Source of the DNA: Schumannella sp. 10F1B-5-1
Lineage (GTDB): Bacteria; Actinomycetota; Actinomycetes; Actinomycetales; Microbacteriaceae
Assembly (NCBI RefSeq): GCF_006517535.1
Contig: NZ_VHQH01000001.1
Coordinates: 62,001-126,000, forward strand
Direction of reading: 5' to 3'
DNA: 64,000 bases
In this document: piece after piece, positions 1 to 64,000 of the stretch
Layout: each line of letters begins with the position of its first letter
Numbering within the stretch: the stretch's first letter is position 1
Notes under the pieces: generated by a model
Seen by the model: the letters and a program-made list of their open reading frames with translations, nothing else
Database searches by the model: none
What the model was told of the DNA's origin: nothing
Position numbers and translations under genes: made by a program

Positions 1-60
1 GCGAGTTGCCCAGTTCTGCTGGGTTCGACGGCGCCAACCCGACCGAAATGGGCAACTCGC
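1..60. repeat. palindromic element inside the pxpB linker
   Basis: Perfect 12-base arms GCGAGTTGCCCA (1-12) and TGGGCAACTCGC (49-60) enclose a second symmetric stem GGGTT (21-25) / AACCC (36-40). The visible part is symmetric about its centre and is exactly 60 bases, that is 20 codons, so it keeps the reading frame. The arms may extend beyond the window edge. It is coding here, which separates it from an ordinary terminator. Confidence 0.75.
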
Positions 61-1565
61 GACCTACGTCGAGCACGGGGAGCGGGGACTCAGCGCTGGG
101 CGGGAGCGCCGCATCCACCGAACCCCTGCCGCGCGAGATCGAGGTCGTCTACGACGGACCCGATCTGGATGCGGTCGCCGAGCTCAGCGGACTCCCCCGT
201 GACGAGGTCATCGCCGCGCACAGCGGGGCCGAGCACCGCGTCGGCTGGTTCGGGTTCGCGCCCGGCTTCGCCTACCTCGACACGGACTATCCCGACAGCG
301 CGGCACCCGCCCTCGCGCTGCCGCGACGTGCATCGCCGCGCGTGCGCATCGACGCCGGCTCGGTCGCGATCGCCGGAGGGCAGACCGTGATCTACCCGGG
401 CGGGACCCCGGGCGGCTGGCACCTCATCGGCCGGACGGATGCGCGGCTCTGGGATCTCGAGCGCGATCCGCCCGCGCTGCTCGACGTCGGCGAGCGCGTG
501 CGCTTTGTTCCCGTCGAGCGTCTGACCGATCATCTGCAGCGCGCGGAAGCGACCCCGCCCGACGCGCGCGACTCGAGCGGGCCCGAGCTTCGTATCCTCG
601 CCGCTCGTCCGGGTGCGACCGTGCAGGACGGCGGCCGCACCGGCTGGACCCGCTTCGGCGTCACGGTCTCGGGCCCGGCCGACCGCGCCGCGTTCGACCT
701 CGCGAACCGCCTCGTCGGCAACCCGGCCGGGACCGCGGCGATCGAGGTCACGCTCGGCGGGCTCGCCGCCGTCGCCGACGCGGGCGCCGACGCGGGGCGG
801 TGGATGTCGCTCACCGGCGCCCCGGCCCCGGTCACCCTCGACGATCACCCGGTCGCCGACACGGCGCTGTTCTGGGTTCCCGCCGGCGCGCGGCTCGAGC
901 TCGGCACCCCGCCGATCGGCGTGCGCAGCTACCTCGCGGTCGCCGGCGGAGTCGTGACCGCCCGCGTGCTGGGCTCGATGAGCACCGACACGCTCGCCGG
1001 CCTCGGCCCGGCGCCGCTCGCGGCGGGCGCGTCGCTCGCCCTGGGCGATCCGAGCGGCGTCGACCCCGACTCGCCCGCCGCCAGCAGCGCGTCCGCCGCC
1101 GACAGCGCAGCCGCCGCCGCCGGCACCGCCAGCATCGCCACCGCGGCCGACTCCGCCGGCGCGGCCCGCCGCATCCCCGTCGGCCCGACGACCGTGCGCT
1201 TCACCTGGGGTCCGCGGGATGCGCTGCTCACGCCGCACGACCGGGCGACGCTCACCGCGTCGACGTGGCGGGTGAGCGCGCAGGCCGACCGGGTCGGGGT
1301 GCGGCTCGAGGGCGCGATCGTGGGCAGCGCATCCGGGGACCTGCCGAGCGAGGGGATCGCGGAGGGCGCGATCCAGCTGCCGCCGTCGGGTGAGCCGATC
1401 GTGTTCCTGGCCGATCATCCGGTGACCGGCGGCTACCCGGTGGTGGGCGTGGTGGTCGCCGCCGATCTCGGACTGCTGGCGCAGGCACGGCCGGGCGTCG
1501 AGGTGCGGCTGCGTCCGGTCGGCGGCGCGGGCCTGCTGCACGACGGGATGCGCGTCGCATGCTGA
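1..1565 (+). CDS. 5-oxoprolinase subunits PxpB and PxpC fused (partial, 5' end outside the window)
   Basis: The product should help hydrolyse 5-oxoproline to glutamate with ATP, in the cytosol, together with a PxpA partner not seen here. The C-terminal half of PxpB (KipI) is recognisable by FAPGFAYL and the glycine-rich IAGGQT...GGWHLIGRT stretch. PxpC (KipA) follows from about residue 195 of the visible part (VQDGGRTGWTRFGV, GPADRAAFDLANRL). The usual N-terminal 80 residues of PxpB are missing and the frame is open to the window edge, so the true start is probably upstream; a TTG at 6 is the only start seen. About 40 extra Ser/Gly/Pro residues sit in the PxpB linker, partly encoded by a perfect palindrome, and an Ala/Ser-rich insert lies in PxpC at about residues 352-395. 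Confidence 0.85.
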   Translation, partial: ELPSSAGFDGANPTEMGNSRPTSSTGSGDSALGGSAASTEPLPREIEVVYDGPDLDAVAELSGLPRDEVIAAHSGAEHRVGWFGFAPGFAYLDTDYPDSAAPALALPRRASPRVRIDAGSVAIAGGQTVIYPGGTPGGWHLIGRTDARLWDLERDPPALLDVGERVRFVPVERLTDHLQRAEATPPDARDSSGPELRILAARPGATVQDGGRTGWTRFGVTVSGPADRAAFDLANRLVGNPAGTAAIEVTLGGLAAVADAGADAGRWMSLTGAPAPVTLDDHPVADTALFWVPAGARLELGTPPIGVRSYLAVAGGVVTARVLGSMSTDTLAGLGPAPLAAGASLALGDPSGVDPDSPAASSASAADSAAAAAGTASIATAADSAGAARRIPVGPTTVRFTWGPRDALLTPHDRATLTASTWRVSAQADRVGVRLEGAIVGSASGDLPSEGIAEGAIQLPPSGEPIVFLADHPVTGGYPVVGVVVAADLGLLAQARPGVEVRLRPVGGAGLLHDGMRVAC

Positions 1566-1623
1566 CCGCCGCGCCGCGCCGCGCGGCCGGATGCCCGCGA
1601 GGGACACCCGGCCGCGCATCCAC

Positions 1624-2259
1624 TCAGAGCGTGATCGTCTGCCCGTCGGCCAGGGTCACGAGCTCCTGCCCGGTGAGCTGCTGCGCGAACTGCGCGAACG
1701 AGCTCTTGCCGGCGTCGCTGAGCATGAGGTCGTGGATCTGGATCGCGCGGGCCGGCTTCACGGCGCGCACGAAGTCGACGAGCTCGCCGAGCTTCGTCCA
1801 CGGGCCCGAGGTCGGCACGAGCAGCGTCGCGACCGACGCCTCGGGCACGAAGTAGGCGTCGCCGGGGTGGTAGACCTCGCCGGCGATGAGGTAGCCGACG
1901 TTGCTCATCTCGGGCACGTCGGCGTGGATGACGGCGTGGGATCCGCCGACGGCCTCGACCGGGAATCCGGCGGCCTCGAAGGTGTCGCCCGCGGCGACGG
2001 CGGTGACGCGCCCGTCGTGCGCGCCGAGTTCGGCGGCCACGTTCGCGGGGGCCCAGACGTGCAGCTCGGGCTGCGCATCCAGGGCGGCCGTGAGGATGCC
2101 GGCGTCGAAGTGGTCGGGGTGGTCGTGGGTGATGAGCACGGCGCTCGTGCCGGCGACGAGCTCGGCGGAGTTCGGCGTGTAGGCGCCCGGGTCGATGACG
2201 AGGGAGCGGTCGCCGTCGGTCAGCACGATGGTGGCGTGGGTGTGCTTGGTGAGTTCCAT
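1624..2259 (-). CDS. metallo-beta-lactamase-fold metal-dependent hydrolase (UlaG-like)
   Basis: A 211-residue single-domain hydrolase. The metal-binding signature HDHPDH is seen near residue 45, after LVIDPGAYTPN, and further His/Asp ligands are spread as in UlaG/YtnP-type proteins. Substrate is not predictable. A GTG at 2268 also opens the frame, but it lies inside the -10 box, so the ATG at 2259 was chosen; it sits 7 bases after TATAGT and is likely the first base of a leaderless message. It is divergent from a MarR regulator that shares one operator with it, so it is probably the regulator's target. Confidence 0.8.
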   Translation of the reverse strand: MELTKHTHATIVLTDGDRSLVIDPGAYTPNSAELVAGTSAVLITHDHPDHFDAGILTAALDAQPELHVWAPANVAAELGAHDGRVTAVAAGDTFEAAGFPVEAVGGSHAVIHADVPEMSNVGYLIAGEVYHPGDAYFVPEASVATLLVPTSGPWTKLGELVDFVRAVKPARAIQIHDLMLSDAGKSSFAQFAQQLTGQELVTLADGQTITL

Positions 2260-2266
2260 GCGCGCC

Positions 2267-2291
2267 ACTATATACAGATTGACTGTATAGT
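2267..2291. promoter_or_regulatory. shared operator and back-to-back leaderless promoters for the hydrolase and marR
   Basis: TATACAG (2271-2277), five bases, CTGTATA (2283-2289) is a perfect inverted repeat, typical in size for a MarR dimer site. Each side carries a TATAGT -10 box: 2286-2291 on the plus strand, six bases before the marR ATG, and 2272-2267 on the minus strand, seven bases before the hydrolase ATG. One bound dimer would block both promoters. Confidence 0.75.
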
Positions 2292-2297
2292 TTCGGG

Positions 2298-2756
2298 ATG
2301 CGCGAGGATGAGCCGATGCCCGACTTCACGCTCGACGACGCCAACGCCTTCCGCGCGGCGATCGGCGACAGCGTGCGGGCCATCCGCCGCACCGAGACAA
2401 CCCCCGCGGGGCAGATCGAGGTGCTCGGCTATCTCGCCCGCGACGGAGCGCAGAGCATCGCGACGCTCGCCCGGCTGCGCCGGGTGCGGCACCAGACCAT
2501 GAGCGCGACGGTCGCCGACCTCGAGCGAGCCGGACTCGTCTCACGCGCACCCGACCCCGCCGACGCGCGCGGCGTGCTCATCACGGCGACGGATGCGGGC
2601 CTCGCCACGATCGTCGAGCTGCGCCTCCGCCGCTCGACCGAGCTGCACGATGCGGCGCACGCGGTGCTCACGCAAGAGGAGCGCGCGGCGCTCGTCACCG
2701 CGACGACCGCGCTGCACAAGCTGACCGCGTCGCTGCACGCGCGCGCGGAGGAGTAG
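2298..2756 (+). CDS. MarR family transcriptional regulator
   Basis: A 152-residue winged-helix regulator. The central part has the family helix-turn-helix and wing (IATLARLRRVRHQTMSATVA, then LVSRAPDPADARGVLI). The ATG at 2298 begins six bases after a TATAGT box, so the message is probably leaderless; a second ATG is 12 codons further in the leader-like start (MPDFTL) but has no better signal. It likely represses itself and the divergent metallo-hydrolase through the palindrome between them. The ligand is unknown. Confidence 0.88.
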   Translation: MREDEPMPDFTLDDANAFRAAIGDSVRAIRRTETTPAGQIEVLGYLARDGAQSIATLARLRRVRHQTMSATVADLERAGLVSRAPDPADARGVLITATDAGLATIVELRLRRSTELHDAAHAVLTQEERAALVTATTALHKLTASLHARAEE

Positions 2757-2796
2757 GGAAGGCCACTGAGCGGGAGATCTGGCGAGCGTCGTGCCC

Positions 2797-3951
2797 TCAG
2801 TCGCGAGAGCCGCGCTCTTCCAGCTCGTCGATGACGGCCTGCTCCGCGGCAGTGACGGAGCCGTCGATGTTGGCGATCAGCTCCGCAGCCTTCACCAGGT
2901 CGCTGAGATCACCGGTCTCGGCGTCGACTCGCGCCCACACCTCGTCTTCATCGACATCGATGACTCGAGCGAGCTGGTCGTCGGTCACTTCGTGCCGCTC
3001 CTTGACCAGGCGCGTGAGCTGGCGGAACAGCAGAGCCTCATCGTCGGCGATCTTCTCATCGGCCTGCACGACCAACCAGGCGATCCAGAGCAACAGCTGC
3101 GGGTGTGCCGTACGGTCAGCGATGCGTTCGGCGGCCTCGATCACGCGAGCCTGGTTGCGGTAGACCTGCCGCGCATGCCGACCGGCCATCCGGGTCGTCC
3201 AGAAGTTCAGTGCGGTCGCGAGTGGGATCCCGACGAGCGGGATGCCGATCTTGATCAGATTGCGCTGAAGCAGATAGGTGCCGAGCACCGGAATGCTCTG
3301 CACCGCCGCAAGCGTCGCGCCGGAGAAGATCTTCTTGATCGCCGGCCGGATCACGACCGGGACCGCCTTGAGCGCGCCCTCCCGCAGCAGCTCGCCGCCC
3401 TTGATGGAGAAGGCGACCTTCACGAGGTCCCAGAGATCATCGGGGTCATTGATGTCGATCGGGACCCGATAGAGCACCGCCAGATCATGCGCGAGTCGGA
3501 TCTGCAGCTGAGTCGTGAACGCGAGGTCGATCACGAAGGTGACGCCGGCGGCGGGAAGCGTCAGAGGCGATGCCCCTCCCGCGGACCCGATCGTCGCGAC
3601 GACAGCCGCCGAGTACGCTGCCGCCGATGCTGCCCCCTCGAGCGCCGCATAGCGCGCCGCCATCTTGATGCGCTGGTCGACGATCACATCCGCCGGAGCG
3701 CCTTCGTACTTCTCCTGGAACCATTCGTAGGTGGCTGTCTTCGTGTAGGTCTCGAGCGCGTGGGCAATCAGCTTGGAGAACCAGTTCCCTGACTTCAGGT
3801 CGTCGCCAGTGAGGCCCTTCACCCACTCACGAAGATCTTCGGTCTCCTCCTCGACCTCCGCCCGCTCGATATCCGTGAACTCGCGAGGGAGCTTCGGGTC
3901 ATCGACAGCGTCGGCTTGGCTCTCGCTATCGGATTCCGGGTGCTGGGGCAT
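2797..3951 (-). CDS. EcsC-like and TerB-like domain protein
   Basis: A 384-residue protein with no signal peptide. Residues about 105-215 are Ala/Gly-rich helices followed by FVIDLAFTTQLQIRLAHDLAVLYR, which resembles EcsC-family proteins. The C-terminal 100 residues (LWIAWLVVQADEKIADDEALL and IANIDGSVTAAEQAVIDEL) look like the two acidic helical repeats of a TerB-like metal-binding domain. The first 45 residues are acidic and probably disordered. AAGGA stands before the ATG at 3951. Membrane association is likely from the hydrophobic helices, but no function is proven for the family. Confidence 0.6.
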   Translation of the reverse strand: MPQHPESDSESQADAVDDPKLPREFTDIERAEVEEETEDLREWVKGLTGDDLKSGNWFSKLIAHALETYTKTATYEWFQEKYEGAPADVIVDQRIKMAARYAALEGAASAAAYSAAVVATIGSAGGASPLTLPAAGVTFVIDLAFTTQLQIRLAHDLAVLYRVPIDINDPDDLWDLVKVAFSIKGGELLREGALKAVPVVIRPAIKKIFSGATLAAVQSIPVLGTYLLQRNLIKIGIPLVGIPLATALNFWTTRMAGRHARQVYRNQARVIEAAERIADRTAHPQLLLWIAWLVVQADEKIADDEALLFRQLTRLVKERHEVTDDQLARVIDVDEDEVWARVDAETGDLSDLVKAAELIANIDGSVTAAEQAVIDELEERGSRD

Positions 3952-4072
3952 GAGTCGTTCCTTCGTCGTTCGGGCTTGTTCGACAGACTCTCAGGTGCCA
4001 GCGACACCGACTGCTTCTCGCGTGCGCTTCACCCGCTTTTCACCCGCGGACTGGGGTACCGCCGGCGCCGCG

Positions 4073-5485
4073 TCAGCGGTGCGCCGCGTACTGCTCCCGG
4101 ATGATCGGCTCGGCCGGCTCGTCGTAGGTCGCCTCGGCGGGCACGGTCCACTCGGGTCGAACGCCGGTGAGCGCCCAGGCGGCCTGCGCCGCCGCGCCCG
4201 CGGCGACGTACTCCCCCGGCGTCGGCACGATGACCGGCCGGCCGAAGACCTGCGCCGCGATCGTGGCGACGGCGGTGCTCTGGGCGGCGCCGCCGACGAG
4301 CAGGATGCGCCGCACATCCACCCCCTGGGCGAGCACGGCGTCGAGTCCCTCGGCCAGTCCGCACAGCATCCCCTCGATCGCGGCGCGGGCGAGGTTCTCG
4401 CGGGTCGTGCCGGCGAGGGTGAGGCCGAACAGGGATGCGGTGGCGTCGGGCAGGTTCGGAGTGCGCTCGCCCTCGAACCACGGCTGCAGCACCAGACCAC
4501 CCGAGCCGGGTGCGGCGGCGAGCGCGAGGCGTCCGAGCTCGTCGTGGTCGACGCCCAGCAGGCGCGCGGTCGCGTCGAGCACCCGGGCCGCGTTGAGCGT
4601 CGCGACGAGCGGCAGGAACGCGCCGGAGGCATCGGCGAAGCCCGCGACCGTGCCCGTCTCGTCGGTCACGACCTGCTCGGTCACGGCGAAGACGGTGCCG
4701 CTCGTGCCGAGCGAGACGACCACGTCTCCTTCCCGCGCGCCGAGACCGAGGGCCGCCCCGGCGTTGTCGCCGGCACCCGGGCCGACGACAAGACCGGCCG
4801 GGATGCCGGGCAGCTGGGCGGTGACGCCCGCCGACTCCCCCGGGCCGAGCACGCGCGGCAGCACGACCTCGTCGTCAGCGGCTCCGCGGCCGAGCGCGGC
4901 GACCAGGAGTCCGCGATCCCACGCCTCGTCCGACGGCGACCAGTACCCGGTTCCGCTCGCGTCGGAGCGATCCGTCGTCAGCTCGGCGAGATCGCGCGAG
5001 CCGCGCAGCCGCCAGCTCAGCCAGTCGTGCGGCAGCGCGACCGCCGCGACGCGGCCCGCGTTCTCGGGCTCCGCATCCCGCAGCCAGCGCAGCTTCGTCG
5101 CCGTGAACGACGCCACCGGAACGCTGCCCGTGCGCCGCGCCAGCTCCGCCGCGCCGAGCTCGGCGATCAGGTCGGCCGCGGCGCCGGCCGAGCGGGTGTC
5201 GTTCCACAGCAGCGCCGGTCGGATCACGTCGCCCGCCGCATCCAGTACCACCATGCCGTGCTGCTGCGCCGCGACCGAGATCGCCGCCACGTCGTCGAGG
5301 CCGCCCGCGTCGGCGACCGCCGCCAGCAGCGCCTCCCACCAGGCATCGGGGTGCACCTCGGTGCCATCGGGATGCGCGGCGCGCCCCGAGCGCACGACCG
5401 CGCCGCTCGCGGCATCGCGCACGACGACCTTGCACGACTGGGTCGACGAGTCGACTCCGGCGACCAGGACAGCAGCGTCACTCAC
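4073..5485 (-). CDS. xylB: xylulokinase
   Basis: Phosphorylates D-xylulose to xylulose 5-phosphate, the second step of xylose catabolism. The FGGY-kinase N-lobe begins [15 protein letters not shown], the substrate region includes [11 protein letters not shown] and LLWNDTRS, and the C-lobe has the nucleotide-binding LVGGAAQS. Length of 470 residues is normal. The GTG at 5485 was preferred because GAGAGG lies nine bases before it; the ATG at 5494 touches that same ribosome site. It lies 26 bases after xylA on the same strand, so the two form an operon. Confidence 0.93.
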
Positions 5486-5511
5486 GCGGGACATCCTCTC
5501 GCGATCGCGCG

Positions 5512-6699
5512 TCAGCGTGCGCCGAGGAGGTGCTCGGTGGCGAGCTGCTGCAGGCGCACGAAGCCGAAGCCCTTGCCGCCGAGATAGGCGTCGGCGTCGA
5601 AGTCCTCGAACGCCGTGCGGTCGGCGAGCAGGTCGTCGTAGCTCTCACCGGCGCCGAGAGTCGGCGTCGACAAGGCTTCGACCTGGGCGGCCTCGAGCGC
5701 CTGCTGCACCTCGGGGTCGGCGCGGAAGGCGGCGGCGCGCTCCTTGAGCAGCAGGTAGGTGCGCATGTTGGCCGCGGCGGAGTCCCAGACTCCGCTCTCG
5801 TCTTCGGTGCGGCTGGGCTTGTAGTCGAAGTGGCGCGGACCGTCGTAGGCGGGCACACCCCCGGGGCCGCCGTTCTCGAGCAGGTCGACCAGCGAGAAGG
5901 CGTTGTGCAGGTCGCCGTGGCCGAAGACGAGGTCCTGGTCGTACTTGATTCCGCGCTGACCGTTCAGGTCGATGTGGAAGAGCTTTCCGTGGTAGAGCGC
6001 CTGGGCGATGCCGGCGGTGAAGTTGAGCCCGGCCATCTGCTCGTGCCCGACCTCGGGGTTCACGCCGACGAGCTCGGGGCGCTCGAGCGAGTCGATGAAG
6101 GCGATCGCGTGACCGAGGGTGGGCAGCAGGATGTCGCCGCGGGGCTCGTTCGGCTTCGGCTCGATGGCGAAGCGGATGTCGTATCCCTTGTCGGTGACGT
6201 AGTCGCCGAGCAGGTTCACGGCCTCGCGGTAGCGCTCGAGCGCCTGACGGATGTCTTTGGCCGTGTCGTATTCGGCACCCTCGCGACCGCCCCACATGAC
6301 GAAGGTCTTCGCGCCGAGTTCGGCGGCGAGGTCGAGGTTGCGCAGCACCTTCCGCAGCGCGAAGCGTCGCACGGCCCGGTCGTTGGAGGTGAAGCCGCCG
6401 TCTTTGAAGACCGGCGCGCTGAACAGGTTGGTGGTGACCATGGGCACGACCATCCCGGTGTCGGCGAGGGCGCCCGTCAGCCGGTCGATCTGCGTCTGAC
6501 GTTCGGCATCGCTGGAGCCGAACGCGAACAGGTCGTCGTCGTGGAAGGTCAGGCCGTAGGCGCCGAGTTCGCGGAGCTTCTCGACCGCGTGCACGACGTC
6601 GAGCGGCGGGCGCGTGGGGCCGCCGAAGGGGTCGGTGCCGTTGTAGCCGACGGTCCAGAGGCCGAAGGAGAACTTGTCGGCGGGGGTGGGCTGAGGCAT
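5512..6699 (-). CDS. xylA: xylose isomerase
   Basis: Converts D-xylose to D-xylulose in the cytosol. The 395-residue sequence is a typical actinobacterial (class I) enzyme: [10 protein letters not shown] near the start, the HDDD substrate motif, [15 protein letters not shown] with the metal-binding glutamate, [11 protein letters not shown], and [15 protein letters not shown] with metal ligands. GGGAG precedes the ATG. It heads the xylAB operon and is divergent from a ROK repressor, the arrangement seen for XylR control in many actinobacteria. Confidence 0.96.
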
Positions 6700-6727
6700 C
6701 GGATGCTCCCGTATTCGTCATCGAACA

Positions 6728-6750
6728 ATAAGTTGCGCTCGTCAACATAT
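6728..6750. promoter_or_regulatory. candidate XylR (ROK) operator between xylA and the repressor gene
   Basis: ATAAGTTG (6728-6735), seven bases, CAACATAT (6743-6750) is an inverted repeat with one mismatch, in the AT-richest stretch of the intergenic region. On the minus strand a TTGACG begins within its right arm and could be the xylA -35. Position and symmetry suit a ROK repressor that is released by xylose. Confidence 0.5.
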
Positions 6751-6777
6751 AGCGTCGGCGGCGGTTCCGCCACTCAT

Positions 6778-6783
6778 TAGGGT
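6778..6783 (+). promoter_or_regulatory. possible leaderless -10 box (TAGGGT) of the ROK gene
   Basis: TAGGGT ends six bases before the GTG at 6790, the spacing seen at other likely leaderless genes here. The same bases (AGGGTGA) could instead act as a ribosome binding site, so the reading is ambiguous. Confidence 0.35.
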
Positions 6784-6789
6784 GAAGCC

Positions 6790-7953
6790 GTGACGACCAG
6801 CGAGCGAGGAGCCGACAGCGTGCGGCGACGCAACCTCTCCCGGGTGCTCGCACTCGTGCACGAAGGCCGCGGCGTCGCACGATCGGGACTGACCGCGCAG
6901 ACCGGACTGAACCGGTCGACCGTGGCCGCGCTCGTGGCCGAGCTGATCGATCTCGGCCTGCTGCGCGAGACCGATCCTGTGCCCGTCGGCCGCGTCGGAC
7001 GACCTTCGCCGGCCGTGCAGCCGCATCCCGACGTCGTCGCCCTCGCGATCAACCCTGAGCTCGACGCGGTGACCGTCGGCGTGGTCGGCCTCGGCGCCCG
7101 CGTCGACGCCCGCGTTCGACATGCGGTCGGCCATCCGGTCACCGCCGACGAGACCGTGTCGATCGTGCGAGACGTGGTGGCGCGACTCCGGCGGGGTGCA
7201 CTGCGAGGTCGACGGCTGATCGGCGCCGGGATCGCGGTCCCCGGTCTCGTGCGCGACGACGGCCTGGTGCGATGGGCACCCCACCTCGACTGGACCGACG
7301 AGCCCCTCTCCGATGCGATCGCCGCCGCCCTGGGCGTGCCGGCATTCGCCGCGAACGACGCCACCCTCGGCGCCCGCGCCGAGCACATCTTCGGCGCCGG
7401 GCGCGGACTCGAGCACCTCGTCTACCTCAACGGCGGAGCCAGCGGAATCGGCGGCGGCGTCGTGGCCGCCGGCCGTCTCCTCGTCGGCGCCCGCGGCTAC
7501 GCCGGCGAGTTCGGCCGCAACCGGCCGGGACTCATCGACGAACGGGATCGGCGCACCGAGCAGGGGACGCTCGAAGACGAGGCGAGCAGGGCGCACCTGC
7601 TCCAGGCGACCGGGCTCGACGATGCCGACGAGCAGCAGCTCGCCGACGCGATCAGCTCGACCGATGATCGCGCCGTGCTCGACGAGGTCGCCCGCCAGCG
7701 CCGGGTCCTGGCCGTCGCGATCGGCGACGCCGTCAACGCGCTCGACCCCGAGGCCCTCGTGCTCGGCGGATTCCTGGCGGCGATCCTCGAATCCGACCCC
7801 GCCGACATGCACGCGCTGGTGCGCCGGCAGGTCAGCGGGCCCGCCGGCGAGCGGGTCGCGCTGCGGTCCGCGGCGCTGGGGCCGGAGCGACTGCTCATCG
7901 GCGCCGCCGAGCTCGCCTTCGCCCCGTTGCTCGCCGACCCCGCAGGCGCCTGA
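6790..7953 (+). CDS. ROK family transcriptional repressor, likely XylR
   Basis: A 387-residue regulator with an N-terminal winged helix (VARSGLTAQTGLNRSTVAAL) and a C-terminal sugar-binding ROK domain (ALGVPAFAANDATLGA, LNGGASGIGGGVVAAG, GYAGEFG). The usual ROK zinc motif CxCGxxGC is absent; the matching stretch reads NRPGLIDERDRR, as in many actinobacterial XylR-type members. Divergence from xylAB and the palindrome between them indicate that it represses xylose genes and probably itself. Confidence 0.85.
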   Translation: MTTSERGADSVRRRNLSRVLALVHEGRGVARSGLTAQTGLNRSTVAALVAELIDLGLLRETDPVPVGRVGRPSPAVQPHPDVVALAINPELDAVTVGVVGLGARVDARVRHAVGHPVTADETVSIVRDVVARLRRGALRGRRLIGAGIAVPGLVRDDGLVRWAPHLDWTDEPLSDAIAAALGVPAFAANDATLGARAEHIFGAGRGLEHLVYLNGGASGIGGGVVAAGRLLVGARGYAGEFGRNRPGLIDERDRRTEQGTLEDEASRAHLLQATGLDDADEQQLADAISSTDDRAVLDEVARQRRVLAVAIGDAVNALDPEALVLGGFLAAILESDPADMHALVRRQVSGPAGERVALRSAALGPERLLIGAAELAFAPLLADPAGA

Positions 7954-7989
7954 CCGTTCAGGCCCGGCCCTCGACGCCGCACCCCGTCG

Positions 7990-9006
7990 TCACGGGTGAG
8001 ATGCCGACCTCGCGGACCCCGCGGCGACCGGATACGACACGTAGGAGAAGCGCCGCGCATCCGGAGCCCAGCTGTTCACGTTGATCGTGCCCTGACCGCC
8101 CGGCACCGGGATGCGCGCCAGCGGCGCCGCCCAGTCGTCGGTCGCGACGACGACGAGGTGCACGGGAAGGTCGGCGGGATGCCCCTCCGTTCCCGGCGGG
8201 AACTCGAGGTAGACGGCGTACCGGCCGTCGGGTGCGAGGTGCGGGAACCAGTCGACGGTCTCGCTCTCGACGAGACGCTCGACCTCGGCGGCGGCGTCCC
8301 GCCCGGCGGCGTCACCGGTCGCCGCGGACTCGCCGGCCGCCGCGGACTCACCGGTCGCTACGTTGCCGCGGATCCGCGCGAGCTGCGCGTGCCCGGGTCG
8401 GGTCGCCCAGCGCTCGGTGTTGAACAGGATCCACTCGCCATCGGGCGACCACTCCGGCCCGTCGATGTGGCCGTCGCCGGTGTCGACGAACGTCGAGGGC
8501 CCGCCGGTCGCCGGCATGATCGCGAGCACGCCCGGATGCGCGAAGTCGGTCATGCGCACATAGGCGAGCCGTCGCCCGTCGGGACTCACCCCGTGCAGGA
8601 AGCGCCAGACGCCGTCGTCGCTCGTGACACGGCGCACGGCCCCGCCGCTCAGCGCGCCGCGATAGATGTGCCCGTCCTGAGCGGACATGAACACCTGGTC
8701 GCCGTCGGGGTCGAGCACGTGATCGTTGTTGATCGGCGGCAGGCCCTCGTGCGCGATGCGGCGCAGGGCCGGGCGATCGGCGTTCTCCGCGCCTGCATCG
8801 AGATCGAGCATCCACAGCGCGCCGTCGCCGTTGACCACGAGCCCGGCGCCGTCGAGGGTCCAGTTCGGCGCCTCGACGAGCATGTCGTCGCTCGCGAAGA
8901 CGACCTCGTCGCGGCCGCTCTCGATGTCGTAGACGTGGATGCGCGCGGTCTGCCCGCGCGCGAGGACGCGGCCGGGCAGGTCCTCGTCGTCAGCCGCGTC
9001 GCTCAT
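7990..9006 (-). CDS. TolB-like beta-propeller protein
   Basis: A 338-residue protein made of repeated WD40/PD40-type blades: WTLDGAGLVVNGDGALWMLDL, LDPDGDQVFMSAQDGHIY, VSPDGRRLAYV, WSPDGEWILFNT and LAPDGRYAVYLEFP. No signal peptide is seen, so it is probably cytosolic. A short Ala/Gly/Glu insert with repeated AAGESAAAGE units interrupts one blade at about residue 228. The ATG at 9006 follows an ACGCTA (TAGCGT on the minus strand) by seven bases; a GTG at 9015 is the alternative. Related proteins are annotated as transporters or oligopeptidase-like domains, without proven function. Confidence 0.7.
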   Translation of the reverse strand: MSDAADDEDLPGRVLARGQTARIHVYDIESGRDEVVFASDDMLVEAPNWTLDGAGLVVNGDGALWMLDLDAGAENADRPALRRIAHEGLPPINNDHVLDPDGDQVFMSAQDGHIYRGALSGGAVRRVTSDDGVWRFLHGVSPDGRRLAYVRMTDFAHPGVLAIMPATGGPSTFVDTGDGHIDGPEWSPDGEWILFNTERWATRPGHAQLARIRGNVATGESAAAGESAATGDAAGRDAAAEVERLVESETVDWFPHLAPDGRYAVYLEFPPGTEGHPADLPVHLVVVATDDWAAPLARIPVPGGQGTINVNSWAPDARRFSYVSYPVAAGSARSASHP

Positions 9007-9013
9007 CACGCTC

Positions 9014-9019
9014 ACGCTA
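9014..9019 (-). promoter_or_regulatory. leaderless -10 box (TAGCGT) of the beta-propeller gene
   Basis: TAGCGT on the minus strand ends seven bases before the ATG at 9006. This matches the spacing at 11719, 30669, 52270 and 54794. Confidence 0.5.
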
Positions 9020-9051
9020 TCCGCGCCGCGCGCCGATCCCGAGAGTCGCCC

Positions 9052-9408
9052 TCAGCGCTCGTCGTCGGCGAGCACCTCGCGGGCGACGCCGATCGCCGTC
9101 ATCGCCTTGGGCCAGCCGGTGTAGAACGCGAGGTGTGTGATCGCCTCGATCAGCTCGCTCGGCTCGACCCCGTTCTCGACGGCGCGCCCCAGATGGAACC
9201 GCAGCTGCTGCGCATCCCCGCCGGCGACGAGCGCCGCGACCGTGATCAGGCTGCGGTCGCGAGCGGCGAGACCCTCGCGGTTCCAGACGTCGGCGAACAG
9301 CACGTCGTCGGTGAGCTCGGCGAGCTTCGGGGCGACGTCGCCGATGCTCGTCCGGCCGCCGCCGACCTGCAGCGGCTGGTCCGGCCGCCCGGGCGCAGCC
9401 GGGGTCAT
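9052..9408 (-). CDS. carboxymuconolactone decarboxylase family protein (AhpD-like)
   Basis: A 118-residue all-helical protein of the CMD/AhpD superfamily: ELTDDVLFADVWNREGLAARDRSLITVAAL, then QLRFHLGRAVENGVEPSELIEAITHLAFYTGWPKA. The AhpD CxxC motif is absent, so peroxidase activity is unlikely; such stand-alone members are often decarboxylase-like or of unknown role. Its ATG overlaps the stop of the upstream cupin gene by four bases (ATGA), so the two are translationally coupled and probably act in one step or on one substrate. Confidence 0.85.
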   Translation of the reverse strand: MTPAAPGRPDQPLQVGGGRTSIGDVAPKLAELTDDVLFADVWNREGLAARDRSLITVAALVAGGDAQQLRFHLGRAVENGVEPSELIEAITHLAFYTGWPKAMTAIGVAREVLADDER

Positions 9409-9812
9409 CGCGCGCCGCCTTCGTACTCGGCATCCGTGATGTGCTCGGCCCAGATGGTGGTCGTCGCCGGATCGTCGCCGAGCTCGAGCAGGGCGAGGTG
9501 CTCCATGAAGGTGCCCTGGGCGGAGGCGTGCCAGTGCTCCTGCCCGGGCGGCGTGTAGAGCGTCTGCCCCGGGTGCAGCTCGAGGATCTCGCCGTCGCGC
9601 GTGCCGAAGCGGGCCACACCGGCGGTCACGTGGAGGTACTGCCCGCGGGCATGCGAGTGCCAGGCCGTGCGGGCGCCCGGCGCGAAGCGCACGCGCGCCA
9701 TCGTGGCGCGCTGGTCGCCGTCGTGCGGTGCGACGATCGGGTCGACCCAGACGTCGCCGGCGAACTGCTCGGGCGGGTTCTTCGCGGTCGGCTGGGCGGG
9801 TTCGATGTTCAT
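9405..9812 (-). CDS. cupin domain protein
   Basis: A 135-residue single-domain cupin. Motif 1 is WHSHARGQYLHVTAGVARFG and motif 2 is LHPGQTLYTPPGQEHWHAS, with the His and Gln metal ligands present. It resembles the small manganese cupins annotated as (R)-mandelonitrile-lyase-like, which very often sit next to carboxymuconolactone decarboxylase genes as here. The ATG at 9812 was chosen because GGAG lies ten bases upstream; the frame is open further but composition changes there. Confidence 0.85.
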   Translation of the reverse strand: MNIEPAQPTAKNPPEQFAGDVWVDPIVAPHDGDQRATMARVRFAPGARTAWHSHARGQYLHVTAGVARFGTRDGEILELHPGQTLYTPPGQEHWHASAQGTFMEHLALLELGDDPATTTIWAEHITDAEYEGGAR

Positions 9813-9956
9813 GTCGGTCGACTCCTCTGATCGGATGCGGCGGATGGGGGCGGTCGCGCGCGCGGCACGCGAGCGCAGCCGGACCATCGCATCCAGTCGA
9901 GCGCGGCCGCGCCCGGAAAGGGAGTCCCGGCCGAGACGTGTACTCCCGGGGTACCC

Positions 9957-10143
9957 CTACCCCGCGACCACGTCCGTGCTCGCGCTCAGCTCGCGCCACG
10001 CATCCACGTCGCCGTCGCGGGCCCCGCGCGCGGTCGCGTAGGCCTGCAGCGCATCGCTGCCGAGCAGCGCGAACGCGGGCGGCTCCTCCGCTTCGGCGAG
10101 CCGGATGAGCGCCACGGCGGCGCGGGCCGGGTCGCCGGGGGGT
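9957..10143 (-). pseudogene. C-terminal remnant of a short-chain dehydrogenase
   Basis: Reading the minus strand from about 10143 to the TAG at 9957-9959 gives PGDPARAAVALIRLAEAEEPP followed by LLGSDALQAYATARG and DAWRELSASTD. This is the characteristic last 60 residues of a large actinobacterial SDR group. Nothing upstream encodes the NAD-binding fold: the frame runs into a Pro-rich stretch and then the tRNA terminator. There is no plausible start. About 80 percent of the gene is missing, so this is a decayed fragment left next to the tRNA. Confidence 0.75.
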
Positions 10144-10190
10144 GCCGGCGGGCTCGGCGTCGTCGGCGAGAAGCCGCCGCCGGGAACGAG

Positions 10191-10222
10191 AGAAGCGGGC
10201 CACCCGAAGGTGACCCGCTTCT
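10191..10222 (-). terminator. terminator of the tRNA-Arg gene
   Basis: A 14-base stem (AGAAGCGGGCCACC at 10191-10204 and GGTGACCCGCTTCT at 10209-10222, one G-T pair) with a four-base loop. It lies 18 bases past the 3' end of the tRNA on the minus strand. The tail is not T-rich, which is usual in this genome. Confidence 0.75.
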
Positions 10223-10240
10223 CTTCTGTCTCAACCAGAG

Positions 10241-10313
10241 TGCGCCCGGAGGGATTCGAACCCCCAACCTTCTGATCCGTAGTCAGATGCTCTATCCGTT
10301 GAGCTACGGGCGC
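10241..10313 (-). tRNA. tRNA-Arg (anticodon ACG)
   Basis: A complete 73-base cloverleaf on the minus strand: acceptor stem GCGCCCG paired with CGGGCGC, D-arm GCTCAACGGATAGAGC, anticodon loop CTACGGA giving ACG, and T-arm GGGGGTTCGAATCCC. The discriminator is A and CCA is not encoded. The A at the wobble position is expected to be deaminated to inosine, reading CGU, CGC and CGA. Confidence 0.97.
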
Positions 10314-10485
10314 ATGTCGTCCGCCGGCCGAGGCCGCCGAAGCAACCTGACGACTATATCAGCGCGCGGAGGGTGCTCGTGACCACTCCTGACCGCCGAC
10401 CTCGGCCGCGTCCCGCACCGACCCGGCCGCCGCGGGGTCCCCGCCGACCGCCGCGCCCGGTCCCACCGCCTCGACCGCATCCCGC

Positions 10486-10617
10486 GAGTGGCCACGAATG
10501 CACAGGACGCGCCGCTCGATCCGGACGTTTGTGGCCACCCTCGAACACCAGCGGGCCGAGGGTGGCCACGAATGCACGAAACACGCCGGGGGTCACGTGC
10601 ACTTCTGGCCACCCTCG
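10486..10617. repeat. two tandem copies of a palindromic element
   Basis: Copy 1 (10486-10543) begins GAGTGGCCACGAATGCAC and ends GTTTGTGGCCACCCTC. Copy 2 (10557-10617) has arms of 22 bases at 10557-10578 and 10596-10617 that match at 19 positions, around a 17-base centre. Both copies share the left arm TGGCCACGAATGCAC. The rest of the gene-free stretch 10314-10671 (about 170 bases of Pro/Arg-like GC-rich sequence before copy 1 and 50 after copy 2) shows no gene. The stretch lies downstream of the aldo/keto reductase gene. Confidence 0.75.
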
Positions 10618-10671
10618 AGACGGCGCGAGGCGAAGGCGGTCACGAGACGCGTGGGTCCGCGACCGCGGCGC

Positions 10672-11712
10672 TCACACGTCGCCGACGCGCGCGCCCGACC
10701 AGAGGTCGACGCCGGCCGTGTCGCCGGCGAGCGTGTCGATCTCGGCGAGCTCAGCATCCGTGAACGTCAGGTTCGACAGGGCCGCCACGTTCTGCTCCAG
10801 CTGCTCGACGCGCGAGGCGCCGATCACGAGCGAGGTGACGCGCTCGTCGCGCAGCGCCCAGGCGAGGGCGAGCTGCGCGAGCGACTGGCCGCGGCGCTGG
10901 GCGACCGCATCCAGGCCGTTGAGGCGGGCGACGAGCTCGGGCGTGATCACGTCCGCATCCAGCGAGCTGCCGGCCGCGGCGCGCGAGTCGGCGGGAACGC
11001 CGTCGAGGTACTTGCCGGTGAGCAGACCCTGGGCGAGGGCGGTGAAGCCGATGACGCCCGCGCCGACCTCGGCGGCCGCATCCAGCAGCCCCTCGGTCTC
11101 GATCCAGCGGTTGAGCATCGAGTACGAGGGCTGGTGGATGAGCAGCGGGGTGCCCAGCTCGCGCAGGATCGCCGCCGCCTGCCGCGTGCGCTCGGCGTCG
11201 TACGACGAGATGCCGACGTAGAGCGCCTTGCCCTGCTGCACGGCCGTGTGCAGCGCGCCCATCGTCTCCTCCAGGGGCGTGGATGCGTCGAGCCGGTGCG
11301 AGTAGAAGATGTCGACGTAGTCGAGCCCCATGCGCTCGAGCGACTGGTCGAGCGAGGCGAGCACGTACTTGCGCGAGCCGCCGCCCTGACCGTAGGGGCC
11401 GGGCCACATGTCCCAGCCGGCCTTCGTCGAGATGACCATCTCGTCGCGGTAAGGCTTGAAGTCCTCCCGCATGAGGCGGCCGAAGTTGACCTCCGCGGCC
11501 CCGTAGGGCGGGCCGTAGTTGTTCGCCAGATCGTGGTGCGTGATGCCGAGGTCGAAGGCACGACGGCTGATCGCGCGCTGCATCTCGAAGGGGCGGTCGT
11601 CGCCGAAGTTGTGCCAGTAGCCGAGCGAGAGCAGCGGCAGGTCGAGGCCGGAGCGTCCGGTGCGGCGGTAGGGCATCGACGCGTAGCGGCCGGGATGAGC
11701 GACGTAGGTCAT
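10672..11712 (-). CDS. aldo/keto reductase, YghZ/GPR type
   Basis: A 346-residue NADPH-dependent reductase. It matches the L-glyceraldehyde-3-phosphate reductase (YghZ) group: YRRTGRSGLDLPLLSLGYWHNFGDD, LANNYGPPYGAAEVNFGRLM, STKAGWDMWPGPYG, GLDYVDIFYSHRLD. The catalytic Tyr and Lys lie in those motifs. The family reduces toxic aldehydes such as methylglyoxal. The ATG at 11712 follows TAGCGT by six bases, so the gene is likely leaderless. A separate MDR gene is divergent from it. Confidence 0.9.
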   Translation of the reverse strand: MTYVAHPGRYASMPYRRTGRSGLDLPLLSLGYWHNFGDDRPFEMQRAISRRAFDLGITHHDLANNYGPPYGAAEVNFGRLMREDFKPYRDEMVISTKAGWDMWPGPYGQGGGSRKYVLASLDQSLERMGLDYVDIFYSHRLDASTPLEETMGALHTAVQQGKALYVGISSYDAERTRQAAAILRELGTPLLIHQPSYSMLNRWIETEGLLDAAAEVGAGVIGFTALAQGLLTGKYLDGVPADSRAAAGSSLDADVITPELVARLNGLDAVAQRRGQSLAQLALAWALRDERVTSLVIGASRVEQLEQNVAALSNLTFTDAELAEIDTLAGDTAGVDLWSGARVGDV

Positions 11713-11718
11713 GACTCG

Positions 11719-11724
11719 ACGCTA
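11719..11724 (-). promoter_or_regulatory. leaderless -10 box (TAGCGT) of the aldo/keto reductase gene
   Basis: TAGCGT on the minus strand is followed after six bases by the ATG at 11712, with no room for a ribosome binding site. Confidence 0.6.
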
Positions 11725-11843
11725 GCGCCGCGCATCCCGGGAGCGCACTGCACATCGGTCAGCGGGCACTCGACCACGGCGAGCAGACTCGACGCGGCCC
11801 GGCGCCCCGCGCGCCCGGCCGCACCGCCGAACGAAGGAGCACC

Positions 11844-12839
11844 ATGCGCGCCGTCACCCACACCCGTTTCGCCGAGCCCGACGAGGTGCTCGAGGTCACC
11901 GAGGTGCCGACCGGCGAGCCGGGGCCGCGCGAGGTTCGCATCCGGATGCTGCTGTCGCCGATCCACAACCACGACCTGTGGACGGTGCGCGGCACCTACG
12001 GATTCAAGCCCGAACTCCCGGCGCGGGCCGGCACCGAGGCGGTCGGCGTGATCGAGGCGGTCGGCGACGAGGTCACCGGGCTCAGCGTCGGCCAGCGCGT
12101 CGCGACCGGCGGCAGCTTCGGCGCCTGGGCCGAGACCTTCGTCACCCGCGCGGGCGGGCTCATCCCGGTCGACGACGCGCTGCCCGACGAGGCCGCGGCG
12201 CAGCTGGTCGCGATGCCGTTCAGCGCGATCAGCCTGCTGCACTCGCTCGATCTCGCCCCGGGGTCGTGGCTCGTGCAGAACGCCGCCAACGGCGCGGTCG
12301 GGCGGATGGTCGCCCAGATCGCGGCCGCGCGCGGCGTCAACGTGATCGGACTCGTGCGGCGCACCGCGGCCGTCGCCGAGCTGGCCGAGCAGGGCATCCA
12401 GCGGATCGTCGCGACGAGAGACGACGACGGCACCGGCGGCGCCGACTGGCGCGACCGCGTCGCCGAGCTGACCGGCGGCGCCCCGATCGCGGCCGGCGTC
12501 GACTCCGTCGGCGGCCCCGCGACGGCCGACGTGGCGTCCGTGCTCGGCGACGACGCGCACCTCGTCATCTTCGGATCGATGGGCGCGCCCGAGATCTGCC
12601 TGCCCGCGGGCCCGGTGATCTTCCGCCAGCTGACGATCTCGGGATTCTGGGGCAGCCGGGTGAGCCGCGAGATGGATGCGACGACCCGCGGCGAGCTCTT
12701 CGCCGAGCTGGGCCGCCTGCTCGCCTCGGGTGAGCTGACGCTGCCGGTCGCGGCCATCCACCCCCTCGACGAGATCGTGGATGCGGTTCGCGCGAGCCAG
12801 ACGCCGGGTCGCGTCGGCAAGGTGCTGCTGCGCCCCTGA
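11844..12839 (+). CDS. zinc-independent medium-chain dehydrogenase, quinone-oxidoreductase-like
   Basis: A 331-residue MDR protein with an N-terminal GroES-like domain (LPARAGTEAVGVIEAVGDEV, GQRVATGGSFGAWAE) and a Rossmann domain (WLVQNAANGAVGRMVAQIAAARG). The catalytic zinc cysteine is absent, and the pattern resembles trans-2-enoyl-CoA or quinone reductases (the MECR-like branch). NADPH is the likely cofactor. AAGGAG precedes the ATG. It is divergent from the aldo/keto reductase and may share its redox or aldehyde theme. Confidence 0.82.
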   Translation: MRAVTHTRFAEPDEVLEVTEVPTGEPGPREVRIRMLLSPIHNHDLWTVRGTYGFKPELPARAGTEAVGVIEAVGDEVTGLSVGQRVATGGSFGAWAETFVTRAGGLIPVDDALPDEAAAQLVAMPFSAISLLHSLDLAPGSWLVQNAANGAVGRMVAQIAAARGVNVIGLVRRTAAVAELAEQGIQRIVATRDDDGTGGADWRDRVAELTGGAPIAAGVDSVGGPATADVASVLGDDAHLVIFGSMGAPEICLPAGPVIFRQLTISGFWGSRVSREMDATTRGELFAELGRLLASGELTLPVAAIHPLDEIVDAVRASQTPGRVGKVLLRP

Positions 12840-12910
12840 GCGCGGGGGCTCGCGGCGAGCGCCGCGCATCCTGTGCGTACCAGGCCTGAACCGGCTCGCG
12901 CCACCCCCGG

Positions 12911-12927
12911 CCCGCCGCCCCGGCGGG
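12911..12927 (+). terminator. short GC hairpin after the MDR gene
   Basis: CCCGCCG (12911-12917), three bases, CGGCGGG (12921-12927). It is 70 bases past the MDR stop and just before a TAGGCT -10-like box (12943-12948) for the next gene, so it could separate the two transcripts. No T tract follows. Confidence 0.35.
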
Positions 12928-12983
12928 AACACCCGCCCGTTCTAGGCTGTGCTCACCGACGACGGTGCCGGAAGGAGACCCCC

Positions 12984-14969
<1,986 letters not shown>

Positions 14970-15008
14970 GTCGATCCTCTACGACGATTCGAGTCGCCAT
15001 TAATCGCA

Positions 15009-15031
15009 CTGACGGCTATTATTCTCGTCAG
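15009..15031. promoter_or_regulatory. promoter and likely autoregulatory operator of hipBA
   Basis: CTGACG (15009-15014) and CGTCAG (15026-15031) form an inverted repeat around a TATTAT -10-like box (15017-15022). A HipB dimer bound there would cover the promoter, as expected for a self-repressing toxin-antitoxin operon. Confidence 0.55.
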
Positions 15032-15048
15032 AGACCAAGGAGCGGATC

Positions 15049-15345
15049 GTGTCCAGTGACGTCAGCCCCGCCATCCAACGTTCCGCGACGCGGCTCGGCG
15101 ACGACTTCGCCGGCTGGCGACGCGTCCTGGGTCTGACCGCGGCGCAGGTCGCCGAACGCGCGGGGGTGACGCGCGACACCCTGCGCAAGCTGGAGCACGG
15201 CGACCCGTCGGTCGGGTTCCACGTCGTGCTGCGCGTCGCGCGAGCCCTCGGGGTGCTCGACCAGCTGACGTCGTCGATCGATCCGCTCTCGACCGACTTG
15301 GGTCGAGCGCGGGCTGACATGCTGAACCGGCGGCGTGTGCGATGA
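15049..15345 (+). CDS. hipB: HipB-like antitoxin, XRE-type DNA-binding protein
   Basis: A 98-residue protein with one Cro/C1 helix-turn-helix: LTAAQVAERAGVTRDTLRKLEHGDPSVGFHVVLRVARALG. The start is GTG with AAGGAG upstream. It overlaps the following hipA by four bases (ATGA). By family knowledge it binds and neutralises HipA and represses the operon, probably through the CTGACG/CGTCAG repeat around the -10 box. Confidence 0.85.
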   Translation: MSSDVSPAIQRSATRLGDDFAGWRRVLGLTAAQVAERAGVTRDTLRKLEHGDPSVGFHVVLRVARALGVLDQLTSSIDPLSTDLGRARADMLNRRRVR

Positions 15346-16592
15346 GCCCGGTCGACCGGCTCGAGGTGCACATCGAGCTGACGAGCGGACTCACGATGGC
15401 GGGCGTCGCGCAGTTCCATCGGCGGCGCGGCCCACTCGACTCGACCACGTTCCAGTACAGCGGCGACTACCTCGCGCGACCCGACGCGTATGCGATCGAC
15501 CCGGCCCTGCCGCTGGTCAGCGGAACGCAGCACAGCGGCGGCCTTCCCGGCGCCTTCAGCGACGCGGCACCGGATCGCTGGGGGCGCACGCTGATCCAGA
15601 AGCGCGAGCGAGCCGCAGCGCTCGAGGAAGGGCGCGCCCCGCGAGCGCTCGACGATGTCGACTTCCTGCTCGGCGTCAGCGACTCGACGAGGCAGGGCGC
15701 TCTGCGCTTCCGGGAGTCGCCGACCGGCTCATTCCTCGACCCGCGGTCGTCGATCCCGCGGCTCATCTCCCTGCCGACCCTTCTCCGCGCCGCCGATGCC
15801 GCCGACGGCGACGCCTCCGGGTTCGCCGCGGTGAAGGTGCTCCTGGATGCGGGGACCGGGTCGCTCGGCGGCGCACGGCCGAAGGCCTCGGTCGTCGACG
15901 CCGACGGGCGTCAGCTGATCGCCAAGTTCCCGCATCACTCCGACGCGTGGGACGTCATGGGCTGGGAGGCTACAGCCCTCGACCTGGCGTCGCGGTGCGG
16001 GATCGATGTGCCGGATCACCGGCTGACGCAGGTCGACGGCCGCGGCGTGCTGCTCGTGACCCGCTTCGACCGCGCACCGGACGGCGACGGGACGGCCCGC
16101 ATCGGGTACGCCAGTGCGATGACGCAGCTCGAGCTGAGAGACGGCGAGCCAGCCGACTACGTCGACCTCGCCGAGACGCTGACGACTGTCGGCTCACGCG
16201 CGCGATCCGACGCCGTGCAGCTCTTCCGCCGCGCCGCGTTCGGGGTCGCGATCAACAACACGGATGACCACGCGCGGAACCACGGCTTCCTGCGGGAGCC
16301 GGGCGGATGGCGGCTGAGTCCGGCCTTCGACCTGAACCCGAATCCCCTCGCCGCCGCACGCCAGACCACGATCGGCGGCTCCGCGACCGCCGACGACGCC
16401 GCCGCGGGACTCAGGGAGCTGGCCCGCGCGTGCCGACTCACCCCGAGTGGCGCGACCGAGATCGCCTCCGACTGTGCCGATGCCACCGCCGGATGGCGCG
16501 AGGTCGCCACCTCGAACGGCATCCCCACGAGCGGGTTCGAACGATTCGCCGAGTCACTGCGTCGCGGCATCGAAGCCGTGCGCTCGGTCTGA
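15342..16592 (+). CDS. hipA: HipA-like serine/threonine kinase toxin
   Basis: A full-length 416-residue HipA with an N-terminal couple-HipA domain (about 10-110) and the kinase domain after it. The phosphate-binding loop is GSLGGARPKAS, followed by the lysine in LIAKFP, and the catalytic stretch is NNTDDHARNHGF with Asp 309, then SPAFDLNP with the metal-binding Asp. All key residues look intact, so the toxin should be active. In known systems HipA phosphorylates a tRNA synthetase and induces persistence. Its last 39 bases overlap the convergent WYL regulator gene. Confidence 0.9.
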   Translation: MSPVDRLEVHIELTSGLTMAGVAQFHRRRGPLDSTTFQYSGDYLARPDAYAIDPALPLVSGTQHSGGLPGAFSDAAPDRWGRTLIQKRERAAALEEGRAPRALDDVDFLLGVSDSTRQGALRFRESPTGSFLDPRSSIPRLISLPTLLRAADAADGDASGFAAVKVLLDAGTGSLGGARPKASVVDADGRQLIAKFPHHSDAWDVMGWEATALDLASRCGIDVPDHRLTQVDGRGVLLVTRFDRAPDGDGTARIGYASAMTQLELRDGEPADYVDLAETLTTVGSRARSDAVQLFRRAAFGVAINNTDDHARNHGFLREPGGWRLSPAFDLNPNPLAAARQTTIGGSATADDAAAGLRELARACRLTPSGATEIASDCADATAGWREVATSNGIPTSGFERFAESLRRGIEAVRSV

Positions 16593-17603
16593 CGCCGCGA
16601 CGCTCGCTCGGTCGCCGAGCTCGCGCGCGGCGTCGCGCAGCGCATCCGGGCCCTGGATGCGGAACCCCGCGTCGAACCCGGCGAACCGCGCCGCGAGTGC
16701 ACCCCACGACCAGGAGCCGAGCGTGATGCGGCTCGTTTCGGCGTCGAGCTCCTCGATCTCGGCACCCGGGTCGAGGAACGGGGCGAGGCGACGGGCCGGC
16801 GCGGCGACGTCGGCCGTGCCGACGCAGGGCCAGCCGCCGGCGGCACCGCCCACGGCCCCGCTCGCGCTGCTCGCTCCCTTGAACCGCGCCTCCACGAACG
16901 CGACCGCGTCGCCGCCGGGGATCGGCCGCGGCGCGAAGCGCAGGCGCGTCGGCGGGCGCGGATGCATCCGGTCGAGCCGGAAGGTCGACCAGTCGTCGGC
17001 CTCGTCGTTCCAGGCGAGCAGGTACCACCGCCCGCCGCGGGCGATCACGGCGTGCGGCTCAACTCGTCGTGCCGGGCGGTCGACGGCCTCGCCCCAGGCG
17101 GGGTCGTAGTCGAAGCGCAGAACCTCGTGATTGCGAGCGGCCTCGCTGGCGGCGACGAGGACCTCGGGGTCGACGAGGGTCGCTGCGGCTCGGCCCGAGC
17201 CAGCGCCGGCACCGGAGCTGTCCGCGGTCGCGACGCGCACCGCATCCACGCGATGGCGCAGCCGCGACGGCATGACCTGACGCACGGCGGCGAGCGCCCG
17301 GGTCGACGCCTCGGCGATGTCGGCTCCGGATGCGGGGGCCACCGCCAGGGCGAGGGCGATCGCCACGGCCTGCTCGTCGTCGAAGAGGAGCGGCGGCAGG
17401 TCGGAGCCGGCTTCGAGGCGGTATCCGCCCGAGGGACCCTTCGCCGCGACGATGCGGTAGCCGAGCTCGCGCAGGCGGTCGACATCGCGGCGCACGGTGC
17501 GCGGGCTGACGTCGAGACGCTCGGCCAGCACCTCGCCGGCCCAGTCGCGGTGCACCTGCAGCAGCGAGAGCAGGGCGAGCATGCGCGACGAGGGGGTGGA
17601 CAT
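16554..17603 (-). CDS. YafY-type transcriptional regulator (HTH plus WYL domain)
   Basis: A 349-residue regulator. The N-terminal winged helix is LAERLDVSPRTVRRDVDRLRELGYRI, and the WYL ligand-sensing domain is marked by EPHAVIARGGRWYLLAWN. A Ser/Ala/Gly-rich insert (ADSSGAGAGSGRAAA) lies between them. Its C-terminus overlaps hipA by 39 bases in convergent orientation. It is divergent from a VOC-family gene with an inverted repeat between, the classic YafY-PhnB pair, so that gene is its probable target. Confidence 0.88.
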   Translation of the reverse strand: MSTPSSRMLALLSLLQVHRDWAGEVLAERLDVSPRTVRRDVDRLRELGYRIVAAKGPSGGYRLEAGSDLPPLLFDDEQAVAIALALAVAPASGADIAEASTRALAAVRQVMPSRLRHRVDAVRVATADSSGAGAGSGRAAATLVDPEVLVAASEAARNHEVLRFDYDPAWGEAVDRPARRVEPHAVIARGGRWYLLAWNDEADDWSTFRLDRMHPRPPTRLRFAPRPIPGGDAVAFVEARFKGASSASGAVGGAAGGWPCVGTADVAAPARRLAPFLDPGAEIEELDAETSRITLGSWSWGALAARFAGFDAGFRIQGPDALRDAARELGDRASVAASDRAHGFDAATQ

Positions 17604-17620
17604 GGATCGATTCTCGTCGA

Positions 17621-17647
17621 AGAAGCGGCCATGATCTGACCGCTTCT
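17621..17647. promoter_or_regulatory. candidate WYL-regulator operator
   Basis: AGAAGCGG (17621-17628), eleven bases, CCGCTTCT (17640-17647) is a perfect 8-base inverted repeat, flanked by TCTCG and CGAGA. It lies directly upstream of the regulator's own ATG and faces the divergent VOC gene. Confidence 0.6.
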
Positions 17648-17742
17648 ATCGAGAGAGTGATCTCAGCGCGACCGACCGGGCCGCGCGGCGGCCGACCGGC
17701 CGCATCCCGCTCACCACCGAGCTCTCGACGCCAGGAGACGAC

Positions 17743-18168
17743 ATGACCATCGCCACGACCCCGCACCTGAACTTCGCCGGCCAGGCCCGCGAGGCCCTCG
17801 AGTTCTACGGCACCGCCCTCGGCGCGCAGCCGGTCATGATGACCTACGGCCAGATGGGCGCGGTCGACGACCCGGCGTGGGCCGACCGCATCGTCTGGGG
17901 TCAGGTCGAGACCGCCTCGGGCGTGCGCGTCATGGCCTTCGACGTGTGGCCGCACCAGACGTGGAACCAGGGCGAGAACGCCTTCTACGTCTACCTCAGC
18001 GGCGACGACGCCGACGAGATCACCGCGATCTGGGAGGGGCTGGTCGACGGCGCCGAGATCCGTCAGCCGCTCGGCGCCTCGGCCTGGTCGCCGCTCGCAG
18101 GCCAGCTGAAGGACCGCTTCGGCGTGATCTGGGCGCTCGACGTGCGGAGCGCATCCACCGAGGGCTGA
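17743..18168 (+). CDS. PhnB-like VOC family protein
   Basis: A 141-residue glyoxalase-fold protein: PHLNFAGQAREALEFYGTALGAQP at the start and a second half with GENAFYVYLSGDDADEI and LKDRFGVIWALD. This is the PhnB/YjdN (DUF of 3-demethylubiquinone methyltransferase-like) branch, whose chemistry is mostly unproven. AGGAG precedes the ATG. It is divergent from the WYL regulator. Confidence 0.85.
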   Translation: MTIATTPHLNFAGQAREALEFYGTALGAQPVMMTYGQMGAVDDPAWADRIVWGQVETASGVRVMAFDVWPHQTWNQGENAFYVYLSGDDADEITAIWEGLVDGAEIRQPLGASAWSPLAGQLKDRFGVIWALDVRSASTEG

Positions 18169-18200
18169 TCAGTCGGCAGGACGCCGCCCGGCGGGGAGGG

Positions 18201-18389
18201 CTACTCCTCCTCGCCGGCCTCCTCGGCCTCGTCGCGCGGCTCGGTGCGCAGGGTCTCGGCGACCATCTCGCGGTCGCTCGTGCCCTGCCCGGTGAGGCTG
18301 CTCTCGATGTCGTCCGACTGCCCCGAGTTCACCGAATCCCAGGTCTGAGCCGAGTCGCCGCTCTGGTTGCCGCTCGCGTTGTGTGCCAT
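18201..18389 (-). CDS. small acidic hydrophilic protein
   Basis: Sixty-two residues starting MAHNASGNQSGDSAQTWDS and ending with a run of Glu (RDEAEEAGEEE). No Cys, no hydrophobic core, probably disordered. Similar small acidic proteins occur at 46717, 57127, 58239 and 58671. The ATG at 18389 is my choice on composition; a longer start at 18446 adds 19 residues. Function unknown; hydrophilin-like stress protection is only a guess. Confidence 0.55.
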   Translation of the reverse strand: MAHNASGNQSGDSAQTWDSVNSGQSDDIESSLTGQGTSDREMVAETLRTEPRDEAEEAGEEE

Positions 18390-18519
18390 GAGCCCAGGGT
18401 GCTCCGCCTGCGCCGTCGACGGGTCCTCCTCACAGGGGACGTGCATCCGACCCCCGCCGAGTCCTACGCTCTTAGAGCGGACGCACGACGAGCGGACGCG
18501 ACTCGATCAAAGGGGTTCC

Positions 18520-19299
18520 ATGTTCCGCTCGCGACTGTCCGGAGTGCGCGCGTTCCTGTTCGACCTCGACGGCGTGCTCACCCCCACCGCCGAGGTGCAT
18601 CGCCGCGCCTGGTCGCGCCTGTTCACCGAGTACCTGGATGCGCGCGGAGCCGAGCCCTACACCGAGGCCGATTACTTCCGGCACATCGACGGTAAGCCGC
18701 GTTTCGACGGCGTGCGCGACCTGCTGACCTCGCGCGGAATCCGCCTGCCCGAGGGCACGCACGATGACGCGCCCGAGCTCGACACGGTCGGCGGGCTCGG
18801 CAACCGCAAGAACGCCGCGTTCACGGCCGAGCTGACCGAGCACGGCGTCGCCGCCTACCCCGGATCGCTCGCCTTCCTCGACGCGGCCGAGGCCGCCGGC
18901 TACGGGATGGCCGTGGTGTCGAGCTCGCGCAACGCCCCCGCCGTGCTCGCCGCCGCCGGCATCGCCGACCGCTTCGAGATCGTCGTCGATGGCGTCGTCG
19001 CCGCCCGCGACGGCCTGCCGGGCAAGCCCGCCCCCGACACCTACCTCGCCGGCGCCGAGCGCCTCGGGCTCACCGCCGCCGACTGCGTCGTCGTCGAGGA
19101 TGCCGAGTCGGGCGTGCAGGCCGGTCGCGCCGGCGACTTCGGGCTGGTGCTCGGCGTCGACCGCGGAGTCGGGGCCGACGCCCTGCTGCGGTTCGGCGCC
19201 GACCTGGTCGTGCCCGACCTCGGCGAGCTCGCGGCCGACGTCGCCTCCGTTCCGAACCCCCACCACAGCAGCACGAACATCCACGGAGAGAACGCCTGA
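18520..19299 (+). CDS. beta-phosphoglucomutase-type HAD hydrolase
   Basis: A 259-residue HAD-superfamily phosphomutase: nucleophile motif FLFDLDGVLTPTAEVHRRAW, helical cap with DYFRHIDGKPRFDGV, VVSSSRNAP, GKPAPDTYL, and VVEDAESGVQAGRAG. It converts beta-glucose 1-phosphate to glucose 6-phosphate. AAAGGGG precedes the ATG. Its stop overlaps the ATG of the GH65 phosphorylase gene (TGATG), which produces that substrate, so the two form a working pathway. Confidence 0.88.
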   Translation: MFRSRLSGVRAFLFDLDGVLTPTAEVHRRAWSRLFTEYLDARGAEPYTEADYFRHIDGKPRFDGVRDLLTSRGIRLPEGTHDDAPELDTVGGLGNRKNAAFTAELTEHGVAAYPGSLAFLDAAEAAGYGMAVVSSSRNAPAVLAAAGIADRFEIVVDGVVAARDGLPGKPAPDTYLAGAERLGLTAADCVVVEDAESGVQAGRAGDFGLVLGVDRGVGADALLRFGADLVVPDLGELAADVASVPNPHHSSTNIHGENA

Positions 19300-21809
19300 T
19301 GCAGCTCACCGACGCGCACGACCCGATCGACCGCGGCCGATTCCCCCTCGACGACTGGGCTCTGGTCGAGACCGGGTTCGACCCGCGCATCCAGGGCCGC
19401 ACCGAGACCCTGTTCGCGGTCGGCAACGGCTACCTCGGGATGCGCGGCAACCTCGACGAGGGCCGCGACGCCGAGAGCCACGGCTCGTTCATCAACGGCT
19501 TCCACGAGACCTGGCCGATCCGTCACGCCGAGGAGGCCTACGGCTTCGCGCGCGTCGGGCAGACGATCGTCAACGTGCCCGACGCGAAGGTCGTGCGCCT
19601 CTACGTCGACGACGAGCCGTTCATCCTGACCGAGGCCGACCTCGACCGCTACACGCGCCGGCTCGACTTCCGCGCCGGGCGCCTCGAGCGCGAGGTCATC
19701 TGGCGCACCCCCACCGGCAAGCGGGTGCGCATCCGCTCGAAGCGCATGGTGTCGTTCACCGAGCGCCACCTCGCCGTCGTCGAGTACGAGGTGACGGTGC
19801 TGGATGCCGACGCCGCCGTGCTGCTGTCGAGCCAGCTGCTCAACCGGCAGGACGGCGTCGACGAGTTCCACAACGGCGGCACCGCGACCACCACCTTCGA
19901 CCCGCGCAAGGGCGAGGCGTTCACCGACCGCGTGCTGCAGCCGCGGATGGCGCGCGAGCACGAGCACCGCTCGCTGCTCGGCTACCGCACCACCAACTCG
20001 GGCATGACGATCGCCGCCGCGATGGACCACCGCCTCGTCACCGACAACGACTGGGATCACTCCTCGTCGATCGGCGACGACATCGCCAAGCAGGTGTTCC
20101 GCATCCGGGCGAAGGCGAACGTGCCGATCCTGCTCGAGAAGCGCATCAGCTACCACTCCTCGCGCGGGGTGCCCGTGCGCGAGCTCGCCGACCGCTGCGA
20201 CCGCACGATCGACCGCGCGAACGAGCTCACCCTCGCCCAGCACTACGAAGCCCAGGAGGGCTGGCTGGCCGACTTCTGGCAGAACTCCGACGTCGCGATC
20301 GAGGGCGCCCCCGAGGTGCAGCAGGCCGCGCGCTGGAACCTGTTCCAGCTCATCCAGGCCAGCGCCCGCACCGACGGCGGCGGCATCGCCGCCAAGGGCG
20401 TCAGCGGCTCCGGCTACGGCGGGCACTACTTCTGGGACACCGAGGTCTATGTGCTCCCGTTCCTCAGCTACACCCGCCCGATCGCGGCACGCAACGCGCT
20501 GCGCTTCCGCGAGGGGATGCTGGATGCGGCCCGCGACCGCGCCGCCGAGATGAACCAGCAGGGCGCGCTGTTCCCGTGGCGCACGATCAACGGGCTCGAG
20601 TCGAGCGCCTACTACGCCGCCGGCACCGCGCAGTATCACATCGACGCCGACATCGCGCATGCGCTGCAGCAGTACGTGTCGGCCACCGGCGACGAGGAGT
20701 TCCTCGCCGCGGGCGCCGTCGACATCCTCGTCGAGACCGCCCGGCTCTGGGCCGACCTCGGCTTCTGGCGCAGCAACGGCGACACCGCCTTCCACATCCA
20801 CGGCGTCACCGGGCCCGACGAGTACACGACCGTCGTCAACGACAACCTCTATACGAACCTCATGGCCAAGGCGAACCTGCGGGATGCCGTCGCGGCCGTG
20901 CGCCGGCTGCAGGCGACCGACGTGCCCGCCTACGACCGCATGGTGTCGCGCCTCGGGCTCAGCGACGACGAGCTGCTCGAGTGGGCGGCGGCCGCCGACG
21001 CGATGCACATCCCCTATGACGCGGGGATGCGCATCCACCCCCAGGATCAGAACTTCCTCGAGAAGGAGGTCTGGGACCTCGACAACACCCCCGAGTCGCA
21101 GCGCCCGCTGCTGCTGCACTACCACCCGCTCGTGATCTACCGTCACCAGGTTCTGAAGCAGGCCGACGTCGTGCTGGCGCTGCTGCTGCAGGGCCACGAG
21201 TTCACGGCCGACGAGAAGCGCCGCGACTTCGAGTACTACGACGCGCTCACGACCGGCGACTCGACCCTGTCGGCGGTCGTGCAGTCGACGATCGCGGCCG
21301 AGGTCGGCTACTCGGCGCTCGCGCTGCGCTACTTCTACTCGGCGGCCTTCGTCGATCTGGCCGACCTGCACCGCAACACGAGCGACGGCATCCACGTCGC
21401 CTCGACCGGCGGCGTCTGGACGGCGCTCGTCTACGGCTTCGCCGGGATGCGCGACCACAGCGGCCGGATCACCTTCGACCCGCGTCTGCCGGCCGAGTGG
21501 GGCGCGCTCGAGTTCGCGCTGACGCTGCGCGGCTCGCGCATCCGCGTGCGGGTCGCGCGCGAGTCGATCACGTTCACGGTCGAGACCGGGCGCGGTGCCG
21601 ACCTGCTCGTGCGCGGCACGGCCGTGTCGGTGCGTCCGGATGCGCCGGCCACCGTCGCGCTCGAGCACCACGGCGCCCTGCTCACGGGCGAGCCGTCGAC
21701 GAGCGACCTCGAGGGCATGCAGCGCACCGACGGATCGCTCATCACGACGACCATGCCGACGCTCGTCGTCATGGAGCGCGACGACGAGGGTGAGACGCCG
21801 CTGCTGTAG
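19299..21809 (+). CDS. GH65 family disaccharide phosphorylase (maltose, trehalose or kojibiose type)
   Basis: An 836-residue inverting phosphorylase. The N-terminal beta-sandwich carries ETLFAVGNGYLGMRGNLDEG; the (alpha/alpha)6 barrel contains YGGHYFWDTEVYVLPFLSY and the catalytic acid in GVTGPDEYTTVVNDN (Glu about 508). Phosphate-binding HVASTGGVWTALVYGFAG follows. It splits an alpha-glucosyl disaccharide with phosphate to glucose and beta-glucose 1-phosphate, which the coupled mutase then handles. The exact disaccharide cannot be read from motifs. Amylosucrase lies 4 kb upstream but is not co-transcribed. Confidence 0.9.
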   Translation: MQLTDAHDPIDRGRFPLDDWALVETGFDPRIQGRTETLFAVGNGYLGMRGNLDEGRDAESHGSFINGFHETWPIRHAEEAYGFARVGQTIVNVPDAKVVRLYVDDEPFILTEADLDRYTRRLDFRAGRLEREVIWRTPTGKRVRIRSKRMVSFTERHLAVVEYEVTVLDADAAVLLSSQLLNRQDGVDEFHNGGTATTTFDPRKGEAFTDRVLQPRMAREHEHRSLLGYRTTNSGMTIAAAMDHRLVTDNDWDHSSSIGDDIAKQVFRIRAKANVPILLEKRISYHSSRGVPVRELADRCDRTIDRANELTLAQHYEAQEGWLADFWQNSDVAIEGAPEVQQAARWNLFQLIQASARTDGGGIAAKGVSGSGYGGHYFWDTEVYVLPFLSYTRPIAARNALRFREGMLDAARDRAAEMNQQGALFPWRTINGLESSAYYAAGTAQYHIDADIAHALQQYVSATGDEEFLAAGAVDILVETARLWADLGFWRSNGDTAFHIHGVTGPDEYTTVVNDNLYTNLMAKANLRDAVAAVRRLQATDVPAYDRMVSRLGLSDDELLEWAAAADAMHIPYDAGMRIHPQDQNFLEKEVWDLDNTPESQRPLLLHYHPLVIYRHQVLKQADVVLALLLQGHEFTADEKRRDFEYYDALTTGDSTLSAVVQSTIAAEVGYSALALRYFYSAAFVDLADLHRNTSDGIHVASTGGVWTALVYGFAGMRDHSGRITFDPRLPAEWGALEFALTLRGSRIRVRVARESITFTVETGRGADLLVRGTAVSVRPDAPATVALEHHGALLTGEPSTSDLEGMQRTDGSLITTTMPTLVVMERDDEGETPLL

Positions 21810-21843
21810 GGCACGCGCCCCGTCCCGCTGTCAGATCCGAGAG

Positions 21844-21902
21844 GGGTCGCAAAGGCCCCGCCGACGACGCGAAATCCGCGTCTGACGGGGCCTTTGCGAC
21901 CC
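21844..21902. repeat. palindromic repeat, copy 1, in a convergent gap
   Basis: GGGTCGCAAAGGCCCCG (21844-21860) and its exact complement CGGGGCCTTTGCGACCC (21886-21902) flank a 25-base centre with an inner stem GACGCG / CGCGTC. It lies between the convergent GH65 and aldo/keto reductase genes and could terminate both. A second copy with the same arms is at 28487. No T tract follows either arm. Confidence 0.85.
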
Positions 21903-21941
21903 TTCAGCAGACCTGACGGCGGATCCAGCGGGGCGCGCCGC

Positions 21942-22778
21942 TCAGAACTCCTCGTGCTCGTCGGGGTCCTGGCCCCAGATGCGGCCGCGGTCGAGCTCCG
22001 AGATCGCGGCGACCTCGTCGTCGCTCAGCGAGAACCCGCCGAGCTCGAGGTTGGCGGCGCGACGGGCCGGGTTCGACGACATCGGGATCGGCACGATGCC
22101 CTGCTGCACGTGCCAGCGCAGCACGACCTGGCCGGTCGTGACGCCGTTCTTCTCGGCGAGCTCACGGATGACCGGCTCGTCGAGCAGGCCGGTGCCGCGG
22201 CCGAGCGGGCTCCACGCCTCGGTCACGATGCCGAGCTCGTCATGGGCAGCGCGCAGCTCCGACTGGATGAACGCGGGATGCAGCTCGACCTGGTTGACCG
22301 CCGGCGTCACGCCGGTCGCGTCGATGATCTTCTCCAGGTTCTCGGGCGTGAAGTTCGAGACGCCGATCGAGCGCAGCAGACCCTCGTCGCGCAGCTCGAC
22401 CAGGGTCTTCCAGGTGTCGACGTACTTGCCCTGCTTCGGCAGCGGCCAGTGGATGAGGAACAGGTCGATCTGCTCGAGACCGAGGTTCTTGAGCGACTGG
22501 GCGACGCCCTCGCGCGCCTCGGCGGCGCCGTGGTGGCGGCCGGCGAGCTTCGAGGTGACGACGATCTCCGAGCGCGGAACCGACGAGCGCCGCACGGCCG
22601 CGCCGACCTCGGCCTCGTTCTCGTAGCGCAGCGCGGTGTCGATCAGGCGGTAGCCCAGGTCGAGCGCGCTGGTCGTCATCTCGTCGGAGTCCTCGCCGTG
22701 GTGCGGGAAGCTGCCGAACCCGATGGGCGGGATGACGTTGCCGTCGTTCAGGGTGCGGGGCGCGAGCGCGTCGGTCAT
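21942..22778 (-). CDS. aldo/keto reductase, 2,5-diketo-D-gluconate reductase type
   Basis: A 278-residue NADPH reductase: GFGSFPHHGEDSDEM, DLGYRLIDTALRYENE with the catalytic Asp and Tyr, LAGRHHG with the preceding Lys, LIHWPLPKQ with the catalytic His, IGVSNFTPENLEKI, and WSPLGRG. The ATG at 22778 follows a GAGGAGGACC ribosome site; the open frame upstream is not coding-like. Substrates of this group are small keto-sugars, methylglyoxal and other aldehydes. Confidence 0.9.
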   Translation of the reverse strand: MTDALAPRTLNDGNVIPPIGFGSFPHHGEDSDEMTTSALDLGYRLIDTALRYENEAEVGAAVRRSSVPRSEIVVTSKLAGRHHGAAEAREGVAQSLKNLGLEQIDLFLIHWPLPKQGKYVDTWKTLVELRDEGLLRSIGVSNFTPENLEKIIDATGVTPAVNQVELHPAFIQSELRAAHDELGIVTEAWSPLGRGTGLLDEPVIRELAEKNGVTTGQVVLRWHVQQGIVPIPMSSNPARRAANLELGGFSLSDDEVAAISELDRGRIWGQDPDEHEEF

Positions 22779-22922
22779 GCGGGGGTCCTCCTCGACTGTG
22801 GATGCGCGGCGCGAGGGGCACGGGATGCGGGCACCGCGCATCCACGCTAGCGACTTTGTACTGACATGCGCACGCCCTGCCGCTGAGATTCTCCGTCGCC
22901 GGGAGTCTTCGTCGCCGGGAGT

Positions 22923-23141
22923 TCAGTGCGCGGAGATCGCGAGGAAGGAGGCGATCCAGATCAGGGCGATCGCCGCAGCGAACCAGAGCGGCAGGAGCAG
23001 GATGCGACGACGCAGGCGCACGGGCGCGAGCGGCATGGGCGGAACGCGCGTCGCGTGGGGCGCGGCGTCGGGCATCCCGCGCGCATCGCCAGGGTCGGGC
23101 TCGGCGATCAGCGGGCCGGTGACGGGCTCGAGTTCGGACAT
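22923..23141 (-). CDS. small single-pass membrane protein
   Basis: Seventy-two residues, starting MSELEPVTGPLIAEPDPGD with a GGAG ribosome site. The first 45 residues are acidic and proline-rich, then a basic RLRRR stretch precedes one hydrophobic helix (ILLLPLWFAAAIALIWIASFL) near the C-terminus. This predicts a tail-anchored protein with a cytoplasmic N-terminus. No family recognised. Confidence 0.6.
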   Translation of the reverse strand: MSELEPVTGPLIAEPDPGDARGMPDAAPHATRVPPMPLAPVRLRRRILLLPLWFAAAIALIWIASFLAISAH

Positions 23142-23312
23142 CGGATCTCCTCGCGCGAAGTTCGGGTCGACGGCGGGCAGCACCCACACCGTAGAGCCGA
23201 GCGACGAAGGCTGACAATGAGTCGACTTCCCCCAGTTCGAGCGACATCCGTCGGATAGCGCCCAGCTCCGACGGCCCGAGCGAGGCCGGCTCGCCCCGGT
23301 CGGGCGACGAGC

Positions 23313-25067
23313 TCAGCGCGCCGCAGCGTGCGTCGACACCTCGCTCGCGCTCAGCGCGCGCGAGTAGATCGCGACCTCGTCGAGGTATCCGCGGTAGTAG
23401 TTCATGCCGGTCTGCAGTCGACCGAAGTCGATGTTCGTCGAGGCGGTGAGGGCGGCCGTGCTGCCGGTGACCGAGCCGCCCGTGGCCGTGCCGTCGACAT
23501 AGAGGCGCACGACGCCCGAGGCGCGGGTCATGACCACGTGGTGCCACGCACCGTCATTGACCTTGACGGCGCTGGTGACCGAGACGTCGGGGTTGCCGGT
23601 GCCGGCGGCGACGTAGCCGCCGCCCATCAGCGCGATGCCGAAGTCGTTCTGCACACCGGGCGTCTCGGCGTCGACGAGCCCGAGACCGTTCCACCAGTTG
23701 CCGGTGCCGCGGCCGGCGGAGGTCGAGCTCATCCAGAACTCGATCGTGAAGTCGTTCTGGATGGTGCGGCTGACCCGCGCGAAGTCGTCGACGCCGTCGA
23801 AGAAGAGCGCCGTGTTCCCGTCGGCCGTCGCGCCGGCCGAGCCGGTCGTCGCACCCGAGATCGCGCCCGCGTTCGCTCCGGCGGCCGAGTCGGCCGCCGT
23901 GGTGCCGCTGTCGTCGAGTCGCCAGAGGCTCAGCAGCCCCGAGGTGCCGAGCACCGTGGCGGCGTAGCGGCCGACGGCCTTCACCGTCGCGCCGCTGGTC
24001 GTGATCGTCTGATTGCCCACCGCATCCTGGATCACGGCCCGGTACTGGGAGCAGCGGCCGGCGGTGATCGACGGCGAGTAGGAGAAGGCGTTGTCGCCCG
24101 AGTAGCCGACGACGTCGCCCCATGCACCGTAGGCGGCGCAGGTGGTTCCCGTGAGGGTCGCGGTGCGGCTCTGCAGGGTGCGCTTCGCCACACCGGAACC
24201 GCCGCCGTCGCCGACGGCGGCGATCGTGACGGCGACGGTGGAGGCGCTGGTGACGCCGTCCGCGTAGCCGATCGCGCCGCCGGTCGGCGCGGTCGAGTCG
24301 TTCGCGAACGTGAACGTCGCGGCGGCGCGGTTGCCCGCCTGGTCGAAGCCGTCGACGCCCCACATCGGGGTCGAGGTGGTGGCGGCGGTCCAGCTGACGG
24401 GCGCCGAGACGAAGGGCGGGCCGGCGGCCACGTTCGACTGCGCGTGGCTGAAGCCGGCGCCCAGGATCTCGCCCGTCGACATCGAGGCGGGCCCCGAGCC
24501 GGCGTCGGTCATCGCGTTCACCAGGGTGAACGAGCCGGCGGCGGAGCCACGATAGAAGATCGTCGAGCCGGCGAGGGCCGCGCCGGTCACGGAGCCGAGG
24601 CTGAAGCTGTTCGTCGGCGGCGTCGTGTCGGCGTTCGCGACGGCCACGGTCGCGCTCGCGGGCCCCTCGGTTCCGACCCAGCTCTTGTAGCGCGGGGTGA
24701 TCGTGTAGCGCCAGGTGCCGACGGGAGTGGCGCCCTCGACGCAGGATGCGGCGGTGACGACCCCCGCGCATCCCCCGGTCGCGGCGACGGCCGTGCCGCC
24801 GCTCGCGCCCGCGTACCGGGTCACGACGTAGCCGTCGGCGGGGTCGGATGCCGCCCACGTCACGGTCACGCTCGTGCCGGCAGCGCTGACCGTCGGGCGG
24901 GCACCCGTGCCGAGCGTCGCCGCCGCGCCCGCGCCGCCCGCACCGCTCAGGGTCGTCGGGGTCCAGAACGCCCCGGCGACGCCGGGCACGACGACCGCGC
25001 CGGCGATCATCGTCAGCACCAGCGCGGCCGCGGCCGCGACGCCGCCGCCGGGCAGACGGCGGCTCAC
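23313..25067 (-). CDS. exported LamG-domain protein of the SipW-type locus
   Basis: A 584-residue protein. An N-terminal hydrophobic helix (AAAAALVLTMIAGAVVV) ends PGVAGAFWTPTT, the AFW pattern of a SipW-type leader. Next come Ig/fibronectin-like segments (VTWAASDPADGYVVTRY; VDGFDQAGNRAAATFTFAND). Residues about 400-575 form a LamG/concanavalin domain: LLSLWRLDDSG, ALFFDGVDDFARV, WHHVVMTRASGVVRLYVDGT, YLDEVAIYSRALSASEV. It likely binds polysaccharide or other surface ligands outside the cell. The GTG start overlaps the previous stop (GTGA), so it is the last gene of a coupled set. Confidence 0.75.
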   Translation of the reverse strand: MSRRLPGGGVAAAAALVLTMIAGAVVVPGVAGAFWTPTTLSGAGGAGAAATLGTGARPTVSAAGTSVTVTWAASDPADGYVVTRYAGASGGTAVAATGGCAGVVTAASCVEGATPVGTWRYTITPRYKSWVGTEGPASATVAVANADTTPPTNSFSLGSVTGAALAGSTIFYRGSAAGSFTLVNAMTDAGSGPASMSTGEILGAGFSHAQSNVAAGPPFVSAPVSWTAATTSTPMWGVDGFDQAGNRAAATFTFANDSTAPTGGAIGYADGVTSASTVAVTIAAVGDGGGSGVAKRTLQSRTATLTGTTCAAYGAWGDVVGYSGDNAFSYSPSITAGRCSQYRAVIQDAVGNQTITTSGATVKAVGRYAATVLGTSGLLSLWRLDDSGTTAADSAAGANAGAISGATTGSAGATADGNTALFFDGVDDFARVSRTIQNDFTIEFWMSSTSAGRGTGNWWNGLGLVDAETPGVQNDFGIALMGGGYVAAGTGNPDVSVTSAVKVNDGAWHHVVMTRASGVVRLYVDGTATGGSVTGSTAALTASTNIDFGRLQTGMNYYRGYLDEVAIYSRALSASEVSTHAAAR

Positions 25068-25546
25068 GATCCCACCGCCAGGGCGACCGTCGCGACCGCG
25101 CCCTGGCAGCCGCTCGGCGCCGAGGCCGAGAGGCCGAGAGCGCCCGGCAGCGTGATCGCGGTCGAGCCCGTCGCTGCGACATCCCAGCCGGTCGACGAGG
25201 GCGTGAAGGCGAAGTTCGAGGCGGGGCAGGCGGTGCGGTGCGCGGCATCGACCGTGATGCCGGCCGCACCGAGCTTCAGCGACGGGATGCGCACCGCACC
25301 CGAGCCGGAGGTCGCCGTCGCGCGCACCGAGGTGGTTCCCCCGGGGAGCAGGTCGGCGGTCGCCGTCGCCGGCGTCAGCTCGACCGTCGAGCCGGCCCCG
25401 CTCGAGGCGGCGCCGCCCGCCGATCCGCTCGTCGACCAGAACGCCCAGGCGCCCGAGCCCACGGCGAGCAGGGCCACGACGAGCGCCGCGGTCGCCAGTG
25501 CCCGGGTCGGGACGCGCCCCCGATCCGACGCGGTCGTCGCGCTCAT
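25064..25546 (-). CDS. SipW-type exported protein
   Basis: A 160-residue protein with a leader RALATAALVVALLAVGSGAWAFWSTSGSAGG. The A-F/Y-W-S-T pattern right after the hydrophobic core is the hallmark of SipW-dependent signal peptides, known from TasA and camelysin. The rest is a Thr/Ser/Ala/Gly-rich beta domain with two cysteines (TACPAS, SGCQGA) that could form a disulphide. ATGA overlaps join it to the gene before, and GTGA to the LamG gene after. Role unknown; matrix or fibre component is an inference. Confidence 0.7.
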   Translation of the reverse strand: MSATTASDRGRVPTRALATAALVVALLAVGSGAWAFWSTSGSAGGAASSGAGSTVELTPATATADLLPGGTTSVRATATSGSGAVRIPSLKLGAAGITVDAAHRTACPASNFAFTPSSTGWDVAATGSTAITLPGALGLSASAPSGCQGAVATVALAVGS

Positions 25547-26115
25547 CAGCGGACCTCCCCGTCGGCACGGTAGGCGAGGCTCAGCTCGACGCCGCGGCAC
25601 GCCTCGGGAGCCCGGGTCGCCGACGCGAGCGCGATGCGCGGCCACTCGGCGGAGGGCACGGCGAGCTGCGACAGCGTGCGCGTCGCGCCCTCGGGCACCC
25701 GCACCTCGGCCGCGCTCTGCACGACCGTGAAGTCGTCGGCCGAGCAGCCCTCGACGGCGAGACCGCCCGACAGCACCGCGGTGACGTCGACCTGGATGCC
25801 CGTCACGCGCAGCTCGCCGGCATACGGGTTCTCGACCCGCACGTCGACCGGCGCATCCACGCCCGGCGCGACCGGAATGGCGACCGAGCCCGTCACGCGG
25901 AATCCGGCGAGGCCGTCGACCATGGCGCCGTCGCCCGTGCCCGACCCCGAGACCGCCCCGCGGTCGGCGTCGACCGGACCTCGCGCGCCCGTGAGCTGCA
26001 GCGCCGTGCACGACGCCAGCCACGCGAGCAGCACGACGCCGAGCAGCGCCAGCGGCACCACGACGCGGCGGCGTCGAAGGCGCGGCGCTGCCGTCGCGGA
26101 CTCGGGTGAGGTCAT
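25546..26115 (-). CDS. membrane-anchored protein of the SipW-type locus
   Basis: A 189-residue protein with a basic start (LRRRRVVV) and one N-terminal hydrophobic helix ending LAWLASCTALQ. LASC resembles a lipobox, but the Cys lies late in the helix, so lipid anchoring is uncertain. The exported part is a beta-rich domain with two Cys (EGCSADDF and EACRGVEL). It is coupled by ATGA to the next SipW-type gene. No family recognised; perhaps an assembly or anchor partner. Confidence 0.6.
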   Translation of the reverse strand: MTSPESATAAPRLRRRRVVVPLALLGVVLLAWLASCTALQLTGARGPVDADRGAVSGSGTGDGAMVDGLAGFRVTGSVAIPVAPGVDAPVDVRVENPYAGELRVTGIQVDVTAVLSGGLAVEGCSADDFTVVQSAAEVRVPEGATRTLSQLAVPSAEWPRIALASATRAPEACRGVELSLAYRADGEVR

Positions 26116-26295
26116 CGGCTTTCCGTCGGGTCGGAGAGTGCGGATGCGGCACGCGGCGAGGCGGGGAGCTCTCGTGGCGTGATCAGAGCAGGAGCGATCG
26201 CCGAGGCGGAGCTCCTGCGGGGGCGCCCTCGACGGTCCGGCCGGGCCGGGTGGGCCCAGCCGGATCGTCGTCAGCGCTCAGCTGGCGGTGGCGGC

Positions 26296-26778
26296 TCAGC
26301 TGGCGGCGTAGCTGAAGTTGACCTTCGCGCCCTTGCAGGCGTCCTGGTTCGTTTCCTTGTTGTTGAAGCCGATCGTCGCGCCGGTGAAGGTCGCGCTCGC
26401 GCCCTTCGCGATGTCGGAGCCGACGCTCATGGCGGCGTTCGTCAGCGTGTAGTTGCTGGAGTCGCAGGTGGCCGAGGTGCCGGTCGTTCCGTCGGCGAGC
26501 GTGACCGAGCTGATCGACACGGTGACCTTGGCGACGTAGACCGACGAGCTCGCCGCGGCCGGGTTGCTCACCGTGCCGGAGATCGTCTGCGCGGCAGCGC
26601 CGGGCGCGAGGTTCGCGTGGGTGCTGGTCTGGGCGATGGTCACCGTTCCGCTGGTGCCGGTCGTCGCCGAGCCGGTGCCGGTGCCGGTGGTCGACCAGTA
26701 GGCGAACGCGGCGGTTCCGGTGCCGAGAACGAGGGCGGCGGCGACCGCGATGGCCGCGATCTTCTTCTTGTTGCGCAT
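26296..26778 (-). CDS. SipW-type exported protein, first gene of the locus
   Basis: A 160-residue protein. MRNKKKIAAIAVAAALVLG is followed by TGTAAFAYWSTTGTGTGSAT, a textbook SipW-type leader. The mature part is Thr/Ser/Ala-rich, probably an all-beta fibre-like domain, with paired cysteines (ATCDSSNY and DACKGAK). It is the same length as the SipW-type protein at 25064 and shares the architecture. No SipW signal peptidase gene is visible in the window. A 180-base gap separates it from the three coupled genes downstream. Confidence 0.75.
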   Translation of the reverse strand: MRNKKKIAAIAVAAALVLGTGTAAFAYWSTTGTGTGSATTGTSGTVTIAQTSTHANLAPGAAAQTISGTVSNPAAASSSVYVAKVTVSISSVTLADGTTGTSATCDSSNYTLTNAAMSVGSDIAKGASATFTGATIGFNNKETNQDACKGAKVNFSYAAS

Positions 26779-27148
26779 AGCGGAGGTCCTGTTCGGGTTC
26801 AGCTGCTCGGCGACGCGCGGAACGCGTGCGAACGGCCCGCGCCGGGCAGCGCGGAGGCCGGCCGCGACGGTGGCGGCGCGAGCGGATCGGGTGGTGGCCC
26901 GGGCCTCGGGAGCGCGGGCATGGCGCGGCTTTCGGGACCGCGCGCATCCACGGTAGGTCCGGCTCCGCGCTGTTGACAACAGGTCAGCTGGCCCCACTTC
27001 GGGCCACAGATGTCGGGTATCTCGCAGCGGCACGACCGCGCGCCGCCCCTGCGCAGCCGGCCGGCGTGCTCGGCCGCTCTGCCCACAGCAGATCTGCGCA
27101 GGGCAGATTCCGGCGACAGGATGCACCGCCGCGCGCGAGCGTGAGCAC
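26779..27148. other. gene-free divergent region between the SipW-type locus and clpP genes
   Basis: I see no gene here. A 13-base near-perfect palindrome CTGTTGACAACAG is at 26970-26982 and a TGGCCC...GGGCCA hairpin follows it. TTGACA inside the palindrome could be a plus-strand -35, but no convincing -10 follows at the right distance. These are the only candidates for control of either flanking operon. Confidence 0.4.
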
Positions 27149-27889
27149 ATGAGCGACAACAAGATCCCCGTGTTCGACATGGCGGTGCGGCGCGAGCTGT
27201 TCGAGCGGCGCGTGCTCGTGCTCGACGGCGTGCTCGACGACGACAACGGCACGCTGCTGGCGACCCAGATGATCGCGCTGGCGAGCGCCGACGAGAGCCG
27301 CGACATCGCCCTCTGGATCCACTCGCCGGGCGGCAGCGTTCCCGCGATGCTGGCGATCCGGGATGTGATGCGCACGATCCCGAACGACGTCTCGACCCTC
27401 GTGCTGGGCATCGCCTACAGCGCCGGGCAGTTCCTGCTCTCGGCCGGGACTCGCGGGAAGCGGAAGGCCCTGCCGCACGCCCGGGTGCTGCTGCACCAGG
27501 GCTCGTCGGGCATCGGCGGCTCGGCGGTCGACATCGAGCTGCAGGCCGACGACCTGCGCCACACTCGCGACACCGTGCTCGGTCTCATCAGCGACGACAT
27601 CGGCCAGCCGCGCGAGCGCGTCTTCGACGACTCGCTGCACGACCACTGGTTCACCGCGCGGCAGGCGCTCGACTACGGCCTCGTGGATGCGATCGTCAGC
27701 TCCTTCGACGACTACCGGCCGGGCGAGCGGCTCGGTTCGGCGCCGGTCGGGTTCGCGCCGGCGGTCGCGCCGGCGTCGTCGGTCGTGGGCGCGGGATCCG
27801 GCGACGGGTCGGGCGCGAGTGCGGTCGTGTTCCGGCCCGCCACCGACGCGGCCCCGCGCATCCCGGCCACTGCGGAGCCGACCCGATGA
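27149..27889 (+). CDS. accessory ClpP-family protease subunit, catalytic triad present
   Basis: A 246-residue ClpP paralogue. The serine is in GIAYSAGQFLLSAG (Ser 91), the histidine in ARVLLHQ (His 116) and the aspartate in HDHWF (Asp 165). Residues after about 190 form a Val/Ala/Pro/Ser-rich tail not found in housekeeping ClpP. It is coupled by ATGA to a second ClpP whose serine is gone, so the two probably form a mixed particle working with an AAA+ unfoldase encoded elsewhere. The housekeeping clpP1-clpP2-clpX cluster is not in this window. Confidence 0.85.
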   Translation: MSDNKIPVFDMAVRRELFERRVLVLDGVLDDDNGTLLATQMIALASADESRDIALWIHSPGGSVPAMLAIRDVMRTIPNDVSTLVLGIAYSAGQFLLSAGTRGKRKALPHARVLLHQGSSGIGGSAVDIELQADDLRHTRDTVLGLISDDIGQPRERVFDDSLHDHWFTARQALDYGLVDAIVSSFDDYRPGERLGSAPVGFAPAVAPASSVVGAGSGDGSGASAVVFRPATDAAPRIPATAEPTR

Positions 27890-28479
27890 GCACCTACACG
27901 ATCCCGAACGTCATCGCCCGCGACCCCCGCGGTGACCGGGTCATGGACGTCTACTCGCACCTGCTCACCGAGCGCATCATCTACCTCGGCACCGGGGTGG
28001 ATGCGGGCGTCGCCAACGCGCTCATCGCCCAGCTGCTGCACCTGGCCTCCGACAGCGGCGACAGCGACATCCAGCTCTACATCAACTGCGAGGGCGGCGA
28101 CCCGAGCGCGATGCTGGCGATCTACGACACGATGCGCTTCATCCAGCCGGATGTCGTGACGACCTGCATCGGCCAGGCGGTCGGCGTGGGCGCGGCCCTG
28201 CTGGCGGCGGGTGCCGCGGGCAAGCGGGCGGCGCTGCCGCACGCGCGGGTCGTGCTGCACCAGCCGGCGGCGCAGGGGCGCGGGGCGATCCCCGAGCTGA
28301 TCCTGCAGGCCGACGAGGTCGTGCGCATCCGCAGCGACATGGAGGGGATCCTGGCCGAGCACACCGGCCAGACGGTCGAGACGCTGCGCGCCGACACCGA
28401 CCACGACCGCGTCTTCACGGCGCGCGCCGCCCGCGACTACGGCCTCGTCGACCACGTGCTCGCCCGCGCCCCGCGCTGA
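27886..28479 (+). CDS. ClpP-family subunit lacking the catalytic serine
   Basis: A 197-residue ClpP paralogue. The region that should read GQAASM reads GQAVGV, placing Gly 100 where the nucleophile belongs. His 125 (VVLHQP) and Asp 174 (HDRVF) remain. Fold motifs such as LYINCEGGDPSAMLAIYDTM and DYGLVD are intact, so it should assemble but not cut. This recalls ClpR-type inactive subunits of cyanobacteria and plastids. The ATGA overlap with the active subunit supports a fixed two-subunit complex. Confidence 0.85.
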   Translation: MSTYTIPNVIARDPRGDRVMDVYSHLLTERIIYLGTGVDAGVANALIAQLLHLASDSGDSDIQLYINCEGGDPSAMLAIYDTMRFIQPDVVTTCIGQAVGVGAALLAAGAAGKRAALPHARVVLHQPAAQGRGAIPELILQADEVVRIRSDMEGILAEHTGQTVETLRADTDHDRVFTARAARDYGLVDHVLARAPR

Positions 28480-28486
28480 TGCGCCA

Positions 28487-28553
28487 TGAGGGGTCGCAAA
28501 GGCCCCGCCGGGCGCCCGAAACGGGGTCCGCGCGGGGCCTTTGCGACCCCTCA
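28487..28553. repeat. palindromic repeat, copy 2, in a convergent gap
   Basis: Perfect 21-base arms (28487-28507 and 28533-28553) contain the same GGGTCGCAAAGGCCCCG core as the copy at 21844, and the centre is again 25 bases with a conserved CGAAA. It lies between the convergent clpP pair and catalase. Same placement, same arms, same spacing: one dispersed family. Confidence 0.88.
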
Positions 28554-28611
28554 CGAAAAGGGATGCGCGGCCCGAGCCTCCGAGGAGGTCGAGCCGCGCA
28601 TCCACTCGGCC

Positions 28612-30132
28612 TCAGCCCTGCGCGGGGCCCGCCGGGGTCGGCACCGGAGCCGGCACGAGGGTCTCGCGCGGGTTCTCGATCGGGGCGACCGACTCGCGCA
28701 CGCGGCGGCCGAGCTCGGGGTCGACCGAGTCCCAGTACTTGAACGCGCGCTCGCGGATCTCGGGGATCGCCGTCTTGCCGACGTGCCCGGCGATGTTGCC
28801 GACCAGACGCTCACGCGCGGCGTCGTCGAGCACCTCGTTGACGAGGGTGCGGGCCTGGCCGAAGTCGTCGTCCTCGGGGTGCAGCGTCGCGGCGGCGCGC
28901 ACGAGCTCGCCGTCGTTCTGCCAGCCGCTGTCGTCACCGTGCGCGGCGGCGTCGGCGTGGGCTCCGCCGAAGCTGTTCGGCGCGTAGACCGGAACGTCCG
29001 GCGCCGAGAAGCCGAAGCGCGAGGCGCCGTCCTTCGAGTAGCTGTGCACCTCGTTTTTGGGCGCGTTCACCGGCAGCTGGGCGTGGTTCGTGCCGACACG
29101 GTAGCGGTGCGCATCCGCGTAGCTGAAGATGCGGGCCTGCAGCATCTTGTCGGGACTCGCGGCGATGCCGGGCACGAAGTTCGACGGCGCGAACGCGGCC
29201 TGCTCGATCTCGGCGAAGTAGTTGGCAGGGTTGCGGTTCAGCGTCATCGTGCCGACCGGGATGAGCGGGTAGTCGCTCTTGGGCCACACCTTCGTCAGGT
29301 CGAAGGGGTTGAAGCGGTACTCGGCCGCGTCGGCGTAGGGCATGACCTGCACGCTGAGATCCCACTTCGGGAAGTCGCCCCCGTCGATCGCCTCGTAGAG
29401 GTCGCGGATGTGCAGGTCGGCGTCCGAGCCGGCCAGACGGTCCGCCTCCTCCTGAGGCAGGAACTCGTTGCCCTGCTGCGTGCGGAAGTGATACTTGACC
29501 CAGAAGCGCTCGCCGGCGGCGTTGATCCACTGGTAGGTGTGCGAGCCGAAGCCGTCCATGTGGCGCCAGCTCTTCGGCAGGCCGCGGTCGCCCATGAGCC
29601 AGGTGACCTGGTGCGCGCTCTCGGGCTGCAGGGTCCAGAAGTCCCACTGCATGTCGTTGTCGCGCAGGTGGCTGCCGGGCAGGCGCTTCTGCGAGCGGAT
29701 GAAGTCGGGGAACTTGATGCCGTCCTTGATGAAGAAGACGGGGGTGTTGTTGCCGACGAGGTCGTAGTTGCCCTCGCTCGTGTAGAACTTCACGGCGAAG
29801 CCGCGCGGATCGCGCCAGGTGTCGGGGCTGCCCTGCTCGCCGGCGACGGTCGAGAAGCGGATCAGCAGCTCGGTCTCGACGCCGGGCTGGAACAGCGCCG
29901 CGCGGGTGTACTGCGACACGTCGTGCGTGGTCTCGAAGGTGCCGAAGGCGCCGCCGCCCTTGGCGTGCACGACGCGCTCGGGAACGCGCTCGCGGTTGAA
30001 CTGCGCGAGCTTCTCGACGAGGTAGTGGTCGGTCAGCGCGATGGCGCCGTCCGGGCCGACGGACTGGGAGTGCTGGTCGCTGGCGACGGGGGCGCCGGAG
30101 TTGGTCGTGGTCTTCGCGTCGGTCACGTTCAT
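28612..30132 (-). CDS. katA: monofunctional haem catalase (clade 3 type)
   Basis: Breaks hydrogen peroxide into water and oxygen. The 506-residue length and motifs fit a small-subunit catalase: distal His in [16 protein letters not shown], the Asn in [13 protein letters not shown], and proximal haem Tyr in [22 protein letters not shown] two codons into the frame (30126) is better spaced from the GAGG ribosome site than the ATG at 30132. A Fur-family gene lies 106 bases upstream on the same strand and probably controls it. Confidence 0.95.
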
Positions 30133-30238
30133 CCTCGTTTCATTCGGAGCAAGCCCTGCCAGCCGGACGTCGGCAGGGCGAGGGGATGCGCATCCCCTGT
30201 CGCGGACGCGGCCCGGGGCGGAGTCCCCGGCCGCGCGA

Positions 30239-30661
30239 TCAGCGGCAGTTCGCGCACAGCCCCCAGAAGACGACCTCGGCGGTGTCGATCGCGAACCCGC
30301 CCACGTCGCTCGGCGTCAGGCACGGGGCGTGCCCGACGACGCAGTCGACGTCGGCGACGGCGCCGCACGAGCGACAGACCACGTGGTGGTGGTTGTCGCC
30401 GACGCGACGCTCGTAGGGGGCGGGTGAGCGCTCGGGCTCGATGCGCCGCAGCAGTCCGGCCCGCGTGAGGTCGGTCAGCACGTTGTGCATCGACTGCACC
30501 GAGAGCGTGGGCTCGTCGGTCACCGCGTGGCGGTGGAGGGTCTCGGCGTCGCTGTGCGGCATCCGCTGCAGCAGACGCAGGGCCGCCAGGCGACCTCGCG
30601 TGACCTTGAGTCCGGCGGATCGCAGAGCGGCCGTGTCGGCCTCCACCACGATGTCGTCCAT
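30239..30661 (-). CDS. Fur family regulator (FurA/PerR/CatR-like)
   Basis: A 140-residue metalloregulator with an N-terminal winged helix ([36 protein letters not shown]) and a C-terminal metal domain ([22 protein letters not shown]), with both zinc CxxC pairs present. Placement before a catalase gene matches FurA/CatR peroxide sensors that release the catalase promoter after oxidation. The ATG at 30661 is seven bases after TAGCGT, so it is likely leaderless. Confidence 0.88.
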
Positions 30662-30668
30662 GCGAGCG

Positions 30669-30674
30669 ACGCTA
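30669..30674 (-). promoter_or_regulatory. leaderless -10 box (TAGCGT) of the Fur-family gene
   Basis: TAGCGT on the minus strand, seven bases before the ATG. The AT-rich stretch just upstream (30675-30700, with TTGTTTTGAGGG and GATTAAC) is the likely place for a FurA box, though I see no clean symmetry. Confidence 0.55.
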
Positions 30675-30758
30675 GCAGTTGTTTTGAGGGATTCCGATTA
30701 ACAGGATGCGAATCCCCGGTGAGCGGGCGTGTCGGCGACGGCCGGAGAGAGGCCCGCC

Positions 30759-31523
30759 TCAGACCACCCGCACCTCGAGCGACGCGACGCCCTCGATCGT
30801 CGCGCGCACCGCATCCCCGCGCTCGAGCGGGCCGACGCCCGCGGGCGTGCCCGTGAAGATCAGGTCGCCGGGGCGCAGGGCGATCTCGCGCGAGAGCTCG
30901 GCGACGATCTCGGGCACGCTCCAGATCTGCTGGTCGAGATCGCCGTCCTGGCGGGTCGCGCCGTTGACCTCGAGGTGGATGCGCGCCGCCGCCGGGTGCC
31001 CGAGGCGCTCCGCCGGCACGAGCGCGCCGACCGGGCCCGAGGCGTCGAAGCCCTTCGCGAGATCCCACGGTCGCCCGCTCGACTTCGCCACGGCCTGCCG
31101 GTCGCGGCGGGTCAGGTCGATGCCGACCGTGTAGCCCCACACCGCATCCAGCGCCGCGGCCGGGTCGAGGTCGACGAGCTCGCGGTCGCCGCCGATCGCG
31201 ACGACCAGCTCGACCTCGTGGTGCAGCTCCTCGGTGCGCGGCGGGTAGGGCGTGGTGCCGGGCGCGACGCCCGTGGCGCCCGCGGCGCCGCTGCTCGCCG
31301 CGTCGCCGCCGCCGGCCGGGATGCCCTCCGACGCCGCATACACTGCATCCGCCGGCTTGCTGAAGAAGAACGGCGGCTCGCGGTCGGGGTCCGATCCCAT
31401 CTCGCGCGCGTGGTCGGCGTAGTTGCGGCCGACGCAGTAGACGCGGCGGATCGGCCAGCGCTCGGCGCTCCCCTCGATCGGCAGGGTGGATGCGGCGACC
31501 GTGGGCAGGGCGAGCGACGTCAT
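30759..31523 (-). CDS. fumarylacetoacetate hydrolase family protein
   Basis: A 254-residue FAH-fold enzyme: YCVGRNYADHAREMG, FFFSKPADAV, HHEVELVVAIG with metal-binding acids, GYTVGIDLTRRDRQ and FTGTPAGVGPLERGD. Members hydrolyse acylpyruvates or decarboxylate oxaloacetate-like acids. A Gly/Ala-rich insert (AGGGDAASSGAAGATG) at residues 70-86 is unusual. It is the last gene of the GntR-linked catabolic operon, overlapping the permease before it by ATGA. Confidence 0.88.
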   Translation of the reverse strand: MTSLALPTVAASTLPIEGSAERWPIRRVYCVGRNYADHAREMGSDPDREPPFFFSKPADAVYAASEGIPAGGGDAASSGAAGATGVAPGTTPYPPRTEELHHEVELVVAIGGDRELVDLDPAAALDAVWGYTVGIDLTRRDRQAVAKSSGRPWDLAKGFDASGPVGALVPAERLGHPAAARIHLEVNGATRQDGDLDQQIWSVPEIVAELSREIALRPGDLIFTGTPAGVGPLERGDAVRATIEGVASLEVRVV

Positions 31524-33094
31524 GTCTCGAGTGTGCCAGCCGGGCCGCCGAACGGTCCGCGCCCCGGGCCGGCGCCCGGCCCGCGCTCGGGCCCCGGCAG
31601 CGCCGTGCGCTCCCCCGCCGGGCCGGCCGCCACGCGCGGGATCACCGCCGCGAGCACGAGGCAGGCGAGCGACGCGACGAGTCCGATCACGAGCGTCGTG
31701 ATGAACCCCTCGGCGCTCGGGCCGGTGCCCTCGCCGACCGCCGAGCGCGCCAGAACCGCGCCGATCACGGCGGCGGCCGAGCTCGTGCCGAGCGAGCGCA
31801 TGAGGGCGTTGAGTCCGTTGGCGGCACCGGTCTCGTGCGGCGGCACCGCCTGCATGATGAGCGCCGGCATCGCCGCGTAGCCGAGGCCGATGCCCACGCC
31901 GATGATCGCGTTGACGAGCACGAGCTGCCACACCTCGTGATGCAGCACGAGGGCGACCGCATACGACACCGCGATGACCGCGGCCCCCGCGACCAGCAGC
32001 GGCTTCGGCCCCGACCGGCGTTCGAGCCGCCCGGCGAGCGGCGACATCGCCATCATCACGAGTCCGGCCGGCGCGAGCGCGAGCGACGAGGTGAGCAGCG
32101 ACTGCCCCAGTCCGATGCCGGTGGATGCCGGCAGCTCGAGCAGCTGCGGGAAGACGACGTTCGACGCGAACAGCGCGAAGCCCATCGCGAGCGAGGCGAG
32201 GTTGGTCAGCAGCACCGCCGGGCGCGCGCTGACCCGCAGGTCGACGAGCGGGTCGCGCACGCGCAGCTCGAGCACGCCCCACGCGACGAGCACGGCCAGA
32301 CCGCCGAGCCCGATGATCAGGATGCGCGGGTCGGTCCATCCCCATTCGCCCCCGCGCGACACCGCGATGAGCACGGCCAGGAGCCCGATCGCGAGGCCGG
32401 CGATGCCCGGCACGTCGAGCCGTGCGGCGACCCGCAGCGTGCTCGGCGGGACGATCATCCCGAACAGCCCGAGGGCGACGAGGGCGAGCGCGGCCGCGAC
32501 CCAGAACACCGCACGCCAGTCGGCGTTCTCGGCGATGACGGCGCTGAGCGGCAGGCCGAGCGCGGCGCCGACGCCGAGGGTCGCGCTGACGAGCGCGATG
32601 CCCGTGCCGAGCCGGCGGGGCGGCAGCACGTCGCGCAGGATCGAGATGCCGAGCGGGATGACGCCCATCGCCATGCCCTGCAGTGCCCGCCCGACGATGA
32701 GCGGCACGAGGGAGTCCGAGAGCGCGGCGACGACCGCGCCCACGACCTGGATCATGAGCAGCGCCATCGCGATGCGGCGCTTGCCGTACATGTCGCCGAG
32801 GCGTCCGGCGATCGGCGTGGTCACCGCGCCGGCGACGAGCGTCGCCGTGATGACCCAGGCCGCGTCGTCACGGGTGACGCCGATCAGCTCGGGCAGCTGC
32901 GACTGGATGGGCAGCACGATCGTCTGCATGAACGAGGCCCCGAGGCCCGCGAAGGCGAGCACGGTGACGATCGCACCCGGGCTCGCCGGGCCACGCGGTC
33001 GGCGAGCGGCGCGGCCGGAGCCCGAGGCGCCGCCGGGACCACGGGGACGGGCGGGGCCGTCGCCGGCCCCGCCCTGTCTCCCGTCGCCCGGCAC
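31520..33094 (-). CDS. MFS permease, DHA2-like (14-helix) family
   Basis: A 524-residue membrane protein with many hydrophobic helices. MFS motif A appears as GRLGDMYGKRRIAM, and the antiporter motif C region as GATLGVGAALGLPLSA-like sequence. The N-terminal 38 residues are Gly/Pro/Arg-rich and cytoplasmic. Start is GTG. Family members export drugs or organic acids by proton antiport. Its place between the aldolase and hydrolase genes suggests it moves a pathway acid or toxic intermediate. Confidence 0.85.
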   Translation of the reverse strand: MPGDGRQGGAGDGPARPRGPGGASGSGRAARRPRGPASPGAIVTVLAFAGLGASFMQTIVLPIQSQLPELIGVTRDDAAWVITATLVAGAVTTPIAGRLGDMYGKRRIAMALLMIQVVGAVVAALSDSLVPLIVGRALQGMAMGVIPLGISILRDVLPPRRLGTGIALVSATLGVGAALGLPLSAVIAENADWRAVFWVAAALALVALGLFGMIVPPSTLRVAARLDVPGIAGLAIGLLAVLIAVSRGGEWGWTDPRILIIGLGGLAVLVAWGVLELRVRDPLVDLRVSARPAVLLTNLASLAMGFALFASNVVFPQLLELPASTGIGLGQSLLTSSLALAPAGLVMMAMSPLAGRLERRSGPKPLLVAGAAVIAVSYAVALVLHHEVWQLVLVNAIIGVGIGLGYAAMPALIMQAVPPHETGAANGLNALMRSLGTSSAAAVIGAVLARSAVGEGTGPSAEGFITTLVIGLVASLACLVLAAVIPRVAAGPAGERTALPGPERGPGAGPGRGPFGGPAGTLET

Positions 33095-33102
33095 GCCCGA
33101 GC

Positions 33103-33912
33103 TCAGCGGGAGTACGGGCCGGCGGCGGTGGCCCCGGTCGCACCACCGGTGCGGAACGCCGTCGCGCCGGCGGCGGTGACGGCGCCGATGGTGCCGAGGT
33201 CACCGCCCTGCAGCACGAAGTCGAAGCCGAGGTCGATCATCTCTCGAGAGTAGCCGGGGTCCGCGGTGAAGATGCCCGCGCGCAGTCCATGGCGACCCGC
33301 CGCATCCAGCACCGTGCGGTAGTTCGCCAGCACGGCCTCGTCGCGGCTGTCGAACTGGAAGCCGAGGCCGTGCGTGCCCGCGAGATCGCTCGGACCGATC
33401 ACGACGCCGGCGAGGTGCGGCACCGAGAAGATGTCGTCGAGGTTCGACATGCCCTCGACCGTCTCGATCATGACGAAGGGCAGGATCGTGTCGTTCGCGG
33501 TGCCGTGGAAGTCGTCGGTGGGGCCGTAGGCCCAGGGACGCGTCGGGCCGTTGCTGCGGCCGCCGAGCGGCGGGTAGAAGCAGGCGTCGACGAGCGCCTC
33601 GGCCTCGGCGCGCACGTTGACGAGCGGGCAGATGATGCCGAAGGCGCCCGCATCCAGGGCCTTCATCACGATCCACGGATCGGCCGAGGGCACGCGCACG
33701 AACGGAGTTCCGCCGAGGTTGCCGACCGTCTGGCACAGCCCGACGAGCGACTGCACGTCGATGTGCCCGTGCTGCATGTCGAACAGCACGCCGTCGACGC
33801 CGCTGCGCTGCAGCGTCTCGGCCACGAGCGTGCTCGGGATCATGGCCGTCGACAGCACGGCCGGCTCGCCGGCCTGCCAGCGGGTGGTCATCGGGTGGGA
33901 TGCGGCGGTCAT
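33103..33912 (-). CDS. HpcH/HpaI family aldolase
   Basis: A 269-residue class II-type pyruvate aldolase: VDGVLFDMQHGHIDVQSL, VRVPSADPWIVMKALDAGAFGIICPLVN, VMIETVEGMSNLDDI, VVIGPSDLAGTHGL. It should cleave a 4-hydroxy-2-oxo acid to pyruvate and an aldehyde with a divalent metal. The last 20 residues are a Gly/Ala/Thr tail. It overlaps the FMN oxidase gene by ATGA. Confidence 0.88.
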   Translation of the reverse strand: MTAASHPMTTRWQAGEPAVLSTAMIPSTLVAETLQRSGVDGVLFDMQHGHIDVQSLVGLCQTVGNLGGTPFVRVPSADPWIVMKALDAGAFGIICPLVNVRAEAEALVDACFYPPLGGRSNGPTRPWAYGPTDDFHGTANDTILPFVMIETVEGMSNLDDIFSVPHLAGVVIGPSDLAGTHGLGFQFDSRDEAVLANYRTVLDAAGRHGLRAGIFTADPGYSREMIDLGFDFVLQGGDLGTIGAVTAAGATAFRTGGATGATAAGPYSR

Positions 33913-35279
33913 CGGGTTCCTGCCTTCCGGGCGCGCGGGCGCGCCGACGTGGTGATCGTGCTGGTGGTGCTGGTCGCGCTCGGCTCCGCGAGCGGAGCGG
34001 GGGTGGATGCGGACTCGGACGCGGTCGACGCCAGCCGCGTGTACCGCGACACGAGGGTCACGTGCTCGGGCCGCAGCTCGTCGATCGACGTGACCCCGAG
34101 CAGCGCCATGGTGGTGCGGATCTCGGCCCGCAGGATCTGCACGGCCCGGTCGACCCCGGCCTCGCCGCCCGCCATGAGCGCGTAGAGGTAGGCGCGGCCG
34201 AGCAGCACGAACTTCGCGCCGAGGGCGATCGCGGCCACGACGTCGGCGCCGGTGCGCACGCCGGTGTCGAGCATGACCTCGGTGGATGCGCCGACTCGCG
34301 CGGCGACGCTCGGCAGCAGGTGCAGCGGGGGGATCGCGCGGTCGAGCTGGCGCCCGCCGTGGTTCGAGAGCACGATGCCGTCGACACCGGAGTCGGCCGC
34401 GCGCACGGCGTCGTCGAGGGTCTGGATGCCCTTCAGCACGATCGGCCCCGACCAGGCCTCGCGCATCCACGCCAGGTCGTCGAAGGTGACCGAGCTGTCG
34501 GTGAAGCCCTTGACCGCGGTGAGCTGCGAGCGCGGCACGCCGGGCTCCTCGTAGGTGAAGCGGTAGGGCTCGGTGGTGAGCAGGTTCGTCCACCACTCGA
34601 CCCGGTACGAGGCGTCGAGGAAGGTCTTCACGGTCAGCTGCGGCGGATACGACATGCCGTAGCGCGCATCCCTCAGCCGGTTGCCGACGACGGCCGAGTC
34701 GACCGTGACGACGAGGGTGTCGAAGCCGTTCGCCTGCGCCTCGGCGAGCATGCGCAGCGAGCGCTCGCGGTCGCTCAGCAGGTACATCTGGAACCAGTGC
34801 CGCGCGCCCGGCGCCGCCGCGGCGAAGTCGGCGATCGAGGTCGTGCCGACGGTCGACAGGCCGTACGGGATGCCCGCCCGCTCCGCCGCCCGCGCGACGG
34901 CGCTCTCGCCGGCCGCGTGCATCATCCGGGTGCCGCCCGTCGGGCCGAAGCCGAAGGGCAGCGCGCTCTGCTTGCCGAGCACGGTCGTGGTCGTGTCGAC
35001 CTCGTGTACGTCGCGCAGGATCTCGGGGTTGAACTCGAGGTCGTCGAAGGCCTCGCGCGCCCGGCGCATGCTGATCTCGCTCTCGGCGCCGCCGTCGACG
35101 TAGTGGAACGGCCCGGCCGGGGTGCGGCGCTTCGCGAGCCGCCGCAGATCCTCGATCGTGTGCGCGTCGGCGACGCGGCGCTCGGCCCGGCTCAGGCCCG
35201 ACCGCGACTTCAGGCGCAGGAACGGCGTGATGTCGCTCGGCTGCGGGATGCGCCGCGCGAGCGGCGGGTACTTCGCCAT
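33909..35279 (-). CDS. FMN-dependent alpha-hydroxy-acid oxidase/dehydrogenase (LldD-like)
   Basis: A 456-residue TIM-barrel flavoprotein: FHYVDGGAESEISMRRAREAF, PFGFGPTGGTRMMHAAGE, TVDSAVVGNRLRD, LKGIQTLDDAVRAADSGV, and the active-site SNHGGRQLD with the catalytic His and Arg. It oxidises an L-2-hydroxy acid to the 2-oxo acid. The final 30 residues are Ser/Thr/Ala-rich and beyond the family norm. The oxo-acid product would suit the HpcH-type aldolase encoded next. Confidence 0.9.
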   Translation of the reverse strand: MAKYPPLARRIPQPSDITPFLRLKSRSGLSRAERRVADAHTIEDLRRLAKRRTPAGPFHYVDGGAESEISMRRAREAFDDLEFNPEILRDVHEVDTTTTVLGKQSALPFGFGPTGGTRMMHAAGESAVARAAERAGIPYGLSTVGTTSIADFAAAAPGARHWFQMYLLSDRERSLRMLAEAQANGFDTLVVTVDSAVVGNRLRDARYGMSYPPQLTVKTFLDASYRVEWWTNLLTTEPYRFTYEEPGVPRSQLTAVKGFTDSSVTFDDLAWMREAWSGPIVLKGIQTLDDAVRAADSGVDGIVLSNHGGRQLDRAIPPLHLLPSVAARVGASTEVMLDTGVRTGADVVAAIALGAKFVLLGRAYLYALMAGGEAGVDRAVQILRAEIRTTMALLGVTSIDELRPEHVTLVSRYTRLASTASESASTPAPLAEPSATSTTSTITTSARPRARKAGTR

Positions 35280-35290
35280 GTCGTTCCTCC

Positions 35291-36262
35291 TCAGGCCGCG
35301 GTCTCGCGCTCGATCTGGTTGACCGGGTTGCGCGGGTGCTCGCCGCGCAGGATGCGCGCCGCCTCCTCGAGCACCTTGCGACGGGTCTCGTTCCACGACT
35401 CCTCGCTCCAGTGCGCGGCGTGGGGGCTCAGGATGATGTTGTCGAGGTCGCGCAGGGGGCTCTCGGCCTCGAGCGGCTCGTTGCCGAAGGCGTCGATGCC
35501 CGCGCCGAACAGGTGCCCGCTGCGCAGCGCGTCGGCGAGCGCCGCCTCGTCGATCAGGCCGCCACGCGAGACGTTGATCAGCACGCTGCCCTTCTTCATG
35601 CGGGCGAGCGCGGCGGCGTCGATGATGTTCCGCGTCGACTCCATGAGCGGCACGTGGATCGAGACGATGTCCGCCCGCTCGAGCACCGCATCCTTCGACA
35701 CCAGCTCGACGCCGAGGTCGGCGGCGTCGGCGGCCGAGACGACCGGGTCGAAGGCGATCACGGTGTAGCCGATCGCCTGCGCCATGGTCGCGACGCGGCG
35801 GCCGATGCGGCCGAGGCCGAGGAGTCCGAACACCTGGTCGTCGGGGCGGCGCACGCCGGGGAAGAACGACGACGCCCATCCCTCGGTGCGGATGCCCGCA
35901 TCCAGCGCCGGCAGCCGCCGGGTCACCGACAGGGCGAGCGCGATCGCGTGCACGGCGACCTCGCGGTAGTTCGCGTCGGGCACGTTCGTGACCCAGATGC
36001 CGCGCTCGGTCGCGGCCGGCACGTCGATCGTGTCGTAGCCGATGCCGAAGCGCGTCAGCGAGCGGCAGTGCTCGAGGTTGTCGATCACGGTCTTCGTGAA
36101 CTGCTCGGCCAGGATGATGACCGCGTCGGCGTCGCGGGTGCCGTCGAGCAGGGCCTGCTCGCTCGTGCCCTCGATGATCTGGAAGTCGACGTCGAGGCCG
36201 TCGAAGGCCTTCAGATCCTCGTCGGTGATCGGCACCATCGTGTTGGTCATGACGACCTTCAT
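35291..36262 (-). CDS. D-2-hydroxyacid dehydrogenase, NAD-binding (CtBP/PGDH-like)
   Basis: A 323-residue protein of the D-isomer 2-hydroxyacid dehydrogenase family. LTRFGIGYDTIDVPAATERGI and VFGLLGLGRIGRRVATMAQ (NAD site), NVSRGGLIDEAAL with the catalytic Arg region, and SPHAAHWSEESW with the catalytic His are all seen. The ATG at 36262 follows GAGGAGGACC; the open frame upstream is not used. With the FMN enzyme it could interconvert D- and L-hydroxy acids through one oxo acid. Confidence 0.88.
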   Translation of the reverse strand: MKVVMTNTMVPITDEDLKAFDGLDVDFQIIEGTSEQALLDGTRDADAVIILAEQFTKTVIDNLEHCRSLTRFGIGYDTIDVPAATERGIWVTNVPDANYREVAVHAIALALSVTRRLPALDAGIRTEGWASSFFPGVRRPDDQVFGLLGLGRIGRRVATMAQAIGYTVIAFDPVVSAADAADLGVELVSKDAVLERADIVSIHVPLMESTRNIIDAAALARMKKGSVLINVSRGGLIDEAALADALRSGHLFGAGIDAFGNEPLEAESPLRDLDNIILSPHAAHWSEESWNETRRKVLEEAARILRGEHPRNPVNQIERETAA

Positions 36263-36428
36263 GGGGTCCTCCTCGTGGTTCGGGGTGTGTCGTATGCGGC
36301 TGCGTCGATCGGCAGCCGTCTCGGTTCGTTCCGTGGATGCGCGGCTCACGCGAGCGCGGCATCGCGGTGTCGTCGGGGTGACCGCGGGCCGGGCGACCGG
36401 TCGCCCGACCCGCAGAACGAGGTGCCGT

Positions 36429-37850
36429 TCAGTCCTCGCGCGGGGTGATGCCGGCGAGCGCGGGCGTCTCGGCCTTCTCGGCGGCGCTGACCCACGGCTT
36501 GGCGATGAGGACGCCGACGAGTGTCAGCAGCTGCGCGACGACGATCAGTCCGGCCGCGCCCCAGGGTGCGCCGCCGGTGGCGACGACGATCGCGGTCGCG
36601 ATGAGCGGCGCCGGGCCGGCGACGAGCGCGCCCTGCAGCTCACGAGAGGAGAACAGGCCCGCCGAGCGGAACTCGGCCTTGAAGAACGCGGGCATGAGCA
36701 CCGTGTGGGCGGCCGATCCCGCAGCCCAGCCGAGGGCGAGCATGACGCCGCTGGCGAGGATGATGAAGGCCAGGTTGCCCGTGTTGAGGATCAGGTAATA
36801 GGGAACGGCCCACACGATCGCGCCGATCACGCTGATGTAGATCACGCGCTTCGAGCCGATGCGGTCGCTGACCGCACCGAACACGGCGACGAAGATCAGC
36901 ATCACGAGCGAGCACGACAGGCTCACGAACAGCGCCTGGTTCTGCGGCAGCCCGACGGTGCCGACGAGGTAGCTGATGCCGAAGGCGGTGACGATGTAGC
37001 CGGTCACGTTGAGTCCCGAGGGGATCAGGAAGCCGGCGATCCAGTTGCGGGGGCTGGCCTTGAACGCGCGGGCGAAGGCGATGAAGGGGTTTCGGCGGGC
37101 CTCGCGCACGAGCCCGGCCTTGCGCTCCTTCTCGACGGCCTCGAACTCGGGCGACTCGTGCAGCTTGCGCCGCAGCACGACGCCGATGATCGTCAGCACG
37201 GCGCTGAACAGGAACGGGATGCGCCATCCCCAGCTGCTGAACTCGTCGGGCCCGAGCATGGTGCTCGACGTCGTGAAGATGATGAGCGCGAGCAAGCCGC
37301 CCGCGCCGGCGCCGGCCATCGCGAGCGAGGAGAAGAAGCCCTTGCGCTTGAGCTGCGCGCTCTCGTTCACGAGCGTGATCGCTCCGGCGAGCTCGGCGCC
37401 GGCACCGAAGCCCTGGATGAGACGCAGGATCACGAGCAGGATCGGCGCGGTGACGCCGATGGCCGCGTAGGGCGGCAGGCAGCCGATGAGCGTGGTGGCG
37501 ATGCCGATCATCAGGATCGAGAGCATCAGCACCGGACGGCGACCCCAGCGGTCAGCGAGGGCGCCGAGCACGAGTCCGCCGATCGGCCGGGCGACGAAGC
37601 CGACCGCGAAGGTGCCGAAGGAGGCGAGCAGACCGACGGCGCCGGTCGTGCCCGAGAAAAACAGGGGCGCGATGATCAGGCCGGCCACGAAGGCGTAGAG
37701 ACCGTAGTCGTACCACTCGATCGCCGAGCCGAAGCCGACGGCGAGCGCGGCGCGGATCGACCCGCGGCGGGTGGGCTTGACGACCTCGGAGCCGGAATCG
37801 CTGCCGGCGCCGCTGGGGTTCGCGGTGCCGGGGGGCATCGTTTCAGTCAC
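36429..37850 (-). CDS. MFS permease, metabolite:H+ symporter (MHS) type
   Basis: A 473-residue permease of the ShiA/ProP/KgtP group: GSAIEWYDYGLYAFVAGLI at helix 1, GALADRWGRRPVLML as motif A, LQGFGAGAELAGAITLVNESA, and RRKLHESPEF in the central loop, all typical of MHS carriers. These import organic acids or betaines with protons. GTG at 37850 with AGGAG upstream. It opens the catabolic operon and is divergent from the GntR gene, so uptake is probably induced by the same acid. Confidence 0.9.
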   Translation of the reverse strand: MTETMPPGTANPSGAGSDSGSEVVKPTRRGSIRAALAVGFGSAIEWYDYGLYAFVAGLIIAPLFFSGTTGAVGLLASFGTFAVGFVARPIGGLVLGALADRWGRRPVLMLSILMIGIATTLIGCLPPYAAIGVTAPILLVILRLIQGFGAGAELAGAITLVNESAQLKRKGFFSSLAMAGAGAGGLLALIIFTTSSTMLGPDEFSSWGWRIPFLFSAVLTIIGVVLRRKLHESPEFEAVEKERKAGLVREARRNPFIAFARAFKASPRNWIAGFLIPSGLNVTGYIVTAFGISYLVGTVGLPQNQALFVSLSCSLVMLIFVAVFGAVSDRIGSKRVIYISVIGAIVWAVPYYLILNTGNLAFIILASGVMLALGWAAGSAAHTVLMPAFFKAEFRSAGLFSSRELQGALVAGPAPLIATAIVVATGGAPWGAAGLIVVAQLLTLVGVLIAKPWVSAAEKAETPALAGITPRED

Positions 37851-37934
37851 GGGAGCTCCTTTGCTCTCGGAAGATATTCCGCCGGGTGACGGACCGTCGA
37901 CATCGGCGGCTGGCGAGACAGTAGCAGTGTCGAT

Positions 37935-37963
37935 CGCATTCTGTCGACAGTCTTCAGAATGCG
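37935..37963. promoter_or_regulatory. GntR operator between the permease operon and its regulator
   Basis: CGCATTCTG (37935-37943), eleven bases, CAGAATGCG (37955-37963): perfect 9-base arms. A second palindrome CTGTCGACAG (37941-37950) overlaps the left arm. The site is just upstream of the GntR -10 box and faces the permease gene. Confidence 0.75.
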
Positions 37964-37974
37964 AGTCGTCGGCG

Positions 37975-37980
37975 TATGCT
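37975..37980 (+). promoter_or_regulatory. leaderless -10 box (TATGCT) of the GntR gene
   Basis: TATGCT ends six bases before the ATG at 37987 and lies 11 bases after the palindromic operator, so a bound regulator would block it. Confidence 0.6.
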
Positions 37981-37986
37981 GACCGC

Positions 37987-38679
37987 ATGGACGACGCGCT
38001 CACCGACGACGCCACGGCGCTTTTCGAGTCGATCACCACGACCTCGCTCGTCGACCGGGCCCACAGCCAGATCCGCGCGCTGATCATCGCCGGCCGCCTG
38101 GCGCCCGGCGAGCCGCTCAAGGACTCCGTGCTCGCCGAGCAGATGGGCATCAGCCGCTCCCCTGTGCGCGAGGCTCTGCGCCGGCTCGAGCAGTCGGGGC
38201 TCGTCGAGAAGTCGGCCAACCGCTCCTACCGCATCTCGCTGCTCGCGGCTGACGACATCCCCGAGCTCGCCGCCCTGCGTCTCGCCGACGAGACCCTCGC
38301 CGTGCGCACGATCGTGCATGGGCGCACTCCGCTCGAGCCGCTCGAGCCGTACATCGCGGCGCTCGTCGCGGCGATGGGCGACGCGCAGGCCGCCGCGGCG
38401 GCCGATGCCGCCTTCCACCGCGCCGTCGTCGGGCTGGCCGGACTCCCCCGGCTCACGGCCCGTTACGACGACCTCACCGACCAGATCCGCCTCGCCCTGC
38501 TCGCGAGCGACATCGAGACCTGGGGCCGCGGCGAGATGCTCGTCGAGAACCACACGATGCTGGTGGATGCGCTGCGCGAGGCCCTCGAGACCGGCGACGC
38601 CCGCCGCGTCGTGCGCATGTGGGAGGTGCACGTGCTGGCCGGCATGACGGCCGACGGCATCCTCGAGCCGCTCAGCTGA
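37987..38679 (+). CDS. GntR family regulator, FCD (FadR-like) subfamily
   Basis: A 230-residue regulator. The N-terminal winged helix is LKDSVLAEQMGISRSPVREALRRLEQSGLVEK; the helical FCD ligand domain follows, with FHRAVVGLAG and the metal-binding His residues (ENHTMLVDALREAL, VHVLAG). Ligands of this group are usually organic acids, matching the divergent operon for a hydroxy or keto acid. Likely autoregulated through the CGCATTCTG palindrome. Confidence 0.9.
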   Translation: MDDALTDDATALFESITTTSLVDRAHSQIRALIIAGRLAPGEPLKDSVLAEQMGISRSPVREALRRLEQSGLVEKSANRSYRISLLAADDIPELAALRLADETLAVRTIVHGRTPLEPLEPYIAALVAAMGDAQAAAAADAAFHRAVVGLAGLPRLTARYDDLTDQIRLALLASDIETWGRGEMLVENHTMLVDALREALETGDARRVVRMWEVHVLAGMTADGILEPLS

Positions 38680-38714
38680 GTCGGGCCCATTCGAGGGGAC
38701 TCCGGCCGCCCGAC
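38680..38714. terminator. weak hairpin between convergent genes
   Basis: GTCGGGC (38680-38686) and GCCCGAC (38708-38714) with a 21-base loop, in the 57-base gap after the GntR gene and after the convergent reductase gene. Confidence 0.25.
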
Positions 38715-38736
38715 CCAGGAATCTTGTTCCGTCGCG

Positions 38737-39435
38737 TCAGCGCGCCGCGCGCATCTCCTCGCGCGCCCGCGTGACGATCTGCCCGCGCGCCGAGTCGGGG
38801 AAGCGCTCGAGCATCGCCCGCACCTCGGCGGCATCGACGTCGGCACCGAACAGCTCGGTGTGCGGCTCCATCCGCACGCCCTCCGCGAGCGGCCCGGCGA
38901 CCACGGGATCGAAGCCGAGGTCGTCGACGACGCGGACCACCGCATCCACCTCGGGTTCGGGTCCGGCGATCGCGATCGCCTTGCGACCCGGTGCGCCGTG
39001 CGGCCGCGCCTCGTCCTCCAGGTCGTGGTAGCCCATGTGGTTGAAGGCCTTCACGACCGTCGAGTCGGGCAGGAAGGCCTGCACCAGCTCGCTCGTCGAG
39101 GTGCGCGGGTCGTCGAAGTCGTCGCGCACCCCGTCGACCTCCCACCAGTAGTTCATGGCGTCGATCACGGTCTTGCCGCCCAGGGCCGCGACCGGGATGC
39201 TCGGATGCTTGCCGAGCGGCAGCGCCAGGATCACGACCTCGGCGCGCTCGGCCGCGTCGGCCGCGGTCGTCGCCTCGGCACCCGGCGCCAGCACCTCGAC
39301 GATGAGCTCGATGCGTGACGTCGCCCCCGAACCGGCGATCAGCACCGGGTAGCCGGCCGCACGCGCGAGCCGCGCGAGCACCGTGCCGACCTTCCCCGCT
39401 CCGAGGATGCCGAGCACCGGCTTGCCGTCGTCCAT
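38737..39435 (-). CDS. F420H2:NADP-like NAD(P)-binding oxidoreductase
   Basis: A 232-residue single Rossmann-domain protein: [66 protein letters not shown]. It belongs to the Npd/F420-dependent NADP reductase-like group, which moves hydride between F420 or another acceptor and NADP. The ATG at 39435 follows AAGGCGG. No partner gene is adjacent; it is convergent with the GntR gene. Confidence 0.75.
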
Positions 39436-39529
39436 CGATTCCGCCTTGTCGTCCGGGTCGCCTCGGGCGCCGGTCTCGGTGCCCGAGTGCCTCAACCGTC
39501 GAGGGGGCGCATCCATGCCCGCGCCGTGT

Positions 39530-39594
39530 GATCGCGTCGCCCGACCCGCGCGGTCGCGTCGCGCGACCCGCGCGGTCGCGTCGCGCGACTGCGC
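39530..39594. repeat. three tandem 22-base hairpin units
   Basis: Units at 39530-39551, 39552-39573 and 39574-39594 share the form GGTCGCGTCGCGCGACCCGC. Each contains a 7-base stem GGTCGCG / CGCGACC with a TCG loop; the first unit is degenerate and the last loses one base. It lies in the 168-base gap between the reductase gene and the YCII gene. Confidence 0.75.
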
Positions 39595-39603
39595 TGACCG
39601 CGC

Positions 39604-39945
39604 TCAGCTCTCGGGGTCGAACATGAATTCGCGCAGCTCCTGATCGCAGCGACACGCGGCGGCGAAGCGTCGCGCCCACTCGAGGGCGGCGGCGCGATCG
39701 GGCAGCTCGAGCACGAGCAGCCCGCCGTCGAGCTCGCGGGTCTGCTCATAGGGCTCGGCACTCTGAGCGCCGTCGCCGGCGACGCGCACCGGCGCGACGG
39801 TCGCGTCGAGGCCGCCGCCGAAGACGTAGACGCCCGCCTCCTTCGCCGCACGGATCTCCGCGTGCGAATCGCGGCCCGCGGCCTCGAACTCCTCGGGCGT
39901 CAGCCGCATCGCCGCCGCCGGGAAGGTGAACAGGTACTTGGTCAT
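39604..39945 (-). CDS. YCII/DGPF-related domain protein
   Basis: A 113-residue alpha/beta ferredoxin-like protein of the YCII family: TKYLFTFPAAAMRLTPEEFEAA, VYVFGGGLDATVAPVRV, GGLLVLELPDRAAALEWARRFAAACRC. The usual sigma-70 factor partner of DGPF proteins is not next to it. Function is not established for the family. Confidence 0.75.
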   Translation of the reverse strand: MTKYLFTFPAAAMRLTPEEFEAAGRDSHAEIRAAKEAGVYVFGGGLDATVAPVRVAGDGAQSAEPYEQTRELDGGLLVLELPDRAAALEWARRFAAACRCDQELREFMFDPES

Positions 39946-40081
39946 CGCATCCTCGCTCTCTCGGCCGTCAGGGCCGTGTCTCGGCGGTGCGCCCGGCGCC
40001 GCATCACGCCCAGGTCACGAACCGGAATCGACTCCGGTTCCGGCCAGCGCCGCGCCACCCGACGGGTGTACTACAGACAGA

Positions 40082-40504
40082 GTGACCGACAAGCTGACGA
40101 AAGACGAGGTCTCCGGCGCCACCGCCGCCCCCGCCGCATCCACCACCCTCTCCGCCGACACCGTCTCCGACGACCTCATGCACCCCGAGGTCAACGTGCA
40201 GCGCATCATGTGGACGGGCACGATCTGGTTCGGCGTCATCGTCGGCGCGATCGCGCTCACCCTCGGGCCGCTGCTCTCGTCGGGCTGGCGGCCCGACCAG
40301 CTGCCGCCGGTGCTCGAGGCGATCTGGTGGATCGGCGCCGCCGTCATGACGCTCAGCGTCGGACTCGTCGGATGGTCGGGCTGCCCGATCCTCGAAGACA
40401 GCGTGCGCGTCGCCGATCACAACAAGTCGCGCACGATGCAGTTCGGCACGGCCCTCTTCATCGGCAGCGGTGCGATCACCCTCGCGGCGGTGCTGCTGGG
40501 CTGA
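40082..40504 (+). CDS. three-helix membrane protein of unknown function
   Basis: A 140-residue protein from a GTG start (TDKLTKDEVSGATAAP). After a 40-residue hydrophilic lead come three hydrophobic helices: WTGTIWFGVIVGAIALTLG, IWWIGAAVMTLSVGLVGW and FGTALFIGSGAITLAAVLLG. No family recognised. It is divergent from the YCII gene. Confidence 0.6.
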   Translation: MTDKLTKDEVSGATAAPAASTTLSADTVSDDLMHPEVNVQRIMWTGTIWFGVIVGAIALTLGPLLSSGWRPDQLPPVLEAIWWIGAAVMTLSVGLVGWSGCPILEDSVRVADHNKSRTMQFGTALFIGSGAITLAAVLLG

Positions 40505-40534
40505 GGCCGGCTCGCCGCCGCTTCGACCGGGTCG

Positions 40535-40828
40535 TCACCACGTCTCCGGTCGCAGGGGTGTGCCGTCTTCGTCGAGGACGAAGCCCCAGGGCCACTGCAC
40601 CCAGCGACCGATCCCGACCTCCGGGCAGTTCTCGAGCATGGCGTCCCGGGTGACCGCGTAGTCGGCCGGTGCGCGTCGATACATCAGCGCTCCGAGATCG
40701 ACATCGTGCTCGACGTGTCCGTCTGCCCACCTCGCATCGAAGCGCACGCGCCGCCGCGGCCTGCGCAGCCAGCGCGACGGTTCGATCGACGCCGTCGCGC
40801 GGAAGACCTCCGGATCGAAGCGGGTCAC
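40535..40828 (-). CDS. hypothetical protein
   Basis: Ninety-seven residues from a GTG at 40828: TRFDPEVFRATASIEPSRW, then basic WLRRPRRRVRFDARW and HVEHDVDLGALMYRRAPADY, ending in WGFVLDEDGTPLRPETW. Start is uncertain because the same frame stays open upstream into the next gene. It is 49 bases downstream of the membrane protein at 40878 and probably co-transcribed. No family recognised. Confidence 0.45.
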   Translation of the reverse strand: MTRFDPEVFRATASIEPSRWLRRPRRRVRFDARWADGHVEHDVDLGALMYRRAPADYAVTRDAMLENCPEVGIGRWVQWPWGFVLDEDGTPLRPETW

Positions 40829-40877
40829 GAGCGCATCACCCTGCCGACGGTAGTCGGCGACGCAGCGGCACCTCGCG

Positions 40878-42050
40878 CTAGAGCAGGTTCGCGGCGGCCA
40901 CGGCGGCGAGGAACAGGACAGCGACGATCGCGATGACGACCACATCGCTGCCGGGCCGCAGGCGCAGTCGGCGCCCCTCGAAGGGTGTCGGCCGTTCGGC
41001 GCCGTCGGGGGCCTCTGCTTCAGGCCCGGCAGCACCGGCCGTGGTCGGCATCCGGTCGTCACGCCACCGCGACCACCGCACGATGCGGTCGTCGAGCGCG
41101 TCGACGACATCGGCGATGGCGCGCCAGCGATCGACCGCGGTCGTGACGAGCACGCGCGGCGAGGCCAGGATCATCCACCTGTCGACGATCTCGACGTCGA
41201 GCCCACGTGCATGGTCCAGAAGACGGCTCATGACGTCGGGAGTGAAGAGGTAGAGCGCGTCGCGCTCGTACCCGGCCGGGCAGTGCAGGTGGAAATACGT
41301 GTCGAAGGCGCCCTCGAGCTCGAGCCGCTGCGTGCCGAGCGGAACCGCCGCAGAGCTGACCACGCGCCGCGGGCCGTCCTGCGCGCGCAGGATGAGGTGC
41401 GGCAGCGCGAGGGGAAGGCGGATCGCGATGTAGCCGCCGAACTGCGGCGCGGTGTTGCGGCGATTGCCCCTGATCTCGTAGTCGGCGATCTCGATGCGGT
41501 GATCGGGCAGCTGCTTCGCGCGCGTCCACGGATCGTCATCGTCGACGCGGCGGGAGCGCAGCACGCGATTCAGGTTGAGGGCGCCGCGACCGAGCCATGG
41601 GCCGTCCGGCTGCGGCCCGACCGGTCCGGCGAAGTAGTCGAGGCCGTTCGCGTCGGCGAAGGTCGCGAGTCGGTGGTGGGCCATCGGACTCGTGCGCCGC
41701 ATCCAGAGCTTGACGGCCGTGCGCAGCAGCACCGCCGTCGCGACGGTCATGATCAGCGCGAACGACCCGATCCCGAAGAACTGCCCCAGCGACTCGCTCG
41801 TGCCCTCGCGCAGGAAGCCGATCGCCGTTGCGGCCATCGTCGGGAAGACCAGGAGCCCACCAGCGCCGGCGACCGTCATCACGACGCGGCGCACGGTGTC
41901 GATGAAGTCGCCGCCACGCTGCTCGGCCATCAGCGCCCGCCAGGTGCGCCGTGCCTCGCCGCGCCGCACCCGGGCTGTCAGCGGGGCGACGTCGAGCGGC
42001 GACGGGAGAAGCGGCGGATCAGGCGCCCAGGGCAGAGACACCCGCGTCAT
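40878..42050 (-). CDS. membrane protein of unknown function
   Basis: A 390-residue protein. Two hydrophobic helices lie at about residues 56-80 (VVMTVAGAGGLLVFPTMAAT) and 92-113, followed by KLWMRR; a single helix ends the chain (VVVIAIVAVLFLAAVAA). The 250 residues between look like a soluble beta-rich domain (GGYIAIRLPLALPHLILRAQ, FDTYFHLHCPAGYERDALYL). I recall such proteins as actinobacterial DUFs with a conserved CPAGYE...LF motif, without known function. Confidence 0.65.
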   Translation of the reverse strand: MTRVSLPWAPDPPLLPSPLDVAPLTARVRRGEARRTWRALMAEQRGGDFIDTVRRVVMTVAGAGGLLVFPTMAATAIGFLREGTSESLGQFFGIGSFALIMTVATAVLLRTAVKLWMRRTSPMAHHRLATFADANGLDYFAGPVGPQPDGPWLGRGALNLNRVLRSRRVDDDDPWTRAKQLPDHRIEIADYEIRGNRRNTAPQFGGYIAIRLPLALPHLILRAQDGPRRVVSSAAVPLGTQRLELEGAFDTYFHLHCPAGYERDALYLFTPDVMSRLLDHARGLDVEIVDRWMILASPRVLVTTAVDRWRAIADVVDALDDRIVRWSRWRDDRMPTTAGAAGPEAEAPDGAERPTPFEGRRLRLRPGSDVVVIAIVAVLFLAAVAAANLL

Positions 42051-42208
42051 GCTACCCAGCGCTGGCGGCCCGTCGGCCTCACCCGTCTCGTCAGCGCGGG
42101 AGCCTGGCGATCGTGCGAGCCGTCCAGGTTGCGCCTTCGCTGAGTTCCGTCGGCAGCGGTGGACAGACGGGATGACGATGGTGCGAGCAGCCGGAGTGGA
42201 GGGCGTCG

Positions 42209-42424
42209 ATGGCAGATCAGATCACTGTGGGCACGCGGGTGTCGTGGGCGACCTCGCAGGGCCGCACGCGCGGCCGGGTCGTGGAGCGCAAGACCGCCGA
42301 CTTCCAGTTCGACGGGCAGAAGTTCACCGCGTCGCGCGACGAGCCGGCATTCATCGTCGAGTCGGAGAAGACCAACGCGCGGGCGGCCCACAAGGGGTCA
42401 GCCCTGCGGGCGCTGACGAGCTGA
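42209..42424 (+). CDS. DUF2945/HVA1 family protein
   Basis: A 71-residue small beta protein: ITVGTRVSWATSQGRTRGRVVERKTADFQ, then FTASRDEPAFIVESEKT. It matches the HVA1 (hypervirulence-associated, TUDOR-like) family, common near stress genes in actinobacteria. GGAGGG precedes the ATG. Convergent with the GMC gene. Confidence 0.8.
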   Translation: MADQITVGTRVSWATSQGRTRGRVVERKTADFQFDGQKFTASRDEPAFIVESEKTNARAAHKGSALRALTS

Positions 42425-42491
42425 CGGGCGACGCGACGCAGCAGGGCGCGGCCGCAGACGCTTCACCCCGATCCCGCGCCCGAGCCCGCGC

Positions 42492-44042
42492 TCAGCGCGC
42501 CGCGAGCAGCTTGTCGGCCGTGCGCAGCGCGAGCGCCATGATCGTGAGCGCGGGGTTCGCGATCAGCGAGCTCGGGAACACCGAGTTGTCGCAGATCCAG
42601 AGGTTCGGCACGTCCCACGAGCGCCCGTCCGGGTCGACGACCGAGTCGCTCGGATCCGAGCCCATGCGCGCCGTGCCGATCGTGTGGGCCGTGCGGGACA
42701 GCACGAGGGTCTCGCGCGCTCCCGCGGCTTCGACGATCGCCCGCATCGTGCGCACCGCGTGCGCCTCCATCCGCTTCTCGTTCTCGCCGGCGCTGAAGTC
42801 CACGCGCACGCGCGGCAGGCCGTCGGCGGCGATCTCGTCGGTCAGTGTGAGGCGGTTGGCGTCGGCGGGCAGGCATTCGCCGTTCATGCCGACGCCGGCG
42901 AGGTGACGGTAGTCGCGCATCCACCCGACTAGCTCGGCGCCGCGTAGCCCGCCGCCGCGCACGAGCGTGGTCGCGAGGGTCTGCGGCATCACGCCGAGGC
43001 TCTGGATGAGGTAGCCGCCCGCGAAGTCGGCATCGGCCGGGCGCACGGTGTCTTCGGTGATGATCGACGACGGGTAGCCGCGGTAGGCGCGCATGTCGTC
43101 GTCGAAGCGGCCCCAGACCTGGGTCGCGCCGTGGGCGAGGAAGTCGCGGCCGACGCGGCCGCTGCTGTTCGCGAGTCCCGTGTGCAGCAGCAGTCGCGGC
43201 GTCTCGACGCCGCCGGCGGCGAGCACGAGCGCGGACGTGCGCTGCCGGTGCGTCGCGCCGTCGCGACGGTAGACGACCGCCTCGACGTGGCCGCGCACAT
43301 CCGTCTCGATGTCGACGACCATCGAGCCCGGCCGGATCTCGGCACCGCGGGCGACCGCGAGCGGCAGGTAGGTGGTGTCCATCGTGACCTTGGCGCCGGT
43401 ACGGCAGCCCTGGTGACACGCTCCGCAGCTGACGCAGGCGTGGCGCAGGCCCCAATGCTCCTGCTCCCGATCGCGCGTGGCGACGGCGACGGGTCCGTCG
43501 GTCGCGCGGATGCCGAGCTCGGCGCAGCCGCGCAGCATCGCCTCCGACGAGGCGTTGCGAGCGACGGGCGGCATCGCGTACCGGCGGGAGGGATCCCACG
43601 GGTAGTGCTCGGGCCCGGCGACGCCGACGAAGGCCTCGACCTGCTGGATGCGCTGCACGAGCTCCGCGTGCGGGATCGGCCAGTCGCGGCCGAGGCCGGT
43701 CTCGGTGCGCAGCTGCAGATCGCGGGGGTCGGGTCGCGGCGCGAAGGCGCCCCAGTGCAGCATCGATCCCCCGACGCCGCGCCCGGAGTTGTTCGGGCCG
43801 AAGGCGGTCGGGTCGTCGCCGCCGCTGAGCCGGTCGTCCATCCAGTTGATCTGCTGCGCGGCGAGCATCTCGTCGGGCGTGTGATCGCGCGGCTCGGTGT
43901 TGTCGCCCGCCTCGAGCGCGACGACGCGCAGGCCGTGCCCCGCGAGCGAGGCGAGCAGGGGCGCTCCGCCGGCGCCGGTGCCGACCACCACGACGTCGAC
44001 GACCTCGTCGTCGGAGTAGCGGCGCTGGTGGTCGAGCTTCAC
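42492..44042 (-). CDS. GMC family oxidoreductase, gluconate-dehydrogenase-like catalytic subunit
   Basis: A 516-residue flavoprotein: the FAD site VVDVVVVGTGAGGAPLLASLAGHGLRV, NNSGRGVGGSMLHWGAF, and the C-terminal HTIGTARMGSDPSDSVVD with NLWICDNSVFPSSLIANPALTIMAL. A cluster CVSCGACHQGCRTGAK resembles the cysteine motif of the large subunit of membrane gluconate/sorbitol dehydrogenases. No Tat leader is seen. Its GTG overlaps the stop of a gene whose C-terminus is the matching subunit-3 domain, so the two proteins probably associate. Confidence 0.88.
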   Translation of the reverse strand: MKLDHQRRYSDDEVVDVVVVGTGAGGAPLLASLAGHGLRVVALEAGDNTEPRDHTPDEMLAAQQINWMDDRLSGGDDPTAFGPNNSGRGVGGSMLHWGAFAPRPDPRDLQLRTETGLGRDWPIPHAELVQRIQQVEAFVGVAGPEHYPWDPSRRYAMPPVARNASSEAMLRGCAELGIRATDGPVAVATRDREQEHWGLRHACVSCGACHQGCRTGAKVTMDTTYLPLAVARGAEIRPGSMVVDIETDVRGHVEAVVYRRDGATHRQRTSALVLAAGGVETPRLLLHTGLANSSGRVGRDFLAHGATQVWGRFDDDMRAYRGYPSSIITEDTVRPADADFAGGYLIQSLGVMPQTLATTLVRGGGLRGAELVGWMRDYRHLAGVGMNGECLPADANRLTLTDEIAADGLPRVRVDFSAGENEKRMEAHAVRTMRAIVEAAGARETLVLSRTAHTIGTARMGSDPSDSVVDPDGRSWDVPNLWICDNSVFPSSLIANPALTIMALALRTADKLLAAR

Positions 44043-45490
44043 GAGCGAGCCTCCGCGTCGGTGTCGGCCGCCGGTCCCGCCCCGGCACCCGACTCGGGGC
44101 GCGCGGCCGTGCTCGGCGTCAGCGGCTCCCAGCTCTCGAGGCGGCCGGCCCGCAGCTCGACGAATCCCTGCTGCCGCTCGCCGTCGCCGCCGTTGGCGAT
44201 GCCGTCGAAGCCGACCTCGGCCATGGTCGCCGGATGCGCGAGCCACTGCCGCGCCAGGTCGACGGCGACGTCCTCGAGCCAGGAGGCGAGCTCGCCCGAG
44301 CCGAGCCGGTCGAGCGCCTCGCCGCGCGCATCGGCGTCGGGGATGCGCGCCCACTCGGCGAGCGCGTCGAGCGCGCGCCGGTACGCCTCGGCGTCGGGCG
44401 GCGCGTCGGCCGGACGCCAGCCGTCGCCGACGCCGGTCGCGAGCTGCGCATCCACCCGGGCGGCCAGGTCGATCGCCGGACCGGTCTGCGGCACGAGGTG
44501 GTCGGCGAGCAGCCGCAGTCGATCGAGCTGGTCCCGGTCGAGCACGACCGGAGCGTAGTCGGGGTCGTCGGCGAGCGCGCGCTCGGCGAGCACCGCGCGC
44601 GTGCGGGCGCTCGTGCGGTCGGAGGCGAGTACGCGCGCGAAGTCGCGCGGCACCGCACGCCCGAGACCGGCGCGCTCGCGCCAGAAGCGCCGCACCGCGC
44701 CGGCGAGGGCCTCGGGACGCTCGGCGGGGATGAGGTGCGCGACGCGGTCGATCTCGGCCAGCTCCGGGTTCGCGAACGCGGGCGCGGTGAGGCGGCGCTG
44801 TGCATCGAGGTCGAGGTCGCCGTCCTCGGCTCCGGCGAGGATCAGCGCCGGAACCGGGAGCCCGGAGATCCGCTCCGACCAGTCCTCCTGACTGCCGCGC
44901 TCGAGCCACGCCCGCCATGCCTCGGGGTTCGTGCGGCGCACGTCGGCGACGGTCGCCTCGAGACGGCCGGGGTCGAGCGAGTCGGTGTCGGCGAGATCGC
45001 CGAGGATGAAGGTGCGCGCGTGCAGATCGCCGATGCCGCCCTGCTCGGCCCAGCCGATCATCGTCGTGCGGCGCGCCTCATCCATCGGCTCGGGGCTCAG
45101 CGGCGACGCGGCGACGAGCACGACGCCGGCGAGCCCGAACAGCGGCGCCGAGCCGTCGAGCACGCGAGAGGCGACCACGGTCGCGACCTTGCCGCCCATG
45201 CTGTGCCCGAGCAGCATCCATCGCGCCGGGGCGATCTCGGCGATGCGCGCGACGACCGACCGGGCCATCGCGTCGACGTCGGTTCCGGATGCGGTGCCGG
45301 TGCGGTCGGCGAGGTCGCCAAACCCGGGCAGGTCGAGAGCGACGACATCGACCTCGTCGGCGAGCAGCTCGCGCACGCGGTCGAACTCCCGCGCGCTCGA
45401 GCCGAGCGAGTGGAGGGCGAAGAGCACGGGGCGCCCGTCGCCGCCGTCCGTGTCCTGCACGGCGGCGTCGGCGGGCGCGGTGGCGCTCAG
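44039..45490 (-). CDS. alpha/beta hydrolase fused to a gluconate 2-dehydrogenase subunit 3-like domain
   Basis: A 483-residue two-domain protein. The first domain is an alpha/beta hydrolase with nucleophile elbow LLGHSMGGKVA (Ser about 97), acid in AGAEDGDLD and His about 252 in RVAHLIPAERPEAL. From about residue 300 a helical domain (YAPVVLDRDQLDRLRLLADHLVP, WLEDVAVDLARQWLAHPATMAEVGFDG) matches subunit 3 of GMC-type gluconate dehydrogenases. No ATG or GTG fits the operon; a CTG at 45490 has GAGGAG five bases upstream and overlaps the previous stop as CTGA. The fallback GTG at 45460 has no ribosome site. It is coupled by GTGA to its GMC partner. Confidence 0.75.
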   Translation of the reverse strand: MSATAPADAAVQDTDGGDGRPVLFALHSLGSSAREFDRVRELLADEVDVVALDLPGFGDLADRTGTASGTDVDAMARSVVARIAEIAPARWMLLGHSMGGKVATVVASRVLDGSAPLFGLAGVVLVAASPLSPEPMDEARRTTMIGWAEQGGIGDLHARTFILGDLADTDSLDPGRLEATVADVRRTNPEAWRAWLERGSQEDWSERISGLPVPALILAGAEDGDLDLDAQRRLTAPAFANPELAEIDRVAHLIPAERPEALAGAVRRFWRERAGLGRAVPRDFARVLASDRTSARTRAVLAERALADDPDYAPVVLDRDQLDRLRLLADHLVPQTGPAIDLAARVDAQLATGVGDGWRPADAPPDAEAYRRALDALAEWARIPDADARGEALDRLGSGELASWLEDVAVDLARQWLAHPATMAEVGFDGIANGGDGERQQGFVELRAGRLESWEPLTPSTAARPESGAGAGPAADTDAEARS

Positions 45491-45768
45491 CGACGCTCCT
45501 CGCTGCGCAGGGCCAGGCCGAGGGCGAAGAACGTCGGCGCCCAGTGGCCGACGAACAGGCCCCAGCGGTCGGACTGCGCCCGGTCGTCGCCCGGCTTCGC
45601 CCGGGAGCCGAGCCAGGCCAGGAAGGTCAGGGCGATCGAGCCGAAGCCGGCGACGAACGCCCACTCGCTGCGGAAGCCGCCGCGGTGCAGGGCGCCGATC
45701 GGGTCGAGCGGCCCGGCCTCGGCGGCCTTCTTGAGACGCTTCTTCGCTTCGCGCTGTACAGAGCTCAT
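45487..45768 (-). CDS. small membrane protein of the GMC operon
   Basis: Ninety-three residues: a basic N-terminus (REAKKRLKKAAEAG), one clear hydrophobic helix (EWAFVAGFGSIALTFLAWLG) and a weaker second one near the end (LFVGHWAPTFFALGLAL). AAAGGA precedes the ATG. It could anchor the GMC/subunit-3 complex to the membrane, which is an inference from position only. Confidence 0.65.
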   Translation of the reverse strand: MSSVQREAKKRLKKAAEAGPLDPIGALHRGGFRSEWAFVAGFGSIALTFLAWLGSRAKPGDDRAQSDRWGLFVGHWAPTFFALGLALRSEERR

Positions 45769-45829
45769 GGGGTGTCCTTTCGAGGATGTCGGATCGGGGG
45801 AGGGAAGGGCAGGGGTCGGGATGCGCGCC

Positions 45830-46387
45830 TCAGGCCGCCGAGAAGGCGCCCACGAGCTCGCGGGTGAAGTCGTCGAGGTCGTCGGGGTCGCGCGAGGTCA
45901 CGAGCGTCCAGCCGCCCTCGTCGTCGACGCGCACCGACTCGTCGACCCAGCTCGCTCCGGCGTTGAGCAGGTCGGTGCGCAACGAGGGGTAGCTCGTGAG
46001 CGTCTTGCCGCCGACCTTGCCGGCCTCCACGAGAGCCCACGGGCCGTGGCAGATCGCCGCGACCGGCTTCTTCGCCTCGACGATGCGGGCGACGAACTCG
46101 ATCGCGGCGGTCTCGAGCCGCAGCGAGTCGGCATTGATGGTGCCGCCGGGCAGGATGAGCGCGTCGAACGAGTCGGGGTCGGCGTCGCCGATGACCTGGT
46201 CGACCGCGAACGTCTGCCCGGGATTCTTGTCGCCGACCAGGGTAGTCACCTCGCCGTCCTCGATCGCGACGATCACGGCGGTGCCGCCGGCCTCGATCAC
46301 CGCATCGCGGGGTCGCGCCAGCTCGTCCTGCTCGATGCCGTAGTTCGTGACGACGATCGCGACCGTCGTGCCGTCGAGTTCTGCCAT
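45830..46387 (-). CDS. DJ-1/PfpI family protein (YhbO/YraA-like)
   Basis: A 185-residue class I glutamine-amidotransferase-like fold: DSFDALILPGGTINADSLR and the nucleophile elbow KPVAAICHGPWALVEAG with the reactive Cys, followed by SYPSLRTDLLNAGASWVDE. Family members are associated with glyoxal detoxification or stress protection. GGAAGGAA precedes the ATG at 46387. Confidence 0.9.
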   Translation of the reverse strand: MAELDGTTVAIVVTNYGIEQDELARPRDAVIEAGGTAVIVAIEDGEVTTLVGDKNPGQTFAVDQVIGDADPDSFDALILPGGTINADSLRLETAAIEFVARIVEAKKPVAAICHGPWALVEAGKVGGKTLTSYPSLRTDLLNAGASWVDESVRVDDEGGWTLVTSRDPDDLDDFTRELVGAFSAA

Positions 46388-46716
46388 GGCGTTCCTTCCG
46401 GTGAGGTCGTGGATGCGCATCCCGCGATGTGTCGGACCGACGGAGCGAGGGGATCGTCGCGCCGCGAACCGTTGAAGGGTGCGGGGTCGGATGCGACGCT
46501 ACGAGCGCCGCGCGCGCGCGGCGGCGGTTCCCAGCGTGCGCGGATCGAGCGATCACCTCACGTCCGGGCGCGGGACATGGATGACGGGGTGACGCAGCTC
46601 CCGCCGCAGCTCACCCGACTGCGCGCCGACCGACGGCTGAGCGCCACCCGTGACGATCGGTCGCGGCCGGCATGACGGGCGTCTCATGGAGGAGACCACG
46701 AGCGGAAGGAGTGGAC
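46388..46716. other. gene-free divergent region
   Basis: I see no gene or RNA. It holds the 5' leaders of the DJ-1-like gene and of the small acidic gene at 46717, and a short GC-rich run (CGCGCGCGCGGCGGCGG) at about 46510-46527. Confidence 0.5.
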
Positions 46717-46941
46717 ATGACCGACCCGCAGAGCACCGACCCGGGCATCGATCCCGAGAGCGAGGGTCCCGCCGAGGAGCTGGAGGACAGCGAGGTGGTG
46801 CCGCACGGCACGCCGAGCTCGGTTCCGAATGACGACGGCGACCACACGAGCGGCACCGACCCGGACATCCTGCCCGACGGCTCCGCTCCCGACACCGAGG
46901 GCGACGACGACCCGACCTCGGGCGGCGCGCCGCAGCCCTGA
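46717..46941 (+). CDS. small acidic disordered protein
   Basis: Seventy-four residues, MTDPQSTDPGIDPESEGP onward, almost wholly Asp, Glu, Pro, Ser, Gly and Thr, with no aromatic residue. GGAAGGAG precedes the ATG. A strong terminator follows 28 bases after the stop, so it is an independent single-gene transcript. Of the same kind as the genes at 18201, 57127, 58239 and 58671. Confidence 0.7.
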   Translation: MTDPQSTDPGIDPESEGPAEELEDSEVVPHGTPSSVPNDDGDHTSGTDPDILPDGSAPDTEGDDDPTSGGAPQP

Positions 46942-46969
46942 GCCCCGGTCGCGTGCGATCCGCACGACC

Positions 46970-47011
46970 CGAGAGCCCGCCCGATCACGTCCCCGATCGG
47001 GCGGGCTCTCG
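46970..47011 (+). terminator. strong terminator of the small acidic gene
   Basis: CGAGAGCCCGCCCGATC (46970-46986), eight bases, GATCGGGCGGGCTCTCG (46995-47011): a perfect 17-base stem. Followed by TCTGCC. Confidence 0.85.
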
Positions 47012-47166
47012 TCTGCCGTCGGCGCGGGGAGCTGGGGACTCGCGGCACGAGGCCCACGATCGAGGGCGCATGTGGGTGATTGCTCCGCGGGCGATAACGA
47101 GACGCTTCGGATGCAGCCGAGCGCGAACAGCAGTAGCGCCGTCTCAGGCTCCGCCGATGTCAGTCA

Positions 47167-47397
47167 TTACAACGCCGTCACTATGGCAATGACCACTGCG
47201 CCCGTCCCCATCGCGAGGAACATGGCTCCGACGAACGCCATCGTGGCTGACGAATTGCGCAGTTTCAGCCCGAAGGCTCTCCGGTTTGCTTCCGCGATGA
47301 ACCGGGCTGCCCATGCCCGGCCGATGATGATGGCGAGTCCGATGGCGACCATCACGAGGCCGCCGATCAGGAACGGCAGCCAGCGCGCGGCGTTCAT
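47167..47397 (-). CDS. small two-helix membrane protein
   Basis: Seventy-six residues from MNAARWLPF: helix 1 WLPFLIGGLVMVAIGLAIII, a basic loop (EANRRAFGLKLRN), helix 2 MAFVGAMFLAMGTGAVVIAI. Both ends probably face the same side. The sequence around it (47085-47440) is visibly less GC-rich than its neighbours. No family recognised. Confidence 0.6.
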   Translation of the reverse strand: MNAARWLPFLIGGLVMVAIGLAIIIGRAWAARFIAEANRRAFGLKLRNSSATMAFVGAMFLAMGTGAVVIAIVTAL

Positions 47398-47476
47398 GTC
47401 AGGTGCTCCATGCGTAAGAGGTTCCCACTCCGTGAATCCATCCACCTCAGCGGGGAGCGGGATGGTCTGCGCTGAA

Positions 47477-48373
47477 TCAGGGCGTGATCATCCCGCCGTT
47501 CACGTTGAGGGTCGCGCCGACCGTGAAGCTCGACTCGCCCGAGGCGAGGTAGACGTAGGCGGGCGCGAGCTCGGCAGGCTGGCCCGCACGCCCGATCGGG
47601 GCCTCGCTCGCGCCGAAGTCGGGCAGCGTCTCGGGGTCCACGCCCTGCGTGACCTGCAGCACCGTCCAGGTCGGTCCGGGTGCCACGACGTTGACCCGGA
47701 TGCCGCGGCCGATCAGCTGCTGGGCGAGCCCCTTCGACAGGTTGTTGATCGCGCCCTTCGTGGCGGCGTAGTCGAGCCTGTCCGGAGCCGGCGAGTAGGC
47801 CTCGGCCGACGCGGTGTTGATGATCGTCGAGCCGGGAGCGAGATGCGGCACAGCCGCCTTGACGATCGCGAAAGCCGCGAACACGTTCGTGCGGAACGTC
47901 GCCTCGAACTGCTCTTCGCTGAGGTCGTCGATGTCGGGAACCCAGAGCTGGCGTCCGGCGACGTTGACCACCGCATCCAGGCCGCCGAGCTCGGCGACCG
48001 CCCGCTCGACCAGCTCGGCCGGGAAGCCGGGGCGACTCAGATCCCCCGGGATGCCCACGCCGACGCGTCCGGCCGCCCGCACCTGCTCGAGCACGTGGTC
48101 GGCGTCGCTCTGCTCCTCGGGCAGGTAGCTGATCGCGACATCGGCGCCCTCGCGGGCGTAGGCGATCGCGACCGCGCCGCCGATGCCGGAGTCGCCGCCC
48201 GTGATGAGCGCGCGGCGCCCCGCGAGGCGACCCGTGCCGCGATACGTGCTCTCGCCGAGATCGGGCACGGGGTCGGCCTGCGACTGCAGGCCCGGCTCGG
48301 GCTGCTGCTGCACCGGCGGCCGGATGCGCGGGTACGCGCTGCGCGGGTCGGTGAAGCGGTACTGGTCCGTCAT
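47477..48373 (-). CDS. short-chain dehydrogenase, GSP39/YhdF-like
   Basis: A 298-residue SDR with the long N-terminal lead typical of general stress dehydrogenases (STYRGTGRLAGRRALITGGDSGIGGAVAIA). NAD site TGGDSGIGGA, SYLPEEQ, catalytic Tyr-Lys in RLDYAATKGAINNL. About half of its residues are the same as the SDR at 52282, so they are paralogues. Likely follows GH15, the FAD reductase and dps in one long stress transcript. Confidence 0.9.
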   Translation of the reverse strand: MTDQYRFTDPRSAYPRIRPPVQQQPEPGLQSQADPVPDLGESTYRGTGRLAGRRALITGGDSGIGGAVAIAYAREGADVAISYLPEEQSDADHVLEQVRAAGRVGVGIPGDLSRPGFPAELVERAVAELGGLDAVVNVAGRQLWVPDIDDLSEEQFEATFRTNVFAAFAIVKAAVPHLAPGSTIINTASAEAYSPAPDRLDYAATKGAINNLSKGLAQQLIGRGIRVNVVAPGPTWTVLQVTQGVDPETLPDFGASEAPIGRAGQPAELAPAYVYLASGESSFTVGATLNVNGGMITP

Positions 48374-48437
48374 AGCTCCTCCTCGGAGTTCGTGGTGCGA
48401 GTGGGCGGTCGCGGTCGCGCCGCCGACATGATGTGAC

Positions 48438-50267
48438 TCAGCCCAGGTCGCGGATCTTGATGGCGGCGTCGATGAGCGCCAGATGGCTCAGCGCCTGCGG
48501 GAAGTTGCCGCGGAATGCTCCGTCGACCGTCACCATCTCGGCGAGCAGCCCGACGTCGTTCACGTCCGATACGAGCGAGTCCATGCGCTCCCGCGCCTCG
48601 GGCACGCGCCCGACGCAGGCGAGCGCCGCCGTCGCCCAGAACCCGCAGGCGACGAAGGGATGCTCCTCCTCGCGCATGCCGGAGTAGCGCCAGAGCCGAC
48701 CGCGACCGGCGCCGAGCTCGGCATCCAGCGCGTCGATCGTGCGCGACATGCGCTCCCCGCGGTCGAAGCCGCTCGGCGCATGCAGCAGCACCGACACGTC
48801 GAGCTCGGTCGACCCCGGCCACATCGTGTAGGCGCCGCGCCGCTCATCCCAGCAGTTCTCGCCGATCCAGTCGCGGATGCGCTCGCGCTCGGGCACCCAG
48901 CGGGCACGACGGTCGACGATCTGCCCGCGCTCGGCGAGATCGATCGCGGCGTCGAGGGCCTGCCAGCAGCCCATCTTCGATGAGGTGTGGTGCTGCGTCT
49001 CCGGCAGCTCCCACATGCCGCTGTCGCGACTGCGCCAGCTGTCGCAGACGCGATCGGCGAGGTCGGCGAGCAGCTCGCCGGTGCCGACGTCGAGCACGTT
49101 GCCGTCGGCTTCGGCCACGTAGGCGCGCACGATGCCGAACAGGTCGCCGTAGACGCCGAGCTGCAGCTGGTCCTTCGCCGGGTTGCCGGTCACGACGGGC
49201 CCGAGGCCGTTCCATCCGGCGGTGTCGGGATGCTCGGTCACCTCGCCGTCGACCGAGCCGTCGAGGCGGTAGAAGATCTGCAGGTCGGGCGCGGAGGCCT
49301 TGATCGCGCGCAGCAGCCAGGAGAGCGCGGCGTGGGTCTCTTCGCGCAGGCCGAACTGCACCAGCGCGCCGACCGTGTAGGCGAGGTCGCGCACCCAGGC
49401 GAAGCGGTAGTCCCAGTTCTTGCCGCCGGAGTCGGTCTCGGGCAGCGAGGTCGTCGCCGCCGCCGCGATCGAGCCGTAGGGGGCGTGGATGAGCAGCTTC
49501 AACGCGAGCGCGCTGCGCTGCACGGTCTCGCGCCACGGGCCGTCGTAGGCGAACTCCTTCGACCACGTGCGCCAGCCGTCGATCGTGCGGTCGATCGCCT
49601 CGCCCGCGCGCAGCGGATCGGGCAGGTGGAGCGGCTCGCGCTCGGTCGCCGAGAGACCCAGCACGTGCACGGATCCGGGCGAAGTGCGGAATCGCGCGCC
49701 CAGCGCATCCGACGACGAGTGGTCGACCGGGTCGGGCGTGCCGACGTTGCCGGTGACCACGCCCAGCGTGAGATCGCCGGCCCGGATGACGCCCTGCTCG
49801 GCATCGGCGATCCACGGCGAGCGGGTGCCGAACGCTGTGCCCGGGGCCACGCGCCACGCCATCACGACGCGCCCGTCGACGCCCTCGACGCGGCGCACCA
49901 GCTCGGCCCACGGCAGACGACCGGCGACCCCGGTCACGAGCGCGTCGCGCACGACGGCGACACCGTGCTCGGTCTCGTACCGGGTCTCGAGCACGTTCGT
50001 TCCCGCGACATAGCAACGCGTCATGCGGTGGGCTGCGACGGGGGCGAGCTCGATGCAGCCGCCGTCGGTCTCGTCGAGCAGGCGCGCGAACATCGGCGAG
50101 GCGTCGAGACCGGGCAGCGGGAGCCAGTCGATCGTGCCGCTCCGATCGACGAGCGCGACCGTACGTCCGTCGCCGAGCGCCGCGTGATCCTCGATCGGAG
50201 TGGAGCGCCCGTCGCCGGGTCTCGCGGGGGCGGACCCGGGATGCGCGGGGTCCCGGCTCGCGCTCAC
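48438..50267 (-). CDS. GH15 family glucosidase (glucoamylase or trehalase type)
   Basis: A 609-residue protein: an N-terminal beta domain (IEDHAALGDGRTVALVDRSGTIDWL) and an (alpha/alpha)6 barrel with TDSGGKNWDYRFAWVRDLAYTV and the acid region DSGMWELPETQHHTSSKMGCWQALD. No signal peptide, so it acts inside the cell. Actinobacterial members include trehalases and isomaltose glucosidases, which motifs alone do not separate. Its ATG overlaps the FAD reductase stop (ATGA). With Dps upstream, a role in trehalose turnover under stress is plausible. Confidence 0.88.
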   Translation of the reverse strand: MSASRDPAHPGSAPARPGDGRSTPIEDHAALGDGRTVALVDRSGTIDWLPLPGLDASPMFARLLDETDGGCIELAPVAAHRMTRCYVAGTNVLETRYETEHGVAVVRDALVTGVAGRLPWAELVRRVEGVDGRVVMAWRVAPGTAFGTRSPWIADAEQGVIRAGDLTLGVVTGNVGTPDPVDHSSSDALGARFRTSPGSVHVLGLSATEREPLHLPDPLRAGEAIDRTIDGWRTWSKEFAYDGPWRETVQRSALALKLLIHAPYGSIAAAATTSLPETDSGGKNWDYRFAWVRDLAYTVGALVQFGLREETHAALSWLLRAIKASAPDLQIFYRLDGSVDGEVTEHPDTAGWNGLGPVVTGNPAKDQLQLGVYGDLFGIVRAYVAEADGNVLDVGTGELLADLADRVCDSWRSRDSGMWELPETQHHTSSKMGCWQALDAAIDLAERGQIVDRRARWVPERERIRDWIGENCWDERRGAYTMWPGSTELDVSVLLHAPSGFDRGERMSRTIDALDAELGAGRGRLWRYSGMREEEHPFVACGFWATAALACVGRVPEARERMDSLVSDVNDVGLLAEMVTVDGAFRGNFPQALSHLALIDAAIKIRDLG

Positions 50268-51454
50268 GGGCGGATCGCGCCGATCAGCTCATCGCGCGTC
50301 GCCGGCGGATCGGCCAGCACCGCCCGCGCCGCATCCGTGCGGTCGGCGACCGCCCACAGCAGCACCCCGACGGGCGTCGCGCCGTCGAGGTAGTAGACGA
50401 CGGCGCTCGCGCCGGGCTCGATCCAGTCCTCGAGGGTCTCGAGGCCCGCATCCAGCTCGCCGACCGCCTCCCACCGCACGCCGAAGACCTGCGAGTAGAG
50501 GAACGGCGTGTGCTGGTAGGCCTCCTGCGCGCCCGCCATGGCGCGACCGGCCGTGCGTCCCGAGGCCGTCGCGTGATCGACGTGCTCGACGCGCGTCGGC
50601 CCGAGGATCGCGTCGGGGTAGAGCGCGATGTCGCCCGCGGCCCAGACGCGCTCATCGGCCGTGCGCAGGTGCGCATCGACGACGACGCCGTCCTCGACGT
50701 CGAGCCCGGCCTCCTCGGCCAGATCGGTCGCGGGCGAGACGCCGAGTCCGGCGACCACGAGGTCGGCGCCGACCGCCGTGCCGTCATCGAGCTGCAGCAC
50801 GATCCCGTCGCCCTCGACCATGGCACGTTCGGCTCGTCGCCCGGCGATCAGGTTCACGCCCGCATCGACGAACAGCTTCTCGTAGACCTCGGCGACCGAG
50901 GCCGGGAACGTCGCCCCGCCGAGCACGTCGTCGGGATGCACGAGCGTGACCCGCGCGCCGTTCTGCACGAGCGCCGCGGCGAGCTCGGCCCCGATGTAGC
51001 CGCCGCCCACCACGGCGACGTGCGTGCCCTTGCCCGCCTCGCGGCGCAGCCGCAGGTAGTCGTCCTCCGAGCGGAAGTGGATGATGCGGTCGTCATCCGG
51101 CGCGTCGAGCCGGTGCGGCACGCTGCCGGTCGCGAGCAGGAGCTTGCCGTAGCCGACGACGTCGCCATCACTCGTCGACACCTGCCGCTCGTCGCGGTCG
51201 AGCGCCGACACGAGCGTCTCCAGCGTCAGATCCGCGCCGGTCTCCTCGGCCGTGTTCAACGGCACCTGATCCCACTCGAAGTCGGGATCGGTCCACAGTT
51301 TCTTCGACAGCGCCGGGCGCGTGTACGGCGGGTCGACGTCGGCGCTGAGGATGCCGATCGAGCCCGAGTGGTCGAGCTCGCGGATGCCGCGGGCGGCGGC
51401 ATCCGCCACCATCCCGCCGCCCACGATCAGGTAGTCGTAGTGCTTGTGCGTCAT
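50264..51454 (-). CDS. FAD-dependent NAD(P)H reductase (rubredoxin/ferredoxin reductase-like)
   Basis: A 396-residue two-dinucleotide flavoprotein: FAD site YDYLIVGGGMVADAAARGI, PPYTRPALSKKLW, NADH site VAVVGGGYIGAELAAALVQNGARV, and the second FAD motif RVWAAGDIALYPDA. The C-terminal reductase-type domain follows. It resembles AIF-like and oxygenase ferredoxin reductases, but no ferredoxin gene is near. It lies ten bases after dps and overlaps GH15 by ATGA. Confidence 0.88.
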   Translation of the reverse strand: MTHKHYDYLIVGGGMVADAAARGIRELDHSGSIGILSADVDPPYTRPALSKKLWTDPDFEWDQVPLNTAEETGADLTLETLVSALDRDERQVSTSDGDVVGYGKLLLATGSVPHRLDAPDDDRIIHFRSEDDYLRLRREAGKGTHVAVVGGGYIGAELAAALVQNGARVTLVHPDDVLGGATFPASVAEVYEKLFVDAGVNLIAGRRAERAMVEGDGIVLQLDDGTAVGADLVVAGLGVSPATDLAEEAGLDVEDGVVVDAHLRTADERVWAAGDIALYPDAILGPTRVEHVDHATASGRTAGRAMAGAQEAYQHTPFLYSQVFGVRWEAVGELDAGLETLEDWIEPGASAVVYYLDGATPVGVLLWAVADRTDAARAVLADPPATRDELIGAIRP

Positions 51455-51464
51455 CGCGCCCCGC

Positions 51465-52031
51465 TCAGGCCGAGGGGGTGCGGTTCTCGGCGCTGACCAT
51501 CCAGGCCAGCTGCTCGAGGCGCTCGATGATGCCGTGCAGGATGTCCGCGCTCGTCGGGTCCTCGTCGTCGACCGCGTCGTGCACCTCGCGCATCGTGGCG
51601 ACCGTGGCCTCGAGGCGCTGGGTGATCAGGTCGACGGTCTCGGCGGTGTCGATCTCGCCGTGCGGGTAGTTCGGCAGCGAGGTCGTCGCGGCGATCGTGT
51701 CGCTGCGACCGTCGGGCACCGCGTGCAGGGCGCGCAGGCGCTCGGCGACGGTGTCGCTGAACTCGCGCGCGTCCTCGACGATCTCGTCGAGCTGCAGATG
51801 CAGGTCGCGGAAGTTCTTGCCCACGACATTCCAGTGCGCCTGCTTGCCCTGCAGGTGCAGCTCGATCAGGTCGACGTGCACGCGCTGCAGCGACGCGATC
51901 AGCTGCTCCGAGGCGGTGAAGCCGTGCTCGGCGTTCTCGCGGCGGCTGCTGCGGGCGCCGGCGTCGCCGGGGGCGCTCGCGCTGTGGGCGTTGTCCTGGG
52001 TGGTCTGGGTGCGGTCGAGGGTGTCGGTCAT
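51465..52031 (-). CDS. dps: Dps family DNA-protecting ferritin
   Basis: A 188-residue Dps: QGKQAHWNVVGKNFRDLHLQLDEIVEDAREFSD carries the intersubunit ferroxidase His, Asp and Glu. The first 38 residues are hydrophilic with RSSRRE, a possible DNA-contacting tail. It oxidises iron with peroxide and coats DNA. AAGGAG precedes the ATG. It heads a row of stress genes and is divergent from the stress SDR at 52282. Confidence 0.95.
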   Translation of the reverse strand: MTDTLDRTQTTQDNAHSASAPGDAGARSSRRENAEHGFTASEQLIASLQRVHVDLIELHLQGKQAHWNVVGKNFRDLHLQLDEIVEDAREFSDTVAERLRALHAVPDGRSDTIAATTSLPNYPHGEIDTAETVDLITQRLEATVATMREVHDAVDDEDPTSADILHGIIERLEQLAWMVSAENRTPSA

Positions 52032-52269
52032 GACACGCTCCTTCCGATCTCGGGGTGCCCGCGTCGGATCGTCCGGTCGTGGCGGGACCGGGCCGGTGCG
52101 GGCCGTCGACAGCCACGTTAAGAACGCGACGGGGATGCCCAGCCGAGTGACCAGCCGACACCCAGACGGCGCTCACCCGGTGTTGTGATTCGCGCGACGC
52201 TCCGCACGGCAGGTGGATGCGCGACGTGCATCCCCTGAGAACGCGGGCGTCGCGCATCCCGACGCCGCC

Positions 52270-52275
52270 TAGCGT
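52270..52275 (+). promoter_or_regulatory. leaderless -10 box (TAGCGT) of the stress SDR gene
   Basis: TAGCGT, six bases, then the ATG at 52282. No ribosome binding site is present. Confidence 0.6.
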
Positions 52276-52281
52276 CGCCGC

Positions 52282-53202
52282 ATGACCGACACCTCCTCCG
52301 ACACCGCCACTCGCGACCAGTTCACGTTCTCCGATCCGACGAAGCTCTATGCCCGCATCGACACCGAGGAGCAGTATCAGAGCGGACCCGGTCTGGACCG
52401 CGACATGCAGGAGCGCGCCGACCTCGGCGAGCAGACCTATCGCGGCAGCGGCCGCCTCGTCGGCCGCAAGGCGCTCATCACGGGCGGCGACTCGGGCATC
52501 GGCGGCGCGACCGCGATCGCCTTCGCGCGCGAGGGTGCCGATGTCGCGATCTCGTACCTGCCCGAGGAGGAGCCGGATGCGCAGCGCATCGCCGCGCTCA
52601 TCCACGACGCCGGCCGCACCGCCGTCTGCCTGCCGGGCGACATCACCGACCCCGCGTTCTGCCGTGACCTCGTGCAGCAGGCCGCGACCCAGCTCGACGG
52701 CCTCGACATCCTCGTCAACAACGCCGGCAAGCAGCAGAACCGGCCGTCGCTCGAGGAGATCAGCGACGAGCAGCTCGACGAGACCCTGCGAACGAACATC
52801 TCCGCCATGTTCTGGATCACGAAGGCGGCGCTGAAGCACCTGCCCGCCGGAGCGACCATCGTGAACACGACGTCGATCCAGGCCTACTCCCCCTCGCCGA
52901 CGCTGCTCGACTACGCGGCGACGAAGGGCGCCATCAACAACTTCACGAAGGGCCTGGCCGCCTCGCTCGCCCCGAAGGGCATCCGGGTCAACGCGGTCGC
53001 GCCCGGTCCGATCTGGACGCCGCTGCAGACCGCCGGCGGCCAGCCGCCCGAGGAGCTGCCGTCGGTCGGCGAGGGCACCGGCCTCGGCCGCTGGGGGCAG
53101 CCCGCCGAGCTCGCGCCGGCCTTCGTCTTCCTCGCGTCGCCCGAGTCGAGCTACGTCGTGGGCGAGACGCTCAACGTCAACGGCGGCATGACGTCGCCGT
53201 GA
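52282..53202 (+). CDS. short-chain dehydrogenase, GSP39/YhdF-like (paralogue)
   Basis: A 306-residue SDR closely matching the gene at 47477: QTYRGSGRLVGRKALITGGDSGIGGATAIAFARE, SYLPEEEPD, LLDYAATKGAINNFTKGLA with the catalytic Tyr-Lys. Divergent from dps and likely leaderless. A 10-base-stem terminator follows its stop. Confidence 0.9.
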   Translation: MTDTSSDTATRDQFTFSDPTKLYARIDTEEQYQSGPGLDRDMQERADLGEQTYRGSGRLVGRKALITGGDSGIGGATAIAFAREGADVAISYLPEEEPDAQRIAALIHDAGRTAVCLPGDITDPAFCRDLVQQAATQLDGLDILVNNAGKQQNRPSLEEISDEQLDETLRTNISAMFWITKAALKHLPAGATIVNTTSIQAYSPSPTLLDYAATKGAINNFTKGLAASLAPKGIRVNAVAPGPIWTPLQTAGGQPPEELPSVGEGTGLGRWGQPAELAPAFVFLASPESSYVVGETLNVNGGMTSP

Positions 53203-53218
53203 GCCGCCGTCCGCATCG

Positions 53219-53256
53219 GCCCGCTCGCTGAGTCCCGCGAGGTCCCGCGAGCGGGC
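53219..53256 (+). terminator. terminator between convergent SDR and HAD genes
   Basis: GCCCGCTCGC (53219-53228), 18 bases, GCGAGCGGGC (53247-53256), a perfect 10-base stem with an internal TCCCGCGA repeat in the loop. It could serve both convergent genes. Confidence 0.65.
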
Positions 53257-53270
53257 TGGTGCGGCGCCCG

Positions 53271-53984
53271 TCAGTCGAGCAGTTCGGCGCGCAGGTCGGC
53301 GACGCCGTCGACCACGCGGCGCGCGCCGGCCTCCGCGAGCTCGTCGCGGCCGATGCCGCCCGAGCGCACCGCGAGCGCGGGAACGCCCGCGCGTCCGGCG
53401 GCCACGACATCCCAGACCGCGTCGCCGATCATGACCGACTCGGCCGCGGTCGCCCCGCCGCGCTCCAGCGCGACGGCGATGATTCCAGGATGCGGCTTGG
53501 CCGTGTCGACGTCGTCGGCGTTCGTCGTCGCGACGTCGCCCTCGTCGAGGCCGAGCACGTCCATGAGGATGCGCAGCTCGTCTTCGGGCGCCGAGGTCGC
53601 CAGCACGACGGTCGTGCCCGCCGCGCGCAGCTCGTCGATCAGCTCGCGGGCTCCGGGCAGCGGCCGCAGGCGGTCCGTGCTGTCGAGGTAGGCCGACTTG
53701 TGGCCGCCCGATGCGCGGTCGCGCACCTCCTGACCGGCGCCCTCGGGCAGCAGGTCGTCGAGCAGGGCCTCGGAGTCCATGCCGATCGAGCGGTGCACGC
53801 GCCACGCGGGCGCGGGATGTCCGGCCTGCTCGAGGCCGCGCATCCACGCGTCGACGTGCAGGTAATTCGAATCGACGAGGGTGCCGTCGATGTCGAACAG
53901 CACGGCCTTCGGGCGGCGGCCGAGGGCGGTGCGCCGCGGTGCGGCGAGGCCGGTGCGGCGCGCTGCAGCCGCGCCCTCAGCCAC
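53271..53984 (-). CDS. HAD family phosphatase
   Basis: A 237-residue HAD hydrolase: nucleophile motif AVLFDIDGTLVDSNYLHVDAW, helical cap, motif 2 VVLATSAPEDE, and motifs 3-4 KPHPGIIAVAL and SVMIGDAVWDVVAAG. Resembles phosphoglycolate phosphatase-like sugar-phosphate phosphatases; substrate unknown. The GTG start overlaps the upstream SDR by eight bases. Confidence 0.85.
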   Translation of the reverse strand: MAEGAAAARRTGLAAPRRTALGRRPKAVLFDIDGTLVDSNYLHVDAWMRGLEQAGHPAPAWRVHRSIGMDSEALLDDLLPEGAGQEVRDRASGGHKSAYLDSTDRLRPLPGARELIDELRAAGTTVVLATSAPEDELRILMDVLGLDEGDVATTNADDVDTAKPHPGIIAVALERGGATAAESVMIGDAVWDVVAAGRAGVPALAVRSGGIGRDELAEAGARRVVDGVADLRAELLD

Positions 53985-54786
53985 GGCGCCACTCCCCCGA
54001 GGTCAGGTGCGAGCCGGCCTGCGGGCCCATGTTGTTCATGCCGCCGTCGACCGTCCACGAGGCCCCGGTGACGTAGCTCGCGGCGGGCGAGGCGAGGAAG
54101 GCGATGACGGCGGCGATCTCGTCGACGTGGCCGGGGCGGCCGAGCGGGATGCCGGGCCGGTCGACCTCGTAGGGGTCCTGGCCGCCCGACTCGGCCATGT
54201 CGGTCGCGATCTCGCCGGGAGCCACGCAGTTGGCGGTGATGCCGTGCTCGCCGAGCTCGAGCGCGAGCGTCTTCATCAGCCCGCCGAGGCCGTGCTTGGC
54301 GGCGTCGTAGGCCGAGGAGCCGACCCGCGGCTGGGTCTCGTGCACGCTCGTCACGGCGATGAGACGGCCCGGCACATGGCGGTCGACCATGTCGAGGGCC
54401 GCGCGCTGCAGCACCGTGAAGGCGCCGTCGAGGTCGGTCGACACGGTCAGTCGCCACTCGTCCCAGTCCATCTCGAGGAAGGGCGTGCCGCCGCCGGCAC
54501 CCGCGTTGTTGACGAACACGTCGACGCCGCCGAGACCGTCGATCAGCCGGTCGATCGTGGCGACCGCACTGTCGCGGTCGGTCACGTCGAGTCGCTCGAC
54601 GAGGGCGGTCGAGCCGGCCTCCTCGATCTGGCGCGCGGTCTCGCGGGCGCCGTCCTCGTCGCTGTGCCAGGTCACGCCGACCTTCATCCCCGCGCGGGCG
54701 AGGGCGACGGCGGTCGCGCGGCCGATGCCGGAATCGGAGGCGGTGACGATCGCGGTCGTCGGCTGGAAGCTGCGGGAGTCGGTCAT
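53977..54786 (-). CDS. short-chain dehydrogenase (glucose-dehydrogenase/FabG-like)
   Basis: A 269-residue classical SDR: AIVTASDSGIGRATAVALARAGM, VFVNNAGAGGGTPFL, SSAYDAAKHGLGGLMKTLALEL with catalytic Tyr-Lys, and SYVTGASWTVDGGM. The glycine motif is TASDSGIGRA rather than the usual TGxxxGIG, a mild oddity. The ATG at 54786 is seven bases after TAGCGT, so leaderless. It forms an overlapping pair with the HAD phosphatase. Confidence 0.88.
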   Translation of the reverse strand: MTDSRSFQPTTAIVTASDSGIGRATAVALARAGMKVGVTWHSDEDGARETARQIEEAGSTALVERLDVTDRDSAVATIDRLIDGLGGVDVFVNNAGAGGGTPFLEMDWDEWRLTVSTDLDGAFTVLQRAALDMVDRHVPGRLIAVTSVHETQPRVGSSAYDAAKHGLGGLMKTLALELGEHGITANCVAPGEIATDMAESGGQDPYEVDRPGIPLGRPGHVDEIAAVIAFLASPAASYVTGASWTVDGGMNNMGPQAGSHLTSGEWRRG

Positions 54787-54793
54787 GCGCGGC

Positions 54794-54799
54794 ACGCTA
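54794..54799 (-). promoter_or_regulatory. leaderless -10 box (TAGCGT) of the SDR at 53977
   Basis: TAGCGT on the minus strand, seven bases before the ATG at 54786. Confidence 0.55.
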
Positions 54800-54929
54800 C
54801 GGGCGGGCGGTGGATGCGCGGCCGCGCGTCCAGCGGACACGGAGCGGACGCGGAGCCGGCGCGACGCCGACGCCGATGCGCTCGCCGTCGCCGCGGTCGC
54901 GCGGGCGGGTGAGCGGGACGCTCCGGCGC

Positions 54930-55721
54930 TCAGCTCAGCTCGACGCCCTCGCGCACGTCGTCGTCGGGCAGCGTGTCGGCGACCGCGGTGACCTCCATCC
55001 TCTCGAGCGTGACGGCGGCGCCGCGGCTCGTCAGGAAGGCGGTGTCGGCCGCGTCGCGCCCGGTCGCGATGCGCACGAGGCTGCTGCGCGGGGCGAGCGT
55101 CGTGGCGTCGACGACCAGCCAGCGCTCGTCGATGAGCGCCTCGGCGACGGCGTGGAAGTCCATGGGGTCGAGCCCCGGCGCGTAGACCGAGACGAGTCGG
55201 GCCGGCACGCCGCGCGCCCGCAGCAGCGCGACGACGAGGTGCGCGTAGTCGCGGCAGACGCCGGTGCGCTGCAGCAGCGTCTGCACCGCGCCGTCGGTCG
55301 GGCCGCTCGAGCCGGGCACGTACTCGAGCCGGGTGCCGACCCAGGAGCTGACGGCATCCAGCAGGTCGACGCCTGCCAGCCCGTCGAACTCGGCCTGCGC
55401 GGTTGCGGCCAGTCGGTCGGATTCGCAGTAACGGCTGGGCCGCGTGAAGGTCCAGGCGTCGAGGGCCCCGACGCTCGCGGTCGGCGCGACGTCGACGGTC
55501 GCCGCGTAGCTCACCCGCGTGACGCCCGCGCCGAGATCGAGTTCGTGCAGTCGGGCGCCGTGAGGTCCGACGAGCTCGTCGACGGGCTGTTCGACGCCGT
55601 CGCGCGTCACCGCCAGCGACTCGGCGATCAGCGGATGCGCGGAGCTCACCGCGATCGACAGCAGCGCCGTCGCGTCACCCTCGGTGCGCAGCTCGAGCTC
55701 GGCGCCGACCTCCCGCCGCAT
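54930..55721 (-). CDS. transglutaminase-like protease family protein
   Basis: A 263-residue cytosolic protein with an N-terminal beta domain and a transglutaminase core: Cys in RTGVCRDYAHLVVALLRARG, His in MDFHAVAEALID, Asp in WLVVDATTLAPRSS. The triad is complete. Bacterial members often stand next to ATP-grasp or alpha-E genes in peptide-ligase clusters, but none is present here. It is coupled to the F420 oxidoreductase gene by a TGATG overlap. Confidence 0.88.
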   Translation of the reverse strand: MRREVGAELELRTEGDATALLSIAVSSAHPLIAESLAVTRDGVEQPVDELVGPHGARLHELDLGAGVTRVSYAATVDVAPTASVGALDAWTFTRPSRYCESDRLAATAQAEFDGLAGVDLLDAVSSWVGTRLEYVPGSSGPTDGAVQTLLQRTGVCRDYAHLVVALLRARGVPARLVSVYAPGLDPMDFHAVAEALIDERWLVVDATTLAPRSSLVRIATGRDAADTAFLTSRGAAVTLERMEVTAVADTLPDDDVREGVELS

Positions 55722-56689
55722 CAGGCGAGCGCTCGCAGCTTCTCGAGCAGCGGCTCGGCCGCCTCCGCCAGGAAGCGCTCCTGGCCCTCGTCGCCCACCT
55801 GCACGAATGCGATGTCGGTGAATCCCGCATCCAGGAACGGCCGCGCGCTCTCGGCGAGCTCGTCGAGGTCGGGGCCGCAGGCGATCGCCTCGGCCACATC
55901 GTCGGGCCGCACGAACTTCGACGCGGCGGCGAAACCGGCCGGGGTCGGCAGGTCGGCGTTCACGCCCCACCCTCCGCCGAACCAGCGGAACTGCGCGTGC
56001 GCCTGCTCGATCGCGGCGTCCTTGTCGGGGCCCCAGCAGATCGGCAGCTGGCCGATCACGCGCGACGGGCCGTCGTGGGCGCCGGTCCACCGCTGCACGA
56101 CATCCGCATCCGGCTGCACCTGGATGAGGTGGTCGGCGAGCGGCGCGAAGGCATCGACCGACTTCTCGCCCGACACCGCGACCGCGATCGGCACGCCCTC
56201 GTCGGGCAGGTCCCAGATGCGGGCCGAGTCGACGCGGAAGTACTGCCCGTCGTAGGTCACGAGATCGCCGGTGTGCAGCGCGTGGATGATCTCCAGCGCC
56301 TCTTCGAGCATGTCGTGCCGCGCATCCACCGCCGGCCAGCCCTCGCCGACGACGTGCTCGTTGAGGTTCTCGCCCGAGCCGACGCCGAGCGTGAACCTAC
56401 CTTCGGCCAGCAGCTGCAGCGTCGCGGCCTTCTGCGCCACGACCGCCGGGTGGTAGCGCACGGTCGGGCAGGTCACGTAGGTCATCAGCTCGACCCGCTC
56501 GGTCGCCTGCGCCACCGCGCCGAGCACTGTCCAGGCGTAGGGCGCGTGCCCCTGCTCGGTCAGCCACGGCGAGTAGTGGTCGCTCGACACCTCGAAATCG
56601 AAGCCGGCCCGCTCGGCCGCCTGCGCATAGCCGACGAGCTCGCGCGGCCCGCTCTGCTCGGTCATCAGCGTGTAACCCCAGTTCGTCAT
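55721..56689 (-). CDS. LLM class F420-dependent oxidoreductase (TIGR03557 type)
   Basis: A 322-residue luciferase-fold protein: GYAQAAERAGFDFEVSSDHYSPWL, APYAWTVLGAVAQATERVELMTYVTCPTVRYHPAVVAQ, GRFTLGVGSGENLNEHVVG. These fit the F420-dependent glucose-6-phosphate dehydrogenase-like group, so the organism should make F420. Likely leaderless (TACGTT six bases before the ATG). Followed by the transglutaminase gene. Confidence 0.92.
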   Translation of the reverse strand: MTNWGYTLMTEQSGPRELVGYAQAAERAGFDFEVSSDHYSPWLTEQGHAPYAWTVLGAVAQATERVELMTYVTCPTVRYHPAVVAQKAATLQLLAEGRFTLGVGSGENLNEHVVGEGWPAVDARHDMLEEALEIIHALHTGDLVTYDGQYFRVDSARIWDLPDEGVPIAVAVSGEKSVDAFAPLADHLIQVQPDADVVQRWTGAHDGPSRVIGQLPICWGPDKDAAIEQAHAQFRWFGGGWGVNADLPTPAGFAAASKFVRPDDVAEAIACGPDLDELAESARPFLDAGFTDIAFVQVGDEGQERFLAEAAEPLLEKLRALA

Positions 56690-56695
56690 GCGGCG

Positions 56696-56701
56696 AACGT
56701 A
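56696..56701 (-). promoter_or_regulatory. leaderless -10 box (TACGTT) of the F420 oxidoreductase gene
   Basis: TACGTT on the minus strand, six bases before the ATG at 56689. Confidence 0.5.
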
Positions 56702-56794
56702 GGCGGCTCGGCGCGCGGGGCCCGCTCCCGCTCGGCGCGCTCTCAGCGGGTGGTCGGGCGGCGTGGATGCGCGGCGCCCGTCGGCCGCCCCGAC

Positions 56795-57130
56795 TCACTT
56801 CTTCGGGTCGTGCCCCCAGTTCATGAGCGAGTAGCGCCAGGGCGTGTCGGTGACGTCGCCCGAGGGCCGCTGCTTGCTGTGCCGGGCGACGTAGCCGACC
56901 ACCTTGCGCATCCAGGCGATGTCGTCGCGGGTCAGATCGCCCTTGTGCTTGCGCAGCAGAGTGACGATGCGACGTCCGGAACGATGACCCGTCGACTCGC
57001 CGTCGTCCTTGTCGCCGACGCTCTTCGACTCGTCGGTGTCGAGCCACTCCTTCAGCTCGGCCGGCGCCATGTTGACGGCATCGCGCCAGTCGTCCCAGAC
57101 CTCGGCGAGCTCATCATCGCGCTCGGTCAT
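56795..57130 (-). CDS. DUF3140 domain protein
   Basis: A 111-residue basic/acidic helical protein: AEVWDDWRDAVNMAPAELKEWLDTDESKSVG, GRRIVTLLRKHKGDLTRDDIAWMRKVVGYVARHSKQRP, WRYSLMNWGHDP. These are the conserved blocks of DUF3140, an actinobacterial and fungal family of unknown role, sometimes linked to DNA binding. Overlaps the preceding gene by ATGA. Confidence 0.85.
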   Translation of the reverse strand: MTERDDELAEVWDDWRDAVNMAPAELKEWLDTDESKSVGDKDDGESTGHRSGRRIVTLLRKHKGDLTRDDIAWMRKVVGYVARHSKQRPSGDVTDTPWRYSLMNWGHDPKK

Positions 57131-57384
57131 GCCGAGGCGCCGGGCTCGGCGTCGTCAATCTCGGCGACGGGTTGCTTGTCGCCCTCGCCGGCGTCACGGT
57201 CTTCGCTCTCGTCGACCGCGACATCCAGGCCGGCCTGGTGCTCGCGCACCGCGCGGTCGATGTCGGCGCCCGCCGTGTCGCCGCGGTGGTCGACGGCGAT
57301 CTGCTCCTCCAGGCCCTCGCGCTTCTGGGCCGCGGTCGCCTCGGTCGCGCCGTCCATGATGGGTTGATTCTGTTCGTCGGTCAT
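57127..57384 (-). CDS. small acidic protein coupled to DUF3140
   Basis: Eighty-five residues rich in Asp, Glu, Ala and Gln (TDEQNQPIMDGATEATAAQ, then LEEQIAVDHRGDTAGAD and ESEDRDAGEGDKQPVAEIDD). Probably disordered. GAGGAG precedes the ATG, and its stop overlaps the DUF3140 start, so the two are made together. Confidence 0.7.
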   Translation of the reverse strand: MTDEQNQPIMDGATEATAAQKREGLEEQIAVDHRGDTAGADIDRAVREHQAGLDVAVDESEDRDAGEGDKQPVAEIDDAEPGASA

Positions 57385-57438
57385 GCCGGTCTCCTCGTGC
57401 TCTCGTCGTGCGGTGCTGCTCGTCGTGCGGTGCGCCGC

Positions 57439-58242
57439 TCAGCGCAGCCGCTCGGGTATCTCGCCGTGGTCGGGGGCCAGATGCTCGAGCACCCGGTGCC
57501 AGTGGTCGATGATCGGCCGGTCGGAGTTCGTCAGCACCGCACGAGCGTGCCTGAGGTGCCGCCGGAACCAGCGCGAATCCGCCTCGCCCGAGCTCAGCGG
57601 ATCGCGGCGGTGCACGAGCAGCGTCTCGGCGTCGATGCCGCGCATCCCCGCCGCCCAGTCGCGCGGCAGCAGAGCCCGGGCATCGGCGATGCGACCGGCC
57701 GCGCCCTGCTCATCGGCGGCGTCGATCGCGTGCTGGCGACGTCGCAGCGTCGCCGGGTCGTCGCCGATCTCGATCGCCGGGTCGTCGCGCTCGGCCACCG
57801 CGAGGGACGCGAGGCGGCGCGGGCTCGGCGTCTCCACGATCACGAGGCGGTCGACCCGTGCTCCGAGCCGCGCGGCGAGCGCGATCGCGAAGGCACCGCC
57901 GCCGCCCCAGCCGAGCACGCCGATCGTGTCACGGTAGGCCGCGGGGGCCTTCTCCGCCGCCTCTCTCAGGTCGCTCTCGACGGCGGTGCCGACGTCGTCC
58001 GCCCACCGCGCGACCGAGGGCGCTTCGCCCTCGGGCCACGGATCGGACGCGGCGTAACCGGGCCGGTCGTAGCCGAGGATGTGCACACCCCAGTGCTGCG
58101 TCAGCAGCGGGTCGGGGTCGAATCCACCGGCCATTCCGAGCGGATGACAGGTCACGACCAGCCGCCGCGAGATCGGGTCGCCGAGACCGCTCACCCCGGC
58201 TGCTCGACCGCTGGGCAGCTCGACCCGGCGCGCTGAGGTCAC
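57439..58242 (-). CDS. alpha/beta hydrolase-fold protein without the nucleophile serine
   Basis: A 267-residue alpha/beta hydrolase: VVTCHPLGMAGGFDPDP (oxyanion region), HILGYDRPGYAASDPWP, and an elbow GVLGWGGGGAFAIALAARLG. The position of the catalytic Ser (usually GWSxGG) is Gly 113. The C-terminal HWHRVLEHLAPDH keeps a His. It is therefore probably not a hydrolase, or uses another mechanism. GTGA overlap joins it to the small acidic gene before it. Confidence 0.8.
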   Translation of the reverse strand: MTSARRVELPSGRAAGVSGLGDPISRRLVVTCHPLGMAGGFDPDPLLTQHWGVHILGYDRPGYAASDPWPEGEAPSVARWADDVGTAVESDLREAAEKAPAAYRDTIGVLGWGGGGAFAIALAARLGARVDRLVIVETPSPRRLASLAVAERDDPAIEIGDDPATLRRRQHAIDAADEQGAAGRIADARALLPRDWAAGMRGIDAETLLVHRRDPLSSGEADSRWFRRHLRHARAVLTNSDRPIIDHWHRVLEHLAPDHGEIPERLR

Positions 58243-58496
58243 GCCGACGGCCCGGTGGCGCTCTGCTCGGGATCGGTCTGCGGCTCGGGTGGCTCGTCCG
58301 GCGAGTCCGGCAGCTCGCCCGGCCCGAGCGGATCGATCGGCTCATCCGGAGCACCGGCGGAGCTGACGTCCGGCGGGTTCGCGTCCGGCGGCACGATGGA
58401 TGCGGCCGTCGCCGTTCCGCTCGGTCCGATCGTTCCGCCGGCCGCGACGCCCTGCGCTGCATCCGCCAGACGTTCGAGGTCGCTCTCGTCGGTCAT
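58239..58496 (-). CDS. small Pro/Asp/Glu-rich disordered protein
   Basis: Eighty-five residues: TDESDLERLADAAQGVAAGG, then a proline-rich acidic tail (PDEPIDPLGPGELPDSPDEPPEPQ). GGAGGACGACC precedes the ATG. Coupled by GTGA to the serine-less alpha/beta-hydrolase protein, repeating the small-acidic-plus-partner pattern seen at 57127. Confidence 0.65.
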   Translation of the reverse strand: MTDESDLERLADAAQGVAAGGTIGPSGTATAASIVPPDANPPDVSSAGAPDEPIDPLGPGELPDSPDEPPEPQTDPEQSATGPSA

Positions 58497-58670
58497 GGTC
58501 GTCCTCCGTTCCCCGGAGTCGACGCCGACGGATCCGTTGCGGCGCGCATCCGGTCTTCTCAGTGCACCCCGCGGTCAGCGTGAGCGCCCGCGCGCTTCGG
58601 CAGACGCACAGGCGACGCGGATCCGGCTCGCGGTCTCAGCGCTCGCGGCCGCTGCGCTCGCAGCCGATCG

Positions 58671-58931
58671 TCACTCCATGTCCTTCGCCGTCGCGACCCG
58701 GTTGCCCTCGACGAGCTTGTCGGGATGGGGCTCCGAGCGCTCGACCTCGGGACGCTTGTTCTCGGGCACCTCGACATCTGCGCCCGTGCCGGCGCCGTCG
58801 GCTTCGCTCGTGGGCGCCAGGGTGTCATCGTCGAGCGCTGCCGACTCCGGCAGCGCATCCGAGGGGCGCGAACTGGCCGTCATGCCGGAGTCGTCGCGAT
58901 CGGGAGCGGGGGTTCCGTCGGTCGAGGTCAT
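58671..58931 (-). CDS. small acidic disordered protein
   Basis: Eighty-six residues: TSTDGTPAPDRDDSGMTASS, a central Asp/Glu/Ala stretch, and a more basic end (VEVPENKRPEVERSEPHPDK). Its ATG at 58931 has its own TAGCGT box six bases upstream and also overlaps the stop of the preceding micro-gene (ATGA). The 174 bases after it hold no gene. Confidence 0.65.
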   Translation of the reverse strand: MTSTDGTPAPDRDDSGMTASSRPSDALPESAALDDDTLAPTSEADGAGTGADVEVPENKRPEVERSEPHPDKLVEGNRVATAKDME

Positions 58932-59164
58932 GCGGCGACGCTAGGCCCGCTCGCGACGCGGGTTGTCGATGCCCGGTCGCCGTCCAGCTTCGACGCCACG
59001 TCTCCCGCGGGGGGGTCACTCGCTCGGCTGGTCGCTCGGTCGACTGCTCGCTCGATGAACAAGCGACCAGCGAGGCTAGCGGCGAAGAGGAGAGACCACG
59101 GGCGTGGCGAGGCCGACACGACGAAGCGGACCCCGTCGGCGACGGGATCCGCTTCGATGGTCAC
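58928..59164 (-). CDS. putative small protein, 78 residues
   Basis: From GTG 59164: TIEADPVADGVRFVVSASPR, then WSLLFAASLAGRLFIERAVD with one short hydrophobic stretch, ending in a hydrophilic Ser/Ala tail. Both its ends overlap neighbours by four bases (GTGA before, ATGA after), which favours a real gene. Against it, codons 4-14 are part of a strong hairpin that could be the terminator of the GlsB-like gene. Not recognised. Confidence 0.4.
   Translation of the reverse strand: MTIEADPVADGVRFVVSASPRPWSLLFAASLAGRLFIERAVDRATSRASDPPAGDVASKLDGDRASTTRVASGPSVAA
58938..58943 (-). promoter_or_regulatory. leaderless -10 box (TAGCGT) of the acidic gene at 58671
   Basis: TAGCGT on the minus strand, six bases before the ATG at 58931, inside the end of the upstream micro-gene. 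Confidence 0.5.
59122..59156 (-). terminator. strong hairpin, possible terminator after the GlsB-like gene
   Basis: CGAAGCGGACCCCGTC (59122-59137) and GACGGGATCCGCTTCG (59141-59156) pair over 16 bases with one G-T pair and a three-base loop. It lies 93 bases past the GlsB-like stop. It is also inside the putative 78-residue gene, so it may be an RNA control element instead. Confidence 0.5.
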
Positions 59165-59256
59165 ACGCTCGCGGCGGTGTCCGCGGCGAGCAGCTCGCTG
59201 ATGTCGATCGGCTCGGTCGGCGGGAGCGCCGACGCCGATCCGGCCTGCTCAGGCAC
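59161..59256 (-). CDS. putative 31-residue peptide between GlsB and the next micro-gene
   Basis: GTG 59256 to TGA 59161 encodes PEQAGSASALPPTEPIDISE followed by LLAADTAASV. The start overlaps the end of the GlsB-like gene by eight bases and the stop overlaps the next GTG (GTGA). The composition is protein-like, but the frame is short; a link in a coupled chain or a leader-type peptide are both possible. Confidence 0.35.
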   Translation of the reverse strand: MPEQAGSASALPPTEPIDISELLAADTAASV

Positions 59257-59518
59257 GCGCACCGCGACGGCCGACGATGAGGCCGTAGACGAGGAGCACG
59301 ATGATCGCTCCGACGATGGCCGCGATCCACGCGCTCAGCGAGAAGAAGCTGGTGTAGACGTTCTGATCGAAGAACCCGGCGATCCACCCGCCGACCATGG
59401 CGCCGATCACGCCGAGGATCAGCGTCACGATGATGCCGCCCGGCTGCTTGCCCGGCAGGATCAGCTTGGCGATGGCGCCGGCGATGAGGCCGAGGACGAG
59501 GAATGCGATGAAGCTCAT
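59249..59518 (-). CDS. GlsB/YeaQ/YmgE family membrane stress protein
   Basis: An 89-residue transglycosylase-associated-type protein with three helices: FIAFLVLGLIAGAIAKLILPGKQPGGII, TLILGVIGAMVGGWIAGF, and AWIAAIVGAIIVLLVYGLIVGRRG. The GKQPGG loop and GAMVGGW are the family signature. It sits in the membrane and is linked to envelope stress in other bacteria. AAAGGAAC precedes the ATG. Confidence 0.92.
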   Translation of the reverse strand: MSFIAFLVLGLIAGAIAKLILPGKQPGGIIVTLILGVIGAMVGGWIAGFFDQNVYTSFFSLSAWIAAIVGAIIVLLVYGLIVGRRGARA

Positions 59519-59563
59519 GGGAGCGTTCCTTTCAGAGGGGTCGGGTCGGGGAGGAGAGGTTCG

Positions 59564-59983
59564 TCAGCTCGCCGCGGCGAGCGGCACGACCGACTCGGAA
59601 CGAGCGGCGGGGGCCGAAGCGCCGCCGACGCGGGCGTGGATCGTGTCGGCATATCCACGCAGCACGCCGATCTGGCGCAGCTTGCGCATCCGCGCTGAGA
59701 TCCGGTCGAGGTAGGCGGCGTCCGCCGGAACGGTCGCGCCGTTGCCGAGCTGCAGAGGCAGGGTGTTGGTGATCTGATCGGCGTGCATGAGGGTGAGCTG
59801 GATGCGCTCGAAATGCTCAAGCGCCTGGCCGACGCTCTGCGCCCATCCCGAGAATTCGTCGTCGGCGCCGGCGACGAGCTCGCCGCGGTCGCGCAGTGCT
59901 TCGAGCTGCAGAGCGGCCACCGCCAGGTTGCCGTAGGCGCACATCATGGTGCGGTCGGCTCGGGGGCTCATGTGGATGCTCAT
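59564..59983 (-). CDS. hypothetical helical protein, MarR-linked operon
   Basis: A 139-residue mostly helical protein: RTMMCAYGNLAVAALQLEALRDRGELV, WAQSVGQALEHFERIQLTLMHADQITNTLP, AAYLDRISARMRKLRQIGVL. No membrane helix and one Cys. It overlaps the preceding gene by ATGA, the third in a coupled row (60404 to 59564) controlled by a tandem MarR-type operator. Not recognised. Confidence 0.6.
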   Translation of the reverse strand: MSIHMSPRADRTMMCAYGNLAVAALQLEALRDRGELVAGADDEFSGWAQSVGQALEHFERIQLTLMHADQITNTLPLQLGNGATVPADAAYLDRISARMRKLRQIGVLRGYADTIHARVGGASAPAARSESVVPLAAAS

Positions 59984-60216
59984 GCGATCACTCCGTCGGC
60001 GTAGGTGTCGAGCACCGCGCGGGCGGCGCTGCGATGGTCGGGGAAGACGTCGATCCGTCGGTCGAGGCGGTCGCGGGCGTCGTAGCCGTCGGGCGTGCGC
60101 TGCACGAGCCCGATGTGCTCCGCGCCGCCACGCACGGTGGCGACCCAGAGAGCCGAGTCGACGTGCTTCCAGCGTCCCGCGATGACCGCGTTCGGCTGGG
60201 CGATGGCGGCGCTCAT
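59980..60216 (-). CDS. hypothetical 78-residue protein, MarR-linked operon
   Basis: SAAIAQPNAVIAGRWKHVDS, LWVATVRGGAEHIGLVQRT, GYDARDRLDRRIDVFPDHRSAA and VLDTYADGVIA. It looks like a compact alpha/beta domain (beta-hairpin reading a surface-exposed loop, then a helix). Coupled by ATGA at both ends. Not recognised. Confidence 0.6.
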   Translation of the reverse strand: MSAAIAQPNAVIAGRWKHVDSALWVATVRGGAEHIGLVQRTPDGYDARDRLDRRIDVFPDHRSAARAVLDTYADGVIA

Positions 60217-60404
60217 ACGCCCAGCACCAGCAGGAGGCCGGTGGCGGACGCGGCGAACGCCGCGACGCCGGCGACGGCGGCGCTCGCGATGAGCGCGCGA
60301 TCACGGCCACGGGGGCTGGGAACGAGCGGAGGCAGCTGGTCGGCTCGACCGCGGTGCGCGACGAGTGCGACCGGGACCGCGGGGCCTTCGACGGTGAGTG
60401 TCAT
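60213..60404 (-). CDS. small membrane protein, first gene of the MarR-linked operon
   Basis: Sixty-three residues: a polar N-terminal half (TLTVEGPAVPVALVAHRGRA) and a C-terminal hydrophobic helix (ALIASAAVAGVAAFAASATG). AAAGGACGCC precedes the ATG. Immediately downstream of two CTAGTT palindromes that overlap the end of the MarR gene. Confidence 0.6.
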   Translation of the reverse strand: MTLTVEGPAVPVALVAHRGRADQLPPLVPSPRGRDRALIASAAVAGVAAFAASATGLLLVLGV

Positions 60405-60433
60405 GGCGTCCTTTCGACGTCACGACGTTACAA

Positions 60434-60475
60434 CTAGTTAGGCGAACTAGTCAAATCGCTAGTTTCTCTAACTAC
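60434..60475. promoter_or_regulatory. tandem MarR-type operators
   Basis: CTAGTT (60434-60439), five bases, AACTAG (60445-60450) is one perfect inverted repeat. CTAGTT (60459-60464), five bases, AACTAC (60470-60475) is a second with one mismatch. Their centres are 25 bases apart, in an AT-rich island upstream of the small operon, partly inside the 3' end of the MarR gene. Same half-site length class and identical 5-base spacer as at 2271. Confidence 0.7.
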
Positions 60476-60989
60476 GTTGCTGTCGAAGCAGTTGCGCACG
60501 AGCCGGTTCGGCCCGTGAGTCCATCGCGTCCAGCTCATCGGCGAGCGCGCGGAGGAAGATGCCGATCGCCTCCTCGTGGCCCGGAGCGATGCGGGCCACC
60601 GCGCTGGCGACGGCGGATTCGAGCGGGCTGTCAGCGGCATCCTGCGACGGCACGATGAGCTTCTTGCGAGCATCGTCGGGATGCGGCACCCGCGTCACCA
60701 GGCCGGCGGCGGCGAGTCGGTCGACGATGGCGACCCCAGATGGCGAGGACACGCCGAGATAGGTGGTCACATCCGTGCTCGTCGACGGGATGCCCTGTCG
60801 TCGTCGTTCGTAGAGGAACGAGAGCGCGGCCTGATCGGTGACGCCGATGCCCGGCGCAGCCTGGTTGCGACGCAGATACTGACCATACGAGCGCAGCAGC
60901 GCGCCCGCCTCGAGCGAGAGCGTGCCCGCGACGCCGCGATCGGCTTCATCGCCCTGATCGGCGCCGGTGTCTCGAAGTACGTCGCTCAT
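60468..60989 (-). CDS. MarR family regulator, paralogue 1
   Basis: A 173-residue MarR: VTDQAALSFLYERRRQGIPSTSTDVTTYLGVSSPSGVAIVDRLAAAGLVTRVPHPDDARKKLIVP contains the recognition helix and wing. AGAGGTC precedes the ATG. Its 3' end overlaps the tandem CTAGTT operators of the small three-gene operon, its likely target. Part of a run of four related MarR genes. Confidence 0.88.
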   Translation of the reverse strand: MSDVLRDTGADQGDEADRGVAGTLSLEAGALLRSYGQYLRRNQAAPGIGVTDQAALSFLYERRRQGIPSTSTDVTTYLGVSSPSGVAIVDRLAAAGLVTRVPHPDDARKKLIVPSQDAADSPLESAVASAVARIAPGHEEAIGIFLRALADELDAMDSRAEPARAQLLRQQRS

Positions 60990-61097
60990 GACCTCTCCGC
61001 TCGCTTCGACTGCCGTCGATTATCGAGGAGTCGGGGATGTGTCGACAACTTCTTCAGCGCGCGTCCGAGATTCGACCACGAGGCATCCAGGCGGCGA

Positions 61098-61661
61098 TCA
61101 GCGCGCGGTGGGATCTCCGGCATCCTCGCCGTCGTTCATCTGACGCACGACGTCGCGCAGCTCCTGATCCAGATCCTCGGTGTCGGACACCGCGTGGATC
61201 ATCCCGCTGAGGAACCGCGCGACCACCGCCAGCTCGTCCTCGACGAGCTCATCGGTGATCTGCACCATGCGCTGATGCATCCGCCCGAGCGTCTGCCGCA
61301 CCTCGGCGTCGGTCTCGACGGTCGGCACGATGACCTGCATCCGACGATCCGTGGGATGCGGGGCCCGGGCGATGTGGTGACCGCGCTCGAGTCGGTCGAC
61401 GAGCGCCGTGGTCGAGGCCGAGCTGATGCGCAGCAGCGCGCTCAGATCGCGGGCCGTCATGACGCGGCCTTCCTTCTCTGCCTTGAGCAGGTAGCGCAGG
61501 GCCAGCAGGTCGGTCTCGCCCATGCCCATCGAGTCGCGGGTGCGGCGGCGCATGTCGGCCTCGGCCTGCCGGTACTGACGCATCAGATTCAGCACGTCGA
61601 CGCTGGTCGCGCGACGATGCTCGTCGTACCAGTAGCCGGAGCTGGAGTGATCGTCGGTCAT
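61098..61661 (-). CDS. MarR family regulator, paralogue 2
   Basis: A 187-residue MarR: GMGETDLLALRYLLKAEKEG, LSALLRISSASTTALVDRLERGHHIARAPHPTDRRMQVIVP. The N-terminus has SSSGYWYDEHR and a longer helix than its relatives. Probably leaderless (TAGAAT seven bases before the ATG) and divergent from a 73-residue gene at 61749. Confidence 0.88.
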   Translation of the reverse strand: MTDDHSSSGYWYDEHRRATSVDVLNLMRQYRQAEADMRRRTRDSMGMGETDLLALRYLLKAEKEGRVMTARDLSALLRISSASTTALVDRLERGHHIARAPHPTDRRMQVIVPTVETDAEVRQTLGRMHQRMVQITDELVEDELAVVARFLSGMIHAVSDTEDLDQELRDVVRQMNDGEDAGDPTAR

Positions 61662-61668
61662 CAGTGCG

Positions 61669-61674
61669 ATTCTA
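61669..61674 (-). promoter_or_regulatory. leaderless -10 box (TAGAAT) of MarR paralogue 2
   Basis: TAGAAT on the minus strand, seven bases before the ATG at 61661. Confidence 0.55.
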
Positions 61675-61736
61675 GAGACGCGTAGAGCGATCCCCTCGCC
61701 CGGCTAGCTAACCCCCGCCCGGTCCCGCGCACCGTC

Positions 61737-61742
61737 TAGGCT
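61737..61742 (+). promoter_or_regulatory. leaderless -10 box (TAGGCT) of the 73-residue gene
   Basis: TAGGCT ends six bases before the ATG at 61749. A CTAGCTAA sequence at 61704-61711, in the same divergent gap, resembles half of the CTAGTT operators at 60434. Confidence 0.5.
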
Positions 61743-61748
61743 CAGGGC

Positions 61749-61970
61749 ATGACGACGGCCGAATCCTACGACGCAGCCGCCGCCCGACTCTCGGCGCAAT
61801 ACCCCCAGCTCACCGCGGGCCGCATCCTCGGGATCATGTCGGAGGAGCACGATCTCCTCCTCGGCTTCGACCCCGCCGACGTCATCGCGCCGATCGTGAT
61901 CGAGGCCACCCTCGAGCGCATCCAGATGGAGCTCGATCGGATCGTCGGTCCCGACGAGCTCGCAGGCTGA
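61749..61970 (+). CDS. small helical protein
   Basis: Seventy-three residues: TTAESYDAAAARLSAQYPQL, GRILGIMSEEHDLLLGFDPADVI, APIVIEATLERIQMELDRIV. Predicted as three or four short helices. Its stop and the stop of the convergent MarR gene are separated by one base. Not recognised; possibly regulated by MarR paralogue 2. Confidence 0.6.
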   Translation: MTTAESYDAAAARLSAQYPQLTAGRILGIMSEEHDLLLGFDPADVIAPIVIEATLERIQMELDRIVGPDELAG

Positions 61971-61971
61971 C

Positions 61972-62448
61972 TCAGCGACAGTCCTCGTCCACGGCGACGA
62001 CGACGCGGCGCAGGAACGACGCGACGATCCGCGCCTCATCACCCGAGAGACTCTGCGCGATCCCGCGGATCTCCGTCGTCAGGGGATCGACCAGGTCGGG
62101 ATCGTCATTGCGGTCCACCGGCACGACGAGTTTGCTGCGTCGATCGTCGGGATTCGCGCGCACCTGGAGCAGCGACGCCGCCTCCATGCGCTGCAGCAGC
62201 TTCGTCGTGGATGCGGTCGTGATGCCGAGGTGATCGGCGAGCTGCTTCGGTGTCGTGGTCTCTCCGGCATCGGAGCGCTCGAGCACGAAGCGCCAGGCCT
62301 GGCGGTCGGTGTCCGACGGGCCGCATCGCGACTGCCGGCGGCGCGCGAGGTGAGCCTCGGCGCGCCGGAGCTCCTCGGCTGCCCAGGCTGCGTCGTCGAT
62401 CGCGTCGCTCTCGCGGCGGGGCGTGGTCGCGGATGAATCGATCGACAT
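61972..62448 (-). CDS. MarR family regulator, paralogue 3
   Basis: A 158-residue MarR: PSDTDRQAWRFVLERSDAGETTTPKQLADHLGITTASTTKLLQRMEAASLLQVRANPDDRRSKLVVPVDR. It shares the TTPKQLADHLGIT-type helix and the DDRRSKLVVP wing with its neighbours. The ATG at 62448 begins the protein-like part; sequence upstream is not coding. Confidence 0.85.
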   Translation of the reverse strand: MSIDSSATTPRRESDAIDDAAWAAEELRRAEAHLARRRQSRCGPSDTDRQAWRFVLERSDAGETTTPKQLADHLGITTASTTKLLQRMEAASLLQVRANPDDRRSKLVVPVDRNDDPDLVDPLTTEIRGIAQSLSGDEARIVASFLRRVVVAVDEDCR

Positions 62449-62576
62449 GAGCCGAGTCTTCTCTGCGAGGGAATGCGCGGACGTGGACTCCGAGGCGACG
62501 GCCAGGCGCCGCCTCGCGCGCTCACCGCATCGGCGCTGGACTGAAGTCGGATCGGGATGGCACCGCCGCCGGGTCA

Positions 62577-62582
62577 TAACAT
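62577..62582 (+). promoter_or_regulatory. leaderless -10 box (TAACAT) of MarR paralogue 4
   Basis: TAACAT ends seven bases before the GTG at 62590. It argues for this start over an in-frame ATG 33 bases upstream. Confidence 0.5.
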
Positions 62583-62589
62583 CGGAGTC

Positions 62590-63042
62590 GTGCCCGCCGA
62601 GCAGCCGACGACGAGCGCCGCGACACGGCGCCTTCTCGAGCTGCTCGACGCCCACGCGGAGTCCCGCGCCGCGGCGCTCATCGCCGCCCGCGAGAAGCTG
62701 GCGATCACGCAGATGGACGCCCGCGCCCTGGAGTTCATCGCCCGCCATCCGGGGATCCGGCCGTCAGGCCTGCGCGAGCACCTCCACATCACGTCCGCGA
62801 GCGTCTCGACTCTCACCGATCGCCTTGTGCGGCGCGGACTCGTGCGACGCGACCCCGATGAGGAGGATCGTCGAGCGACGCGGCTCACCGCCCTGATCGA
62901 CTGGAGCGCCGATCCGTGGAGCACGCTCTCGGCGCTCGACAGCCGACTGGAGCGAGCGATCGCGCAGGCGGATCCCGCCGACGTCGACCGGGCCGCAGCC
63001 CTGCTCGAGACTCTGCTCGATGCCGTCGACGACGGCCGCTGA
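62590..63042 (+). CDS. MarR family regulator, paralogue 4
   Basis: A 150-residue MarR: ITQMDARALEFIARHPGIRPSGLREHLHITSASVSTLTDRLVRRGLVRRDPDEEDRRATRLTA. The C-terminal half forms the dimerisation helices. Starts with GTG, probably leaderless. Divergent from paralogue 3 with 141 bases between; both could be controlled from that gap. Convergent with the gene at 63046, three bases apart. Confidence 0.85.
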   Translation: MPAEQPTTSAATRRLLELLDAHAESRAAALIAAREKLAITQMDARALEFIARHPGIRPSGLREHLHITSASVSTLTDRLVRRGLVRRDPDEEDRRATRLTALIDWSADPWSTLSALDSRLERAIAQADPADVDRAAALLETLLDAVDDGR

Positions 63043-63045
63043 CGC

Positions 63046-63390
63046 TCAGGAAGGATGCGCCCCGAGATAGGTCGATGACTTGGCCTGGAGGAAATCGCCC
63101 AGGTTGGCGACGAGGCGGAGTCCCGACGACATCCTCGCCACACCCTCGGGCGTCAGCGAGAACGCCTCTTCTCGACCTTCGAACGTCACGGTCCACGCGG
63201 GGTCGCGCGGAGCAGACGGCTGCAGGTAGATCACCGTCGACGCGTCGTCGAGCATCACCGTGATCAGCCCGGTGTCCGACCCGTCCGAGCCGTCCTGGTC
63301 GATGACCCTGATGACCCCTCCGACACCGCGCCCGCTTGCGGCGAACTCGGCCACCCACCCCTCGAGCAGAGGCTTCGTGCGAAACGGCAT
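63046..63390 (-). CDS. hypothetical protein (beta-rich, 114 residues)
   Basis: From MPFRTKPLLEGWVAEFAASG: then VGGVIRVIDQDGSDGSDTGLITVMLDDASTVIYLQP and WTVTFEGREEAFSLTPEGVAR, suggesting a small beta-sandwich with a final helical part (LANLGDFLQAKSSTYLG-like). GAGGAGG precedes the ATG at 63390. Not recognised. Confidence 0.6.
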   Translation of the reverse strand: MPFRTKPLLEGWVAEFAASGRGVGGVIRVIDQDGSDGSDTGLITVMLDDASTVIYLQPSAPRDPAWTVTFEGREEAFSLTPEGVARMSSGLRLVANLGDFLQAKSSTYLGAHPS

Positions 63391-63494
63391 GACCAGCCTC
63401 CTCACGCGCCGCACCGCGACGCCGGCGTCAGTATGTCGCACCCGAGGCGGGCTCCGCGCAGGGGTGACAGGAGTCGACTGAACTGGTATGAGGG

Positions 63495-64000
63495 CTAGAG
63501 CTCTGTCCCGCCGGGGGCTGTCTCGGATGTCAGAGCGTCCTGCTCGGATCGGTGCGGCGCGAGAGAGGCAGAAGCCCGCTCCCCCGCACCGTCGCGCATC
63601 CCGTCCAGCAGCTCACGCAGCGCATCGCGCGCGTCGACGCGCGGCGTCCAGCCGAGCTCCGTCCGGGCCCGCGCCGTCGACATCCGGGGCACCTGGGCTG
63701 CCAGATCGATCCATCCCGGCGCCGTCGGCTGCAGACGGAGCCGCCAGGTGAGCGCGGCGAGCGCGCGCAGCACCGACAGCGGAAGCGGCACGCGGCGACC
63801 GCCGAGCAGTCGCGCCAGACCGGCGGGGCGGATGCCGGGCTCGCCGGCGAGATTGAATGCGCCGGTCGCGCGCTGCTCGACGATGCGGGCGACCCCGTCG
63901 GCGAGGTCGTCGGCGTGGATGACCTGCAGGTTCAGCTGCGCGGGCAGCGGGACGAGCGGGGAGCGGACGCGGCCGATGAGGGTCGGCGGCACGGCGCCGA
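63495..64000 (-). CDS. NAD-dependent epimerase/dehydratase family protein (partial, start outside the window)
   Basis: The visible 168 residues are the C-terminal part of an extended SDR: LNLQVIHADDLADGVARIVEQRATGAFNLAGEPGIRPAGLARLLG, then TELGWTPRVDARDALRELLDGMRDG. The Rossmann domain and Tyr-Lys pair must lie upstream, beyond the edge. The last 25 residues are hydrophilic and variable. Confidence 0.8.
   Translation of the reverse strand, partial: GAVPPTLIGRVRSPLVPLPAQLNLQVIHADDLADGVARIVEQRATGAFNLAGEPGIRPAGLARLLGGRRVPLPLSVLRALAALTWRLRLQPTAPGWIDLAAQVPRMSTARARTELGWTPRVDARDALRELLDGMRDGAGERASASLAPHRSEQDALTSETAPGGTEL

Follow-up and report, generated by a model that had tools for sequence, protein, structure and literature searches.

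A four-gene actinobacterial module with SipW-type leaders and its possible role as a membrane-anchored, TasA-like surface fibre

Gene content and layout of the locus

Four consecutive open frames, here called A, B, C and D, occupy positions 23313-26778 on the minus strand of the window, i.e. the whole 64,000-nucleotide stretch of DNA that was analysed (Table 1). B and C overlap by 1 base (TGATG) and C and D by 4 bases (GTGA); A is set apart, 180 bases upstream of B. The initial annotation, which described four genes in a row, three of them with overlapping starts, among them two equal-sized proteins with SipW-type leaders and a LamG protein with a similar leader, is borne out in these respects, with the overlaps lying at the B-C and C-D joints. 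The stalk of D appears Ig/fn3-like by inspection, Pfam giving no match for that part, and PHROG matches of D were attributed to its LamG domain. A scan for sigma-70 promoters and T-tailed terminators found none.

The flanking genes encode, as judged by inspection, a glycoside phosphorylase-like protein, an aldo-keto reductase-like protein and two ClpP-like proteins, with the same flanks in one relative (G003).

Table 1. Genes and features of the locus (positions are those of the window; cut sites are predicted)
Feature	Position	Strand	Description
Gene A	26296..26778	-	160 aa; SipW-type leader, beta-sandwich domain with an invariant Cys pair; proposed shaft (major) subunit
Leader of A	26701..26778	-	Predicted cut between AAFA and YW; from sequence and conservation
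Conserved mature tail of A			YWSTTGTGTGSATTGT
Hairpin just past A stop	26230..26270	-	Strong; shuffling test
Gene B	25546..26115	-	189 aa; hydrophobic anchor at the N-terminus, no SipW-type end; A/C domain follows; proposed membrane anchor
Hydrophobic anchor of B	26008..26064	-	By inspection; terminates in WLASC, lipobox-like
Gene C	25064..25546	-	160 aa; SipW-type leader and A-type domain; proposed minor/adaptor subunit
Leader of C	25442..25546	-	Predicted cut between AWA and FW
Gene D	23313..25067	-	584 aa, GTG start; SipW-type leader, stalk, C-terminal LamG; proposed tip protein
Leader of D	24969..25067	-	Predicted cut between VAGA and FW
LamG of D (Laminin_G_3, PF13385)	23334..23765	-	Residues 435-578, E 2.4e-23 (Pfam)

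Conservation of the module and variation of its end protein

Type 1 is defined by the order A-B-C-D together with overlap at the B-C and C-D joints; it occurs at 10 loci in 9 genomes of 6 genera, the window included, with the -1 and -4 overlaps present in all 10. Conservation of gene order in relatives, on which the initial annotation had made its case depend, is thus found. Matches to A were obtained in 28 genomes besides the window's own, from 17 of which loci were fetched, and looser versions of the module are spread across the phylum (actinobacteria). The spread is patchy, A and D being missing from three of the four other members of the genus that were searched; A was not found in plasmid records, and B, as a single-sequence query, matched G003 alone among 59 relatives. 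As far as the sequences compared go, this is a widespread module and no isolated case. No characterised system of such composition, the initial annotation having known of none, was found in open-licence PubMed Central papers, within which the four-gene module appears undescribed so far.

The end protein differs between loci. D carries LamG in eight of the nine type-1 loci scanned and a ricin-type lectin in the ninth. Elsewhere its end domain may be of ricin, ice-binding or Ig type while A and a B-type protein persist, and the distant D proteins are mostly Ig-like only or carry no recognised domain, so that an adhesive tip is not general. The domain scans covered D proteins other than that of L100, which a contig end truncates. 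LamG is a frequent carbohydrate-binding fold, and this and the flanking genes in the window and in G003 would suit a D that is secreted to bind carbohydrate and capture nutrients, with neighbours that are there by chance or as accessories. We consider this very unlikely, given the retention of A-B-C-D together across other genera, the overlapping starts of B, C and D, and the exchange of the end domain with no change in the A and B-type companions.

A, B and C contain paralogous copies of a single domain, and two Cys never vary across the 66 rows of their alignment (A2, from which the truncated ORF L101 1-484 and the B-type proteins encoded at L089 and L094 were excluded); each mature protein has exactly two Cys in 41 of 41 A/C rows, and the pair may form a disulfide. 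B can thus be described as a fibre-type protein that is anchored and lacks the SipW-type leader. The paralogy of the three, and the standing of B as an anchored member of their family, are new here, at the level of sequence. The membrane-anchored partner of the initial annotation is accordingly corrected to a member of the same family as A and C, its anchor being recognised by inspection. A reading of B as a lipoprotein was considered and rejected as not general: WLASC is present in the window and in G003 and WLISC in L150, and the lipobox-like end is missing from the other 12 B proteins compared.

The stretch downstream of A is distinctive in its predicted folding. In the window, none of 200 shuffles of the 80-nt stretch past A was as stable (z -4.0). 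In eight of the 10 type-1 loci the post-A hairpin is matched by at most 2 of 200 shuffles, as against 0/9 after B and 1/9 after D, and it is kept by position, not by sequence; it is unexceptional in the other two type-1 loci and in most other A loci (4/17 at ≤2 of 200). A strong hairpin 3' of A, and not of B or D, in most type-1 loci is as expected were A the major subunit.

Leaders, predicted cut sites and SipW-type peptidases

The leaders of the A and C proteins of the fetched loci (alignment A3; 30 A and 11 C proteins) share a strict pattern around the predicted cut, with Ala at P3 and Ala, Gly or Ser at P1 in 41/41, an aromatic residue at P2 in 32/41 (Trp in 3/41), and an aromatic residue at P2' in 41/41 (Trp in 38). 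Trp is also at P2' in 10 type-1 and two Kribbella-type D proteins, the aromatic P2' following an AxA-type site in 10/10 of the former, as it does in all A/C rows. Gly recurs in the mature A/C tail at +6 (40/41), +8 (40/41) and +10 (37/41). On these alignments the leader pattern is more than chance and conforms to that of SipW substrates, and a cut of SipW type would leave [FY]W, an aromatic pair, at the start of the mature proteins, along with a Gly-rich tail. A control with exported proteins (73 predicted leaders, family members included) gave an aromatic P2' in 19, at least four of these 19 looking like membrane or wrong-frame segments; it is crude and is not relied on as proof.

The leaders might instead be cut by ordinary signal peptidase I, with the aromatic pair a trait of the mature proteins, in which case a fibre may still hold. 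All of them obey the -3/-1 rule, no SipW gene lies in the module loci, and the query proteins P0001 and P0002 (the latter starting two codons ahead of the ATG of C) gave no match at E≤1 to TIGR04088 or the subfamily SipW-leader models of NCBIfam. In PMC10269814 the blocking by TasA is largely put down to Trp at P2 and to the whole of P3 to P4', and that Trp is rare here; peptides with Ile for Phe at P2' were released by LepB more slowly still. The same source, however, reports for E. coli only that none of 143 verified LepB substrates has an aromatic P2' and that such a residue makes MBP cleavage slower, and TasA, a SipW substrate, has an aromatic P2' (PMC10269814; further literature: PMC9674648, PMC10903470, PMC13082335). 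The frequent aromatic P2 in our alignment, W or F at P2' in six of seven proteins of this kind beside the genome's own SipW genes, and a SipW-type enzyme in every type-1 genome tested likewise count against signal peptidase I, which we regard as a less than probable, if serious, candidate. As to the NCBIfam result, TIGR04088 gave 13.8 bits for one of three A/C homologues and no match for the other two, and for four proteins of the genome's own SipW loci it gave 26.6 bits, two scores of 14.4-14.7 and one non-match (cut-off 19); with the latter mostly below cut-off, the model is not sensitive here.

SipW-type peptidases are present elsewhere in the genome, as the initial annotation had anticipated. 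Three were found, at three SipW loci, two of which have a ricin-type or LamG companion; TIGR02228 scores were 95.8 and 55.0 bits (cut-off 51.85), with a third of 46.4 below cut-off. The window is C2:62001-126000, the four TIGR02228 matches of the genome lie on two other contigs, C13 and C323, and the SipW model finds none in the 64 kb, in agreement with the earlier statement that the window has no signal peptidase gene. Nor was a SipW gene found in any of 47 fetched module loci, some of them short and ended by contig ends; as a control, the model recovered 19 of 19 known SipW loci. All eight other type-1 genomes have a TIGR02228 match, above cut-off in seven. A SipW-type peptidase is, however, present in all 24 other genomes tested, 11 of which have no A match, so its presence is not discriminating. 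Tying the locus to one SipW gene was also tried: the enzyme on C323 has YW-type neighbours, but in G406 and G414, each with the module and a single peptidase match, the neighbours are AW- or AF-type only, and no SipW gene is thus assigned to the module. We infer that A, C and D are cut by an enzyme of this type.

A possible surface fibre and its relation to known systems

The AlphaFold model of mature A is a 7-stranded sandwich (pLDDT 88.6) with its first 20 residues unordered. Foldseek places the TasA fibre (8aur_A) first among 350,542 chains, a weak match (prob 0.99, E 0.012), with no match for the A model at E≤0.001, and VIA-align gives 8aur_A a Z of 5.5, on par with unrelated Ig folds. TasA is absent from the best 50 Foldseek matches of the B model, and P0001 and P0002 have no match at E≤1 to PF12389 or NF046066 (TasA/camelysin). 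With leaders kept, the A/C profile reached prob 82 against TasA-type proteins of the same genome set; a mature-only profile was negative against four such proteins (prob 0.9), and sequence homology of the mature parts was not supported by this comparison. Antibody chains in a PDB sequence search with alignment A2 were taken as chance.

We propose, with confidence evenly poised, that the products of the four genes form a membrane-anchored, TasA-like fibre on the cell surface, with an exchangeable end protein. A, C and D would exit by Sec, and a SipW-type (ER-type) signal peptidase whose gene lies elsewhere would cut them, their mature Gly-rich tails perhaps acting as the joining strand. A, in excess, would polymerise into the shaft; B, a membrane-bound copy of the domain lacking a free SipW-type N-terminus, would hold the base; C would be a minor or adaptor subunit; and D, with the same kind of leader and no A-type domain, would sit at the end and bear the binding domain, here LamG. 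Polymerisation, strand joining, the tip position and adhesion are each inferred. The initial annotation's suggestion of a surface fibre with an adhesive tip is partly supported.

The same parts could form a non-polymeric complex, with B holding A, C and D to the membrane and the whole acting as a small adhesin or in sugar sensing. Such a complex would suit B as an A/C paralogue with a hydrophobic anchor, the confinement of the ligand-type domain to D, and a TasA fold match that is not significant, a generic Ig-like sandwich being the common result; we nonetheless think it unlikely, because the hairpin past A alone in most type-1 loci points to excess A, the glycines of the A/C tail are stricter than a mere linker needs, and the unordered tail ahead of the sandwich is reminiscent of the N-terminal strand of TasA, which moves upon assembly.

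A more specific version of the fibre proposal, which we offer tentatively, is that each part bears one or both halves of a joint. B, with a receiving domain and no tail, would be the base; A and C, with both, the shaft; and D, with a tail and no receiving domain, the tip. This code would be common to actinobacteria with exchangeable ends (LamG, ricin-type lectin, ice-binding type, Ig), one branch having a base with an N-terminal LPXTG-like signal. The tails of A and D were compared by a leave-one-locus-out score, with 24 D proteins and 26 of 30 A proteins (two of L093 and those of L101 and L102 being left out). A joining tail common to A and D in type-1 loci was rejected: beyond the FW pair, rank 1 was reached in 0/10, and in 3/10 with the pair included, the tail of the window's D ranking 238 against 532 other positions. 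In 12 type-2 and two Kribbella-type D proteins, tail likeness to A was found in 14/14.

If the fibre proposal is correct, TasA-like matrix fibres are not confined to Bacillus and archaea but are also made by an unnamed module widespread in actinobacteria, whose membrane anchor is built in and whose end protein can be exchanged. The SipW-type peptidases of these genomes, on which no study was found in open-licence PubMed Central, would then have a testable set of substrates.

Chaperone-usher and archaeal bundling pili likewise have Ig-like subunits, and the donor-strand model of assembly is borrowed here by analogy from them; unlike chaperone-usher pili, no chaperone or usher was seen in the module locus, and the archaeal bundling pilus 7ueg is a weak Foldseek match of the A model (rank 10, prob 0.13). 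No LPXTG sorting signal, a feature of sortase pili, is evident by inspection at the ends of A, C and D.

Two loci of the same genome also invite comparison. The camelysin/TasA-type locus L013 has SipW-type leaders, a PF12389 TasA-family protein and a LamG protein, but has its own peptidase, leaders that end before AF rather than [FY]W, and no A-type domain that was found. L011, of the TIGR04089 exported-by-SipW family, has a leader ending in SLA followed by YWTGSADAGSATT, near that of A, together with a ricin-type protein whose leader is of the YW kind and an LPXTG-like protein (by inspection); by contrast with the module, it adjoins its own SipW gene, and its mature proteins are not recognisably A-type, the 29 columns aligned between its first protein and A being all round the leader.

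The TasA-TapA-SipW operon of Bacillus subtilis resembles the module in its Sec leader with an aromatic P2', its sandwich with a movable N-terminal tail, and a second exported protein, and its fibre is the top, albeit weak, structural match of A. Mature A and C, however, have no significant sequence similarity to the TasA-type proteins of these genomes, and the module differs from the operon in having SipW outside the locus and in features that, to our knowledge, the Bacillus operon does not have, i.e. three paralogous domains, two invariant Cys, a membrane-anchored paralogue and a large Ig/LamG protein.

The four-gene row and its conservation

Genes A, B, C and D lie in a row on the minus strand, with A on the upstream side and a gap of 180 bases between A and B; B and C overlap by 1 base, C and D by 4 bases. 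The frames bear out the initial annotation of a row with SipW-type leaders on A, C and D, predicted to end in AAFA/YW, AWA/FW and VAGA/FW, respectively (slash, predicted cut), and with a LamG domain in D (Laminin_G_3, residues 435-578, Pfam E 2.4e-23). Nothing in A, B or C lies above a Pfam cut-off. Two tandem genes, ClpP-like by inspection, are located directly upstream of A on the opposite strand (27149-28479), as they are in the sister species.

Position of the four module genes in the window
Gene	Length (aa)	Coordinates	Strand
A	160	26296-26778	minus
B	189	25546-26115	minus
C	160	25064-25546	minus
D	584	23313-25067	minus

As judged from their sequences, A, B and C belong to a single family. 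Using A as a query finds C in the same genome (E 4.6e-5), and A-, B- and C-seeded models each retrieve all three window genes in an iterated HMM search of the fetched loci. When 66 domains of A, B and C are aligned, two Cys residues are invariant; the mature A/C proteins, 41 in all, each have exactly these two, which may form a disulfide. Thus B, earlier described as a membrane-anchored partner, is a copy of the fibre-type domain that carries a hydrophobic anchor and lacks the SipW-type leader end. B evolves fast; as a single-sequence query it finds a match only in the sister species among 59 relatives.

The module is real and conserved. D has a near full-length match in 7 of 398 family genomes and one confined to its N-terminal two thirds in a further 2 (own genome included; counted from individual match rows, the overall tally of 93/398 being mostly LamG alone). 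All 9 also carry A, itself matched in 27/398 family genomes and 16/85 genera (own included). These 9 genomes, from 6 genera, hold 10 loci ordered A-B-C-D (type 1), all ten with both B-C and C-D overlapping by 1 or 4 bases, so the gene order, which it had been proposed to check in relatives, is kept. In the sister species the flanking genes are also the same; A and D are absent from 3 of 4 other genus members searched, and one relative (G222) has a rearranged set. Kribbella monticola and Streptomyces sp. SID13031 (Kribbella-type loci) carry A, B and an Ig protein with an FW leader. Wider searches match A in 17/297 genomes of the order and 15/296 of the phylum (own included in both); of 17 distant loci fetched, 7 hold all four genes, in one case ordered A-C-B-D, and the others hold fewer module genes or a second locus type.

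Leaders and SipW-type peptidases

Among 41 A/C rows, the residues before the predicted cut are Ala at P3 (41/41), Phe, Tyr or Trp at P2 (32/41) and Ala, Gly or Ser at P1 (41/41), followed by Tyr or Phe at P1' (37/41) and Trp at P2' (38/41; aromatic in 41/41). As described in one study (PMC10269814), P2' aromatics are not seen in 143 verified substrates of E. coli LepB, an aromatic P2' slows MBP cleavage, and the SipW substrate TasA has Phe at P2'. The same study ascribes the TasA block to P3 to P4' jointly, Trp at P2 above all; hence an aromatic P2' alone is no proof. Cleavage of the leaders by SipW is predicted as likely.

A SipW-like peptidase had been expected elsewhere in the genome, and three matches are present: C323:4059 (95.8 bits), C13:177749 (55.0) and C13:309650 (46.4), the last below the cut-off of 51.85 bits. 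Each adjoins proteins with leaders of this kind, with Trp or Phe at P2' in 6/7. Three results speak against SipW. No SipW gene occurs in the window, as initially claimed for signal peptidases, nor in the 47 fetched module loci (one, L054, with D only), using a model that recovers 19/19 SipW loci. A peptidase match is found in 24/24 genomes tested, 20 above cut-off, of which 24 genomes 11 lack an A match. A curated SipW-leader model matches neither window query protein (P0001, P0002), but is insensitive, as it also misses 3/4 proteins encoded at the SipW loci of this genome.

At one peptidase locus (L013, G000:C13:300000-318000, ~8637-11001), a PF12389 (camelysin/TasA) protein adjoins an open frame that runs across both a SipW-type peptidase and a LamG protein (leader AHA/AFATP); a sister-species locus (L105) has a similar arrangement. 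At another (L011, G000:C323:1-14000, 42-4562), the row consists of a member of TIGR04089 (exported by SipW), a further protein whose leader is of this kind, a ricin-type protein whose leader is of the YW type, one that looks LPXTG-like by inspection, and a SipW-type peptidase.

A second locus type and the varying large protein

Other genomes of the family have the order A, D', B' (type 2), in which the leader of the large protein D' is of the same kind as that of D ([FYS]W). A PF11999 ice-binding type domain is present in 5 of 6 D' scanned (L087, L091, L092, L095, L096; not L084). LamG occurs in 8/9 type-1 D proteins scanned and a ricin type in 1/9; ten distant D proteins have LamG (1), Ig-like, fn3-like or chitobiase-C-like domains (7) or no match (2). 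Therefore A and a B-type protein are constant, and the domains of the large protein vary.

Among the 13 complete B-type proteins listed, 10 open with a Cys and an LPXTG-like signal, followed by two hydrophobic stretches and an A-type domain; those of L088, L089 and L094 do not open in this way. The signal is N-terminal, not C-terminal, and reads Cys-x(1-2)-L-[PAS]-x-T-G immediately ahead of the first hydrophobic stretch (L084, L085, L086, L087, L090, L091, L092, L095, L096, L097; also L149). The NCBIfam LPXTG model scores 1/3 B' scanned above cut-off (19.9 vs 15.9 bits).

Fold, stoichiometry and a putative fibre

Built from the 66-row alignment, the AlphaFold model of mature A shows seven strands in a sandwich (pLDDT 88.6) and leaves residues 1-20 unordered. 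In a Foldseek search of 350,542 chains the top match is the TasA fibre (8aur_A; E 0.012, prob 0.99, TM 0.48), with no match at E 0.001; an archaeal bundling pilus (7ueg) ranks 10 (prob 0.13). VIA-align to 8aur_A (Z 5.5, 125 residues, rmsd 7.7) is on a par with unrelated Ig folds. For B, the model (pLDDT 83.3) matches other sandwiches, TasA not being among the best 50 matches listed. Compared as profiles with four TasA-type proteins from these genomes, A/C reach a probability of 82 with leaders and 0.9 without. The modelled A fold is TasA-like only as a lead.

A stable hairpin (no more than 2 of 200 dinucleotide shuffles of the 80 bases after the stop codon as stable) follows A in 8/10 type-1 loci, including the window (z -4.0, 0/200), in 1/2 Kribbella-type, 4/17 other A loci of the family and 7/17 distant loci. 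It follows B in 0/9 (window not in this set) and D in 1/9 (window D, 9/200). The stems after A differ in sequence from genus to genus, and no T run follows. The hairpin, not in all loci, may be a terminator or 3' stabiliser allowing excess A, as expected for a shaft protein.

The evidence best fits a fibre anchored in the membrane, in which A would be the shaft, B the base, C a minor subunit and D an end piece carrying the binding domain. The mature N-terminal tail could be a joining strand, as described for TasA (PMC9674648); the unordered A tail in the model and the strictly kept Gly at +6 (40/41), +8 (40/41) and +10 (37/41) of A/C fit this idea. Beyond the FW pair, the A tail recurs in 14/14 large proteins of type-2 and Kribbella-type loci and 0/10 type-1 D proteins, that of the window included, so the strand model has more support in the wider family than in the window.

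The initial statement that no characterised system has this composition agrees with the open-licence literature, where none was found and the module is apparently undescribed. The TasA family sequence model does not match and membership of that family is not claimed; the module is best filed as a variant of SipW-type, TasA-like surface fibres.
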